Below are positions 1-56,159 of a DNA stretch of 56,159 nucleotides, in pieces. Source of the DNA: an uncultured Methanobrevibacter sp. (GTDB taxonomy: Archaea > Methanobacteriota > Methanobacteria > Methanobacteriales > Methanobacteriaceae). Position numbers and translations under genes: made by a program. The stretch is from assembly GCF_902788255.1 (NCBI RefSeq), contig NZ_CADAJR010000009.1, positions 1 through 56,159 of the forward strand, read 5' to 3'. The first letter of the stretch is position 1. Every line of letters starts with the position of its first letter. The notes beneath the pieces are model-generated. The model searched no databases. It saw only the letters and a program-made list of their open reading frames with translations, and had not been told where the DNA came from.

Positions 1-220
1 CCACCTATTTATTAAATTTAACTATTTTTAGATAAAATTAAAAATTCCAAACCAATTTCATCAAAAAATTTCAAATCAACAAAGTTTTTGAAAGAGTCTG
101 TATGGTTTTGGTTTGAAAAAGAGTAAAGGATTATTATTTAAATTTTCCACTATATGTTTTCAATATATCATTAATCATTGTAATTTAGTCATATGTAGTT
201 TTATTTACCAAAAAGCTGTT

Positions 221-621
221 TTATAAGTAAATATTTGTTATATCTTTTATTTTGTTGAAGTCACTGTCAAATGAGACAATAGCAGTCATATTGTTTTCTT
301 TAGAGATAAAAGTATTAAACAGTCACTGTAGTTAACTGTGTATTTATAATATTTCATTAAGTTAACTGCTTCGTTGTAGTGTTTTTCTTTTACGAAATAT
401 ATCTTATCCAACCCATATAAGAAATTCAATATTTCTTCTCTTTTAGCATGATAATATGGTTTATTTAGTTTGTTCAATACTTCATTGAATACTATATTGT
501 TTATGGCTTTGGGTTCAGTATTTATTTCTGGTACTGCTTTTAGCAGTTGTTTTGCTTTTTGATGATTACTATCTCTGTCATTGAACATTGCAGTTATAAA
601 ACTGCTGTCTAAAAATATCAT
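221..621 (-). pseudogene. VapC-like PIN-domain toxin, frameshifted
   Basis: PIN-domain ribonuclease toxins cut RNA with a cluster of acidic residues. The reading frame from ATG at 621 starts MIFLDSSF (first Asp), has an FNEVL glutamate and a YSDCLILLS aspartate, then stops early at 286 after 111 residues. From about 298 the next frame continues the family pattern with ENNMTAIVSFDSDFNKI and ends at 221, giving the usual length of about 133 residues. One lost A in CTAAAGAAAAC explains the break. It lies 3 nt downstream of the antitoxin frame. It is either an inactive toxin or a base-calling error. The PIN identity is a motif reading; the frameshift is seen directly. Confidence 0.75.
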
Positions 622-624
622 GTT

Positions 625-971
625 TTAACCTCGATTATATGTTTCTCTTTTTTCTTTCAAACTGTCTGTAGGTTCAGGACTTGATATGATACCCACATAA
701 TCATTGAGACTTATTCTGCTTTCGGTTTTGTCATGACCTAATAATTTTCTGATTTCTGAAACATCTTTTAATGGTTTTTTGTTTCATCTATCTGCAGCAT
801 TTGTGGAACTTCATAGGAATCCTGCTGAAGTTGGTTTATACCATTAATAATAAATTCAGTAATTAATTCCTGTTCAGTCATTTCTTTTTCAATTGCCAAC
901 ATTTGAATCTGTTTTATTAATGAACTATTTAATTTATTTGTTACTTCCACCATCATGAGTTTCAACCCCAT
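625..971 (-). pseudogene. Antitoxin partner of the PIN toxin, frameshifted
   Basis: A small basic/acidic protein starts MGLKLMMVEVTNKLN and has a predicted ribbon-helix-helix-like stretch (SSLIKQIQMLAIEKEMTEQE), as in VapB-type antitoxins. Its frame stops at 768 after 67 residues. Moving one base at the A6 run near 775 opens a continuation (PLKDVSEIRKLLGHDKTES to KRETYNRG) that ends at 625, three bases before the toxin ATG. That spacing is typical of a cotranscribed toxin-antitoxin pair, so the longer frame is probably the original gene. The antitoxin family is inferred from size and context only. Both genes of the pair appear to have lost one A in a homopolymer. Confidence 0.6.
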
Positions 972-990
972 AATCTTATTGTCACAGTGT

Positions 991-1030
991 AAAAAAAAAT
1001 AAAAAAAATTATTTACGATTAAGTTTCGTA
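991..1030 (-). terminator. Hairpin plus U-tract after the 703-residue ALP gene
   Basis: Read on the minus strand, TACGA and TCGTA (1014-1030) form a short stem followed by two long T runs (991-1010). It sits just after the ALP stop codon and before the antitoxin gene, so it fits an archaeal poly-U terminator. Confidence 0.55.
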
Positions 1031-1050
1031 ATGCATAGATGTAAGCGATT

Positions 1051-3162
1051 CTATTTGATTACAATCTTAATCTTCTTAGTAACTTTGTTATAGTAAGAGT
1101 TACCCTTAAATATGACTGTAGATATATATTTACCTTTTTTGGTTAATTTATTGAATTTAAATACTGCTTTACCTTTAGCATTGGTTTTTGCATTGAAAGT
1201 TTTTTTGCCTACTTTAATACTAATCTGCACTTTTTTAATTGCTTTACCTGCATTGTCCTTTAATATAACTGAGTATTTTTTAACCTTTTTAGCCTTTTTG
1301 AATATTTTCTTTTTAGCAGTAATTTTTGGTGTTGCCTTAAATACAGTGAATTTGAAGGTTACTGAAGAATCTTTATAATATGTACCATTTCCAGCATAGA
1401 ATATAGTTACAACATATGTCTTTGGTACCATATTTGCAGGAATTGAAATAAATACAAGTCCATTGCTGTTTGTTACACCCTTGTATGGTTTACCATTTAC
1501 ATTGATTTGAACTTCAGCCCCCACAAGAGCTTTTCCAGATAATAGATCCTTTAATGTTATAGTAGCTTTACCATTTTTATTATAAACTGCAGAAACATGA
1601 TTAGAGGATATATAGGGAGTTAATTTAACTGTAAAATCAACATAATGTTCAAATAATGCATAATATTTTTCATTACCTCCCCACAGAATATAAACGGTGT
1701 AGTTACCGAGATCCCAAAGATCACTAATTGATACAGTACCATTTACAATCGTTTCGGTCCTATTGTATGTTGAGGCAATATCTTTAATGGTTACATTGCC
1801 AGTCGCATTTGCCGGCATATTTATAATAATATACAATCTGCCCTGATTAACTCTTACAGTGCTGGTAACTTTAGGAACTGATTTGTCTATTGTAAATGAA
1901 TCTGTTGCATCGTTTACATAAAAGCAATCATCACCATTATATATTGCAGTAACAGTCCAGATACCTTTTGTGAAATCTTCTAACTTCCTATATTGTACCG
2001 TTCCATTAATAACACTACTAATCACATTAAATAGTTCACCAGTATTATTATTAATGAATATAAATGTAACATTCCCAGTTGCAGTTTTATTTAATGTCAC
2101 ATTGATAAGTACTATTCCATATTCATCTACAGTCGATTCTATTTCTACTTCCGTAGTTTCTTTATTAATTTCAATATAATCTGATTCAATATTACCATAA
2201 TATTTTTCATCCCCACTATAGATTACCTTAACTTCATATGTTCCCTTATCCAATTCAAACTGGAATGGACATTTATCACCATATTTGAAAGTACCATTAA
2301 TGACTTCCTTATTAGATACATCATATAATCTAACAGTTATGTTTCCGGTTGCATCATCTTCTAACGTTACATTGACACATACCATTCCAGTTTCAGATAT
2401 GTAAACTTCAATTTCTATGTATGGGCTTTCTTTGGTTAAATTTATATCAATTTTTTCTGTAAATGCGCTATAATAGTTGTCATCACCACTGTATTCAGCG
2501 TAAAGATAATATATCCCACTATCTAGATAAAATTCATCTTCAACAATTCCATTTTCAATTTCTATATTCCAATCTTCATCTTCATCACCTTCACGGGAGA
2601 TTCTAAAGGTTACATTTCCCGTTGCATTATCATTAATTGTTGCAGTTATATGTGCAATAGCGTATTCATCAAGAGTATAAACAACATTTAAATCAGGAAT
2701 GATTTTTGTAACTTCAAATGTTATATTTTTTGTTGTAGATGAATATATTGAATCTCCCCAATAATAAATATTTACAGAGTATATGTCCTTCAGAAGGACG
2801 AAATCATTATTTCCAATTATTGCTTCACCTCCATTAAGCAATACTGTGTCATTAACAACAATTTCCTTTGCTGAGTTGATAATGTTGTATGTGACATTGC
2901 CTGTTGCAGCAGAATTTGTGGTTATGTTGATGGTGATATAACCATACTCTTCATTAACATCCGCTTCGACATCAAGTTCAGAGTCAAGTGCATCATCATT
3001 TAATATACCTTCATTGGTGTCTGATACTTCTGTAATTTCATTTAATACATTTTCATCACTTGTTGAAGTATTATTAATATTTTCATTTGCAGACACGCAT
3101 GAAACGGCAAAAAGCATTAAAAATAATAATAATAATAATAAACAATATATCTTTTTTGACAT
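1051..3162 (-). CDS. Adhesin-like surface protein with Ig-like repeats
   Basis: Secreted cell-surface protein of the methanogen ALP class; ligand unknown. Start chosen at ATG 3162 (703 residues), because AAGGAGA lies at the right distance (3169-3175); an upstream ATG at 3189 has no such site. A signal peptide (MSKKIYCLLLLLLFLMLFAV, cleaved near VSA) leads into five or six Ig-like repeats of about 90 residues with the recurring ATGNVTF motif and a YSGDxxYY/YxGDDCFY end. A Big_1-like domain (about 520-610) follows, then a lysine-rich C-terminal domain with AKTNAKGKAVFKF and KKGKYISTVIFKGNSYYNK, shared by other ALPs here. It stands alone on this strand, with a terminator below. The lysine-rich domain may hold the protein to the cell wall; that is inference. 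Confidence 0.85.
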   Translation of the reverse strand: MSKKIYCLLLLLLFLMLFAVSCVSANENINNTSTSDENVLNEITEVSDTNEGILNDDALDSELDVEADVNEEYGYITINITTNSAATGNVTYNIINSAKEIVVNDTVLLNGGEAIIGNNDFVLLKDIYSVNIYYWGDSIYSSTTKNITFEVTKIIPDLNVVYTLDEYAIAHITATINDNATGNVTFRISREGDEDEDWNIEIENGIVEDEFYLDSGIYYLYAEYSGDDNYYSAFTEKIDINLTKESPYIEIEVYISETGMVCVNVTLEDDATGNITVRLYDVSNKEVINGTFKYGDKCPFQFELDKGTYEVKVIYSGDEKYYGNIESDYIEINKETTEVEIESTVDEYGIVLINVTLNKTATGNVTFIFINNNTGELFNVISSVINGTVQYRKLEDFTKGIWTVTAIYNGDDCFYVNDATDSFTIDKSVPKVTSTVRVNQGRLYIIINMPANATGNVTIKDIASTYNRTETIVNGTVSISDLWDLGNYTVYILWGGNEKYYALFEHYVDFTVKLTPYISSNHVSAVYNKNGKATITLKDLLSGKALVGAEVQINVNGKPYKGVTNSNGLVFISIPANMVPKTYVVTIFYAGNGTYYKDSSVTFKFTVFKATPKITAKKKIFKKAKKVKKYSVILKDNAGKAIKKVQISIKVGKKTFNAKTNAKGKAVFKFNKLTKKGKYISTVIFKGNSYYNKVTKKIKIVIK

Positions 3163-3189
3163 TTTAAATCTCCTTAAATTATAATACAT

Positions 3190-3999
3190 ACTGAAATATA
3201 TATTATTAACTTCTATTTTAAGTATTATTTATAATTAAAAACCAAAATTACCATAAAAATTTTTTCATGCAGTTTTCATAAAATTACCCATATAAATAAC
3301 ACAATTGTATTCTTCTCCAAATATTAAAATTTTTTACATTTCGTGATTACCGAATCGTGAATTATTCTTTTAATCGAACCAGGATAATTTTATTGGATTA
3401 TACCCTGAGCTTATGTTGGGAGATAGATCAATTTAATTTTTTAATAAATCGGAAAATTTTATGAATTCCTTGTTATGATGTAACATATAATTGTCTAAAA
3501 TGATAATAATCTCATTTCATCATTCATTAATAATCCAATATTAATATTTTCAAGATTTCAAGCAATTGAAACCCAATTAATGAATCAATGACATATTCAT
3601 CATTTCTTATTATGAATTAAATCTTTTACTGCTTTTGTGAAAGTTTTTTATAACCTTTTAGTTGCACTAAATTTTTTTATTTATTTATTTTTTCATCGAA
3701 CTTTTCTTCACCCATTGAATCTAATATTAAGTCATCAATTTATTAAGTATTTTATTTTAAGGCATCGGTATGAATAACCCATTTATTATTTCATTATTTT
3801 TAAAACTTTGATTTTTAACTATGCTTTGTTATATTTTATTCTTTTTACATATTATACACTTGTTTTGTTTAAATTTAATCTATATGTGCAAATCAGAAAT
3901 TATTTATGTGATAGTTTCTAAAACAACTATTAAATAATAATTACTTTAGCAACATTTATAATTTTCATAATAAATTTTTAATTTAATCGAGGTATTTGA
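3190..3999. other. Intergenic region between divergent ALP genes
   Basis: About 800 bases without an intact gene. The middle holds the remains of a transposase (see 3320-3516). The right end must carry the promoter of the protease ALP gene, whose leader has GAGGT about nine bases before ATG 4000. I see no other gene or RNA. Confidence 0.5.
3320..3516 (-). pseudogene. Remnant of IS630-type (DDE) transposase
   Basis: Translating the minus strand from 3516 gives NEIIIILDNYMLHHNKEFI followed by KFSDLLKN, the block around the second catalytic Asp of IS630-family transposases (LDNxxxHH). After a frame change come KLIYLPT, then PGSIKRIIHDSVITK, matching the family pattern of YLPTYSPELNPIE followed by WGSIKR. 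The central SPELNPIE region is corrupted by stops, and no N-terminal half or terminal inverted repeats are recognisable. It is an old, dead insertion between two ALP genes. The family is named from these two motif blocks. Confidence 0.65.
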
Positions 4000-6870
4000 A
4001 TGAAAATAAACAAAGTATTATTTGTAGTTTCTTTAATGATAGTAATGATGTCTTGTCTTAGCACAATTAGTGCATCATATAATGAAAATATGAATTTAAT
4101 GTCACATGCAGATTCAATTTCAATGAATATTAATGAACAATCAACAGAGTTTGACGATTACAATAATTTACTTGTTTCTGAAAATAATGATGCAAGTATT
4201 GAAAGTCATGATTATCATGATTTAATAGGAAATGATGATGAGAATTCAAATGATGACTCAGATGATAATGAGGATGAAGATGAAGATTCTGATGATGACT
4301 CAGAGGATAATGAGGATGATAATGAGGATGATAATGAGGATGATGATGAAGATTCTGATGATGACTTAGATGATGATGACATTGATGAATATTTTGAATC
4401 TTTTAATTCAACTAATGAATATTTGAATTTTATCAAATATTTAATTAAAGAAAAAGGATTCAAATTTAATAATCATTTGGAAGATGAAGATGGAGATATT
4501 GGATACTCTCTTTATGCAACCCAAACAACTACCGGAAAATTATATGACGGTCGTACAATAAATATACATAGAGGTTATGAGTATTATATCCCTATAAATC
4601 AAAGAGTAGGTCATGTTTTAAATACCTATTATCCAGATATTATTTATGAACGTTTTAATAAATATTTGGTTGATGAATTATATTTAGGTTGGTTAAAATG
4701 GGAAGAAAACTATACCTTATCTTTAGATGTGCCTGGTGAGATAAATAATGTTCTTTCAACTCCTTCAATTGAAAAATTTTCAGATTTACCTTCAAGTTAT
4801 GATTCAAGAAATGTTAATGGACAAAACTATGTTACTTCTGTAAAAAACCAATATGATACTAACAATTGTTGGGCGTTTGCATCAATTGCAGCATTAGAAT
4901 CATATTTGCTAAAAAATGAAAGAATATCATATGATTTTTCAGATTTAGATATTTCTGATTATGATTTTTCTGAAAACAATTTGAAAAATGTGATGAGTTC
5001 TCTTGGGGAATATGGTGCAGATTATGATGTCAATGATGGTAATTTGTTATCTATGCCTCTTGCTTATTTTATTCGTTGGAGTGGCCCAGTTTTAGAACAA
5101 CAGGATCAATATATTGATGATGATGTTATTGAAGATTATAAAGCTATAAAACATGTTCAAAAAATTAAATATATCTCACCCCGCAAGAATTCAAAAGATA
5201 ATGATGAAATTAAACAGGCAATATACGAATATGGAAGTGTTGTTACTTCTATATATTGGAATAATTCTATTTTCTATGAGAAGGATGAGAATTATTATTT
5301 TTTCTCTGAACCTCCAAAAAATGCAACATGGCATGCAATATGTATTGTTGGCTGGGATGACAATTATCCTAAATCGAACTTCAGAGCTCAAACAGAGAAT
5401 ATGGAAGATGGTGCTTTTATTGTGAAAAATAGTTATGGTTCAAATGTTGGGGATAATGGTTATTATTATGTATCTTATTATGATACTACATTAGCCCGTT
5501 CTTTTATAAGTACAATGGGCGGAGCAACAGGATTTGCATTTACTTCAGTTGAAAACAATACTAATTTTGGTAAAAATTATCATTATTCTCCGTTAGGGGT
5601 AAATATATGGTATAATACTAAATTATCTCAAGCAATGTATGCCAATCAATGGACAGCCAATTCTAATGAAACATTAACTGCATGCGGCGTTTATGTTAAT
5701 GAGGCTGTTAATTGTAGTGTTTATGTCCTTATAGATAATCACCAAATTGGCAATCCCACAAGTATACAACTTAATTATTCGGGATTTCACACAATTAATC
5801 TTAATACTCCCATAAATATAACCAAAGGTCGAACATATAAAGTTGCAGTTTTAATATCCTCCAATAATGGAACTGTATCATTTCCAATTGAAGCCCCGGG
5901 GTATCCTTATTCTAAGGTATCTTCAAATGTTAATGAATCATTTTATTTTAGCAATGGAATATGGGAAGATTTAAATCCTAATGGATCGAATAAATTAAAC
6001 TTTGCATTACACGCATATACTGAATATAGAGATTTAATTCCTACTAAAATTGAAGCAAATGATTTGAGCATGATTGATGGTGAAAATAAAAATATTATAG
6101 CCACATTATTTGATGTAAATAATACACGATTGAAAAATTTTGAATTAACATTTATTATCGATGATGAAGAGCATGTTGTTATGACTAATGATGAAGGTCA
6201 AGCTTCAATAACAATTAATAGCAATTATAATCCTGGAACATATAACGTTCGTATTCATTTCTTTGGCAATGACAAATACGATGATGTTCGTAAAACTATA
6301 AAATTAATAATAAATCAAAAAAAGAATGTTAAAAAGAATGTTAAAAAGAATGTTAATATTAATTTAAATGATGTTAAAATTGGTAATTCTATAAAAGTTA
6401 CTTTAACCTCCGATGGAAAATCGTTGAAAAATAAAAAAATAACATATAAACTTGGTTCAAAAACTTATAAAAATAAAAAATTAAATAAAAATGGAGAATT
6501 TATTATTAATAAAAAATTAGTAAAAAATCCCCTTAAAATCACAGTCATATTTAAAGGAGATGACAATTATAATCCAAGAACCAAATCTGCATATGTTTAT
6601 CAAGAAATTAAAAAATTAAAGGGTTTAAAAAAGAAAGTAAAATATAATGGGCAGCTTAAATTAAGTTTAAATACGAAAAAAAAATTAAATGTATATTTCA
6701 AATTATCTAAAAAAATATATAAAATTAAATTTAATAAAAATGGTGAAGCCAGTTTTAAAATTGGAAAATATAATTTTAAAAAAGGTAAAACATATAACAT
6801 AAAATTTTATTCAAAAAGTAAATTATATCGAGTGAATGTTAATCATAAGCTAACCATTATGAAGAGTTAA
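4000..6870 (+). CDS. Papain-family (C1) cysteine protease with adhesin-like C-terminus
   Basis: Predicted secreted cysteine protease, 956 residues. Signal peptide 1-26 (ends STISA). Residues about 74-130 are almost pure Asp/Glu/Ser/Asn. The C1 domain starts near SYDSRNVNGQNYVTSVKNQ; Cys290 in NNCWAFASI is the nucleophile, His445 lies in WHAICIVGWDDNY, Asn477 in FIVKNSYGSN, and a Gln in KNQYD fits the oxyanion hole, so the catalytic set looks complete. A beta-sandwich region (about 540-680), an Ig-like domain (about 685-775) and a lysine-rich tail with KNVKKNVKKNV repeats follow. The acidic region could act as a propeptide or spacer. First of three closely spaced plus-strand genes. Substrate unknown: cell-wall peptide, host protein or neighbouring ALPs are all possible. 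Confidence 0.85.
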   Translation: MKINKVLFVVSLMIVMMSCLSTISASYNENMNLMSHADSISMNINEQSTEFDDYNNLLVSENNDASIESHDYHDLIGNDDENSNDDSDDNEDEDEDSDDDSEDNEDDNEDDNEDDDEDSDDDLDDDDIDEYFESFNSTNEYLNFIKYLIKEKGFKFNNHLEDEDGDIGYSLYATQTTTGKLYDGRTINIHRGYEYYIPINQRVGHVLNTYYPDIIYERFNKYLVDELYLGWLKWEENYTLSLDVPGEINNVLSTPSIEKFSDLPSSYDSRNVNGQNYVTSVKNQYDTNNCWAFASIAALESYLLKNERISYDFSDLDISDYDFSENNLKNVMSSLGEYGADYDVNDGNLLSMPLAYFIRWSGPVLEQQDQYIDDDVIEDYKAIKHVQKIKYISPRKNSKDNDEIKQAIYEYGSVVTSIYWNNSIFYEKDENYYFFSEPPKNATWHAICIVGWDDNYPKSNFRAQTENMEDGAFIVKNSYGSNVGDNGYYYVSYYDTTLARSFISTMGGATGFAFTSVENNTNFGKNYHYSPLGVNIWYNTKLSQAMYANQWTANSNETLTACGVYVNEAVNCSVYVLIDNHQIGNPTSIQLNYSGFHTINLNTPINITKGRTYKVAVLISSNNGTVSFPIEAPGYPYSKVSSNVNESFYFSNGIWEDLNPNGSNKLNFALHAYTEYRDLIPTKIEANDLSMIDGENKNIIATLFDVNNTRLKNFELTFIIDDEEHVVMTNDEGQASITINSNYNPGTYNVRIHFFGNDKYDDVRKTIKLIINQKKNVKKNVKKNVNINLNDVKIGNSIKVTLTSDGKSLKNKKITYKLGSKTYKNKKLNKNGEFIINKKLVKNPLKITVIFKGDDNYNPRTKSAYVYQEIKKLKGLKKKVKYNGQLKLSLNTKKKLNVYFKLSKKIYKIKFNKNGEASFKIGKYNFKKGKTYNIKFYSKSKLYRVNVNHKLTIMKS

Positions 6871-6892
6871 ATTTAATAAAAAGTGATAATTT

Positions 6893-8380
6893 ATGTTTAA
6901 CAAAAAATTTTTGTTTGTGAGTTGTGTCTTTTTATTATTTATTTTACAAATTTCTTTTGTTAGTGCGCAAAATGATAATCAGACGGGAATACAGAATAAA
7001 TCTTGTGAATATTTTGAAATAAATAATGATTTTTCTCAAAATTTTCAAAATAACGTTTCAACTAATGATTTTGATGTAATTGAACTTTATCAAGGAGAGA
7101 TACCCATCCATATTGATAGTCCTAGTGATGGAGAAGTAACAGTTTTAATCGATGGTAATAATTATGGAGTATGGGATTTCACTAAAAATGAAATAATTCA
7201 TATTCCTACATATAATTCCGAATCTTTTCACAACAATAGTAAAGCAAATATTGATATAGGTTTGCATAATCTTTCTTTAATATTCAGTTTCAATAATTTT
7301 ATTTCTAAAGATGCAAATACATTCCTTGATGAAAATTCAATTTTAAATTTCAAATTTAATGAAGATAATCCATATATGATATCATATAGGTATAATTCTA
7401 CATTAAATATTCTTAAAAAAGATAAAACAATCCATATTTCAAATTTTACATACTATAATCTTCTCAAACCTGCTCAATGCATTATCAATATTGATAACTT
7501 AGAAAAATATTATGATGAAGAATATGTATTTTCTCATCTGATGGGAATTATTATTAAAAATAATAAACACATTTATAAAGAATCAATTTATGGCTTGGAT
7601 AATCCAATTATTATAGATTCAGACATTTATGAAGAAGGAATTTATAATTTTACAGTTATTAATTTTATTGATGGAACTATGGATTCCTTATTGTTTAAAG
7701 CAAATAAATATCAACCAAAAATGAATATAAATTACATTATTAATGGAAATAGCATTAAAATTAATTTAATGAATCAGACTGAGTATTATAATGATTGGGC
7801 AGATATCACTGTTGATAATATTACTAAAGAATTACCTTTGTATTTGTATGAAGAAAATAATTGGAATGTGTCTTTTGAAAATTTAAGTTCAGGAGTTCAT
7901 ACTCTAAAGATAGAAAATTTGGGAGATTACAGGACTGAAGACTTCTATTATATTACATCCTTTGTAATCAAAGATAGTTTTGATTTTGATAATGAAAATA
8001 ATAATACTATTCAACAAAATATTGAGGATACTAATACAAGTTTCATGAAAGAAAATATAACCTCGGTCAATTCAAGTTTCATAAAAGGAAATACAACATC
8101 TAATAATTCAAGACATCCAGGCAAATTTATAAAAAATAATGGAAGCAAAAATTCACCTTCAATTAAAAATACTTTGAATTCAAAAGAAACTGTAAAAAAT
8201 TCCAAAATTGGTTATGATACATCTGTTCAATCAAATTCAATTTTCCAAACTAAAAAATCACACGAGATTATAAAAAAAGCTATTCCTAAAATAAAAAATG
8301 ATATGCTTTCATTCTACTTAATTATCATTGTAATTATCTTATTAATAATAGGATATTTCAAATACCATGAAAAAATATAA
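6893..8380 (+). CDS. Secreted protein with C-terminal membrane anchor, function unknown
   Basis: 495 residues, no family recognised. It has a clear signal peptide (KFLFVSCVFLLFILQISFV, cut near SAQ), a long Asn/Ile-rich extracellular part with beta-sandwich-like stretches, a Ser/Asn/Thr-rich linker (about 375-465) with two near-copies of SFMKEN/SFIKGN repeats, and a terminal membrane segment (SFYLIIIVIILLIIGYF) followed by KYHEKI. It begins 22 nt after the protease ALP, with GTGAT before ATG, and its stop lies 2 nt before the ribosome binding site of the next gene, so the three are probably one operon. Its membrane anchor, instead of the lysine-rich tail of its neighbours, suggests it stays at the membrane. 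Confidence 0.75.
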   Translation: MFNKKFLFVSCVFLLFILQISFVSAQNDNQTGIQNKSCEYFEINNDFSQNFQNNVSTNDFDVIELYQGEIPIHIDSPSDGEVTVLIDGNNYGVWDFTKNEIIHIPTYNSESFHNNSKANIDIGLHNLSLIFSFNNFISKDANTFLDENSILNFKFNEDNPYMISYRYNSTLNILKKDKTIHISNFTYYNLLKPAQCIINIDNLEKYYDEEYVFSHLMGIIIKNNKHIYKESIYGLDNPIIIDSDIYEEGIYNFTVINFIDGTMDSLLFKANKYQPKMNINYIINGNSIKINLMNQTEYYNDWADITVDNITKELPLYLYEENNWNVSFENLSSGVHTLKIENLGDYRTEDFYYITSFVIKDSFDFDNENNNTIQQNIEDTNTSFMKENITSVNSSFIKGNTTSNNSRHPGKFIKNNGSKNSPSIKNTLNSKETVKNSKIGYDTSVQSNSIFQTKKSHEIIKKAIPKIKNDMLSFYLIIIVIILLIIGYFKYHEKI

Positions 8381-8394
8381 AAGGAGGTTTTAAT

Positions 8395-10257
8395 ATTATT
8401 TTTAAAAAGAATAAAATACTAGTACTATTTCTTTTAATTATGTGTATCCTTTTAACAACATCATTTGTAAGTGCAAATGAAAATAGTACAGATAAATTTC
8501 AAAATGAAGATAATATACTTTTAAAAGATGATAATGACTACAAAAATTTCACAGATTTAAGCAAAGAAATTGATGATTTAAATAAAACCGAACTCATATT
8601 AAATAATGATTATTCCTACCAAAAAGGAGACAATGATGAAGGAATTATCATTAATCGAAGTTTAACAATTGATGGGCAAGGACATATAATTGATGGAAAT
8701 CAAAATTCAAAAATCTTTATCATTAAAGCGAAAAATGTAACATTAAAAAATATCAAATTCATCAATGGTAATGCGAGATTGGGAAGTGCTGGTGCAGTAC
8801 TTTTTGAAGTTAATTCCACTGGAAATATTATAAATTCCACTTTTATTAATAATCAAGCATGGGCAGGAGGAGCAATATTTTTCAATGAAAATACAATAGC
8901 CAATATTGTTAATAGCAGTTTTATAAACAATAAAGCAGGTGATGGTGGAGCAATTTTTCAAGACTCATATTCACTGACCTCAATAAAAAATTGTGTTTTT
9001 AACAACAATTCTGCTAATATAAGTCCAACTTCCGGTAATGGAGGAGCAATTCTCTATAGTCTCAATAGTAGCAGTACTGTTGAAAATTCAAGTTTCATAA
9101 ACAATTATGCAACACGATATGGTGGATCACTCAGTATTTTAAAAGACACTAATTTGAGAGTAAACTCATCTAGTTTCAAAAATAACAGAGCATATTATGG
9201 AGGTGCATTATATCATATGGATCATTCTAATTCCACTATTTCAAATTCATTTTTTGAAAACAATGAAGCACAAAAAAGAGGTGGATCAATATATTATACT
9301 TGGACCCATAATAGCGTTTTTAACTCCACATTTATCAAAAATAAATCAGAATACGGTGGTGCAATTTACAACAATAAAGGAAAAAATAATATAATTGAAA
9401 ATTCCACATTTATTCAAAATTCTGCAAAAAATGGTGGTGGTGTATATTATAAAGATGAAGGTAAATCCATTATAAATAACTCCACCTTCATTGAGAATAA
9501 TGCCGAATATGGTGCGGGAGTATACTACCTCAACAATGAAACTCAGGGCATTGTGAATAACTCAATGTTCATTAGAAACTATAATCAAGATGGGAGTAAT
9601 ATATATGGGGGAAATGAATATAACAGTACAATCATAAAAATAACTCCAAATATTATTTTAAATCCATTAACATATTTTTATAAAAGTATAGAATACTTAA
9701 AAATTTTCTTTAAAGGATATATGGATTCTCCAATTACAAATACTTCTGTCACTGTAGAAATTACAGGCGTAATAAAATCTATCAAAACTACAAATTCTCA
9801 GGGAGAAGTTAATTTATTAGTAAAAAATCTACGACCAGGCAAGTATAAAATAATAATTTCATTTAAAGGCAATCATAATTATTATGATGCTGTTTTTAAT
9901 CAAAATTTAATCATTAAAAAAATACCTGTTAAGATTACGGCCAATAATAAAAAATTCAAACTAAAAAAGAAACATAAAAAATATAAAGTTATTTTAAAAG
10001 ATAATAAAGGAAAACCAATTAAAAATGCGAAAATTAGGTTGATTGTGAAAAAAATAGGTAAAAAACATCATAAGAAATCAAAATCCAATAAAAAATCCAA
10101 ATCCAAAAAGAAAAACATTGTAAAAACAAATAAGTATGGAAAAGCTACTTTTAAACTTAAATTAACTAAAAAAGGAAAATATTCTGCCAAAATTGTATAT
10201 AATGGAGATGCATATTTCAATAAAACAGTAAAAAAAATTAAAATAAACATTAAATAG
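8395..10257 (+). CDS. Beta-helix adhesin-like protein, apparent ATT start
   Basis: ALP with a right-handed beta-helix. The first ATG in frame is 8440, but it falls inside the hydrophobic core of the signal peptide. A perfect GGAGG at 8383-8387 is 7 nt before an in-frame ATT (8395), and starting there gives a complete signal peptide (IFKKNKILVLFLLIMCILL to VSA). Repeats of about 25 residues with GGAI and NSTFINN turns (about 95-420) form the helix; an Ig-like domain and a lysine-rich C-terminal domain (VILKDNKGKPIKNAKI to KTVKKIKINIK) follow. Last gene of the apparent operon, with a terminator directly after. ATT may be a real rare start or a mutated ATG; ATG 8440 remains the conservative choice. 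Confidence 0.75.
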   Translation: MIFKKNKILVLFLLIMCILLTTSFVSANENSTDKFQNEDNILLKDDNDYKNFTDLSKEIDDLNKTELILNNDYSYQKGDNDEGIIINRSLTIDGQGHIIDGNQNSKIFIIKAKNVTLKNIKFINGNARLGSAGAVLFEVNSTGNIINSTFINNQAWAGGAIFFNENTIANIVNSSFINNKAGDGGAIFQDSYSLTSIKNCVFNNNSANISPTSGNGGAILYSLNSSSTVENSSFINNYATRYGGSLSILKDTNLRVNSSSFKNNRAYYGGALYHMDHSNSTISNSFFENNEAQKRGGSIYYTWTHNSVFNSTFIKNKSEYGGAIYNNKGKNNIIENSTFIQNSAKNGGGVYYKDEGKSIINNSTFIENNAEYGAGVYYLNNETQGIVNNSMFIRNYNQDGSNIYGGNEYNSTIIKITPNIILNPLTYFYKSIEYLKIFFKGYMDSPITNTSVTVEITGVIKSIKTTNSQGEVNLLVKNLRPGKYKIIISFKGNHNYYDAVFNQNLIIKKIPVKITANNKKFKLKKKHKKYKVILKDNKGKPIKNAKIRLIVKKIGKKHHKKSKSNKKSKSKKKNIVKTNKYGKATFKLKLTKKGKYSAKIVYNGDAYFNKTVKKIKINIK

Positions 10258-10270
10258 TGAAAATTTAATG

Positions 10271-10302
10271 GGGAGAATTAATAATTGATTCTCCCTATTG
10301 TT
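10271..10302 (+). terminator. Hairpin terminator of the protease-ALP operon
   Basis: GGGAGAAT and ATTCTCCC pair with a 9-base loop 13 nt after the stop codon, followed by TATTGTTT. The U-tract is weak but the position fits. Confidence 0.55.
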
Positions 10303-10480
10303 TAATTAACCAATTCATCCAGCAAGAAGTTTATATTTTTTATAATACCTACTTTAATGTGTGCAATTAATAATAGTGTTTCTATGAGCATTACATTAAT
10401 AATTTTACATGACCAATTAACCATCCAAAGAGTTTGTTTAAATTTCCTTAAGTCTCATCTATGAGTTATAAATAATTCAA

Positions 10481-11674
10481 TTAAAACACCCAGTCCCAGT
10501 CTTTATTTATAATCTTATCTGGAATGTGAAGTCCAGTATCTTCAAGATTTTCATCATCTGCATCCCATAATAATTTGGAACCTTTATAAGCTTTTGGATA
10601 TTCATGCTTTCCTTTATATAAACGTATGCCGTGTTTTTCTGTTTCACGTTCTGTTACTGTTATTTTCGGAATGCCATTAGCTGCAAGTATTGGTGACGGG
10701 AATATTAATAACCATTTTAAATCTACATAGTTGAATTCTTCAAATTCATCTGTTGCATACCATGAAGGAGCAATATCAACTTCACCATAATTGTTGTTGT
10801 AGATTTTAGTCGGATTGTTTTTGTTGAATCCTTCAAGATAATCTGACACATCACTGAACCCTGTTGATACCCTGCCATGGAAATGATACTGTTTATAATC
10901 ACCATCCTCATCACTTCCTGAAGCATAAGTATCATTTGAATTGACCTGCACTAAAGTTTCTGCACCGTTAAACATTAATGACGCTTTACTGCCTCCCCAA
11001 TTTAGTGATGTGGATTTTCTGTCAACCTGATATGGTGTGAGATTGTAATCAGTCTGCATCATGTATGTTCCAGTTGTTGTTCCATGATATGTTGCATTAT
11101 CATTAACATCCACACAACCGGAAATCCGTTTAAATCTTGCAACAGTAACACGATTGTTTGATAGACTACCACCAGAGGCGAATGTTGTAAATAATGATGT
11201 TGGTGAACTTCCATCAATACTTGGAACAAATCTAGCTCTTAAAAATCTGCCCCCATCCGTTGAATCATTGTTGATACTTAAACCTGAGTAGCTCATGAAA
11301 AATTGGGAGTATGTGTCAGAATTTGCATCGAACATTAACACATCCCCACCAGGAGATAAAGTACTGCTGAAGACTGTTGAAGTATCATAAACATCCAGCA
11401 ATAACTTTGTGGTCTGGGAGATCTGACCGACCGGAACTCTCACCAGAATAGCTGCCGGCTGAGATCCATAACTTGGAATGTATAATATCGCACAATTAGT
11501 ATTGTTCCTTGTTTTGATTTTCAAGTTTTTCAAGTCATTTCTGAAAAGATCTGCATATGGACTGTCAGATAGATTATCCAAAAAGAGATAATCATAGTCG
11601 GATGAATAGCTTCCGCTTCTCTGGTTGTAGTTACTCATTACAATATTGATTTGTAGTTCTTCCTGCAATGTCAT
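10481..11674 (-). CDS. Virus-associated DUF2341-like protein, possible tail or surface protein
   Basis: 397 residues from ATG 11674; a TTG two codons earlier is less likely. No signal peptide. The N-terminal third contains CAILYIPSY and AAILVRVPVGQISQTTKLLLD, which resembles DUF2341-type domains (pattern vWVKVPxIsasxTTxIyly) found in surface and viral receptor-binding proteins. The rest is Ser/Asn/Thr-rich and ends WDADDENLEDTGLHIPDK. It shares a near-identical promoter block with the prohead protease gene upstream and points the same way as the portal gene. It is not convincingly a major capsid protein. Viral origin is inferred from the neighbours; the domain call is a resemblance. Confidence 0.5.
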   Translation of the reverse strand: MTLQEELQINIVMSNYNQRSGSYSSDYDYLFLDNLSDSPYADLFRNDLKNLKIKTRNNTNCAILYIPSYGSQPAAILVRVPVGQISQTTKLLLDVYDTSTVFSSTLSPGGDVLMFDANSDTYSQFFMSYSGLSINNDSTDGGRFLRARFVPSIDGSSPTSLFTTFASGGSLSNNRVTVARFKRISGCVDVNDNATYHGTTTGTYMMQTDYNLTPYQVDRKSTSLNWGGSKASLMFNGAETLVQVNSNDTYASGSDEDGDYKQYHFHGRVSTGFSDVSDYLEGFNKNNPTKIYNNNYGEVDIAPSWYATDEFEEFNYVDLKWLLIFPSPILAANGIPKITVTERETEKHGIRLYKGKHEYPKAYKGSKLLWDADDENLEDTGLHIPDKIINKDWDWVF

Positions 11675-11679
11675 AATCA

Positions 11680-11707
11680 ATATTTTATTATTTATTTTAT
11701 ATAAATA
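11680..11707 (-). promoter_or_regulatory. Promoter block shared with the prohead protease gene
   Basis: These 28 bases are identical to 13298-13325, each lying just upstream of a viral gene on the minus strand. The block contains TTTATATAAAAT on the minus strand, a good TATA box. The copy here begins only a few bases before the start codon, so the transcript would be nearly leaderless. Confidence 0.5.
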
Positions 11708-12034
11708 ATATAATAAAAAAAGTAATAAAAAATTAGTTACATTAAAGGAAAAACTATCAATAGGATTACCTTTGAAAAAATAGTTTAAATCAACAAACAG
11801 ACATCAATACCTCAGGCATTAATGCAAAAAACAATTCATGAAATATGACCTTAAGTATGTTTCATTCTTTGAGTCCGCATGACCCAGTCAAATCACAGGG
11901 ACACGCAAATAGTATACAACAGCCATGATAATACCATTTACAAAACATTTTATTCATTCCTCGATATAATTTATTACATTACTGTTTAATAATATTACCG
12001 ATTTGTTTTTGCTATTTCCACTAAAGGCCAATCA
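11708..12034. other. Gene-free part of the provirus fragment
   Basis: No reading frame with family features and no strong hairpin. It separates the DUF2341-like gene from the hairpin cluster at 12035-12275. It may have held capsid genes that are now lost. Confidence 0.4.
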
Positions 12035-12185
12035 AGAAAAATAAGCTGTCCATCTATGATGGACAGGTTGCGACGAATGAAATGAGTCGCAATAGCGATA
12101 TGAAGAAATGATTAATCATGTCAGATTTAAGAACCGACCGTTTACCGGTCGGTTCGAGGGTTAAGTTTTGTAAATTTAATGGGAA
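12035..12185 (-). ncRNA. Candidate structured RNA inside the provirus fragment
   Basis: Three strong, unusually GC-rich hairpins follow each other: AACCGACCG/CGGTCGGTT (12132-12154), TTGCGAC/GTCGCAA (12068-12092) and CTGTCCATC/GATGGACAG (12046-12066). The last is followed on the minus strand by CTTATTTTTCTTG, as in an intrinsic terminator. A TATA-like TTATTTATATTT lies at about 12202-12214, about 25 bases before the proposed 5' end. Two more hairpins (12181-12201 and 12233-12275) lie upstream and could belong to the RNA or to the 3' end of the protease transcript. No protein frame covers the stretch and no known RNA family is recognised. Confidence 0.4.
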
Positions 12186-12302
12186 AGTGAAAACACTTCC
12201 CCAAATATAAATAACGAGCGATTCAATGAAAGTATAGCTCCGGTGAAAAAGTAAGAAAACACCATCATAGCTATATTCTGGTTCGGTTGAATCCCATATC
12301 CT

Positions 12303-13268
12303 TTAGAATCTTGTTATACTCTCACGGGTTGTAAATGACGGAGCATTTTCATCTCCTGTTTTTCCAGTAGATCCGGTTTCACCTATTTCACCTGAGTTTT
12401 GAGGGTTGCGTCCGCCAGGAGCTGAAATGTCATTTGTAGCTTCAATTTTAATTCTTCTCTCAGCAAGTTTTTCCATCAGTTCCATATCAACATCACCTGT
12501 GAGTAGCTTATCGATGATTTCCTTATCCTGTGCGTTTTCATTGTAGTTGAAGTTGTATTTAGCTTCGTACTCTTTTATTTTCCTTTCATTTTCATGTTTT
12601 CTAAGTTCAGACAATTCTTTTAGGATATCTTCCTTATTGTCTATGAATTCCTTGTTTTCCTCTATAGCCTTTTTTATTTTGATATACTTTTTGGATTCCT
12701 TTTTCAGGTTGTCTATTTCATCCTGAAGTTTTCCGATTTCAACATCTTTACCCTGAAGTTTTTCCAAAAGCAAATTAGTGGCTACATTAGCGTCCTGATT
12801 TTGCGGTTCTGGAGGCTGTGGTGCAGGTTCAGGATTTCCGGTTTCACCGGCCACACCTGTTTCGCCGGTTTTTCCAGTTTCTCCAGTCTCGCCGGTTATT
12901 TCAGAATTCAACAAGGTTATCTTTCTCGGGTTTTTGGTTACGCCTACATCTATCAAGTTCATAGTATCAATTCCAAATGAATCTCCATTGTCTTTCAGTA
13001 AAACATCAACTTTTGGTGACAGCCCTTTTCCTTTCATGTCAAGTTCATCCGGAAGGTCTATGAATAGCTTTCCCTTATCCTCTTCGAATACTATGTTGTT
13101 TCCGATGCCGATATAAACCCTATCGTGCTCTGATGTTAAAGGAATTCCGCCACGGTAGTTTTCAGCTATTAGCTTTAGATCTTCAGCAGTCCATTCAACA
13201 GGTTTGGTCAGACGTTTATCCAAATCGGAGTAGTCATATGATCCGACTTCAAAAAGTTCATGTTTCAT
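12303..13268 (-). CDS. Prohead protease/scaffold protein with collagen-like repeats
   Basis: Start at ATG 13268, preceded by GTGAT; 321 residues. The first 110 residues match the plan of Mu I-like/prohead proteases: WTAEDLKLIAENYRGGIPL, then SEHDR (candidate catalytic His), GKGLSPKVDV (candidate Ser) and NLIDVGVTKNPRK near the domain end. Then comes a GETGETGKTGETG repeat, a Pro-rich spacer, a long charged coiled coil (about 160-240) typical of internal scaffolds, and a second Gly-X-Thr stretch (GEIGETGSTGKTGDE). Such proteases mature the capsid of tailed viruses, between portal and major capsid genes. Collagen-like repeats within a scaffold are unusual. Family is by motif; the catalytic residues are proposals. 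Confidence 0.65.
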   Translation of the reverse strand: MKHELFEVGSYDYSDLDKRLTKPVEWTAEDLKLIAENYRGGIPLTSEHDRVYIGIGNNIVFEEDKGKLFIDLPDELDMKGKGLSPKVDVLLKDNGDSFGIDTMNLIDVGVTKNPRKITLLNSEITGETGETGKTGETGVAGETGNPEPAPQPPEPQNQDANVATNLLLEKLQGKDVEIGKLQDEIDNLKKESKKYIKIKKAIEENKEFIDNKEDILKELSELRKHENERKIKEYEAKYNFNYNENAQDKEIIDKLLTGDVDMELMEKLAERRIKIEATNDISAPGGRNPQNSGEIGETGSTGKTGDENAPSFTTRESITRF

Positions 13269-13297
13269 GATTATCACTTTATTATATTATTTATTAT

Positions 13298-13325
13298 ATA
13301 TTTTATTATTTATTTTATATAAATA
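13298..13325 (-). promoter_or_regulatory. Promoter block of the prohead protease gene
   Basis: The 28 bases are identical to 11680-11707 and include TTTATATAAAAT on the minus strand. The copy is 30 bases upstream of the ATG. It marks the two viral genes as separate transcription units with the same promoter. Confidence 0.5.
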
Positions 13326-13415
13326 TTTATATTCTATTTGTCATTAAAAAGATTAATTAATGATGAAAAATAGATTAATAATGCGTTGTTAAATAATTAT
13401 AATCGGGTTTTAAGC

Positions 13416-14027
13416 ATGTCTTATATTTATATTGATGAAAGCGGAGATTTGGGAACTAAACAAGGCAGTTAAAAGCATTTTATTATGGCTGCCATTAAAG
13501 TTAAGGATTCCAAGAAGCTGGACAAGTCAATTTAAAAAAAATCCGAAGGTCATTTAAAAAGAAAATGTTGAGTTCTGCTGAAATCAAAGGCGGAAACTTA
13601 CCTTATGAATTAAAAATCAAAATCCTCAAAAAGTTGAAAAACATTGATTATGAAATTTTCATAATCGTCTTTGACAAATCAAACAGATATAAAATAGGTT
13701 ATGAATATGACAACAAAGAATTATATGGCATTTTAGCTTCAAAACTGGCTGAATTAATCAATATCGATAAACCCACTTTCATATTCATTGACAAGTCAAA
13801 AAAACAGACAGAAAGAAATTGACAATTTCAATGAACTCTTTTTAAACAGTTTAATTAATATTCAAAAACAACCCATTACCATTGAGCACGCAGATTCAAT
13901 GAATTACAAAGGATTACAGATGGCAGATTTGATTTCATGGTCAGCATTCCAGAATTTTGAAAATGAAAATCATGAATTTATTGATTTGATAAAAAACAAG
14001 GAAATTAAATTCGTGTATGAAAATTAA
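13416..14027 (+). pseudogene. DUF3800 family gene, multiply broken
   Basis: The start MSYIYIDESGDLGT is the hallmark of DUF3800 proteins, whose acidic residues suggest a nuclease-like RNase H fold. A stop follows after GTKQGS, another near 13533, a frame change leads into KIRRSFKKKMLSSAEIKG, and a further frame change near 13800 leads into the conserved end EHADSMNYKGLQMADLISW. Reading through these gives a protein of normal length (about 200 residues), so the gene is decayed, not absent. It is the only plus-strand gene within the provirus fragment; members are often accessory or defence-linked, so it may be a late insertion. Confidence 0.8.
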
Positions 14028-14186
14028 AATTAGTTTAATGAATGATAGAAGAACCCGTATACCACCTAATTCGCCCCTCGTCGAGACAAGGATATACAGG
14101 CTGAACCTCAAATGAAGTTTTTACCTCCGATAAAATTCAATTTATAATTATGTATGATATTGCATATAAATATTTTACAAAAAACA

Positions 14187-15488
14187 TCATACTTCAACAC
14201 CGCTTTCAGATGAAATTCTCTCACCGACAGGCTGTTCCTCTTCAAAGTTAGACAAGTAGTTCTTATAGATTTCATCACCTTCAGAGGAGAGTTCCATAAT
14301 GTATCGGAGCACATCATCTCTTGAATAGCTGAAATAAATGTTTAATGTTTCATTAATGCCCATAAGTTCCAGCTGCATATTCAATAGCTGATTGCAATAC
14401 TTTAACACCCATTTCTGATCATTAGCCACATTAACGATAAATCCTGTAATGGCTGAATCGTTAATGTATTCTGCAACGTTCTGGTTTGACCTTTCGTTAC
14501 CTGCCTGAGACTGTGGAGTTACGAAAGTCCTTAAGATATTGTTTCTAAATATTTCAGTCTGTCTTGTATAATCAGATTGGTAGTTGTTACCCCCGAGTAT
14601 TTTACTTTCAATTCCTGGCGGTACAATAGCTACGTTTGAATCAGCAGTTGTTCCGTAATCTGCATAAAGATTTTCTTTTGCAGTAGATGAAAGTTCTGTA
14701 ACAATAGGTTGACCGTTTGAATCAAGTGATGGTTTTACTTCAATAATATTATCCTTATTAATACGCTCAACTTGATTACGCTCCAAATTGCACTTGTGGT
14801 ATATATCATCAAGACAATTAAGGATAATAGATTGAGCTTCACAGTAGATTTCATTGTACATGAAGTTAATTACCTCTTCAGGTTCGTACTTTACAGTCAA
14901 TGTTCCCTCCTCAACGCTGACATAATTATCGAACTCCTCCGGAGATCCGTTAACAATATCTTTAGGCATCTCATGCAAGTAAAGCTCGACTTCATTGTCA
15001 TCGTTGAATTCCTTTTTCAATCCATAGCCATGAGCCCCGATTTCCAAAAATATAGGTTTGATATATTTGCCGATGGATTTATCCCATCTCTCTACAGGTT
15101 TAATTAATCCTTCCCCATCGACCATTCCAGCCTGCAGGATGTTTTTAGCAACTTGTGAGATGTCAATTTTTCTTGCCCATAAAATTAAAGTTAGTTTCTG
15201 TTCTGCAGATAGTTTGTTTTCCTTATCCACCAATACAATATTTACATTTGCCTTATCGATTCTGTTTTTCAAAACACCTGAAGTGTAACCGTCAAGCTTA
15301 ACAGCATAACGAGCATTGGCTATTGTCTTGTTAATTACCGGCGGCAGCGCATCGACAAGGTCAAGGCCGGTGTTTATTCCATCAGTCCTAGGTTGCCTTT
15401 CATTTTCGCCCCAATAGCTGCGCTTGGTGTTGTACTGTTCCACACGGTTGTTGAGTAATCTGGTTTTTATAAAAGAGGTTATTCCCAT
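14187..15488 (-). CDS. Viral portal protein
   Basis: 433 residues from ATG 15488, with GGATGAT upstream. The portal is the dodecameric ring through which tailed viruses pump DNA. Features of the family: an N-terminal segment ending in NTKRSYWGENERQPRTDG, an alpha/beta middle part with EPEEVINFMYNEIYCEA, a stretch SDYTRQTEIFRNNILRTFVTPQ resembling the portal stem-helix region, and a helical C-terminus. Together with the prohead protease downstream it marks a tailed-virus head module, but no terminase, integrase or clear major capsid gene is in the window. The gene looks intact, and its base composition is less AT-rich than the surrounding spacers. Confidence 0.7.
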   Translation of the reverse strand: MGITSFIKTRLLNNRVEQYNTKRSYWGENERQPRTDGINTGLDLVDALPPVINKTIANARYAVKLDGYTSGVLKNRIDKANVNIVLVDKENKLSAEQKLTLILWARKIDISQVAKNILQAGMVDGEGLIKPVERWDKSIGKYIKPIFLEIGAHGYGLKKEFNDDNEVELYLHEMPKDIVNGSPEEFDNYVSVEEGTLTVKYEPEEVINFMYNEIYCEAQSIILNCLDDIYHKCNLERNQVERINKDNIIEVKPSLDSNGQPIVTELSSTAKENLYADYGTTADSNVAIVPPGIESKILGGNNYQSDYTRQTEIFRNNILRTFVTPQSQAGNERSNQNVAEYINDSAITGFIVNVANDQKWVLKYCNQLLNMQLELMGINETLNIYFSYSRDDVLRYIMELSSEGDEIYKNYLSNFEEEQPVGERISSESGVEV

Positions 15489-15497
15489 AAACAATCA

Positions 15498-15545
15498 TCC
15501 ATTATATTATATTTTTTATTATATTATTTATATAAACTATATAAT
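15498..15545 (-). promoter_or_regulatory. Promoter region of the portal gene
   Basis: A run of TTATAT/ATAATA blocks including TTTATATAAATAATATAA on the minus strand. It resembles, without being identical to, the shared block before the other two viral genes. Confidence 0.4.
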
Positions 15546-15776
15546 AAACTTTTGATTATATAAAGACAATGCCTCAAAGAGATCATCTGTCAGCCATCCA
15601 AATTTTTTATTTTTTAACCAACCTCATTAATTTCCTATATACTGACACTTGTGAAAATAGAAATTATGAGAAATACATATGAAATAATAAAATAAACAGT
15701 CGATAAAAATAGCAGTTTATAATAAAAGTAAGTATTTACTTAATCGTATAATCAATTATTCGATGCTTTTGAAAAA

Positions 15777-15812
15777 TATAAAAAAAGAGATCAACTGCCA
15801 TGGCAGTTAATC
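15777..15812 (-). terminator. Terminator overlapping the stop of the beta-helix protein gene
   Basis: The palindrome AACTGCCATGGCAGTT (15793-15808) includes part of the stop codon and is followed on the minus strand by TCTCTTTTTTTATA. A clear intrinsic-type terminator. Confidence 0.65.
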
Positions 15813-18062
15813 TGTAATGTCTTCACTTTCCTTTCTCCTGTATCCGACAACAAGCAATATCTCACAAACAACTGCAAGTGCGATGAACTTCAAAATATCA
15901 TCAGGACCGTTCTCCACAATATTCTTGCTAATCTCATAAGCCTTACTCACATCCTGTGATGCACCGCTGCTTCCACCGGCACCGGCAGATGAAGCGGAAC
16001 TTGATGACCTGCCAGATGAGGTCATGCCGTTGACACTTGGAGTTTCACTTGATGTTGAGTTTTCGCTTGCAACCACATTGTTATTATATGAGTTGCTGGC
16101 TGTCCCATCATTGTTGAATGAGTTCACGGTTTTTGTATCTGTTCCCTGATTTGTTTTGCGTGACAGGCTTTCACCATTGTCCCCGCTCAGGTCAGGAAAA
16201 CCTTTAAAGCCATTGTCACCATCAGCACTATCCGGACTATTGAATCCACCAGGACTATTGCCGCCGGTGTTTATTGAACCGCCACCATTGCCTCCCGGAA
16301 GCAAAGGATTGCCACCCGGGAATCCAGGCTTATCCGGCAATATGCCGCTGCCGTTAATGACATTGGTCCTGCCGTTGACGTTTTCAGGCGGAGTGTAGTC
16401 AAACTCATCACCGCCGTCAACCTCATCGCCCTGATTCTCCAGACCATACTCGAAAACAGTGATTACACGGTTTCCTGAAAAGTCATTGTTCTTGGACTCA
16501 TCAGTTCCTTCACCGATAGCCTTACCACGCTTGAAGGGATCATAATCAGTATCCGAATACTTGTCAGTTCTCACCAGAGTATTATTGGTCACGGTAGTGT
16601 TGTCAGCATCAAGCATATGTGCAAGATAGTAACCGTCACTTATCACGGTATTGTTCACCACACGATATGAATGCCTTCCGTCAGTCTCCTGGGAATATGA
16701 AATACCATAGATATTATCATCCCTTGAAGTTTGCCTGATATTGTGAAGCTCAATCACATTGTTCATGACAACATCATTATCATCCTGCGCCTCAATACCT
16801 GCAACCAAAGCCCAGCTGTGATTGCCTGCAAGACCGGTAATGTTCATATGATTGTTGAGAATGGTCAGGTAGTTTTCCCCGTTGAAATTCTGGGAATAAA
16901 TACCGATGTTGGGACCGTTGCTTTTGGAGTAGATGTCATTGTACTGAATAATGACTCCACTGGCAGGCCCTGTCAGCTGAATAGGATAAGCGGTTCCGGC
17001 AGCAAAAGCACCTCCGCTGGTTTCAACATGAATATTATTGCCTTCAATCAAAAGATTGTCATCACGATAAACATCCAACGCATAAAGATAGTTGGGCTCA
17101 TCCTTGTATGTGATGAAATCCGTAAGACGGATGGTGTTGTTTGTAATCCTTGCATCCTTAGAATCGCATATGAACACCGCATCCAAAGTAGGATCGCTGC
17201 ACTCGGTTCTCCTGTTGACCTCACAATCGACAATGTTGTTGTTGAATGTCAGATTGTCACAGTTGCCTATGCCCACTGCAAGTGCAAATTCGGAATACAT
17301 CATTGCAGTAGTTCCTGTAAAAACAACAGTCCTTAAAGGCAACCTTGCATTAACAGTATTGTTTTCAACAATAGCATTATTCGAATACTCCAAACACAAT
17401 GCAAAATCTCGACCCTCATACGGATTATCGGCAATGAAATTGACTGTATTGTTGATTAGCCTCAAATTGTTAATCAAATTCCTGTTTGTCCCCTCACTGT
17501 ATATTCCATATGCACTGATATCCCTTGGGACAATGTAGTTTATAACAGTATTGTAAATTCCCACATCATCTGCATCCCAAATCAGTATTGCCGCATTGTC
17601 ATTGTCTTCAAACTCTTGACTTACATTCAAAATAACATTGCTCAATGTTACTCCACTGGCTTCAATGCTGAAAACAGTGTTTTTCAATGTATGGTTATTA
17701 GCGTTAATTGTAACGTTGCTTGCCTCGATTTTCAATATGCCAAGGCCATCCATATCCTCTGATATGAATAAATTAGCATAAGCGTAAGAGGACTTCAGTG
17801 TTCCCCCTACAAAATAATCATCAACGTTGTCCTGATTGATATTAATCGTTAAGTCTGGAGTGTCAGCTTCACCTAAACTATGATTGTCCGCAATGTCTTC
17901 CTGAATTTCCACCGATGAGACTGTGAAAGTCTCATTAAACGAATCAGAGATTACAGTAGTGGAATTGTCTTCATTAGCCGAAACGACCGCCAATGAAAGC
18001 AGAAACATCATGGCCAACAATGATATTTTCCATGAAACTTTTATTTTTTTCACCTCCAACAT
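15807..18062 (-). CDS. Membrane-anchored beta-helix surface protein
   Basis: Secreted protein with a right-handed parallel beta-helix (NosD/pectate-lyase-like), about residues 60-530, made of turns such as NNTVNA, NNTIRLTD and NNVIELHN. Signal peptide WKISLLAMMFLLSLAVVSA. A Gly/Pro/Asn-rich and then Ser-rich spacer follows, and a C-terminal membrane helix (FIALAVVCEILLVVGY) ending RRKESEDITD. Unlike most ALPs here it has no lysine-rich tail. The only upstream ATG (18062) lacks a ribosome site; GGAGGTGA lies inside this frame (18057-18050) and is ideally spaced for ATA at 18044, giving a shorter signal peptide, so the true start is uncertain. Base composition is noticeably richer in GC than the neighbouring ALPs. 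Carbohydrate binding is possible but unproven. Confidence 0.8.
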   Translation of the reverse strand: MLEVKKIKVSWKISLLAMMFLLSLAVVSANEDNSTTVISDSFNETFTVSSVEIQEDIADNHSLGEADTPDLTININQDNVDDYFVGGTLKSSYAYANLFISEDMDGLGILKIEASNVTINANNHTLKNTVFSIEASGVTLSNVILNVSQEFEDNDNAAILIWDADDVGIYNTVINYIVPRDISAYGIYSEGTNRNLINNLRLINNTVNFIADNPYEGRDFALCLEYSNNAIVENNTVNARLPLRTVVFTGTTAMMYSEFALAVGIGNCDNLTFNNNIVDCEVNRRTECSDPTLDAVFICDSKDARITNNTIRLTDFITYKDEPNYLYALDVYRDDNLLIEGNNIHVETSGGAFAAGTAYPIQLTGPASGVIIQYNDIYSKSNGPNIGIYSQNFNGENYLTILNNHMNITGLAGNHSWALVAGIEAQDDNDVVMNNVIELHNIRQTSRDDNIYGISYSQETDGRHSYRVVNNTVISDGYYLAHMLDADNTTVTNNTLVRTDKYSDTDYDPFKRGKAIGEGTDESKNNDFSGNRVITVFEYGLENQGDEVDGGDEFDYTPPENVNGRTNVINGSGILPDKPGFPGGNPLLPGGNGGGSINTGGNSPGGFNSPDSADGDNGFKGFPDLSGDNGESLSRKTNQGTDTKTVNSFNNDGTASNSYNNNVVASENSTSSETPSVNGMTSSGRSSSSASSAGAGGSSGASQDVSKAYEISKNIVENGPDDILKFIALAVVCEILLVVGYRRKESEDITD

Positions 18063-18158
18063 AATCCATAATATAAAAATATTTTAATAAATATTAAAAT
18101 ATGATTTATTTTATGTTCGAGGTATAATATATCATTTTGGTAAAATAAGTAGACACTT

Positions 18159-18197
18159 AAAAAAAAAATTAGAATAGGGATTATGATGATCCCTATT
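18159..18197 (-). terminator. Terminator of the 1,311-residue ALP gene
   Basis: AATAGGGAT/ATCCCTATT (18173-18197) overlaps the TAG stop and is followed on the minus strand by CTAATTTTTTTTTT. Confidence 0.75.
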
Positions 18198-21100
18198 TTT
18201 TCACTTTAATTTTAACTTTTTTGCTTGAAGCCTTATAGTTCTTGTTTCCTTTGAACTTGATAACAGCCTTATAGGTACCTTTTTTCTTCAAGTTCTTAAT
18301 CTTAAAGGTAGCCTTACCTTTATTGTTGGTGGTTGCCTTATAGGTTTTGCCCTTAACTTTCAAAGTAACCTTAACCTTCTTAAGGAGTGTCTTGCCGGAT
18401 TTTAAAGTTATAGTGTATTTCTTAACTTTCTTTTTAGCCTTGAATGTTTTCTTTTTAGCAACAATCTTAGTGGCCTTTTTAACAACAGCAGGAGCCTTAA
18501 TGGTTAAAGTAGTGTTTTGAGTGATAGGAGCATACTTACCGTCACCTGAATAGCTGATGCTGATTTTATGATTACCAGCAGCCAAATTAGCAACAGTGAT
18601 ACTTGCACTACCATCCTTTAAAGGTTTGGTGTCAACCACTTTACCGTCAACACTGACAGTGAAATTACCGGTAGCATCCTTATCTAATTTGATGCTGAAA
18701 GTAGGAGACTGACTGTTAGCAGGAACATTAGTGCTTAAAGCCTGAGCCGCAGGAACATCAACACCCTTAACAGTAACAGTAGCATTGACAGTCACAGGAT
18801 TATAATTAACATCACCAACAGTAGAAGCGGTTAAAGTATAAGTGCCTGCAGTTAAACCGGAAACAGTAATGCTAGTACCGTTAACAGTAACATTAGCCTC
18901 AGGATGACCAACAACACTAACACCAGCAATACTGGATGCATTACCTATAACTGCACTGACAGTTGCGGACTCACCATAAGTGAAAGTAATGTCCGGAACG
19001 GTGAGTTTGGAATCAACCTTATTGACAGTCACATTAACAGTTTTACTTACAGATTTATGATTCTTGTCAGGATTGGTGGTTACTTTTAAGGTATAATTGC
19101 CTGCATTTAAACCGGTGATATTTGCAATATCATGTTCATCAATTTTGATAATAGCTTCAGGATGATCAACAATAACTACAGCAAAATCAACTGCACCTTC
19201 AGTAAAAATACTGCAGTAGCCAATATCACCGTAATCATAAACCACCGCATTGTTTCTAATGTCAACAGTTGAATCAACCTTGTTGACAGTGACATTAACA
19301 GTCCTGGTTACAACATTGTGATTTTCATCCGGAACAACAATAACCTCTAAAGTGTAATTGCCAGCATCCAAACCAGAAACAGTAATGGTGTTTGCTGAAA
19401 CATCAATCTTAGCATCAGGCTGGTTTAAAATAGTTGCAGTAACATTTTTAATACCTTCACCATCAAATGTAGTGGAATTAAAAGATCCATAATCAAAAGC
19501 AATGTCATTCAAGTTAACAGTTGCATTAACCTTATTGACCTTAACACTGACTGTTTTTGTTATGCTTGTGTGGTTTTCATCAGCAACAGTGCTTACACTT
19601 AAAGTGTGGTTACCTGCACTTAAACCAGAAACGGTAATGGTGTTGCCATCAACACTCACAACCCCGCCATCTACACTAGCTTCAACACTGGTTGCACCAT
19701 CATATGATACAACATTTGTGGTTCCAGACTCATTCCAATCAAAAATAATGTCATCGCCTAAAGTCAATGTTGAATTAACCTTATTAACCCTAACGTTAAC
19801 TGTTCTGGTTATGCTGGTGTGGTTTTCATCAGCAACAGTAGTTACACTTAAAGTGTAGTTTCCAGCAGCCAAACCGGAAACAGTGATAACACCATCCTTA
19901 AATTCAAATTCCCTATCATCTATTGCAGCATTTACACCAGTTGCACCAGCATATGAAACAGATGTGGTTCCAGACTTATTCCAATCAAAAATAATGTCAT
20001 CACCTAAAGTCAATGTTGAATTCACTTTATTTACAGTGACATTAATGTCCTTCTGGGAGGAGGTGAACATGTCTGTTTCATTGAACTTGGCAGTTACATT
20101 ATAAGTGTCTGCCTTAAGGTCTGCAAATGAAACACTGCCTGAACCCTCTTTGATTTCAGCTAATTTTTCCTCATCACCTAACTTGACAGTGATGTTGCCA
20201 GTGAATCTTGAATCAGTAGTGATACTTACAGTAACATTATTTCCCCAATCAACATTATCAGCAGTGATGTTTAAATTAGAATCCAATTTAGATACTTTAA
20301 ACTTGATAAGTTTAGCACGATTTTCTGCATTATTCCATGCATTATTTGAAAAATCATTATAATTTGAACTTGAACTTTTGAATTCAAAACCTAATGCATA
20401 GTCATCCTGTGCAGGCAAAGGATCTAATGAAAAAGTATTCACACCAGAATTAACATCAAGATTATTTATAACTCTAATACTATTAGCATAACCTCCAACA
20501 TAGACACGCCCTATTCTTAGAGTAATTTTACCGGAACCTTCACCAGGTACAATAACAGTAACAGTAATGTTTTTATCAACAGTAGTATTATCTACTGTGA
20601 CAACAATATTTGCCTTATTAACAGTTAAAGTTTTAGAAACAGTAGTGGCTGCATAATCCCCAGTTTCAGGAATAGTAACTGAAAGAGTATAAGTGCCGGC
20701 ATCTAGATTGTCTATAACTGCACCACTAATATTATTTGAAAACTCTTTAGTAAATTCTTTAATAATATCATAATTAGAGTTTCTAATACTATATGTAATA
20801 TTTCCGGATTCCATGGTGGAAACAGTGACATTTACATTAGTACTTTCACCATACACCATATCAGTAGCATTCATTGTAATATTTTGACCTTTCTTAACAA
20901 TTAACTCTGGACTTTTTACTGTACAATAGCCAAGATATTTTTCAAATACTTCTTCACTAACATCTATAGAAAAGTTACCAGATTCCTCTGGAACGCTAAC
21001 TTCAGTTTGATAAACACCATTGTTATAGGTAAAGTTATTTCCAAAAATAGTGAATTTAAGTTCAGGGAGGATAATAATATTTCCATAATCATCTACCAAA

Positions 21101-22125
21101 GTAGCATTAATATTAAGTTTACCTCCCTCAGCAACATTCAATTCATCTTCACCATTTAAAAATGTGAGAGTAGTATGTGAAGATAATTTTCCACTATTTT
21201 CTAGATTAAAGGAGTAATGATTATTTAAACTATTTTTTTCAAAAATTAAATTTCCTTTTGAATTTACTAAATTTAGATAATCATAGTTAGAATAAAAAGT
21301 TGAGTTGAATATCCTAAAACTACTATCTGTTGGAATATTTATACAACGAAAATTATTATAAGTTTCATTTTCAAGTTTGTTTATTTTAAAAATAGAATTA
21401 TTAATTAAAACAGTTCCTTTAGCAGAAACCATGTTATATCCAAATGAGGAAAAATAACAGTTATTAATATTAACAGTAACATTTGTTGCAGTTGAAGTAG
21501 GACCACTAATAAAAGCTTTTCTGAAATCGTTTCTATCTAAAAATATACAATTTTCAAATGTGCAAGATGATGTTCCCTCAGTAGAAACATAACCTGAACT
21601 TGCCTGAATAGATGAGAATATAATATCTTTCCAAAATATACTAGTAGTTCCTTTGAGTGTAAATAATTTTTTATTCTTAATGTTACCACATATTTCCACG
21701 GATCCATAATTATCTGCAATTATAGAAATATTATTTTTTGATTGAACTGTAATAGTTGTTCCATCAATTAAATAAGTTCCATTTTGCATATGAATTATAG
21801 TATTATCTTTTAAATTTGTATTAGACAATACAACTTTAAAATTACCTGGATGATACTCGTCAGACCCATTTTCAGTACCTTCTGGAGATACATAAATATG
21901 ATTCAGATTATCATTTTCTGTTAAGATTTCATTGGAATTATCACTATCCATCAATTCATCATTTTGTGAATTTGTCTCTGATGAACTTAAAATAGAATTA
22001 TCAAAATCCACTTCTAATGAATTAGAATTTAAATCAGTATCATTAATGTCACTTGCAGAAATATAATTTATACTTATTAAAATTAAAAAAATAAATAGTA
22101 TAAATGTAAATTTATTAGATTTCAT
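18193..22125 (-). CDS. Adhesin-like protein, beta-helix plus near-identical Ig repeats
   Basis: Surface ALP of about 1,310 residues from ATG 22125, chosen because AAAGGG (22137-22142) fits it and an upstream terminator occupies 22148-22191; longer frames run through that terminator. Signal peptide (KFTFILFIFLILISINYISA), a beta-helix domain (about 80-330), then Ig-like domains. Repeats of about 80 residues beginning NKVNSTLTLGDDIIFDW and containing TVSGLxAGNYTLxV (about 700-1120) are close copies of each other, suggesting recent tandem duplication and a site of length variation. Lysine-rich C-terminal domain (VTLKVKGKTYKATTNNKGKA to KVKIKVKK). Its promoter must lie upstream of or within the terminator spacer. 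Confidence 0.85.
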   Translation of the reverse strand: MKSNKFTFILFIFLILISINYISASDINDTDLNSNSLEVDFDNSILSSSETNSQNDELMDSDNSNEILTENDNLNHIYVSPEGTENGSDEYHPGNFKVVLSNTNLKDNTIIHMQNGTYLIDGTTITVQSKNNISIIADNYGSVEICGNIKNKKLFTLKGTTSIFWKDIIFSSIQASSGYVSTEGTSSCTFENCIFLDRNDFRKAFISGPTSTATNVTVNINNCYFSSFGYNMVSAKGTVLINNSIFKINKLENETYNNFRCINIPTDSSFRIFNSTFYSNYDYLNLVNSKGNLIFEKNSLNNHYSFNLENSGKLSSHTTLTFLNGEDELNVAEGGKLNINATLVDDYGNIIILPELKFTIFGNNFTYNNGVYQTEVSVPEESGNFSIDVSEEVFEKYLGYCTVKSPELIVKKGQNITMNATDMVYGESTNVNVTVSTMESGNITYSIRNSNYDIIKEFTKEFSNNISGAVIDNLDAGTYTLSVTIPETGDYAATTVSKTLTVNKANIVVTVDNTTVDKNITVTVIVPGEGSGKITLRIGRVYVGGYANSIRVINNLDVNSGVNTFSLDPLPAQDDYALGFEFKSSSSNYNDFSNNAWNNAENRAKLIKFKVSKLDSNLNITADNVDWGNNVTVSITTDSRFTGNITVKLGDEEKLAEIKEGSGSVSFADLKADTYNVTAKFNETDMFTSSQKDINVTVNKVNSTLTLGDDIIFDWNKSGTTSVSYAGATGVNAAIDDREFEFKDGVITVSGLAAGNYTLSVTTVADENHTSITRTVNVRVNKVNSTLTLGDDIIFDWNESGTTNVVSYDGATSVEASVDGGVVSVDGNTITVSGLSAGNHTLSVSTVADENHTSITKTVSVKVNKVNATVNLNDIAFDYGSFNSTTFDGEGIKNVTATILNQPDAKIDVSANTITVSGLDAGNYTLEVIVVPDENHNVVTRTVNVTVNKVDSTVDIRNNAVVYDYGDIGYCSIFTEGAVDFAVVIVDHPEAIIKIDEHDIANITGLNAGNYTLKVTTNPDKNHKSVSKTVNVTVNKVDSKLTVPDITFTYGESATVSAVIGNASSIAGVSVVGHPEANVTVNGTSITVSGLTAGTYTLTASTVGDVNYNPVTVNATVTVKGVDVPAAQALSTNVPANSQSPTFSIKLDKDATGNFTVSVDGKVVDTKPLKDGSASITVANLAAGNHKISISYSGDGKYAPITQNTTLTIKAPAVVKKATKIVAKKKTFKAKKKVKKYTITLKSGKTLLKKVKVTLKVKGKTYKATTNNKGKATFKIKNLKKKGTYKAVIKFKGNKNYKASSKKVKIKVKK

Positions 22126-22147
22126 ATTATTCATGCCCTTTAAAATT

Positions 22148-22191
22148 AAAAAAAAGTAGTGAGAGTTTATTAAAATTCTCATCCACTACTT
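22148..22191 (-). terminator. Terminator or attenuator just before the 1,311-residue ALP
   Basis: On the minus strand AAGTAGTG and CACTACTT close a long hairpin (22154-22191) that runs into eight T residues (22148-22155). Only about 20 bases separate it from the next start codon. It ends the upstream 807-residue gene and leaves no room for a separate promoter after it. Confidence 0.65.
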
Positions 22192-22256
22192 ATAATATTG
22201 TTTATTAAAATTCAAAGCTCCTAGGAATAAAAAAATCACTGAGAAGACTATTTATT

Positions 22257-24680
22257 TTATAAAACTTGGTTGTTTGCCCTGTAAAAATGACCATCAGAAG
22301 TACCAAAGTATGTAGTTCCATCAATAGTTACAACAATACCTCCAGTAATAGCAGAACCAGTATCAAATGCCCAATATAAACTATATTCATCAATATCATC
22401 TGCACTTAAATAATCGACATTAAAAACCCATAATATTCCATTATTGTCTCCAATGTAAAGTTGACCATCATAACAAGTCATAGCAGTTGTGATTGGATTA
22501 ATATAGAATGTAGTTTTACTGCAAGATAATGAAGAACTAGTATAACTAGCATAGTAGATATATCCATTTTCATCTACAGTGTAAACATTACCATTACCAT
22601 CACTAACTAGCATATCACATGCACCATCTAGTGCAGCTGAAGACATTACATTTAAATTAGAATCTAATAATGAAAGACTATTACCATTATTGGATAAAAT
22701 ACAAATATTACCACTAGCATCAATAATAGGATTACCTACAGTACCGCTTATACTACTGGTAGTTCCATCATTTAAATTATATGAAACTAAACCATTAACA
22801 GTATTTACATAAATGTGATTATTCCATAAGATAGGTTGTGAAAGTAAAGCACTCTCAGATACACCAGTAATCTCAAAGAGACTGCCAACATAACTGTAAA
22901 CACCACCATTATACTCAATAACAGACACCCAAGTATCACTGTTATCACCATTACCATAATCATTACTAATGTAAATGGTATTGCCAACAACTAAAGGAGC
23001 ATAATAACTTGAACCTTCCACAATATTAGATGCAGGTTGTATTTCATTACCATTTGTTGCATTAAAGAAGTATACTTTATCCCAATCACAAGGAGCAATT
23101 AAAACACCATTATGCAATACTAAATCATGGAAATTATTAAATTCAGAAGAATAATAGAAGTTGGAAGAAACATTCCATATTAAACTACCATCATTAATGT
23201 CTAAACAATAAATTGAATTTCCATTAGGAACATAAACCACATTGCCATCAACTAAAGGAGTACCTTTTACAGCACCACTTAAAATAGAATTCCAAACTTG
23301 AGTACCAATAGAAACATCACCAGGTATTGTAATTGTACCAGTTATTGGATCGTCCGCAGGCTCAGTATAATTGGAGTAATCATCAATAGTATTGTTTTCA
23401 GCAAAAACCTGTAAATGACTATTACCTGCATAAATAGAATTTACACCATTATTTGGACCATAAATTCTATTATTAGTGTATGTGAAATATGCTGCAGTAT
23501 CACTGCTACCAGTATATGAATAGTACATCACTTGTCCCTCAGTATTTTCCCTAGCAGTATTATTTACAAATAAACTTTTATCAACTGTTAAATATCCAGG
23601 ACCATTAGCCCATATAGCTCCACCTCTACTTGCAGAAGCAGTATTATTTATAAAAGTACTATTATCTACAGTTACTCTAACTCTATTACTGGAGCCTATG
23701 GCACCTCCACCATATTGACCGGTACAAGCATTTTCTACGAATATGGAGTTATATACTTGTAAATCACTGTAAGCATATAATGCTCCACCATTCCATCCTG
23801 CTCTATTATTTTTGAATACAGAATTCCAAATACTTGTATTTGCATAGTTGTGAGTGTGTATTGCACCAGCCCACCATGCAGCAGAGTTGTCTTCAAAAGT
23901 AGAATCATAAACTTCCAAATAACCACAGTTATTAATACAACCAGGTTCACTTAAACCAATATTATCATAAAATTCACAGTCTCTAACAGTCATTCTAGCA
24001 TTATTTACACCAGTTCCCCAAGAGGAGTAGTAGTTGGTTATTGCACCAAAACTTGATTTGATGTTTGTAAAAGTACAATTTTCAAGTAATGCATATCCGT
24101 AATTCAACCAGATTACTGACTGGTGAGAACCTGTACAGTTAATGTTTGTAAATACACAGTTTTTAAAAGCATAGTTTCCATTACCCATCAGTTTCATTAA
24201 AATATTATTTGACAAGTATTGGAATGTAACATTTTCAAATTTTACATTTAAATTATTTCCTGAAGTAATCATTGGAATGTAATCATATGATGCAGCACTA
24301 TTCCAGTCTGCATTACCTATATAATATCCATAACCACCAACAATAGTAATGTCATGATTTATTGTAACCTGATCTGAACTACTGCTTGATGGAGCAATGT
24401 TACTCTTATTTAATTTAACAGTATTGACACTTGTATCTTCAACTTCTGATTGGAAATCAGCCCAAGTATAATCATCTTGAGTTGATTGAACAATAGAAGT
24501 CTCTTCATCAACATCAGATGTTGAAACATCATTGACATCATCATCTACAGAAATTACTTCATCAGCAACTTCATCAGATGATATTTCCCCAATATCACTC
24601 ACATCTTCTGCACAAACAACACTTGTTCCTACAAAAAACATGAGTAAAATAAATAATAATAAAATCCTTTTTATATTCAT
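22257..24680 (-). CDS. Beta-helix/PQQ-type beta-propeller surface protein
   Basis: 807 residues. Signal peptide MNIKRILLLFILLMFFVG ending VVCA. Residues about 90-430 form a beta-helix with GGAIxx and DSTFEDNSA turns; about 445-800 is a quinoprotein-like (PQQ/BamB-type) beta-propeller with repeats such as GNVVYVPNGNSIYCLDINDG and GTTYFGTSDGHFY. No lysine-rich tail and no C-terminal membrane helix, so the protein may be released or bound through partners. Such propellers in surface proteins usually mediate protein binding; a redox role would need a PQQ site that I cannot identify. The fold calls are by motif. Diverges from the 1,778-residue ALP across a shared promoter region. Confidence 0.8.
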   Translation of the reverse strand: MNIKRILLLFILLMFFVGTSVVCAEDVSDIGEISSDEVADEVISVDDDVNDVSTSDVDEETSIVQSTQDDYTWADFQSEVEDTSVNTVKLNKSNIAPSSSSSDQVTINHDITIVGGYGYYIGNADWNSAASYDYIPMITSGNNLNVKFENVTFQYLSNNILMKLMGNGNYAFKNCVFTNINCTGSHQSVIWLNYGYALLENCTFTNIKSSFGAITNYYSSWGTGVNNARMTVRDCEFYDNIGLSEPGCINNCGYLEVYDSTFEDNSAAWWAGAIHTHNYANTSIWNSVFKNNRAGWNGGALYAYSDLQVYNSIFVENACTGQYGGGAIGSSNRVRVTVDNSTFINNTASASRGGAIWANGPGYLTVDKSLFVNNTARENTEGQVMYYSYTGSSDTAAYFTYTNNRIYGPNNGVNSIYAGNSHLQVFAENNTIDDYSNYTEPADDPITGTITIPGDVSIGTQVWNSILSGAVKGTPLVDGNVVYVPNGNSIYCLDINDGSLIWNVSSNFYYSSEFNNFHDLVLHNGVLIAPCDWDKVYFFNATNGNEIQPASNIVEGSSYYAPLVVGNTIYISNDYGNGDNSDTWVSVIEYNGGVYSYVGSLFEITGVSESALLSQPILWNNHIYVNTVNGLVSYNLNDGTTSSISGTVGNPIIDASGNICILSNNGNSLSLLDSNLNVMSSAALDGACDMLVSDGNGNVYTVDENGYIYYASYTSSSLSCSKTTFYINPITTAMTCYDGQLYIGDNNGILWVFNVDYLSADDIDEYSLYWAFDTGSAITGGIVVTIDGTTYFGTSDGHFYRANNQVL

Positions 24681-24903
24681 TATTTATTCCTTCTTTAACC
24701 AATTTTCAGATTATTAAATATATATTCAAGGAATTGACAGACATTTTTATTAAAAGAAATAATGTATTATTTAGTTGAATAAATATCTAATGTAATTTAA
24801 TATGTGTAAAAAACTATATAAATTTATCTTGTATACTTATTAATTATAACTGTGTAATATATATTATATACAAGTATTGAAAATAATAAGGAGTTAATAG
24901 TTT

Positions 24904-27900
24904 ATGAGAATAGAAAAAATCATATTATTTCTTTTAATTTTACTGATATTGGTCAATGTGACCAATATTAGTGCAGCAGAAAATAATACTGATTCTTTAA
25001 ATGCAATGAATGAAGATACAATTGAAATTAATGAAAATATAAACGATGATGATGCAATAGCATATTGTCAAGAAAACACCACGCAATCTGAAATGCTGCT
25101 GCAAAATCAGGATGAGGATACACTGTCTGATTTTTCACCATATTCCACAAAAATTACATTGTCAATCAAAGATACGGTGGATTTTGAAACTACTGGAAAT
25201 ATTACAATGAATATGCATTTTTCATTCGTAACTCCTTTCAGTGATGGTGAATTCTCCAACTATAACATACATGTTTATGAAAATGACACTTTAATAAAAA
25301 AAATTAATATTGGTGATTTAAACCTTCCAGAAGTTAAACCAAAAGTCACATACACTGCCGATGTACCATTCACATATACAATACATCAAAACAGTTATTT
25401 AACAACTTCACTATTCGGAGTATACTCCAACACATTATATTTTGAAAAGGTAAAAAACACCTACATTACAGCATTAAACACTACACAAATCAACATAGAC
25501 AACACTTATGCTTCAAATGAAACCTGGAACAATACGTTAAAATCCCTTAAAAAAGCTCTGGAACAAGCCAGCAATAATGGAGTGATAGATCTTAACAATA
25601 TCATTCTCATACATGACAGTGACGAAACAGTTGAAATCACAAAAGACATTACAATCACCGGAAATAACGCATCAATATTACTTACCAATACTAAAACAGC
25701 ATTTGAAATAAAAAATAATGTGAAAGCAACATTCATCAATATGACATTTTCCGGAAACAGCAATTATATAATCTCCAACAATGGAAAGCTAAAACTAATA
25801 AACTGTACATTTAAAGACAACAGTTTAGGATTAATAAACAATAACGGAGAATTAGAACTGGATAGCTGTAATATCAAAAACATTCTACAAATATCTCAAG
25901 AAAGACCCTCAAGTGATAAAGGTCTAATCTACAACAATGGAATGCTAAAAATAACAGATACAATATTTGCCAACACCAATAAACTACCATACAACTTACC
26001 AATTGAAACTACAATACTTAAAGGAGTGATTTACAACAGAAACGCCGCTACTTTAAATGATGTGAATTTCACCAACATAAACTACAGGCTTGTCTACAAT
26101 GACGGGAAAATGACATTAAACAATACATTAATGGAAAACATGATAACTGCAGGCACATCAATATATCCGGCACAGACCAGTCAAAAAATCAGCAGCAAAT
26201 ACACTTACAACAGCTATAACTCCGGCGCCGATAAAACAGCAATGAATGGAGGAGCAATATACAATAATAACAATCTGGTCATATTAAACTCCATTATTCA
26301 AAATATTCAGGGAGTAACTGGCGGAGCAATATACAATAGCGACAAACTCACAATTGAAAACACAACATTGATGCAAAGCACTGCTGCAAACTCAAACGGC
26401 GGAGGAATATATAACACCGGCGAGACAATAATTAACAACTCAAAAATAATGGCATGTAAAGTTTATAACAAAATTTATGGCACAAATAATAATGTTAATA
26501 TTAATGGTGGTGGAATATACAATACCGGAACATTAAACATCTCAAACACTGAAATAAAAGAATGCAATGCTATTGGAGCTGCAATATACAATAACCATGT
26601 GTTAAATCTGGAAAACAGCAAAATAACCCAGAACCATCCATTCAGTTACCAGATAGAAAAATGGGTAGGGGATTTTGTTTACCTTATTGGAGTGCATTCA
26701 GGTGTAATTTATAATGCTCAAGACGCCGATGCAATTATAAAAAACACATTATTTAAAGACAATGCATTGATTTCTTCAACAAGTGACAGACAACATAGAT
26801 ATTACGGAACCATAAAAAACGATGGAAATATGGAAATCAGAGGCAGCCTCTTTGACCATAATTTCATTAGCGACTGGTCAGAATTATATCAAGGCGACGG
26901 TTCAATAAACATATACAATACCGGAAAACTGAAAATAATGTATTCAAATGAAATGAACACTCCAGAATATCCATTTGAACCAAATCCAATCATCAAAGCA
27001 CCACCTAATAGCTTTTTATTCAATGCAGATGGAGGTAAAAGTGAAAACTACTATTTCACACCAACTTTTGAAAAAGATTACTATCCAATCATGTTCAACC
27101 AGACAGAAAACATTACCTTAAACTTGGCCCTTACCAATGGAGAGGAAATAATCGGATTTGATGGATGGGAAAATCTACTCATACCTCTTGATTTGAACAT
27201 GACCGTCACAACTGTTAATGACAGGGGAGAATATGTGAACATCACCACCAGCATAAAAGACAAGTTCACATTCCAGTTCAGCTATACTCAAAAAAGTGCC
27301 GAATACATTATAAGTGCAAGCATATTAAACTTTAAAACTTCAGCCATTGTTGATGCTGCTAAAAAGCCGGCTGGGATGACAGTAACCTACAACAACATAA
27401 CATATAATGATGGAAACAATATCACTTTCCACATTAAAGTCACAGGAAACAATACCACACCGACCGGAAACATTACATTCACATTAAACAATGAAAAGAC
27501 CACTGTGAACTTAACTGATGGTGAGTGCAGCTTCACAATTAATGAATCCTTAAAGCCCGGCAGCTACATTATGGGCATTGACTATAACGGTGACGGCGAA
27601 TACTTTAAGGTTTTAAATCAGAATTACATGTTCAGCGTTTATAAAATGCCTACCAACATCACTGTGGTTGCTCCTGAAGTCAGGTATGGTGAAACAGGCA
27701 GGATAACAATTACAATCACTCCTTCATCTGCCAAATTATCAGGTAAGCTTTATGTTAACGGAGTCTACACCAAGGATGCCTCCACACAGTCAACAAGAAC
27801 CTTGACAATCAACAGAAACGTGGGTGTTTATAATATTACTGTAATATTTGATGAGGATGAGTATTATCAATCAGGTTCTGCAAGCACACTCTTTGTTGTA

Positions 27901-30240
27901 AGCAAATGGAAAACCAACATCACACTATCTGCCAATGACGTCAAGGAAGGAGAGGCCAATGCAACCGTTAACATCACAATCACTCCAGGTGATGTCAGAG
28001 GCGAGGCAATACTCATAATAAACGGTGTTAACGATACAATATTTTTAAACAATACAGTGACTCCAATCACAATAACCAACCTGGAAAATGGAATTTATCA
28101 TGTATCAGTCTACTATCCGGGTGACAAGAAGTACGCCCCTTCAAATGCAACAACCTCATTTACTGTTTCAAGAAAAACAACCAATCTTACAGTGGACATC
28201 ACAAACAATGATGATTTGACAGGTAACATCCTTGTCAAAACAGACTACACCGACTGTACCGGCGAAGTTGGAGTCTACATAAACAATGACCCTGTTTTAA
28301 TAATGAACCTGACTGATGGATCATGCAATTTCCCGGTCAAGTTCAAAAGAGGAACCAACTACATCTACATACTATACCTTGGAGATGATGTCTACTCACA
28401 CGTTTCATGGAACACAACAAGCATAATTGAGGGAAGGGCAATCATCAACACAACAGATAATGTCTTCAATGAGCAGGAGCCGGGCACCTATATCATCAGC
28501 CTCTTTGACACTGACGGAAATCCTTATGAGTACACAAACATTACAGTTGTATTTAAAAACCAGACAATCACATTAACCACTGATGAAAACGGTACAGCAA
28601 AGCTTCCGATTCAAAGCAGGGCAGGCAAATACAACATCACCGTCTCATATAAAAACAACACATATTCAGATATTATAACTGTCAATCCGGCAAGAATCAT
28701 CATAGACATCAAGGACATTCTTGCAAACGAAGTTGAAGTGATAACAGCCACATTGCCTGACGGCGCATCCGGAAACATCACGCTAATCGTGGACAACACT
28801 ATAATTAACCAATCTTCAACACTCTCAATTCCAAATTTAAGCGTGGGCGAACACAACTTGACTGTAATCTACAGCGGTGATGACAACTACATCAACCAGA
28901 CAATTCAAATCAAATTCAGCATCAAGAATGCAATATCCGGCATTACCATATCCTCATCCAACATTACCTACGGCGAAGAGGTAAGTGTAACTGGATGGGT
29001 GACTGCTGGTGCAACCGGCACTGTAACATTCACCTTAAACAATCAAACACAGACAGTCAATTTAACCGGCAACCAGGCAAAAGCAATCTTTAAAAACATT
29101 CCCTCAGGAAACCATATCATAACTGCAAGATATAACGGAGACAACATATACCAAGGATCAGGTGACACTATTCAGGTCAATGTTAAAAAGGCGACTCCGA
29201 CAATAACCGTCAAGACTACACCTTTAGTGTTAAACACTAATATTCAAATTGATGCTGTTTTAAATGATGATGCAACCGGTAATGTCACTTTCCGCATTCA
29301 GGGACAATACTCCCCAAGAAACAGGACAATTATTAACGGTAACGCTTCATGGCTAATAAGCCCATTGAATACCGGTTCATATAACCTTATCGTAACCTAC
29401 AATGGGGACAATAATTATGAGTCCAGAACCGTGTCTGAGATACTTGTCTTAAATCAGGTCCGCACTGTGCTTAAGGTAAGCATTGCCAATGTCAATGAAG
29501 ATGATGATTTAATAGTTACAGCAACACTGACTGACATCAACAATCAGAAACTGTCAGGTGATCTGGTTCTTGAAATCAACGGCAATTATTACAGAATCAT
29601 CATCACCAACGGTGAGGGTTCAAGAAATCTTGGCGAGTTTAAGGCAGGCAAATATGATTTCACTGCCACATACCAGGGCACTGATTTGCTTTCAATGTCC
29701 ACTTCCACAGGCACATTTAATGTAATCGCAAACAATTATAAAATAACCGAAAACAGGAACATCGTGCAGTATTACGGTGCAAACAAGGAGTATAAGGTGC
29801 AGGTGCTGAACAATAACGTTCCGGTTAAAAACGCAATCGTAAGCATCAAGATAAACAAGAATACCGTTAATGTGAAAACAGACAGCCAAGGTTATGCAAC
29901 ACTAAAACTTAGCCTAAAAGCAGGCAAATACACTATCACATCAACCTATAAAAACATAAAGGTTTCAAACAAGATCACTGTTAAACCTACATTAATTACC
30001 AAGAACAAGAAAATCAAAAAGGGAAAAACACTAACATACACTGCAAAGCTTTTAAACAAAAACGGAAAGAAACTTAAAAACAAGAAAATAACATTTAAAA
30101 TCAACGGCAAAAAATACAAGGCAAAAACCAATAAAAAAGGAATCGCTAAAATCAAAGTCAAAAACCTCAAAAAAGGAAAATACAAAATAAAAACCACATA
30201 CGGCAAACAGAAAAACACCAATACCATAACAGTCAAATAA
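24904..30240 (+). CDS. Large adhesin-like protein, beta-helix plus Ig-like array
   Basis: 1,778-residue surface protein. AAGGAG lies 10 nt before ATG. Signal peptide (IILFLLILLILVNVTNISA), a mixed N-terminal region (about 60-200), a beta-helix (about 235-700) with GGAIYNN and GGGIYNTG turns, then nine or ten Ig-like domains of about 95 residues (ATGNVTF, YNGDNxYxxS) and a lysine-rich C-terminal domain (LLNKNGKKLKNKKITFKING to NTITVK). The part after about 27,300 is richer in GC and in ATC/CTC codons than the N-terminal half, suggesting a mosaic gene whose Ig array has a different history. Divergent from the propeller protein; a poly-T stretch follows at 30271. Confidence 0.85.
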   Translation: MRIEKIILFLLILLILVNVTNISAAENNTDSLNAMNEDTIEINENINDDDAIAYCQENTTQSEMLLQNQDEDTLSDFSPYSTKITLSIKDTVDFETTGNITMNMHFSFVTPFSDGEFSNYNIHVYENDTLIKKINIGDLNLPEVKPKVTYTADVPFTYTIHQNSYLTTSLFGVYSNTLYFEKVKNTYITALNTTQINIDNTYASNETWNNTLKSLKKALEQASNNGVIDLNNIILIHDSDETVEITKDITITGNNASILLTNTKTAFEIKNNVKATFINMTFSGNSNYIISNNGKLKLINCTFKDNSLGLINNNGELELDSCNIKNILQISQERPSSDKGLIYNNGMLKITDTIFANTNKLPYNLPIETTILKGVIYNRNAATLNDVNFTNINYRLVYNDGKMTLNNTLMENMITAGTSIYPAQTSQKISSKYTYNSYNSGADKTAMNGGAIYNNNNLVILNSIIQNIQGVTGGAIYNSDKLTIENTTLMQSTAANSNGGGIYNTGETIINNSKIMACKVYNKIYGTNNNVNINGGGIYNTGTLNISNTEIKECNAIGAAIYNNHVLNLENSKITQNHPFSYQIEKWVGDFVYLIGVHSGVIYNAQDADAIIKNTLFKDNALISSTSDRQHRYYGTIKNDGNMEIRGSLFDHNFISDWSELYQGDGSINIYNTGKLKIMYSNEMNTPEYPFEPNPIIKAPPNSFLFNADGGKSENYYFTPTFEKDYYPIMFNQTENITLNLALTNGEEIIGFDGWENLLIPLDLNMTVTTVNDRGEYVNITTSIKDKFTFQFSYTQKSAEYIISASILNFKTSAIVDAAKKPAGMTVTYNNITYNDGNNITFHIKVTGNNTTPTGNITFTLNNEKTTVNLTDGECSFTINESLKPGSYIMGIDYNGDGEYFKVLNQNYMFSVYKMPTNITVVAPEVRYGETGRITITITPSSAKLSGKLYVNGVYTKDASTQSTRTLTINRNVGVYNITVIFDEDEYYQSGSASTLFVVSKWKTNITLSANDVKEGEANATVNITITPGDVRGEAILIINGVNDTIFLNNTVTPITITNLENGIYHVSVYYPGDKKYAPSNATTSFTVSRKTTNLTVDITNNDDLTGNILVKTDYTDCTGEVGVYINNDPVLIMNLTDGSCNFPVKFKRGTNYIYILYLGDDVYSHVSWNTTSIIEGRAIINTTDNVFNEQEPGTYIISLFDTDGNPYEYTNITVVFKNQTITLTTDENGTAKLPIQSRAGKYNITVSYKNNTYSDIITVNPARIIIDIKDILANEVEVITATLPDGASGNITLIVDNTIINQSSTLSIPNLSVGEHNLTVIYSGDDNYINQTIQIKFSIKNAISGITISSSNITYGEEVSVTGWVTAGATGTVTFTLNNQTQTVNLTGNQAKAIFKNIPSGNHIITARYNGDNIYQGSGDTIQVNVKKATPTITVKTTPLVLNTNIQIDAVLNDDATGNVTFRIQGQYSPRNRTIINGNASWLISPLNTGSYNLIVTYNGDNNYESRTVSEILVLNQVRTVLKVSIANVNEDDDLIVTATLTDINNQKLSGDLVLEINGNYYRIIITNGEGSRNLGEFKAGKYDFTATYQGTDLLSMSTSTGTFNVIANNYKITENRNIVQYYGANKEYKVQVLNNNVPVKNAIVSIKINKNTVNVKTDSQGYATLKLSLKAGKYTITSTYKNIKVSNKITVKPTLITKNKKIKKGKTLTYTAKLLNKNGKKLKNKKITFKINGKKYKAKTNKKGIAKIKVKNLKKGKYKIKTTYGKQKNTNTITVK

Positions 30241-30270
30241 ACTACTTTAAATCCATCACCATCAATTAAA

Positions 30271-30279
30271 TTTTTTTTT
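30271..30279 (+). terminator. Poly-U terminator after the 1,778-residue ALP
   Basis: Nine T residues about 30 bases after the stop codon with no strong hairpin, in line with archaeal oligo-T termination. Confidence 0.45.
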
Positions 30280-30619
30280 ATAACCTCGATTTTATTAATA
30301 TCCCTCTTCAAAAAATGTTTAATTAATGAAATCGAAAATCAGGTAGAATGTTTTACGTTAACACTGAAAATATTTTCCATTAAGAAATTGATTATGAAAA
30401 CCTCAATTGATTAATGAAAACATAAGAAACATAAGAATCATAAAATTTTTTTATGTTCTTTATGTTTTTATGAATATCCAAACTTGTTGAAAACAAAAAG
30501 CAAAATTTTATAATTGGTGATGACAATACATTATTTTATAAATTGTCCACGGAAAAGTGGTAAGTAATCGAAAATCCTATTTCTTACTTTTAGTAATATT
30601 ATAAAAATCAATAATTTTC

Positions 30620-30690
30620 ATAATTATTTTTAAAAATAGAGTAGTTGGTGTTTATTTTGGTTGAGGAGAGTTAAATAAACACCACGACTT
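30620..30690 (-). ncRNA. Candidate small RNA hairpin with CUCCUC loop
   Basis: TGGTGTTTATTT pairs with AAATAAACACCA (30646-30684). On the minus strand the 15-base loop reads AACTCTCCTCAACCA and the hairpin is followed by CTCTATTTTTAAAAA. Two hairpins near 49 kb have the same design. Strand and transcription are inferred. Confidence 0.3.
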
Positions 30691-30927
30691 GTTTTTTGGA
30701 AAATTTTTTGGCAGATAAATTTTCCTGTGTATTAAATTAGAAAATTGTGGAAAACTAATTTAATAACACCTATATTTTGGAGATTGTATTATTATTGTTG
30801 AAAATCTTTTCACTTTTCCCATTAGAAAATTTTATCAGATAAAAAGTTCTAATAGTTACCTGTGAGAGTAAAAGTGTGAGATAATTCAACCATTATTTGA
30901 CTAATAATATGTTTTGTTAAGTGAAAA

Positions 30928-30943
30928 TTTAGGTATGCCTAAA
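30928..30943. promoter_or_regulatory. Metal-repressor-like palindrome 1
   Basis: TTTAGGTATGCCTAAA, one of three such sites here; it sits in a longer hairpin, and GTATAAAAG lies about 15 bases to its right. The TTTAGGN4CCTAAA form resembles sites of DtxR/MntR-type metal repressors. Confidence 0.5.
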
Positions 30944-30997
30944 TTTATGTCACTTGTATAAAAGTTGGTTGTCATAGTATATAAATGTTTCTAAATT

Positions 30998-31013
30998 TTT
31001 AGGCAAGCCTAAA
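30998..31013. promoter_or_regulatory. Metal-repressor-like palindrome 2
   Basis: TTTAGGCAAGCCTAAA, a perfect inverted repeat at the tip of the 16-bp-arm hairpin 30974-31036. TATA-like boxes (ATTTATA) lie on both sides. Confidence 0.5.
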
Positions 31014-31086
31014 TTTTGGGGAAACATTTATACTATAACAATCGTTATAAAGTATATTGAAAGTGATATATAAAGGTTTTGGAAAA

Positions 31087-31102
31087 TTTAGGTTCGTCTA
31101 AA
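31087..31102. promoter_or_regulatory. Metal-repressor-like palindrome 3
   Basis: TTTAGGTTCGTCTAAA, an imperfect copy with one G:T position. On the minus strand CTTTATATATC follows about 20 bases downstream. Confidence 0.4.
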
Positions 31103-31191
31103 TCCCATCAAAAAATAGCATACATCACTTGTTGAAGACTTAAAAAATCGATTGTAAAAACTGTGCGTCTTTATTAAATGATCCAACCGTT

Positions 31192-31225
31192 AAAAAAAAA
31201 AGAAAGTGAGGATTTAAAAATCCTC
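31192..31225 (-). terminator. Terminator of the giant ALP gene
   Basis: GAGGATTT and AATCCTC (31208-31225) form a hairpin 15 bases after the stop, followed on the minus strand by ACTTTCTTTTTTTTT. Confidence 0.75.
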
Positions 31226-31239
31226 AAAATTTTTGTGTT

Positions 31240-34200
31240 TTATCTTCTCACATATACTTTACATTTAGCAATGTTTTTGAGTGTTTTTCCGTTTGCTTTT
31301 ACCTTGTAGGTGAATTTCGCAGTGTATTTTTTACCTTTCTTAAGTTTTTTGATAACTTTTTTAGGTACTTTGAATGTTGCAATACCTTTACTATTGGTTT
31401 TAGCCTTGTATGTTTTTCCCTTAAACTTCATGTAAACTTTTTTCTTTTTAAGGACTTTTTTGCCTTTAAGTTTAACTTTGATTTTAAGTTTTTTAGCTGT
31501 CTTTTTAACTTTTACTGTCTTTTTAACAGGTTTTACAACAGATTTAACTTTAACTTTGTTTTTAGTGGCAAAACCTTTATATGATACAGCAATATTATAA
31601 GTTTTAGCACTTAAACGTAATTTAAGGGTAGCATAACCTTTCTTATCAGTTTTGACAAAGTAGTTTTTGCCTGCAACTCTCATTTTAACAACCTGACCTG
31701 CACCAACATACTTACCATCGTCACCAACAATTCGGACTTTATATTTGGATCCATCAGCGAAGAATATATTCACATTCTTGTTGCCTGTGATTCTTTTAAC
31801 TATTTTCAGATTATTCAGTTTATATTCACCGGTTACCGGATTAATAATGACAACACCATAATTTCCGACAGCCAATTTCTTGTTAAATTTCAAGACACCA
31901 TTAGCATCGGTTTTGACAGTGTAGGTGGTTGTGCCAACCTTGATTGCCACATTTGTGTTTGCAAGTGGAGATCCACCCGCATCATATAAATTTGCAGTGT
32001 AATCCAGTCCACTGTTATAACCTCTGGTCATGTCAGAAGAAATAATTGAAGCATTGCTCTTGATGACAACTGACTTATTGGCTTGAGTGTAATTGCCGTC
32101 ACCGCTGTAGACAACAGTAACAGTATTATTACCAGGTTTTAAGTCTCTAACCTTAACAACTGCACTACCATTGGTCACATTAACGACTTGTATCACTTGA
32201 CCATTTACAAGGAGAGTTACATTTCCGGTGGCATCCACAGGCAATCTCACGGTAATTTCAGGTGTGTTGCCAGTTATGTTTCCAAGGTCAATTTCAATAG
32301 TTGGTTCACCTCGGATCACAGTTATTGTACTGGAATTGACTCTGGACTCCTTAGTGTAGTAATCGTCACCACTATAAGTACCTGTAACAGTATAGGTTCC
32401 TAGTTTCAAGTTAGGAACAACAAGGTCTTCAAGACATGATTGAGTGATATTTAAAACCAGGTTCCCTTCACTGTCACGTATGGTGTATGTAATGTTTCCA
32501 GATGCATTGACAGGAGCGGTTACTGTGATAGTTGCATTTTCACCATAACCGATTACAACGTTTGACAACCTGAAGAATGCGTCAGATTTATTGACAGTTA
32601 AAGTCGCATTAGCGGATGCTTCAGTATAATTGTCGGTTTCAAATACATAAGCCCTGATTTCATGAGTGTCCGGCTTGAAGTCTGTACCGTTGAATGTGAA
32701 TGTTGCTTTGTCATTAACATATAATGAAACTGATTTATCACCTATAAAGACTGTGTAATAATCAGGAATACTGACACTTACATCCACTTTAATCTCTTCA
32801 CCATATTTAACTGAAACATTACTTACAGTTATGTTTGGTACGGCCTTGTGAACTTTCACATGAACGAATGCTGTAGCCGGAAGGTAGTTTTTATCTCCGC
32901 TAGATTTTGCAACAATTAAATAATCACCAGCAGCTAATATGAGATTTTGCAGAGTCTCATTAGTGTAGGTCTTGCCGTTCAATTCAAAGACAACATTGTT
33001 AGGTTTATTAGCGATTATGGTAACATTTAATTTCTCACCATAATTAATGTCTTTAATTGTAACGTTTAATAGCTGTTCTATTTGGTTGACAGTGAATATT
33101 TTAGTTATTTTATCAAAAATGTAGCTGTTTGAATTACTGTCTTCGGTATTCAATACTACAGTATGGTCTCCAGCGCTAGGACGTGTTAATTTATGGGTGA
33201 ACTTATTGTCAGTTACGTTTACTGAATAAGTTTTGGAGTCGACTTTCAAATTAACAGTAAAGTTGAGGTTTGTACCGATATCGATAGTACCTTCAATTGT
33301 TTCATTTTGTCCGTAGTCAATGTCATTAACAGTAAAATCAACGTTTATAGCATCAAACACGGTATTGGTGATTTTTACATCAGAACTAACACTATAGATG
33401 TTTCTGTAACTGTCTGCATTATTGTCTGTAAACACACATCCATCGACAGTTGCACTCACATTTGATTGAATGTTTAATGCTCCATTGCCGGAAAGGGTGT
33501 TGGCTGTAAATGTGGATCCTAAAACGGATAGATTATTGTCTTCACTATAAACAACATTTTCAACAGTATTGTCCACGAATGTACATCCTGAGATTGTTTG
33601 ATTGTTATTTGTTGAGAAAATAATATTGCTCAATTCATTGTCTGTAAATACGGAATTTTCAACAAGCAGATTGGAATTTCTATCTGCAGAAATAACATTA
33701 TTGCCCTGAGTGTTATTGGCAAACACAGAATTAATGAGAGCATCGTTGCATAGATTAACAGAAATGATATTGCCTGATACCATGTTATCAACAAATTCAT
33801 TTGATATGATTTTTGCTGAATTCGCGAAATCTATTGAAATGAGGTTACCAACATTGTCGACAGTGTTGTTTTCAAATGTTGACTCGTTAACAATGAGATT
33901 TCCTGAACTTGCAACATAAATAAGGTAAGCACTTAGGACATTGTCATAAAATTCAGATTCAACTATGGTTAAATTTCCATAACTGCCAATAAGTTTTTCA
34001 CATAAATTGTTATTGACAAATGTACATCCATTAACAGTCAAATTACCTAAATTATCAATGACTGAATCATCAGTATTAAAACCAGTGATTACAATATCTT
34101 CCAAGGTAACATCGGAAGTTTCATCAATAGTCAAAAAGTATAACTCTGTTGAATTTGCATCAAAAACAACAACTCCTAGTGGAGCAATAGTTAATTTCTT

Positions 34201-37200
34201 ACCTGAAATTGTTAAGTTAAGATTGTCAGCACCAGTATAATTTCCTTCGTTTACATAGATGATGTCCTCATCTGCAGCATCGTTGATAGCTTCACGTAAT
34301 GAATCGAATTTATGACCGGTACTGTTGACAATGAAATTGCCTTCATAATCAGTGATTTTGAAGGTAGTTGTGTTCACTGCATCATTATAGTTTTCATCAC
34401 CTTCACGAACTGCAAATACAGTGTAGTTTCCTTCTCCAACACTTTCCAAGGTTATTTCACCATAACCATCGGTAATGTTGATAGTTAAAAACTTGTTATT
34501 GAATAGAAGATGGATGATTCCGTCTTGGCTTGCATTGACTTTTAAAACAGGTGCAGCCACTAATGCATCCCTAAGGACAATGTCCTCAACAGTAAGATTG
34601 ATGTATACATTTGCCTTATGGACGATGAGCCTGTCAATTACTGCTTCACCATAATAGATGTTGCCGTTGCTGTCATAAATGATTTCATTTAATATGACGT
34701 CATAAATGCCTTTTGGCATGACTCCTACATTATATTCAAATATGCCTTCTGTAATGTCGACTGTTGCATCAGTATGGTTGACAAATCCAGGTAAGACCAG
34801 TTGAAGATCCATGTTGAATTGAGGGTCAAGTGTACCGGTAATTATTACAGGGACGCCGTATTCACCATCAGGTATGTGCAATATCACATCATAGAAATCA
34901 AATACGTTTTTGCTGAATTGAATATCTCCAGCATTGTATATGTTTGCAAACTCGTCCGCAGCGTTAATTCCAAAGATGGATTCTGTAAGTTTTAAAGTTT
35001 TGTTGTTATATATAGCTCCACCTTTGCCGTTTGCGGTATTGGCAACGAATGTTGAATTATTAACGATAGCAATATTATTATTGTAAATAGCACCACCGTC
35101 ATTTTCTGCATAGTCTCCTGTGAATGTTGAATTAAAGACTTCTAATTCATTTTCATTGTATATTGCTCCACCGTATCCGTTTGCAGTGTTGTCTTCAAAA
35201 GTGGAGTTGATAACTTGTAATATTCCTGTACTGTAAACTGCTCCACCATTAATACCTTCATTTTCACGGAAAACACTGTCTTTAATATTTAATGAGCCAG
35301 AGCTGTATATTGCACCACCATTTCCATAATTAATGTTTTCTGTGAAATTAGTGGAGATAACGTCTGCATTTCCATTGTTGAATATTACGGAATTAGCATT
35401 AATGATATTTCCTGCAAATACGGTTGAATCAACGGATAATTCTCCTTCATTTAAAACAATTGCATTGTTGATTACATTGTCGGAAAATTCACAGCCAGAT
35501 ATGTTTAAGAAACCAGCATTGTATATGATTGCTTCGGTTTCAAAATCAGTGAAAATACAGTTTTTAAATGTTAAATTACCGTTATTTTCAAATGCCGCAT
35601 TGGTTTTTATGCTTCCATCAGTAAAGTTTATGCCTTCAAACACAACATTGCATCCTTCAGCCACTGTAAAGAACCAGTTTGTACTGTTTCCATCGAAAAT
35701 AACAATACGGTCTCTGAAATTTTTAAGAGTGAAGGATTTTCTGATTTCAATTTCCATATTCTCTTCAATATGGTAATTATGATTTGCATAAATAATGCCA
35801 TTTTCCGCAACAGCATCAATAGCATCGGTTAAGTTTTCATACACTTCATCCTCTGATATGATGAAATTTGCATTTATCATTTCAAATTTATATCCAAAGA
35901 GATATGTATTGAAGTTATGGTCATTCATTAGTCCTACGGTATAGTTACCTCCCAATACTTCTTCAAAAGTGATGTAGAAATTGAAGGATCCGTTATTGTA
36001 CATTGTGTATAGAGGGGCTTGATCGAAGTACATTAAAATCACTGAATCAAATGAATCTGTGGCTGTACCGTTAATTGTGACTGTCTGGTTGATTTTATCA
36101 ATAATAACGTTGTATATTTCACCAGTACCATTGAAAACACAATATTGGGCAGTTATTTCCTCAATTTCAGGGCCTGCAAAGTAATTCATCTTACGGTTTT
36201 CCCCTTCTCCCTGGAAGTTATCTAAAAATGTACAGAATCCAAATGTTGCTGATGAATATTGTTCGAGATCGGCCTCAATATAGATTGCTCCACCTTCTTC
36301 ACCTGCAAAATTGTCTATAAATGTACAGTTTAGTGCAATGAGGGTTGCATCCTGGTCTGAATTCATTGAACCAATGCATATTGCTCCACCGTAATCCTCA
36401 GCAGTGTTATTGTAGAAATTACAGTTGGTCATGGTCAAGGTACCTGCAACCAGTTCAATAGCTCCACCTTCACTGTTGTATCCATTGATTACTGTAATGT
36501 TTTCAAGTGTAATGGTAGGACCTTCTGTATTATATGGAACTGGAATAGGAGGAACTGTCTCAATCCACTCTACTTCAGTATCATATGTTAAATGTAGGAA
36601 GTAATCTTCTCCTTCACAGTCGAAAATAACCTCTTCATCTCCATAAGCTCTGATTGTTATTTCCAATTCTCCTTCAATATCAATTCCGCAGAATCCATAT
36701 CCCTTATATGTTCCGCCTCTAACTGTAATGATACCACCAAACAGTGAAGCTTCGTCGATTGCCTCTTCCAGAGTGTCGAAATATTGAGGGTCATCGTCAT
36801 CTTCATCCTCTTGGTAGATGAAGTTGCCAGTTTCTTCATAGTCATCGAAAAGGGAATCTTCATCACGAATAATATCATTATTTGTAGCAATAAGAAGATC
36901 ATTCTGGGAACTCATTTCAAGATTATTAAAGTTTTCTTCATTTATGATGATCTCATCAATTGGAGATTGACTACCTGATGATGAAGTCACAACTGATTGG
37001 CCTAAAACATTGTTGGTAGTGCCAAGTGATGCTCCATTGACTGTCAAGGTTGCCTCAACAGAACCTGACAGGTAGTTTACACGTTCCTGTGAAGTGACCT
37101 TGATTGTGTAAGTTCCAGGTGCAAATGTCTTATCCACATCAATGGACTTGCTGCCGTTGATTAATGTGATGAGTTTGTAATCACCAATTTCTATTGTGTA

Positions 37201-40200
37201 GATTGATGGAACATTTGTTTCAATGTTTACAGTAATGTTTTCGTCAGATCCAACTTCCACATCCGCTACAGATATGGTTGGATTGGCCTTTTTCACTTCA
37301 AAATCAATAATGGAATATGTGGATTCGAAAGCTTCGTCATTATATAATGCTACAAGAGTGTATTTTCCTGCATCTAATTTCAATGACTCAAGTTCTTCTT
37401 TTGTATAATATACTCCATTCAATTGGTAGGTTATTGTACCAATAGCATTTGCAGGTAGTGTTTCAGTGACTTTTATGGTTTCACCATATGTGATATTGTC
37501 AACGGAAACATTCAAATCAAAGCTTGCACTGTTGACTTTGAACATTTTAGTAATGCTGTCCATATGATATGCATTTTCATTGTAATCTAAAATACCGTTT
37601 AAAACAGCATGATATTTGCCCGGATTCAATATGTCTGTATTATAGGTGAATGCATTGTCTTTGATTTCCACAGTGACGTTTTCACCAGCGACTGTTAAAT
37701 TGGCTGCAGCATAGATATTAGCACCAATATCTGCTGTACCGCTGATTATTGAGCTTTCACCGTATTTAACATTCAATGCTTTTAATTCAACATTTTTAAC
37801 ATCAAAAATAGTATCATGAGCTACGGTAAATCCATTGCTGTAAATATTTCTGTATTCACCGGTGTTATTTGCAAGAACACAACCGTCAATGAATGCTGTA
37901 ACTTTAGGAGATGTTGCAATAGCTCCAATTTTTGCATCGTTGTTCATAATGAGACTGTTGTCAATAAATAACCTGAGCTTTTCATTATTAGGGTTTTTCA
38001 TTAAAATAACAGAACCCATTTTACCTTTATTGTTATTGAAAGTACAGGTGTCGATGTTTGCGTTTGAAATTCCGTCAAGGCATATGACTCCACCATTAAC
38101 CTCCTTGTTGGAGTTGCTTTCAAAGTTGGATGCGTCAATATTAAATGTTACTTCAGCATCGTTTGCATTAACATATATTACTCCACCTTCAAGTTCTGCA
38201 TCTTCGCCCATCTCATTTTTGATGTCGTTTTTATTGAAATTGGATAATGAGACACTCACGAATATGGAGTTATTGCCGACATATATTGCAGATCCTTTAA
38301 CGGCAGTGTTCTGTTCAAAGTCACATGAAGCAACTGCTGGTTCAATTTGAATTAAGTTTTGGATGTGCACTGCTCCACCTTCACGTGCAGTGTTATTAAT
38401 GAATTTGGAAGATGCTATTGAAACATCACTATAACCTAATGATGTGACTGCTGCAGTGCTTGCTTTTAACGGTGCGACATTGTTAATGAAACTACAATTA
38501 TCAATATCTAATGACTCTCCGTCACTGAATATTGCTGCTCCACCATTTTCAGCAAATGATGTCTTTGTAATCTTATTGTCTGTAAAGTTACATGAATTTA
38601 CTGTAAGATATCCGTGATTGACTATAGCTCCATAATTGGTGTTTCTGTTGTTGATTCCTCTGAAGGTTATTCCAGATATAGTGACTTCAGCGGTTTCCTG
38701 AACTATAATGAAATTGCCATCATGACCTTGAGCATCAAAGACTGCACCTTCCAATGCAATGAGGTCTAAAGTCTTATTGGATATTACAATACCTGTGTCT
38801 TTATAAATTCCGTTTTTAATGTAGATAGTATCATCTTCACCGGAATTTGCCACAGCTTCAGTTAATGTATCATATTCAACATTTGTGCTTAATACAAGGA
38901 AGTTGCTGTATGTTTTGCTTACTGTAAATGTTGTGAAATTCAATGCAAGAGTGAAGTTTTCATCACTACTGCGCATACCAATGGCAGTATAATTGCCTAA
39001 ATCAAGGCCAGTCAATTGTACGCTACCTTTACCGTCTACAACTTCAACCTGATATCTTGTGTTTCCAATGAAAATTGTGAAAGTTTTATCCCAATTTGCA
39101 TAAACATTTAAAACAGGTATTTCAGGCAGTAATACATTGTTTACTTCAAGTCTCATTAATATTTTAGCTTGTTCAATTAATATTTTTGCATATGGGTAAT
39201 TATCCAAATAGAATTGGTTTCCATTTGCATCAGGATAATAATTATGGTGATAGTAATAATCATTACTGTCCTCTTGGTTATACATTCCAGACATTTCTAA
39301 TTCATGTGATCCTCCAGGCAGTACTCCCAAACTCATATTAAATTTATTATCTACAATAGTAACTGCATCACCAAAAATATCTTCATCGTCGATAGTTCCT
39401 GATAAAAGGGTATAATTGTTATTCAAATTGGATCCCCAATCAAAAATACCATCAAAGATATATTCAACACCATAGACGCTGTCTTTTACATTTATTGTTA
39501 AGTTCAAATCAAATTCATTATCTTCTAAATTGACTTTTCTTGTGATTGATTCAGAGTATATGTTTCTGTAAGTGGTTGCAACATTGGTATCGAAAACACA
39601 TTCAGTAATATTTATGAGACTGTCTGCGAGGTCAGTTATATAAATAGCACCTCCAATTTCAGCAATATTTTCCATAAATAAGGTGTCATGAACCTCAAGA
39701 TTACTTGCATATATTGCTCCACCTTCACCAGTAGCCACATTAGTGGTAAATTCTGAACTGGTAATATTTAATTTTGAAGAGGAATCTGCATTGATTGCTC
39801 CACCATTAATACCCTGATTGGAATCGAAAGTACAATCATATATGTTTGCAATAGTGTTTTTCAAGAGTGTTTGGCCATTTGATTCAAAAGTAGATCCATA
39901 AAGTCCTAAATTTGAATTTTCAGCATTAATAGGAGTTCCAGGTCCATCTTCGAAATTGAAAGTGTTGTTAAATACACAATCTGTAATTGTACATTCCAAA
40001 GCAGTATTGAATTTTAATGCCGCATCTATAAATTTACCGATAACAGTTATATCTTCCATGTCTAGTTGCCCATTAGCCCCTACAGAAAACAAATAATTTT
40101 GAGCGTCTGATGAAAAAATGACATCTTCAGCTAATCCTGTAATATCTAATTTAGGGCTGATTGTAACATTTTTATTTACAATATCCACATTAAAATTATT

Positions 40201-41520
40201 ACTTCCAGTCCAGGTTCCGCCTTCAACAGCAATATCACCAGTTCCACCAAATGGAATCGCGTTTACTGCGTCTTTTAAAGTTTCAAATACTTTAACATCT
40301 TCACCCATAGTCAAGACAAAATTAGGTTCTACAATTGTAAAAGTATTTCCAGGATATGAGTATCTTTTTTCCCATTCTTTTGTCATGTAAACTGTATAAG
40401 TTCCAGCGTCCAAGTCATCGAAAGTTGCAGGATTGAGATTATCGCAAAGTAACCTTTTATACTCTTCACCATTTAAATATAAAACAGCATAGTTTACATC
40501 ATCCTCAACCTCAGGAGATATTGTCACTGATTTGGTTACACCCTCTACATCAATATCAAGGGAACCATGTCCTTTAAATCTACAATCATTAAACACCCAA
40601 CTTCCAGGATTGTCGCTACCGTGTTCATATCCAAAATCGTTTTCATCGTCACCTACTTTATTACCTTCAAAAGTACAATTATTAAGTTCAACACTACCTG
40701 TGTTCTCACAGGAGATAGCTCCACCAGCGGATTTTGCTTTATTATTTGTGAATTGACAATTGTTGGCTACAAATGTACCTCCCCCGTACACACTTACGGC
40801 TCCACCATAACGGTCTGCATAATTATCAGTCAGTATACAATAGTTCAATGTCAATTGTCCTTTAACTTCAAAAGCACCACCATCATATGATGCTTTTCCC
40901 TTTGTGAAAGATATGTGATTGAAAGTTAATTTGGCATTAGAACCAACAATATAGAGGTAGGTATTTATTTTCTCACCACTAAAAATAACCTGATCACCTT
41001 CAAAAGGTTGTATAGTTATTGTTGCTTTCTTGTCAAAATCAATTTCGATGTCTCCATCGCTGGTTGGATCATCATCCTCGGTGTATGTACCTGCCGAAAC
41101 TTTTATTGTTCCTACTGTACTGTCACTACTTGCAATAGCATTCATGGCAGTCATCAAATCTTCGTACCATTTATCTCCTTCTACCCAGTAAAAACAGTTT
41201 GTGTCGGCTTTAAGCACATCATCGTTTGAAGCAGAAAGCACTTCTCCTTTTGCATTAGAAGCTGCTTTCACCTCTTTCTGTTTCGATACTTCATATTGAG
41301 TATCACTTGCACTAATTTCTTCAACGTCATTGACACTTTCACTCTGATAAACTGGAGTGGAATTGTCTTCTTGCTCATAAGCAATTGACGTCATTTCAAT
41401 ATCTGTATCGCTAACATCCTCAAGCAATGTTTCATTTGTATCAGCCGCTGAAATTGCACCAATACTCATGATCATTACAAGAGATATAATCAGCAATACC
41501 CCCATCTTATTTATCTTCAT
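31240..41520 (-). CDS. Giant adhesin-like protein (about 3,426 residues)
   Basis: Start at ATG 41520, with GAGGT nine bases upstream. Signal peptide MGVLLIISLVMIMSIGAISA. Six cassettes each open with the pattern F/Y-x-x-L-x-x-A-(I/V) followed by a glycine-containing IYV..G.Y strand (for example VFETLKDAVNAI, YFDTLEEAIDEA, KFDSLREAINDA) and continue as beta-helix turns (GGAIYxx, NSTFxxN). Ig-like domains lie in the middle (about 1,360-1,520) and in a row near the end (about 2,560-3,060), followed by two lysine-rich C-terminal domains. Near residue 1,540 (nt about 36,800-36,960) an acidic stretch (DDYEETGNFIYQEDEDDDD) looks like the mature N-terminus of another ALP, so the gene may be a fusion of two. 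A TetR-type site lies 35 nt upstream of the start. Confidence 0.85.
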   Translation of the reverse strand: MKINKMGVLLIISLVMIMSIGAISAADTNETLLEDVSDTDIEMTSIAYEQEDNSTPVYQSESVNDVEEISASDTQYEVSKQKEVKAASNAKGEVLSASNDDVLKADTNCFYWVEGDKWYEDLMTAMNAIASSDSTVGTIKVSAGTYTEDDDPTSDGDIEIDFDKKATITIQPFEGDQVIFSGEKINTYLYIVGSNAKLTFNHISFTKGKASYDGGAFEVKGQLTLNYCILTDNYADRYGGAVSVYGGGTFVANNCQFTNNKAKSAGGAISCENTGSVELNNCTFEGNKVGDDENDFGYEHGSDNPGSWVFNDCRFKGHGSLDIDVEGVTKSVTISPEVEDDVNYAVLYLNGEEYKRLLCDNLNPATFDDLDAGTYTVYMTKEWEKRYSYPGNTFTIVEPNFVLTMGEDVKVFETLKDAVNAIPFGGTGDIAVEGGTWTGSNNFNVDIVNKNVTISPKLDITGLAEDVIFSSDAQNYLFSVGANGQLDMEDITVIGKFIDAALKFNTALECTITDCVFNNTFNFEDGPGTPINAENSNLGLYGSTFESNGQTLLKNTIANIYDCTFDSNQGINGGAINADSSSKLNITSSEFTTNVATGEGGAIYASNLEVHDTLFMENIAEIGGAIYITDLADSLINITECVFDTNVATTYRNIYSESITRKVNLEDNEFDLNLTINVKDSVYGVEYIFDGIFDWGSNLNNNYTLLSGTIDDEDIFGDAVTIVDNKFNMSLGVLPGGSHELEMSGMYNQEDSNDYYYHHNYYPDANGNQFYLDNYPYAKILIEQAKILMRLEVNNVLLPEIPVLNVYANWDKTFTIFIGNTRYQVEVVDGKGSVQLTGLDLGNYTAIGMRSSDENFTLALNFTTFTVSKTYSNFLVLSTNVEYDTLTEAVANSGEDDTIYIKNGIYKDTGIVISNKTLDLIALEGAVFDAQGHDGNFIIVQETAEVTISGITFRGINNRNTNYGAIVNHGYLTVNSCNFTDNKITKTSFAENGGAAIFSDGESLDIDNCSFINNVAPLKASTAAVTSLGYSDVSIASSKFINNTAREGGAVHIQNLIQIEPAVASCDFEQNTAVKGSAIYVGNNSIFVSVSLSNFNKNDIKNEMGEDAELEGGVIYVNANDAEVTFNIDASNFESNSNKEVNGGVICLDGISNANIDTCTFNNNKGKMGSVILMKNPNNEKLRLFIDNSLIMNNDAKIGAIATSPKVTAFIDGCVLANNTGEYRNIYSNGFTVAHDTIFDVKNVELKALNVKYGESSIISGTADIGANIYAAANLTVAGENVTVEIKDNAFTYNTDILNPGKYHAVLNGILDYNENAYHMDSITKMFKVNSASFDLNVSVDNITYGETIKVTETLPANAIGTITYQLNGVYYTKEELESLKLDAGKYTLVALYNDEAFESTYSIIDFEVKKANPTISVADVEVGSDENITVNIETNVPSIYTIEIGDYKLITLINGSKSIDVDKTFAPGTYTIKVTSQERVNYLSGSVEATLTVNGASLGTTNNVLGQSVVTSSSGSQSPIDEIIINEENFNNLEMSSQNDLLIATNNDIIRDEDSLFDDYEETGNFIYQEDEDDDDPQYFDTLEEAIDEASLFGGIITVRGGTYKGYGFCGIDIEGELEITIRAYGDEEVIFDCEGEDYFLHLTYDTEVEWIETVPPIPVPYNTEGPTITLENITVINGYNSEGGAIELVAGTLTMTNCNFYNNTAEDYGGAICIGSMNSDQDATLIALNCTFIDNFAGEEGGAIYIEADLEQYSSATFGFCTFLDNFQGEGENRKMNYFAGPEIEEITAQYCVFNGTGEIYNVIIDKINQTVTINGTATDSFDSVILMYFDQAPLYTMYNNGSFNFYITFEEVLGGNYTVGLMNDHNFNTYLFGYKFEMINANFIISEDEVYENLTDAIDAVAENGIIYANHNYHIEENMEIEIRKSFTLKNFRDRIVIFDGNSTNWFFTVAEGCNVVFEGINFTDGSIKTNAAFENNGNLTFKNCIFTDFETEAIIYNAGFLNISGCEFSDNVINNAIVLNEGELSVDSTVFAGNIINANSVIFNNGNADVISTNFTENINYGNGGAIYSSGSLNIKDSVFRENEGINGGAVYSTGILQVINSTFEDNTANGYGGAIYNENELEVFNSTFTGDYAENDGGAIYNNNIAIVNNSTFVANTANGKGGAIYNNKTLKLTESIFGINAADEFANIYNAGDIQFSKNVFDFYDVILHIPDGEYGVPVIITGTLDPQFNMDLQLVLPGFVNHTDATVDITEGIFEYNVGVMPKGIYDVILNEIIYDSNGNIYYGEAVIDRLIVHKANVYINLTVEDIVLRDALVAAPVLKVNASQDGIIHLLFNNKFLTINITDGYGEITLESVGEGNYTVFAVREGDENYNDAVNTTTFKITDYEGNFIVNSTGHKFDSLREAINDAADEDIIYVNEGNYTGADNLNLTISGKKLTIAPLGVVVFDANSTELYFLTIDETSDVTLEDIVITGFNTDDSVIDNLGNLTVNGCTFVNNNLCEKLIGSYGNLTIVESEFYDNVLSAYLIYVASSGNLIVNESTFENNTVDNVGNLISIDFANSAKIISNEFVDNMVSGNIISVNLCNDALINSVFANNTQGNNVISADRNSNLLVENSVFTDNELSNIIFSTNNNQTISGCTFVDNTVENVVYSEDNNLSVLGSTFTANTLSGNGALNIQSNVSATVDGCVFTDNNADSYRNIYSVSSDVKITNTVFDAINVDFTVNDIDYGQNETIEGTIDIGTNLNFTVNLKVDSKTYSVNVTDNKFTHKLTRPSAGDHTVVLNTEDSNSNSYIFDKITKIFTVNQIEQLLNVTIKDINYGEKLNVTIIANKPNNVVFELNGKTYTNETLQNLILAAGDYLIVAKSSGDKNYLPATAFVHVKVHKAVPNITVSNVSVKYGEEIKVDVSVSIPDYYTVFIGDKSVSLYVNDKATFTFNGTDFKPDTHEIRAYVFETDNYTEASANATLTVNKSDAFFRLSNVVIGYGENATITVTAPVNASGNITYTIRDSEGNLVLNITQSCLEDLVVPNLKLGTYTVTGTYSGDDYYTKESRVNSSTITVIRGEPTIEIDLGNITGNTPEITVRLPVDATGNVTLLVNGQVIQVVNVTNGSAVVKVRDLKPGNNTVTVVYSGDGNYTQANKSVVIKSNASIISSDMTRGYNSGLDYTANLYDAGGSPLANTNVAIKVGTTTYTVKTDANGVLKFNKKLAVGNYGVVIINPVTGEYKLNNLKIVKRITGNKNVNIFFADGSKYKVRIVGDDGKYVGAGQVVKMRVAGKNYFVKTDKKGYATLKLRLSAKTYNIAVSYKGFATKNKVKVKSVVKPVKKTVKVKKTAKKLKIKVKLKGKKVLKKKKVYMKFKGKTYKAKTNSKGIATFKVPKKVIKKLKKGKKYTAKFTYKVKANGKTLKNIAKCKVYVRR

Positions 41521-41554
41521 TTTCAAAATACCTCGTATTTAAATAAAGTATATG

Positions 41555-41574
41555 AACAGAACGAATGTTCTGTT
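41555..41574. promoter_or_regulatory. Operator palindrome before the giant ALP
   Basis: AACAGAACGAATGTTCTGTT is a perfect 8-bp inverted repeat around GAAT, 35-54 bases upstream of the giant ALP start. Extended to 41576 it reads GAATGTTCTGTTAT, matching the site before the tetR pair at 13 of 14 bases. Confidence 0.65.
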
Positions 41575-42081
41575 ATCTGAATGCGTTTTAGACATCATAT
41601 ATCCTTTATTATGATATAATCTTTATTTTTAACTAATATATATGAATTACTATCCAAAGTCAACTGTATAGCTAAAAAAATTTTGCAATTTTTTATATTT
41701 TTAACACAACATATATAAAAAAGACCAAATATAATTAAAAAAAAGGTATAAAATTAGAAAAATTAAAAATAAAATTAAATATATATAAAAAAATTTATTA
41801 GATGAATTATATACAAAAAACAATGCAAAAACATAGTTATTTCAACAGCCAAAATCTGAAAAATACATAATTCATTCCAAAAAAATTGAAGCAATCCTTC
41901 AATTTAAGTTGAAATCAAAATTCGACTAATTTTATTGTATAATTTTTCAAATATATATTTAGCCATATCTGCTTTTTTCTTGATTTATAAACTTTTTGTT
42001 GTTTTAATGAGAAAAACCAAGAATTTAATTAGTATTTTTCAATATAGCTGAACTTCCACCATTCATATCAATTTTTATTAT
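41575..42081. other. AT-rich spacer between the giant ALP and tetR genes
   Basis: About 500 bases at very low GC. It carries the promoter of the giant ALP at its left end (TTATATCATAAT on the minus strand near 41,610). A small TTGAAG/CTTCAA hairpin lies near 41,890. No gene or clear RNA seen. Confidence 0.4.
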
Positions 42082-42097
42082 AACAGAACGTTCGTTA
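42080..42097. promoter_or_regulatory. Operator before the tandem tetR genes
   Basis: ATAACAGAACGTTCGTTA contains the perfect core GAACGTTC. It lies about 43 bases before the first tetR start and has the same orientation relative to its gene as the site before the giant ALP, which suggests autoregulation plus control of the adhesin. Confidence 0.6.
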
Positions 42098-42139
42098 TCC
42101 ACATTATTTAATAAGTAAAAAAAATAAACTATTATATGT

Positions 42140-42748
42140 ATGAACACAAAAGAATTAATTTTAGAAACGACTTTAAAATTAATGATAGAAAATCATGACT
42201 CAATTATTTCAATTAGACAAATTAGTAACGCATCAGGAATTGCTATCGGTGGAATATACCACCATTTTTCAAATAAAGAAGAGATATATAATGAAATTAT
42301 TGAAAAATATTATATAAACTATTATAAATTTGATATTGACCAACTAAGGCAGATAAAGGGAAATGCAAAAGAGAAAATCCACAATGTCATGGCTGAAATT
42401 TTCAAGCAAAAAGAAACCGGAATCCCCATTGAATCGATTGATGATGAAATAGACTACAGATCCGTATTGCTGGTTTTGAGTGGAAATGGATTTGCTTATG
42501 AAAAAACTATGGAGCTTAGCCAAAGTCTCATAAAAGAATCAAGGGAATTTTTAACAGAAATTATTAGGGAAGGTCAAGAAAATAGGGAAATCCGCCAGGA
42601 CTTCTCAGCCGAAGACATTGCAGAATCATTAATTATCATGTATATGGGAATTCAATATAGATGGGAAGTACATTTAATTGAGGATATGACCCCTACCTTT
42701 GAAGATAATTTTAATTTGGAATGGGAAAAGATAAGATTCAGAGAATAA
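42140..42748 (+). CDS. TetR/AcrR-family transcriptional regulator 1
   Basis: 202 residues. The N-terminal helix-turn-helix (about 20-45) has the family form ISIRQISNASGIAIGGIYHHF followed by SNKEEIYNEIIEKY; the rest is the all-helical ligand/dimer domain. No ribosome binding site is obvious before ATG, so the transcript may be leaderless or short-leadered. A tandem paralog follows 24 nt later (both begin MNTKxxILExTLKL and share IRQDF...E.IVESL.xxYMGIQY). The ligand is unknown. The upstream palindrome and the similar one at the giant ALP suggest one or both proteins repress themselves and the ALP. Confidence 0.85.
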   Translation: MNTKELILETTLKLMIENHDSIISIRQISNASGIAIGGIYHHFSNKEEIYNEIIEKYYINYYKFDIDQLRQIKGNAKEKIHNVMAEIFKQKETGIPIESIDDEIDYRSVLLVLSGNGFAYEKTMELSQSLIKESREFLTEIIREGQENREIRQDFSAEDIAESLIIMYMGIQYRWEVHLIEDMTPTFEDNFNLEWEKIRFRE

Positions 42749-42772
42749 TTAATTAACATGAAAAGTGGTTAT

Positions 42773-43375
42773 ATGAATACTAAAGACATGATTCTTGAAA
42801 AAACGCTGAAATTAATATTGGATAAAGGGACAATTGATATTTCAATTAGTGAAATCCGAAATTGTACCGGACTGACAACCGGCGGCATTTATTATCATTT
42901 TTCAGATAAAAGCGACATATTTGAAGAAATTTTACAAAAGTATATGGTGGATTACATTAAAGTCGATTTTGATAAAATCATCCTTGAAGGCTCATCAAAG
43001 AACAGAATCCATGATACACTGTTTCATATTTTACACCACTACATAAATGGCGTGGAAATTGAAAGCATCAACGAAAAAATCAATTACAGCAGCATAGTAC
43101 TTCTTTTAACCTCAGTGGGATATGCCCATGATAGAGTTAATCAGATAATTTCACAGACAGGAAACGATGTTAAAATGTTTTTAACCGACCTTGTCGAAGA
43201 GGGCAAAAGGCAAAATGAAATCAGACAGGACTTCCCAACTGAAAACATTGTGGAATCATTGTATACCCTGTATATGGGAATTCAATATCACTGGTTAGCT
43301 TTCCCGGATTATGATGTTGAATTGATGTTTGAGAAAAACTTTGAAATGACTTGGCAGGTCATCGAATGCCAATGA
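42773..43375 (+). CDS. TetR/AcrR-family transcriptional regulator 2
   Basis: 200 residues from ATG 42773, chosen over 42758 because it aligns with the start of paralog 1 and has GTGGT upstream. Helix-turn-helix ISISEIRNCTGLTTGGIYYHF, then SDKSDIFEEILQKY. It shares the YMGIQYHW end motif with its neighbour. The pair probably arose by duplication; the divergence of the recognition helix (TTGG against AIGG) and of the ligand domain suggests they now sense different signals or form a heterodimer. Cotranscribed with paralog 1. Converges with a membrane-protein gene across a short hairpin. Confidence 0.85.
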   Translation: MNTKDMILEKTLKLILDKGTIDISISEIRNCTGLTTGGIYYHFSDKSDIFEEILQKYMVDYIKVDFDKIILEGSSKNRIHDTLFHILHHYINGVEIESINEKINYSSIVLLLTSVGYAHDRVNQIISQTGNDVKMFLTDLVEEGKRQNEIRQDFPTENIVESLYTLYMGIQYHWLAFPDYDVELMFEKNFEMTWQVIECQ

Positions 43376-43416
43376 AACTGTTTTTCCCACTCTCTTATTT
43401 TTAAAGAAATATTTAT

Positions 43417-43438
43417 TTCTCCTTTAGAAAAAGGAGAA
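43417..43438. terminator. Bidirectional hairpin between convergent genes
   Basis: TTCTCCTTT pairs with AAAGGAGAA around a four-base loop, between the second tetR gene and the membrane-protein gene. T-rich sequence follows on the minus strand only loosely. Confidence 0.4.
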
Positions 43439-43453
43439 AATTAACAAAATAAT

Positions 43454-43981
43454 TTAATTGAATTTTTCAAAAACGATACCTGCTCCCACATAGGATATCT
43501 CAAACAGGATAAAGCAGACAAATATCCAGATATCAAATACGCCGCAAAGGGCAAGCAGTAACACTACAACCTTCATCACAAAGCGGTATTCAAAAAATAA
43601 ATTTAAAAACCTGTCATCGGTCTTTTTTGGAATTAGCTCATGACCTATTTCATCACTTATCATACCTAAAATACAAATCAGCAGAATAACCAATCCCAAG
43701 TTAGGAATTCCCGCAATCAGAAGTATTGCTAAAAAAACAATCAGAGTGATTATATGATGAAGCCCGTCCACCTTTAAAACTATGAGATTGCCTATCAGTA
43801 TGGAAATGAAAAGGTATGCCGCTTCGCTACTGTAAATTGAAGCCAAAGCAGATGCAATAGCGCATATGATTCCCAACAGTGCTGAAAAAGTCAACTCATG
43901 GTTTACATCATACAGATCATCGGAATATTTCATGAAAAATCCGGAAATAATAAAAAGAATACCAAGAACAATATAATTCAT
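43454..43981 (-). CDS. Integral membrane protein, function unknown
   Basis: 175 residues with about five or six membrane segments (VLGILFIISGFFM, LLGIICAIASALASIY, AAYLFISILIGNLIVL, IITLIVFLAILLIAG, LGLVILLICILGMI, FVMKVVVLLLALCGVFDIWI). Between segments lies a charged loop (SDEIGHELIPKKTDDRF). No family recognised with confidence. GGATGTGATT precedes ATG. It starts 21 nt after pdaD and is probably cotranscribed with it, but I see no direct functional link to arginine decarboxylation. Confidence 0.7.
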   Translation of the reverse strand: MNYIVLGILFIISGFFMKYSDDLYDVNHELTFSALLGIICAIASALASIYSSEAAYLFISILIGNLIVLKVDGLHHIITLIVFLAILLIAGIPNLGLVILLICILGMISDEIGHELIPKKTDDRFLNLFFEYRFVMKVVVLLLALCGVFDIWIFVCFILFEISYVGAGIVFEKFN

Positions 43982-44002
43982 CCAATCACATCCATTAAAA
44001 CA

Positions 44003-44467
44003 TTAGGGATTTTCTACAATGTCGTCATTCAGATAAACAACTGATGCGACACAAGATGCGATGTTTTTAACCTGAGTAGTGCAAGGTTCAACAATCAGAT
44101 TCTTAATTTCGACATTCCTTTTTTCCATCATGTATCTGACCATATATTCTGCTTCTTCAATCAGGTCTTTTGAATCCTTATTTATTCCACTAGTTTCAAC
44201 AACACAACCCAATTCATCTCCGATAGCAACAGCCACAACCACAGTTAGAACATCTCCGGGATTGTCTGATGTAAGTTCTGACAATACACAGTTTACCATT
44301 GACCCTGCCTTAAGTTTTGGCAAATCACATATCTCGGCATTGCCTGCAAGCATGCTGGACACTTTAATCAGGTTCACGTCCCCTATTCCGGCATCGCTCA
44401 AAGCATTGTCAAAAGCATTTAATTTTGTTGGTCCTTCATCTTTTCCAGATACAATCGCTATTCTCAT
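44003..44467 (-). CDS. pdaD: Pyruvoyl-dependent arginine decarboxylase
   Basis: Converts arginine to agmatine, the first step of archaeal polyamine (and agmatidine) synthesis, with a pyruvoyl group made by self-cleavage. The 154-residue proenzyme has the VSSM sequence (Ser38-Ser39), the expected cleavage site, followed by ML and later GSMVNCVLSELTS, GDELGCVVETSG and CTTQVKNIASCVASVVYLND, all typical of the family. Length is normal. GTGAT precedes ATG. First gene of a two-gene unit with the membrane protein downstream. Confidence 0.9.
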   Translation of the reverse strand: MRIAIVSGKDEGPTKLNAFDNALSDAGIGDVNLIKVSSMLAGNAEICDLPKLKAGSMVNCVLSELTSDNPGDVLTVVVAVAIGDELGCVVETSGINKDSKDLIEEAEYMVRYMMEKRNVEIKNLIVEPCTTQVKNIASCVASVVYLNDDIVENP

Positions 44468-44779
44468 TTTATCACTTATTATTAACTCTCCAAATAATTT
44501 TAAATAATATTCAGTTTTTTAAGTTTAAAATTTCTAATTATTCTTTATTTTTAATTTAAAAGAATAAAATCAATATATTAACTGAAACAATATATCAATA
44601 TATTTAATATTAAAATAAAAGTTACATTTTAATGTATGAAGTTAAAATAATATAAACTTATCCACCATATTTAAAAATGATTAATTTCCATCAATTAATA
44701 ATTATCCATAATCGGCAGATATTAGGGCAATATCCTCAGTTATAAAAATAAAAAAAAGAGTAAAAAAAAGGAAGAAAAA
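44468..44779. other. Intergenic spacer upstream of pdaD
   Basis: About 310 very AT-rich bases holding the promoter of pdaD and the terminal region of the aEF1B operon (A-rich on the plus strand at 44746-44775, so U-rich in the transcript). A small GATATT/AATATC hairpin lies near 44719-44735. Nothing else seen. Confidence 0.4.
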
Positions 44780-45049
44780 TTACATTAATCTTCCGACACC
44801 AGTAATTTCAATACTGGCTACACCAGGAATGTCTGAAACCATTGCTTCAACAGGTTCAGATCCACCTTCACCATCATCGGTGATGAAACTTAAGATAATA
44901 GCCACTAAACCAAATGCAATTGGTTCTTCAGCAATTTCGTGGATTTCTGCGCCTTCTGGCATTGAATTTTTAATAGTTTCTTTGATAGCTTCTAAGTCTT
45001 CTTCTGGACTGTCTGGCATAATTTTCATTGTAGTTAAAACTTCACCCAT
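44780..45049 (-). CDS. ef1b: Translation elongation factor aEF1B
   Basis: Guanine-nucleotide exchange factor for aEF1A. 89 residues from ATG 45049, selected because GGAGG precedes it; a longer start at 45067 adds six residues. The family pattern is complete: VLTTMKIMPDSPEEDLE, IKNSMP, EEPIAFGLVAIILSF, and the end VEAMVSDIPGVASIEITGVGR. Last gene of a likely operon mfnE, zinc-ribbon, ef1b, the same order of small zinc protein and aEF1B seen in many archaea. Confidence 0.9.
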   Translation of the reverse strand: MGEVLTTMKIMPDSPEEDLEAIKETIKNSMPEGAEIHEIAEEPIAFGLVAIILSFITDDGEGGSEPVEAMVSDIPGVASIEITGVGRLM

Positions 45050-45069
45050 TCTAATTCCTCCATTCAAGT

Positions 45070-45231
45070 TTATGGTCCTTCAAAACCACATTCACATTTG
45101 TAACCGTGACCGAAAGTACGGCATTTTTCACATCTTGCAATTTTTGCTCCACATTCTGGACATTCGAATTCAACGAAAGTTCCAGTTAATGGAATTTCTT
45201 GTTTACAACTTACACATTCTACTTTTTTCAT
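45070..45231 (-). CDS. Small zinc-ribbon protein
   Basis: A 53-residue protein starting [15 protein letters not shown]. It has ten cysteines, in CxxC pairs VSCK...ECPECG, RCEKC and CECGF with a nearby His (FGHGY), giving two zinc ribbons. Its start lies one base from the stop of mfnE, with GGTGAT upstream, and it ends 20 nt before aEF1B. It matches the archaeal HVO_2753-like family that travels with aEF1B; the function is not established, though the neighbour suggests a translation-linked role. Confidence 0.85.
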
Positions 45232-45232
45232 T

Positions 45233-45901
45233 CTAATCACCTGTTATTTGTGTGTAATCGAAGTTATAATCATTTATATTATCATCTATTAAAGATAAAA
45301 CCCTTTCAGGGTACTTCCCATTCACAACATAACAATTAGTCCCATACCTTAATAAAAGAGACGGTAACATTACATCAATCGACGACTCCTGAAAAGTTAG
45401 TAATGTTTTTGCATCGATTTTACTTATGAATGTTGAACCTGGCTCTTTCGGTTCTTGGGTATATATACCATTTACATTTGTTACTATTAAAAGGTTTGCA
45501 TTCAGGAGGTGCGCAACATATGCCGAAATCGAATCAGAGGTCACATCCCAACTGCATTCGAATGGATCATTTTCCCTTAAAAACTGAGAAACAACAAATA
45601 TGGGAGTGAAACCCTCATCTGAAATTTTTTCAACATCCTCAATCGAATATGAGAGCTTGCATGAGTCAACCTTATCGCAAACGAGTTTGGCGATTATATC
45701 CATGCAATCGATGGCCGTCCAGTGATTGGCTTCGTCTGAAAAGTTGATCTCATCATCATATCTGCGAATAAGATTGGCGAATTCCCCTCCTCCGAAAATA
45801 ATCACCGAATTTGTGTTTTCTAGACGTTTTGCAAGTTCAATTGCATATTTTGGAAATAGGCTTCCCCCAATCTTTACAACCTGTTTTATGATAATAATCA
45901 C
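45233..45901 (-). CDS. mfnE: Methanofuran biosynthesis kinase, amino-acid-kinase family
   Basis: MfnE phosphorylates the aminomethylfuran phosphate intermediate on the way to methanofuran. The 222-residue protein opens with [13 protein letters not shown] (ATP loop), has [29 protein letters not shown] and [20 protein letters not shown], then TNVNGIYTQ, all matching the family. The only ordinary start is GTG 45901, within GGTGTGAT; the true start may be a few codons later. Followed by the zinc-ribbon gene with one base between. An older annotation for such proteins is glutamate kinase-like, which the substrate region does not support. Confidence 0.75.
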
Positions 45902-45945
45902 ACCACTGTTTAATTAAAATAACGATTCATTAAATGATAGTTTAA

Positions 45946-46284
45946 CTATAAAAGTTTTAAATCCCCAGTCACTTCGTCAAGGATTTCATCTTCATCAGGT
46001 CCCAACGCCAAAACTGTAACGCTTGATGTAGGTATCTGTGTCCTTCCGGCATCAACTACCAAATAATTGGCAATGCCCTTTTCATCAGCCAGTTTTTTAA
46101 GAGCTGTAAGCTCCTCCAATGTCTTTACCTTTAAAACCACCTTGGCATATGCCTCATTTTCCCATTTTCTGATCTTGTCAGCAGGTGATTTCTTATATGC
46201 ACCTATTGCACCATGGCAGCACTGAGCCGCAATCTTTCCCTTGCGCATCTTCAAATCAGTTCTAACTATCATTACCTGTTTCAT
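45946..46284 (-). CDS. pth2: Peptidyl-tRNA hydrolase, Pth2 type
   Basis: Releases peptidyl groups from tRNA dropped by ribosomes. 112 residues, normal for archaeal Pth2: KQVMIVRTDLKMRKGKIAAQ (catalytic region with conserved Lys residues), CCHGAIGAYKK, and the C-terminal TQIPTSSVTVLALGPDE. Same strand as the mfnE unit, 44 nt upstream of it, so possibly cotranscribed. Confidence 0.92.
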   Translation of the reverse strand: MKQVMIVRTDLKMRKGKIAAQCCHGAIGAYKKSPADKIRKWENEAYAKVVLKVKTLEELTALKKLADEKGIANYLVVDAGRTQIPTSSVTVLALGPDEDEILDEVTGDLKLL

Positions 46285-46345
46285 AATATCCCAAAAAATT
46301 GTTTAAAAAAATAATTTAAGGCATCTGCAATGCAGATTACCTTAT

Positions 46346-46897
46346 CTATAATTTAAAGTATATCACAACAATTGCCGCAATAACAATGAATACTGCCACT
46401 ACCATCCAGAGAACTCCAAACAACGGATTGCTGTTATCTTGAGTAGGAACTGAGAGATTGGTATTATTAGCAGTATGGTTTGTCACATTAGCGGTTTGAT
46501 TTGCAGTTGTGTTTACAGGTGTGTCAGCTGAGACAGTATCCCCGCTTGAATATCCGGATGAACTGGAAGTGTATGTAGGAGTTGAAGAGTAAGAACTTGA
46601 GCTGTATCCACTATTTGAAGAAGATCCAGAATTACTGGATTGAGAGCCCGAACTTGAGCTTGAACTGCTGCTCTTTGAGGTATCATCACCAGTTGAACTT
46701 TTCTGATCACTACTTCCGGAATCTGGAGTTTTAGAACCTCCACTGTCACTGCTTCCGGAATCAGAAGAGTCAGAACTTCCACCATCAGAACCTGAATCTG
46801 AACTTCCACTGTCACTAGCTTCAGCGAAAACACATCCGCATGCAGACATTACAATAATCAATGCCAAAACTATACTTAAAATTTTATTAATTTTCAT
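46346..46897 (-). CDS. Ser-rich secreted protein with membrane anchor
   Basis: 183 residues. Signal peptide (KILSIVLALIIVMSACGCVF), then a low-complexity Ser/Gly/Asp stretch (SDSGSSDSG repeats, about 28-125), a Thr/Asn region with several N-x-T sites (NTTANQTANVTNHTANNT), and a membrane helix at the end (FGVLWMVVAVFIVIAAIVVI). It resembles a stalk or mucin-like glycosylated spacer. Cys residues at SACGC could suggest a lipid-type cut, but archaeal use is uncertain. GGTGG precedes ATG. Divergent from the abce1 gene. Confidence 0.75.
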   Translation of the reverse strand: MKINKILSIVLALIIVMSACGCVFAEASDSGSSDSGSDGGSSDSSDSGSSDSGGSKTPDSGSSDQKSSTGDDTSKSSSSSSSSGSQSSNSGSSSNSGYSSSSYSSTPTYTSSSSGYSSGDTVSADTPVNTTANQTANVTNHTANNTNLSVPTQDNSNPLFGVLWMVVAVFIVIAAIVVIYFKL

Positions 46898-47071
46898 AAA
46901 ACCACCTATTGTATCAAATTTAAAAGTGACTTTTGATGTTTAACAATTTAATGTTTCTTATTTAAATAATTAATTAAGAATTGTCAGATATTTTTTAATG
47001 AAAATATTGCAATACTTTAATTAAATAGTTTTTACATAATTATTAATGATTATATTTTTAAGGAGATTATA

Positions 47072-48850
47072 ATGAGTCGTATATCAATTTTAGATAAAGA
47101 CAGATGTCAGCCTAAAAAATGTGACTACGTCTGCATTCATTACTGTCCGGGTGTCAGAATGGAAGAGGACACCATAGTAATCGATGAGGATACAAAAAAA
47201 CCGCTGATATCTGAAGAGTTATGTGAAGGGTGCGGTATCTGTACAAACCGATGCCCGTTTGATGCTATTACAATCATCAACCTGCCAGAAGCGGCAGGCG
47301 AACCGATTCACAGGTTTGGCCAGAACCAGTTTGAACTGTTCGGACTTCCATCCCTTGAAGAGGGCAGCGTACTGGGACTTCTCGGACCGAACGGTATCGG
47401 TAAATCCACAATCATGAACATATTGTCAGGAAGTCTGATTCCAAACTTCGGAGACTATGAAAACAGGCCAGAAAACTGGGATGCAGTCATTGACTACTAC
47501 AAGGGATCATCCCTACAAAAATACTTTACAGACCTGTCCGAAGGCAACATCAAAACAATCCTGAAACCGCAGATGGTAGACAAGCTTCCGAAAGTCGTGA
47601 AAGGTAAAGTAAGGGATTTGCTTGAAAACGTTAACGAAAGGGACAAGCTCGACTATGTCACCACAGAACTGCAGCTTGAAAACGTTCTTGACAGAAAAAT
47701 GGAAAACCTGAGTGGTGGAGAACTTCAAAGGGTTGCAATAGCTGCAACTGTACTTAGGGAAGGCGATTTCTACTACTTTGACGAACCGACATCCTGGCTG
47801 GACGTATCCCAGAGACTGAATGCAGTCAAGGTAATCCGTTCCCTTGCAGATGAGGGAAAAAGCGTACTTGTAATCGAGCACGACCTCGCTACACTTGATG
47901 CACTTTCAGACAACATTCACATCCTGTACGGTACTCCAGGAGGATACGGTGTAGTGTCCGGTAAGAAGGGAGTTCGTCTGGGAATCAACGCTTACATAAA
48001 CGGATTTTTAGCTGAAGAAAATGTCAGAATCAGAAGAAATCCAATTGAGTTTACAATAAGACCGCCAACCCCTGAGGATGAAGGGGATTCACTTGCAAGC
48101 TACAGCGATTTAAGCAAGGAATACGACGGTTTCACACTGACCGCCGACGAAGGTGAAATATTCTATGATGAAATCGTGACCGCATTCGGGTCAAACGGTA
48201 TCGGTAAGACCACATTCGCCAAAATGCTTGCAGGCGTTGAGGAGCCAACAAGCGGAGAAGTTGATGAAGAGGTTACAATAGCATACAAACCACAATACAT
48301 CGTTTCAAACTTCGAAGGAACTGTCCGTGACTTTTTATACATGAACGCACCAAGTTTCGGATCCAAAATCTTTGAAAGTGAAATAATGAAACCGTTGACA
48401 TTGGAGGAAATGCTTGACAAACCTGTAAAAGGTTTGAGTGGTGGAGAACTTCAAAGACTGGCAATTGCCGCAACATTATCCAAAGATGCCGAAATCTATC
48501 TTTTCGACGAACCTACCGCATTTCTGGATGTTGAGCAAAGGCTGATTGCCGCAAGGGTGATACGTAAACTTGTTGAAAGCAGAAACGCAGCTTCACTTAT
48601 TGTTGACCACGATATCGTATTTATCGACTACATTTCAGACAGGGCGATGGTGTTCAACGGAACTCCTGGTCTGAACGGTCATGCCTCAAAGCCTACTGAT
48701 TTGAGAAATGCAATGAACGAATTTTTAGGCAATTTAAACATTACATTCAGAAGGGATAAGGAAACCAAAAGGCCAAGAGTCAACAAGCTTGACAGTTACA
48801 AAGACCGTGAACAGAAAGAAAAAGGAGAATATTATTACCTATCCGATTAA
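47072..48850 (+). CDS. abce1: Ribosome recycling factor ABCE1 (Rli1)
   Basis: Splits ribosomes after termination using two ATPase domains and an Fe-S domain. 592 residues, normal length. The Fe-S part has [15 protein letters not shown] and [16 protein letters not shown]. The first nucleotide-binding domain has GPNGIGKST and [12 protein letters not shown], with [13 protein letters not shown]; the second has [10 protein letters not shown] (Ser instead of the usual Pro), [12 protein letters not shown] and [22 protein letters not shown] precedes ATG. Downstream lies the hairpin-rich region. Confidence 0.95.
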
Positions 48851-48870
48851 ATTTTCTACCTATCACCATT

Positions 48871-49090
48871 AATTAAAAAGAGTTATTAAAGAGAGGAGGA
48901 AACTTTAATAACTCAACAACTTAAATAATCATCATTAATTAACTGATCAATTTAATATACAAATCCAAAAAAAATATTGTCAAGATAGAGAGTAAATAGC
49001 TTTAACAGCTATTTACACTAGTTATATGACCTAATTTATATTTGAGGTACGGACATATAAAATTATCAAATGAGGCGAATTTGATAATCT
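48871..49090 (-). ncRNA. Candidate small RNA with CCUCC-type loops
   Basis: Read on the minus strand: a promoter-like element (49104-49146) that is a near copy of the one before the SecB-like gene, then hairpin 49062-49088 (loop TCGCCTC), a weaker ATATG/CATAT stem holding TACCTC, hairpin 48992-49016 (10-bp stem), and hairpin 48881-48913 with an 11-bp stem AGTTATTAAAG/CTTTAATAACT and loop TTTCCTCCTCT, followed directly by CTTTTTAATT. The last part has the form of an intrinsic terminator. No protein frame explains the stretch. The CCTCCT loop equals the anti-Shine-Dalgarno of 16S rRNA, so the RNA could mask ribosome binding sites. Transcription is inferred. Confidence 0.45.
48992..49016. repeat. 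Hairpin repeat, copy 1
   Basis: GTAAATAGCT/AGCTATTTAC with a five-base loop; the stem GTAAATAGC/GCTATTTAC is the same as in copy 2 at 49779-49805. Confidence 0.6.
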
Positions 49091-49103
49091 ATACTATACT
49101 AAC

Positions 49104-49146
49104 TAGTAATAACCATATAAATGTTATTAATATATTACTCTTTAAA
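49104..49146 (-). promoter_or_regulatory. Promoter-like element A, copy 1
   Basis: 37 of 43 bases agree with 52871-52913, the promoter region of the SecB/Fdh-like operon. It has TTTATATGG as TATA box on the minus strand, flanked by AGTAATA and TATTACT arms. No protein gene lies downstream, only the hairpin series that ends at 48871. Confidence 0.55.
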
Positions 49147-49417
49147 ATAAGCTTTAAATTAAAATATACTAATTAAATTCCATTTACTGGACAAAATATG
49201 AATATAACTTTAAATTATAGAAAAAATAACATCTATACAATCTTCGTTTAAAAAAGATAATAATGATTAAAATTATTAAAATTACCTTGAATTAAAAAAT
49301 AATGGAATATACTGGGCAAATTATTAAAAAAATTGTTTATGAACCCCAATTAATATAATCCCATCAATTCCTTTATTTTGACAAATATTACTACTCCAAA
49401 ATATTAAAATAAAAAAT

Positions 49418-49444
49418 GTAATACTTTTTATCAAAATAATACTA
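49418..49444. promoter_or_regulatory. Element B, copy 1
   Basis: GTAATAC, then TTTTTATC, then AATAATACTA; 26 of 27 bases equal the copy at 53185-53211. The arms are inverted (GTAATAC against AATACTA) and enclose a TATA-like core. Confidence 0.5.
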
Positions 49445-49465
49445 TCGTAAATAATATTTTATTAT

Positions 49466-49545
49466 AAAAAATTATTAAAAAATGGAATAGCTATTAAAAA
49501 TCTGAGGAGTCGATTGCTTTAATAGCTATTGTAGACAGTGAAAGA
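49466..49545 (-). ncRNA. Candidate single-hairpin small RNA with CUCCUC loop
   Basis: AATAGCTATTAAA and TTTAATAGCTATT (49486-49530) form a perfect 13-bp stem. On the minus strand the 19-base loop contains GACTCCTCAG and the hairpin is followed by CCATTTTTTAATAATTTTTT. A TATA-like ATTATATATAGG lies about 20-30 bases upstream (about 49548-49560). The form is that of a very small RNA with a terminator stem. Transcription is inferred. Confidence 0.4.
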
Positions 49546-49778
49546 AACCTATATATAATTATACAAATCTCTCTTTATTTATTAATTACTTTACATTGAT
49601 GGAGAAAATAAGTAATATCAATTGGTTATGCCAACAACTGACATTACTTGGCTAATGATGAATTTTATCAACATAAAGATAATTAATTGAAAAACAATCA
49701 AAATATTCTCTATTTTAACTATTTTTCTAGCATTAGTGAGAAACCCACTAATATTAGAAAGACAGCTAAAGACATGAG

Positions 49779-49805
49779 TGTAAATAGCCAAAATAGCTAT
49801 TTACA
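49779..49805 (-). terminator. Hairpin after the mvhD-like gene (repeat copy 2)
   Basis: TGTAAATAGC/GCTATTTACA with a seven-base loop, about 35 bases after the stop. It may end the operon. It shares its stem with the hairpin at 48992-49016. Confidence 0.45.
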
Positions 49806-49838
49806 ATCATTATCATATGGCTTGACTATTTTAAACTC

Positions 49839-50243
49839 TTAATCTAATTCTAATGGCCCTAATTTTGAGAGGGTCTTATGGAATTCCTCCATGGTTCTTT
49901 GAAACTTCTCACCTTCAGATGCTGAAATCCATTCATGACGGAACCTTTCCTTTTCAATTCCAAATTCCTCAAGAATGTCCTCAACAATTTTTGATCTTCT
50001 TGACCATTTGTAGTTACCCGCATCATAATGACAGTCACCAATATGGCATCCTCCTACAAATACACCATCAGCACCCTCCTGAAATGCCTTAAATATCATT
50101 GAAGGATTAATTCTTCCTGAACACATCACACGTATGATTCTGATGTTTGGGGAATATTGCATACGAGCAGTTCCTGCAGTATCCGCACCACCATAACAAC
50201 ACCAATTACATAATAAACCTACAATTTTTAAATCATCAGACAT
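49839..50243 (-). CDS. mvhD: MvhD-like iron-sulfur electron-transfer subunit
   Basis: 134 residues from ATG 50243; GAGGTGAT, overlapping the stop of the FdhB-like gene, fits this start. MvhD carries a [2Fe-2S] cluster and links hydrogenase or formate dehydrogenase to heterodisulfide reductase. Visible family marks: [47 protein letters not shown] and the C-terminal LGPL. Last gene of a four-gene operon with FdhA- and FdhB-like subunits but no hydrogenase genes nearby, so it is likely a paralog (FlpD-type) working with them, not the Mvh subunit itself. Confidence 0.8.
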
Positions 50244-50252
50244 CAAATCACC

Positions 50253-51392
50253 TCATAACTCTGTTTTTTCTGGACTGTACAATGGAGGTTTGATATCATC
50301 TGAAACTCCAGCTACATAACCAGTTCTATCATAGTACTTTTTCTGCAATTTATCAAAGATCAATGAAACAGGAATATCCATTGGACATACATCATCACAT
50401 TGGCCACAGTCTATACAACTGAAACTCATGTGTGACAATCTAACCCCCTGGAAAGCGATTGGTGTTGGAGGAATGTTTGTTTCATCCTTGAAGTAAGGTT
50501 TATCCAATTCGCAGTTTTCAAAGCACCAGCATATCGGGCAAACATCGCGACATGCATAACAGCTAATGCAACGGTTCCATTCAGTCATTTCACTGACTGT
50601 TGGATAAGTTGCTTCTTGATTCTTTTTAGCCATTTTAATCATGATGTTTTCAACCTTGGATCTTCCTTCCACGGCAGCATCATTAGGAGATTTGGTTTCA
50701 AGAACCCCTGCTTTTTTAGCACCATCTATTAGTTCCTGACCTTTTTCATCATTTATTTCAATGAATGTCCATCCATCTTCAGCGCCCCAATTCCCACAGG
50801 CAATATTTGCTTTTCTTGGGATTTTAACATCACACCTTTGGCAGTTGGTACGGCGTCCATATCCTTTCTCTTCAAGGTCATGGATTTTCACCGCTTCTTC
50901 TGAACCGTCAGCAAGTTCAATGATGAATTGGCCCTTGTCAATTTCTTCACTTATAACCTCATCAGGATTGGCTTCATAGAAAAGGTCAATCATTTCTCTT
51001 CCGCTGACTGGTGACACTGTTCCTCCACAGTTTAAACCAATCATATAAATGTTGTCCCTATTGATTTTATGCCGGGTTATTAGTTCTTCAACTGCCCTCA
51101 TATCACATGGCTTGACTGTGAATGCAACTTTCTTATCAATGAAATATTTCTGGACAAGGTCCCCAATCATTGTTGGAGCACAATGATAAGATCCAGCAGT
51201 TTTTATTAAATCTTGTGAATCGGTGATGAAAACTGGAAACGCATCATAAACATCATCTTGAGGACTTAATGCTAAAACGCCATCAACTAAACCTTCATCA
51301 AGTAAGTACTTAAGAATACTGGTTACAGCTCCCCCACATTCTCCTGCTTCAAGAATTTCACTATCTTGAGATTTTGCTAAAACATAACTCAT
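50253..51392 (-). CDS. FdhB/FrhB-like F420-binding iron-sulfur subunit
   Basis: 379 residues. The FdhB/FrhB family holds FAD and [4Fe-4S] clusters and exchanges electrons with coenzyme F420. The N-terminal GECGGAVTSILKYLLDEGLVDG, AGSYHCAPT and KPCDMRAVEELI, then IGLNCGGTVSP and RTNCQRCD, are typical. Two ferredoxin motifs follow near the C-terminus: CISCYACRDVCPICWC and CIDCGQCDDVCPMD. GGGGAGA precedes ATG. It lies between FdhA-like and MvhD-like genes with gaps of 10 and 6 nt, so they surely form one complex or pathway. True formate dehydrogenase activity is doubtful because the alpha partner is shortened. Confidence 0.85.
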   Translation of the reverse strand: MSYVLAKSQDSEILEAGECGGAVTSILKYLLDEGLVDGVLALSPQDDVYDAFPVFITDSQDLIKTAGSYHCAPTMIGDLVQKYFIDKKVAFTVKPCDMRAVEELITRHKINRDNIYMIGLNCGGTVSPVSGREMIDLFYEANPDEVISEEIDKGQFIIELADGSEEAVKIHDLEEKGYGRRTNCQRCDVKIPRKANIACGNWGAEDGWTFIEINDEKGQELIDGAKKAGVLETKSPNDAAVEGRSKVENIMIKMAKKNQEATYPTVSEMTEWNRCISCYACRDVCPICWCFENCELDKPYFKDETNIPPTPIAFQGVRLSHMSFSCIDCGQCDDVCPMDIPVSLIFDKLQKKYYDRTGYVAGVSDDIKPPLYSPEKTEL

Positions 51393-51402
51393 ATTATCTC
51401 CC

Positions 51403-52416
51403 CTATTTGTTTAACTCCCCAATAACTTCAATAATGCTTAAGTTATCTGATTCAACTGCTACATTGAAATTTTGCTCTTCACCCATTGCATTAACAAAAG
51501 ATCCGTCTTGCTCTAACCATGATTTTATAGGAACAATAATGTCTGCAATTTTTGTAGTGTCATTTTCACAGCAGGCAAAACTGATGATTTTAGAGAGTTT
51601 AGTAAAGTCATACTCGAACTCATCAACGACATCGTCATTGAAAACCAATAGTAATTTTGTTTCATCGAACAACTCTACCATTTCATCACTGGACTTTGAA
51701 TCAATAATATTCAATGCACCTTTTGTATTAGCCTTACTGAAAACAGGTAAAATTTTACAGGCCAATGACTCCAATTTATCCAAATCATCTGCCCCATCAA
51801 CATAATTAAACACTACCACTGAAGATTCGTCGATTTCTGCCATAAAATTATCTAAAAATTCCTGAACTGATGAAGTGGATGTTTCATCAGCAATGTTGAA
51901 TGTGACTGCATTTTCATTTTTACTCAATGCATATATTTTTGCATCATTTTGTTTCGCATGAACAATTCTTCTTCCAATCAACGGATTTTCATACAGCAAA
52001 TCACCTATTACAAATACCTTGCCGGCACCTGCAATCTCATCATATGATGCAACATCATCAAAATTCTTTAGGTCATTTGCATAAAAACCTATATTAAAAC
52101 CATTGGATTCAGCGAACTGTTTGATCGCTTCAATTTCTTCAACTGTACTGTTTCCGGAACAAATTACAGATACTTCTGATGAACTGCAAGATTTGATTTC
52201 ATTTATAGCTTCTGCCATTGCTTTGTCAATGTCAATATCTTCAAATTTGCTTTTAAAACAGTCTATAGAATTTCTTCCATTTAAACAGTTTTTACCCGCA
52301 TTGACAGGATGTCTTTTATAAGGGAATGTCCCAACAATTTCTTTACCATCTAAAATCACATTTATACCACAACCAACACTACATGAAGGGCATAACGTGT
52401 GTTTAATTTCAAACAT
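51403..52416 (-). CDS. Short FdhA-like molybdopterin-family subunit without catalytic half
   Basis: 337 residues; normal FdhA has about 690. The start keeps the [4Fe-4S] site (CPSCSVGCGI, then NCLNGR), and the middle keeps the GAGKVFVIGDLLYENPLIG type of fold and the end DIIVPIKSWLEQDGSFVNAMG, typical of the MopB first half. The part bearing the catalytic Cys/Sec and the second pterin-binding half is missing, with no sign of truncation in the gene, since the operon continues normally. It is probably an electron-carrying scaffold. It resembles the formate-dehydrogenase-like FlpA proteins described next to hmd in Methanothermobacter; that comparison is from memory. Confidence 0.7.
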   Translation of the reverse strand: MFEIKHTLCPSCSVGCGINVILDGKEIVGTFPYKRHPVNAGKNCLNGRNSIDCFKSKFEDIDIDKAMAEAINEIKSCSSSEVSVICSGNSTVEEIEAIKQFAESNGFNIGFYANDLKNFDDVASYDEIAGAGKVFVIGDLLYENPLIGRRIVHAKQNDAKIYALSKNENAVTFNIADETSTSSVQEFLDNFMAEIDESSVVVFNYVDGADDLDKLESLACKILPVFSKANTKGALNIIDSKSSDEMVELFDETKLLLVFNDDVVDEFEYDFTKLSKIISFACCENDTTKIADIIVPIKSWLEQDGSFVNAMGEEQNFNVAVESDNLSIIEVIGELNK

Positions 52417-52433
52417 AATACATCACCAAAATT

Positions 52434-52802
52434 TTAAAAAGTAGCATTCAGATTTACAGTAGAATTAACATCATCGGTTAATAGCTCATAATTTGATTGT
52501 CGGGTTAATGTAATCATGTTCATCAGCATTGTGCATGCATGATGGAAAACAATTTGAGAACACTCCTTCTGCAGGAATTCTTCAAAAATTTCTAACCTAA
52601 TTAAACCCTCAACCTTAAAGTTTAAATTCAAATATTCACTGGATCTTAAAACTATATTGTAGTTTACATCCCTTTGATCAGTGTTTATATATTCAACTGA
52701 CCAATCAATATCCAAATTTAAATTAGCATTCTTGAGATTGTAATTTTCCCGAATCATGGCTATTTTCTCTACAGTAATTTCCACACTACTCTCTCCAATC
52801 AT
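52434..52802 (-). CDS. SecB-fold-like small protein
   Basis: 122 residues. The pattern YNIVLRSSEYLNLNFKVEGLIRL (strands), EEFLQKECSQIVFHHACTMLMNMITLTRQSNYELL (helix with conserved spacing) and the terminal VNSTVNLNATF is like the SecB chaperone fold, of which methanogen members are known. Two starts are possible: ATG 52802, or GTG 52784 with GGAGAG just before it. It is the first gene of the operon with Fdh-like and MvhD-like subunits, spaced 17 nt from the next. It may help assemble those iron-sulfur proteins. The family assignment is a resemblance only. Confidence 0.45.
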   Translation of the reverse strand: MIGESSVEITVEKIAMIRENYNLKNANLNLDIDWSVEYINTDQRDVNYNIVLRSSEYLNLNFKVEGLIRLEIFEEFLQKECSQIVFHHACTMLMNMITLTRQSNYELLTDDVNSTVNLNATF

Positions 52803-52870
52803 TATTAATGATAATCTCCAAATTATTTAACTTAAAAAAAAATTAATTAAATAATCTATATAATACTGAA

Positions 52871-52913
52871 TAGTAATAACCATATAAAGATTATTAAAGT
52901 ATTACTCCCTAAA
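52871..52913 (-). promoter_or_regulatory. Promoter element A, copy 2
   Basis: TATA box CTTTATATGG on the minus strand, about 80 bases before the first start codon. TAGTAATA and AGTATTACT arms flank it. This copy has a protein-coding operon behind it and so identifies element A as a promoter. Confidence 0.65.
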
Positions 52914-53184
52914 TTGGAAGTTTAAAGAGAAAATAATATAAATTAACATCATATTATCGAAATAAAGAAGGATTAGTTTATAATTTAGTAAAACACTGAT
53001 TATCCACAATTTATCAGGAAAAAATAATAATTGGAAAAATCGTTCAAATGCAATAAAAATTTAAAAAAAGAAATAAAAAATTTATTTGAATAAAATGAAC
53101 GGATACTAAAAATGGATTTTTAAAAATAATGAATTTACTTAAATTTAAAAGTAAAAATATAATTAAAGTATGCTGAAAAAAATA

Positions 53185-53211
53185 GTAATACTTTTTATAA
53201 AAATAATACTA
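53185..53211. promoter_or_regulatory. Element B, copy 2
   Basis: GTAATAC, TTTTTATA, then AATAATACTA; one base different from the copy at 49418-49444. It lies just after the stop of hmdC. Confidence 0.5.
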
Positions 53212-53244
53212 CTTTGAAACATACTTTTTTAGAAAAAAATATTA

Positions 53245-54741
53245 CTAAACAATAGTTAATGCATTAGGCACCTTCTTCAAAATGTTATCCCTGACAGGAA
53301 TCATTGTTGATGAAGCAATTGAAAAGTCCGCATTATCTGCAGCTGCCTTATCATCAGTCTCAGCAATGATTGTGGCATCCAAAGCACTTTGAAGATTGTC
53401 AACAGTATTTTTCAATACCCAATCGTCTACATCTGAAATTATAATTTCATCAACATGCTTATCCAATTCATTTGCAATCACCCATGAAATAAACCTTCCT
53501 CCATGCAATGCAATAACATTCCCGTCAGCCAAATTCACAATATCCTCTAAAGTATGTCTTAACTCAATATTTTGATACATTCTTGAATTGACCAAAGTTG
53601 CCCAATGGGCATCACCAACATGATATGAACCGATTTTTCTAGGATATACATAATCCGGTCCCGCAATCTTAACCGCTGTTGCCAATGACAATAAATCTTG
53701 CTTCTGGACTGGAAGACCTCTGTTTGGAAATTCCTCATTAATGATTTGTATGATTCTTGGAAGACCGAATTTTCCCCTTCTTGCAGTGCCAGGCTCATAG
53801 CCACACATGTATCCATGATGATTTTTTGGAAATCCTGTGATTACCATGTTCAATCCAGATCTCAAACCTGCCCTGACTTCATGCTCATAAGCTCCATTAG
53901 TGGCAACAACCTTACCTGGAGACAATATTCTTGCAGCTGCAATTGTTTTTGCAAATGCCTCAGTGGTGTTTTCGCACCTGTTGAATGGACCTCCTTCAAC
54001 AACTATGACATCTGCACCTATCTCAATTGATTTTTCAAATCCTGTAATCACCTCATCATATCCATCACCAACAAACATGATTGATTCCAATCCCCTACCA
54101 TACTTTTTGGCAAGGTCTGCTATGTCCTTGGCTTCCCTTAATGGGGCAGCATGACCGTCACTGGTCTGTTCTGAGGTTACATTGACAGCAACTGATGATG
54201 ACAGTTTGATCCATTCTTCCTTATCGTCCTTTTCGGCAAGTTCCTTATCGATCAACCTTTCATGAATCCTTCCACGTGGGCATTCTGTAAATGCAGGACC
54301 CTTGTTATAACATTCACCACCACATCCACTGATATATTTAGGGAGTCTCATCGCCCCGTTTTCACCGAAATGATCCAAATCAAGGGGAACATCAACTATT
54401 TCATGAACTTTCTGCATCACCTCAACGCCTCTCATGCCGAATTTTTCGGCAATGTCTGAAAAGGCATATGCACAGATATGAATAGGTGCTCCAATCATGT
54501 CGGCCAGTCGGCAATTGCCCAGCAATTCTTTTAGTTCCAAATCGGATGCACAGGTTCCTGCAACCACCTCCGTCAAATCACATCCCAGAGGGAATCTTTT
54601 GAATTGCATTCCCAAACGCATTGTCTCTTCCAGGGAAAGCTCTGAGATTGCATCAACAACAGTGGTTACATCCTTATCCATTTTTGATATTTCAATTGCT
54701 GATTCATCATCAAAAACTGCTTTTTTTATTAAGTCATACAT
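53245..54741 (-). CDS. hmdC: FeGP cofactor biosynthesis protein HmdC (HcgG)
   Basis: HmdC/HcgG is needed to make the iron-guanylylpyridinol cofactor of Hmd. ATG 54741 is preferred over 54756 because GGAG (54751-54754) is nine bases before it; this gives 498 residues, the usual length. Family stretches: FPLGCDLTEVVAGTCASDLE, VPLDLDHFGENGAMRLPKYI, SGCGGECYNKGPAFTECPRG (several conserved Cys), FVGDGYDEVITGFEKSIEIG, NGAYEHEVRAGLRSGLNMVI and KIGSYHVGDAHWATLV. It is divergent from hmd across a 430-base control region with a TTTAGG palindrome 69-84 bases from its start. The other cofactor genes (hcgA-F) are not in the window. Confidence 0.88.
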   Translation of the reverse strand: MYDLIKKAVFDDESAIEISKMDKDVTTVVDAISELSLEETMRLGMQFKRFPLGCDLTEVVAGTCASDLELKELLGNCRLADMIGAPIHICAYAFSDIAEKFGMRGVEVMQKVHEIVDVPLDLDHFGENGAMRLPKYISGCGGECYNKGPAFTECPRGRIHERLIDKELAEKDDKEEWIKLSSSVAVNVTSEQTSDGHAAPLREAKDIADLAKKYGRGLESIMFVGDGYDEVITGFEKSIEIGADVIVVEGGPFNRCENTTEAFAKTIAAARILSPGKVVATNGAYEHEVRAGLRSGLNMVITGFPKNHHGYMCGYEPGTARRGKFGLPRIIQIINEEFPNRGLPVQKQDLLSLATAVKIAGPDYVYPRKIGSYHVGDAHWATLVNSRMYQNIELRHTLEDIVNLADGNVIALHGGRFISWVIANELDKHVDEIIISDVDDWVLKNTVDNLQSALDATIIAETDDKAAADNADFSIASSTMIPVRDNILKKVPNALTIV

Positions 54742-54809
54742 GAAAATCTGCTCCATTTATGTTATATATATTATATTTTTCAGTAAAATCTTTAATAAAT
54801 AAGTTTCGA

Positions 54810-54825
54810 TTTAGGTATACCTAAA
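54810..54825. promoter_or_regulatory. Metal-repressor-like palindrome upstream of hmdC
   Basis: TTTAGGTATACCTAAA, a perfect 16-bp palindrome of the same type as the three at 30.9-31.1 kb. Its position fits an operator for hmdC. The sensed metal is unknown; iron is plausible because the FeGP cofactor needs it. Confidence 0.6.
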
Positions 54826-54858
54826 ATAATAGTAAACATTATATATTATAAAATTAAA

Positions 54859-54909
54859 AGTATTACTTATTCCTATTTAAATAAATAAATAGTAATAACA
54901 GTAATACTA
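54859..54909. promoter_or_regulatory. Cluster of AGTAATA/AGTATTACT motifs between hmdC and hmd
   Basis: AGTATTACT at 54859, TAGTAATA at 54890 and AGTAATACT at 54900, in the same form as the arms of elements A and B. They link the hmd region, the Fdh-like operon and the small RNA by a shared motif. Confidence 0.45.
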
Positions 54910-54993
54910 AAAATAGAAAAAATATAGTTAAGATAATACTTAACAAAGTAGAATATAAAGATTTAAATAATATGATTTTTTAAATATAATTTA

Positions 54994-55060
54994 TTACTGC
55001 ATGGAATAAAATTACCATAATTTGTAATAATAGCAAGTATATATTTAGACCATGCAGTAA
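54994..55060 (+). promoter_or_regulatory. hmd: hmd promoter framed by an 11-bp inverted repeat
   Basis: TTACTGCATGG (54994-55004) and CCATGCAGTAA (55050-55060) are perfect inverted copies 45 bases apart. They enclose a TATA-like GTATATATTTAG (55038-55049). The GC-containing half-sites stand out in this AT-rich spacer and are good candidates for an hmd operator. Confidence 0.6.
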
Positions 55061-55094
55061 AACTTTTTTAAATAAATTTATTTAAAAAAAAGTT
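55061..55094 (+). promoter_or_regulatory. Hairpin in the hmd 5' leader
   Basis: AACTTTTTTAAATAA pairs with TTATTTAAAAAAAAGTT with a two-base bulge. It lies between the TATA box and the first ribosome binding site, so it would be at or near the 5' end of the mRNA and could stabilise it. Confidence 0.5.
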
Positions 55095-55175
55095 ACCAAC
55101 TATTAAGGAGACAAAAATATGATTCTTTCTAAACTAAAAGAAAGATTCAATAACGATAGTAAAGGAGACAAAAAA

Positions 55176-56159
55176 ATGAAAGTAGCAATTTTAGGTGCAG
55201 GATGTTACAGAACTCATGCTGCAAGTGGAATTACCAACTTCTCAAGAGCTTGTGAAGTTGCAGAAGCAACCGGAAAAGAAAACATCTCAATGACTCACTC
55301 AACCATCGAAATGGGTGCAGAATTATTAGAATTAGCCGGAGTAGATGAAGTAGTAGTATCCGACCCAGTATTTGACGGTGAATTCACTGTAGTAGATGAC
55401 TTTGATTACGCAGAAGTTATGGCAGCTCACAAAGCAGGAAACCCAGAAGAAGTAATGCCAGCAATCAGAGCAAAAGTTGCTGAATTAGCTGAAACTGTAC
55501 CAAAACCAGAAAAAGGTGCAATTCACTTCACTCACCCTGAAGACTTAGGTATGAAATGTACCACCGATGACCGTGAAGCTGTTGCTGACGCTGACTGGGT
55601 TATGACCTGGTTACCAGAAGGAGGTATGCAACCTGCTATCATCGAAAAATTCGCTGACGCTATTAAACCTGGTGCAATCGTAACTCACGCATGTACCATT
55701 CCAACCACTGGATTAAACAAAATCTTCGAAGACTTAGGAACTGACGTTAACGTAGCTTCCTACCACCCTGGTGCAGTACCAGAAATGAAAGGACAAGTTT
55801 ACATTGCTGAAGGTTTCGCAGACCAAGCTTCCATCGACACCTTAATGGACTTAGGTCAAAAAGCAAGAGGATCCGCATTCACATTACCAGCTAACATGGT
55901 TGGTCCTGTATGTGACATGTGTTCCGCAGTAACCGCTATTACCTACGCAGGTATCTTAGCTTACAGAGACACCGTTACTCAAATTTTAGGCGCTCCTGCT
56001 GGATTTGCACAAATGATGGCTAACGAAGCTTTAACCCAAGTTACCGCATTAATGCAAAACGAAGGTATCGACAAAATGGACGATGCTTTAAACCCAGCTG
56101 CATTATTAGGTACTGCTGACTCAATGAACTTCGGTTCCTTAGCAGAAATCGTACCTACC
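55176..56159 (+). CDS. hmd: H2-forming methylene-H4MPT dehydrogenase (Hmd, [Fe]-hydrogenase), 3' end cut
   Basis: Uses H2 to reduce methenyl- to methylene-tetrahydromethanopterin with the nickel-free FeGP cofactor; it replaces the F420-dependent step when nickel is scarce. 328 residues are visible before the window ends, of about 345. The start MKVAILGAGCYRTHAASGI is canonical; the iron-ligand Cys lies in THACTIPTTG, followed by SYHPGAVPEMKGQVYIAEGF and GPVCDMCSAVTAITYAGILA. Codon use (GGT, GCT, ACC) suggests high expression. A second in-frame ATG at 55119, with an equally good AAGGAG, would add 19 residues (MILSKLKERFNNDSKGDKK) not known to me from other Hmd proteins. Divergent from hmdC. 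Confidence 0.93.
   Translation, partial: MKVAILGAGCYRTHAASGITNFSRACEVAEATGKENISMTHSTIEMGAELLELAGVDEVVVSDPVFDGEFTVVDDFDYAEVMAAHKAGNPEEVMPAIRAKVAELAETVPKPEKGAIHFTHPEDLGMKCTTDDREAVADADWVMTWLPEGGMQPAIIEKFADAIKPGAIVTHACTIPTTGLNKIFEDLGTDVNVASYHPGAVPEMKGQVYIAEGFADQASIDTLMDLGQKARGSAFTLPANMVGPVCDMCSAVTAITYAGILAYRDTVTQILGAPAGFAQMMANEALTQVTALMQNEGIDKMDDALNPAALLGTADSMNFGSLAEIVPT

Follow-up and report, generated by a model that had tools for sequence, protein, structure and literature searches.

Two paralogous RNAs at the Elp-Hmd locus of Methanobrevibacter: candidate nickel-sparing antisense regulators of both [NiFe]-hydrogenases

Rumen and gut methanogens make much of livestock methane. Small RNAs of the RyhB type shut off dispensable metal-using enzymes when the metal, iron, is scarce. 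In the case of OxyS and fhlA, two segments of one RNA contact the Shine-Dalgarno (SD) region and the early coding sequence of a single message. The closest described archaeal systems are sRNA154 and sRNA41 of Methanosarcina mazei, which act in trans from intergenic regions and have structured loops (PMC5867862). Loop 2 of sRNA154 carries an anti-ribosome-binding-site sequence that blocks translation of glnA2 under nutrient limitation, and sRNA41 masks ribosome-binding sites in polycistronic messages (PMC5867862).

The replacement of both nickel hydrogenases at low nickel was shown only in 2025, in other genera (Nomura 2025, PMC12350162). In nickel-limited M. marburgensis, Mvh is replaced by Elp, and Frh is replaced by Hmd together with Mtd. 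At low nickel the MvhAGD and FrhAGB proteins are nearly gone and MvhB persists; the transcription of mvh had earlier been reported not to fall under nickel limitation (PMC12350162). This physiology comes from Methanothermobacter and Methanothermococcus, not from Methanobrevibacter (PMC12350162). According to a 2026 survey, the truncated FdhA of Methanobacteriota has a part in methanogenesis when nickel is limiting (PMC13135261). The words 'sRNA' and 'antisense' are absent from Nomura 2025 (PMC12350162), and a search of one literature collection returned no sRNA tied to mvhA, to a hydrogenase mRNA or to nickel limitation.

Here we describe two RNAs, designated RNA A and RNA B, in a 56,159-nt stretch of DNA from an uncultured Methanobrevibacter sp. 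(contig NZ_CADAJR010000009.1; hereafter the window). We put at about three in four the probability that they are paralogous trans-acting nickel-sparing antisense RNAs which reinforce the switch to Hmd and Elp. The locus holds the same genes as the pathway described in 2025 (ElpX-A-B-C, Hmd and HcgG), and the enzymes concerned are the same two [NiFe]-hydrogenases that are lost there (PMC12350162). Compared by description, RNA A and RNA B resemble sRNA154 and sRNA41 in being intergenic archaeal RNAs with structured loops and a predicted action in trans, although genus, nutrient and targets differ (PMC5867862). Unlike the M. mazei RNAs, they form a paralogous pair whose putative targets are replaced by the operon to which they are linked, and RNA A has a predicted contact of 22 bp within the end of a coding region. 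The metal-sparing logic is that of the RyhB-type RNAs, but the metal is nickel rather than iron, the organism is an archaeon and the sequence is unrelated. The two-site contact of RNA B with frhA is like that of OxyS with fhlA; RNA, organism and regulon are unrelated, and the kissing interaction is here a prediction.

The operon next to RNA B lies on the minus strand and comprises elpX (52434..52802, 122 aa), elpA (51403..52416, a truncated molybdopterin FdhA-like protein of 337 aa), elpB (50253..51392, FrhB/FdhB-like) and elpC (49839..50246, MvhD-like with an FlpD domain), the last three recognised by NCBIfam/Pfam. Because gene order and families match the cluster of Nomura 2025 (PMC12350162), we assign the operon as elpXABC, whose nickel-free product stands in for the [NiFe]-hydrogenase Mvh when nickel is limiting; this supersedes the label of Fdh-like operon given to it originally. 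The gene taken at first to be SecB-like is elpX by position, and its product has no Pfam or NCBIfam match. The neighbouring genes are hmdC/hcgG (53245..54756, minus strand; TIGR03958, 8e-216), for biosynthesis of the FeGP cofactor of Hmd, and the [Fe]-hydrogenase gene hmd (55176..56159, plus strand; TIGR01723, 4.3e-173), which is truncated by the contig end. Together hmd, hmdC and elpXABC are the nickel-free hydrogen pathway locus of Methanobrevibacter. Elsewhere in the window, a very long minus-strand ORF (31240-41526, 3428 aa) is probably one of the adhesin-like proteins mentioned in the original prediction. There is no tRNA or tmRNA in the window.

A 43-base element upstream of elpX (52871-52913) reappears on the minus strand at 49104-49146 with 37 of 43 bases identical, and a pattern derived from it hits only these two places in the window (0.00 expected from shuffles). 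A search of the whole genome with the 296-nt stretch gave, besides the stretch itself, only the elp promoter (81% over 81 nt) and a single short, weak match. Within the copy, which would serve as promoter and operator of RNA B, a palindrome, TAATAAC-N9-GTTATTA (49107-49129), with the outer half-site AGTAATA..TATTACT, spans the TATA box TTTATATGG (49113-49121). No protein gene follows: there is no ORF of at least 50 aa within 48850-49618, and the substitutions in aligned relatives track base pairing and indels rather than codons. The original prediction of a minus-strand non-coding RNA behind a promoter copied from the hydrogen-metabolism operon is supported by the sequence.

Conservation in the genus, the alignment and the folding place RNA B at about 48866..49093 of the minus strand, with an estimated length of about 215-225 nt and a predicted 5' end about 24 nt from the TATA box. 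The sequence signs of a discrete transcript are the TATA box, hairpins and U runs only. The predicted fold of the minus strand from 48865 to 49085 is more stable than those of dinucleotide shuffles (z = -3.8, 0/200). From the predicted 5' end, RNA B is formed of stem P1 (49062..49089, loop TCGCCTC), the stem-loop P2 seen in the alignment of relatives (49024..49058), stem P3 (GUAAAUAGCU..AGCUAUUUAC, 48992..49016), which has compensatory pairs, and a terminal hairpin (48881..48913, loop TTTCCTCCTCT / UUUCCUCCUCU) that runs into CTTTTT at 48880-48875. The RNA B stretch is matched in 52 of 67 genus genomes, many of the matches covering only the promoter part common with elpX. Alignment of the long matches reveals P1, P2, P3, P4, P5 and the terminal hairpin, and the covariation check that had been proposed shows the stems to covary in relatives. 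The RNA B of the window has lost P4 and P5, and it keeps P1, P2, P3, the terminal hairpin and the frhA complement; intact copies exist in relatives. In the RNA B of relatives (for example L012:1643-1760) alternative folds of the P4/P5 region are possible: the 3' arm of P4 has two potential partners, its 5' arm and a segment further downstream (CUUUAAUUAUC).

The P3-P4 core of RNA B recurs immediately 3' of elpC, on the minus strand at about 49484..49811. No promoter of its own was seen for this paralogue, RNA A, and it is probably processed from the elp transcript. Its consensus pairs form P3 (49780..49804), P4 (49714..49770), which is also found in the complete RNA B of relatives and is absent from that of the window, and a closing helix (49584..49684, pairing 49667-49684 with 49584-49600). 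The closing helix encloses an inner hairpin, GUAAUGUC..GAUAUUAC, which was seen by eye (49612-49647). A terminal hairpin (49486..49530) has the loop CUCCUC in one clade only, and the U run behind it varies. This loop was considered as the main determinant and rejected, being present in only about half of the RNA A rows. In an alignment of 27 species there are 66 consensus pairs, 12 of them changed on both sides, with compensatory and G.U changes. The sense strand folds better than the antisense strand in 27/27 species (mean -92 versus -69 kcal/mol), and the RNA strand is therefore the minus strand. Conservation covers about 300 nt of RNA A, is far above that of RNA B, and is not confined to a terminal hairpin and U run as it would be in an intrinsic terminator or 3'-UTR element. 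In the core common to both RNAs 97.1% of cells are paired and 11 pairs have double changes; no shuffle equalled it on any measure (0/500), and it passed all shuffle and slide controls.

In many genomes nt 301-328 of RNA A have a second blastn match, on the opposite strand of mvhA. The block concerned, GGUUUCUUUCACUGUCUACAAUAGCUA (49523..49549, minus strand), matches mvhA at 93% in the own genome and many relatives, and its site comprises codons I-V-D-S-E-G-N, about ten codons before the mvhA stop, after which mvhB follows. The first 22-23 nt of the 27-nt block pair with mvhA unbroken, with one G.U. The duplex has -51.3 kcal/mol (z -6.9, 0/500 dinucleotide shuffles), computed with mvhA of the relative G063 because the own mvhA, like mvhD, is cut by a contig end. 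The crossed controls are null (RNA A with frhA, z +1.5; RNA B with mvhA, z -0.2). Over about 40 species the block is nearly invariant, varies less than any other part of RNA A and has sharp ends. G006, a divergent case, carries another block, displaced upstream by several codons, which still pairs with the same mvhA end (24 bp, -31.9 kcal/mol). Some blocks have uncompensated mismatches (G003, G028, G020, G041 and G050). Synonymous change at the codons of the mvhA site is zero in the 21 species that have RNA A (gene mean 10.7%) and 7.8% in the 11 species without it by the blastn criterion, G006 included; this is a modest point because 8 of 209 mvhA windows are equally invariant, and mvhA is generally conserved at the nucleotide level.

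RNA A also carries UUUCUCC, and the segment UUUUCUCC (49601..49608, minus strand) is a candidate antisense to the SD region of mvhD (GGAGAAA), whose leader presents GAGGAGGAGAAA in a hairpin loop. Matching changes occur in G003, G028, G004, G019 and G049, and misfits in G062, G036 and G023. The energy of the RNA A-mvhD leader duplex is no better than that of shuffles, and for this reason the contact is left as suggestive only.

RNA B is complementary to frhA in the P2 loop with part of its 5' arm, and in the linker after P3. The segment ACCUCAAAUAUAAAUUAG (49031..49048, minus strand) is antisense to the frhA leader, whose SD is GAGGUG, and the linker with CUCUAUCUU (48977..48992, minus strand) is antisense to frhA codons 1-5 (UUGAAAGAUAGAGU). 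The match to the leader and SD is perfect over 18/18 nt in G063, 17/17 in G008 and 16/16 in G020, and that of the linker over 14/14 in G013. In the own genome the pairing is interrupted and has -31.1 kcal/mol (2/500 shuffles). Against shuffled leaders, z runs from -3.5 (own) through -3.6, -4.6 and -5.7 to -5.8 over the own genome, G037, G008, G020 and G063. On energy the pairings of G013 and G053 are not significant (z -1.5 and -1.6; 21/300 each), and G034 and G017 are weaker cases. Differences between species in the frhA leader are matched by differences in RNA B, and cognate pairs beat permuted ones (-29.35 versus -26.30 +/- 0.71; 0/20000) in a permutation in which the relatedness of the species remains. 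The order of the two segments forbids one continuous helix with frhA; therefore a two-contact kissing complex is the more likely geometry.

The anti-SD idea of the original prediction holds, in that such a segment exists; the loops and targets that it named do not. The CCTC of the P1 loop is not conserved (it is absent from G008, G013, G015, G043 and G053), and the CTCC of the terminal loop is clade-limited. The P2 loop, ACCUCAAU..AAAUUAG, is where the anti-SD segment is conserved; it had gone unmentioned, as had P2 as a whole (49024-49058), the paralogue RNA A and a distal operator at 49417-49444. The leaders of hmd and of the adhesin-like proteins are not indicated as targets, the match being to the frhA leader. 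Both matched messages, mvhA and frhA, encode [NiFe]-hydrogenase large subunits, as expected of metal-sparing targets. As in trans-encoded base-pairing sRNAs, there is no conserved ORF, the structure covaries and the complementarity is maintained across species, with the exceptions listed.

The RNAs look like nickel-scarcity off-switches, since they are complementary to the messages of both hydrogenases that their locus replaces. Under nickel shortage both the elp promoter and its copy would fire; the 3' end of the elp transcript would contain RNA A, and RNA B would arise from its own promoter. The P2 loop of RNA B would pair with the frhA SD and the leader upstream of it, and the segment after P3 with the first frhA codons, so blocking translation of the F420-reducing [NiFe]-hydrogenase (Frh). 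RNA A would pair over 22-23 nt with the last mvhA codons, at the boundary of mvhDGA and mvhB, with the ribosome-binding site of mvhD as a possible further contact; mvhDGA would be silenced or cut off and mvhB still be made. On balance we favour this particular form of the model, in which the pair has both [NiFe]-hydrogenases as targets in trans and divides the mvh operon such that MvhDGA is lost and MvhB kept. If true, RNA A and RNA B add a missing post-transcriptional step to the Elp-Hmd pathway, and a nickel-sparing RNA system rewires the central energy metabolism of gut methanogens. They would also be a candidate answer to how the hydrogenase proteins vanish while mvh transcription is reportedly unchanged. 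The antisense pair is a specific, testable mechanism in a group with few known sRNAs.

Other explanations account for part of these observations. P3, P4 and the closing helix are deeply conserved though unneeded for antisense pairing, as would be expected if the RNAs were protein-binding structured RNAs or 3'-UTR or terminator elements of elp, with incidental complementarity to mvhA and frhA. We regard this as unlikely given the 22-bp mvhA duplex (0/500), the perfect 14-18 nt at the frhA start, the joint variation of the frhA leader and RNA B, the shifted block of G006, and the fact that both matched enzymes are those replaced by the locus. The pairing is also symmetric, and RNA A meets mvhA in the last codons, a place at which a block of translation is not expected; the mvh and frh messages might thus act as sponges, or trigger decay of RNA A and RNA B, and so control elp. 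RNA B covers the ribosome-binding site and start of frhA, the classic geometry of a repressor, and we hold such a reversed direction to be quite improbable.

Slightly less credit still is due to the suggestion that RNA B is a duplicated promoter plus non-functional intergenic DNA: the decay of its P4 and P5 in the window fits, but P1, P2 and P3 persist, as do the terminal hairpin and the frhA complement, and the RNA B of relatives is intact. Least probable of all is that the blocks are functionless relics of an inverted duplication of mvhA and frhA pieces. Their identity to gene pieces does itself hint at copying; against this, no other part of RNA A varies so little over about 40 species, the block has sharp ends, and G006 has a shifted complement in its place.

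A model of the core (R1) matches 44 of 139 family genomes, all in the genus Methanobrevibacter, and none of those outside it. By blastn, RNA A is found in about 42 genus genomes: 40 of the 46 with ElpB and 2 of the 21 without. The ElpB-positive exceptions are G006, with its divergent RNA A, G009 and G047, which end at a contig end, G002 and G007, which have a second MvhB-like gene after elpC, and G056. RNA A occurs without detected ElpB in G031 and G042 (L277, L276), as does RNA B in G060 (L014) and G017 (L013); in G017 hmd lies about 2-3 kb from RNA B and the frhA leader is without the usual complement. An MvhB-like polyferredoxin gene directly follows elpC at L174, L175 and L186 (G007, G002 and G106). 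The antisense block was not found in G002 and G007, and no MvhA was found in G106; perhaps MvhB is supplied in these genomes from the elp operon instead of being spared in the mvh operon. In the tested genomes of four other genera (g3, g9, g12 and g15), a blastn comparison of the region 3' of elpC with the own mvh locus gave no comparable antisense. Rfam 15 has no match at the gathering score in the window and five relatives, and only chance-level matches at E<=10. The RNA family is new to Rfam.

The elpX and RNA B promoters have in common the palindrome that spans the TATA box and, about 310 bp away, a distal repeat. Upstream of RNA B this distal operator-like element is TAGTATTATTTTGATAAAAAGTATTACA (49417..49444, minus strand), and upstream of elpX the pair lies at 53184-53211 and 52871-52896 with identical spacing; G008 and G063 have the pair at equal spacing as well. 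The elpX leader opens with a hairpin resembling P1 of RNA B (52821-52856), and the two transcripts would therefore share a 5' structure. Elp goes up at low nickel in M. marburgensis (PMC12350162), and nickel would likewise control RNA A and RNA B. A NikR homologue also rises there at low nickel (PMC12350162), which makes it the leading candidate for the regulator acting on the operator pair. When up to 3 mismatches are allowed, the own genome has the pair at one further place, after a NikABC-like transporter operon. This place (L304:1186-1710; G000:C28, about 21996-22520) lies downstream of the transporter and of a GNAT gene, with truA following. It carries a P3-like hairpin, GTAAATAGCTATAAAATAGCTATTTAC, plus CTCTCCTCT, has a counterpart in G008 (L303), and is a candidate RNA C or truA leader.
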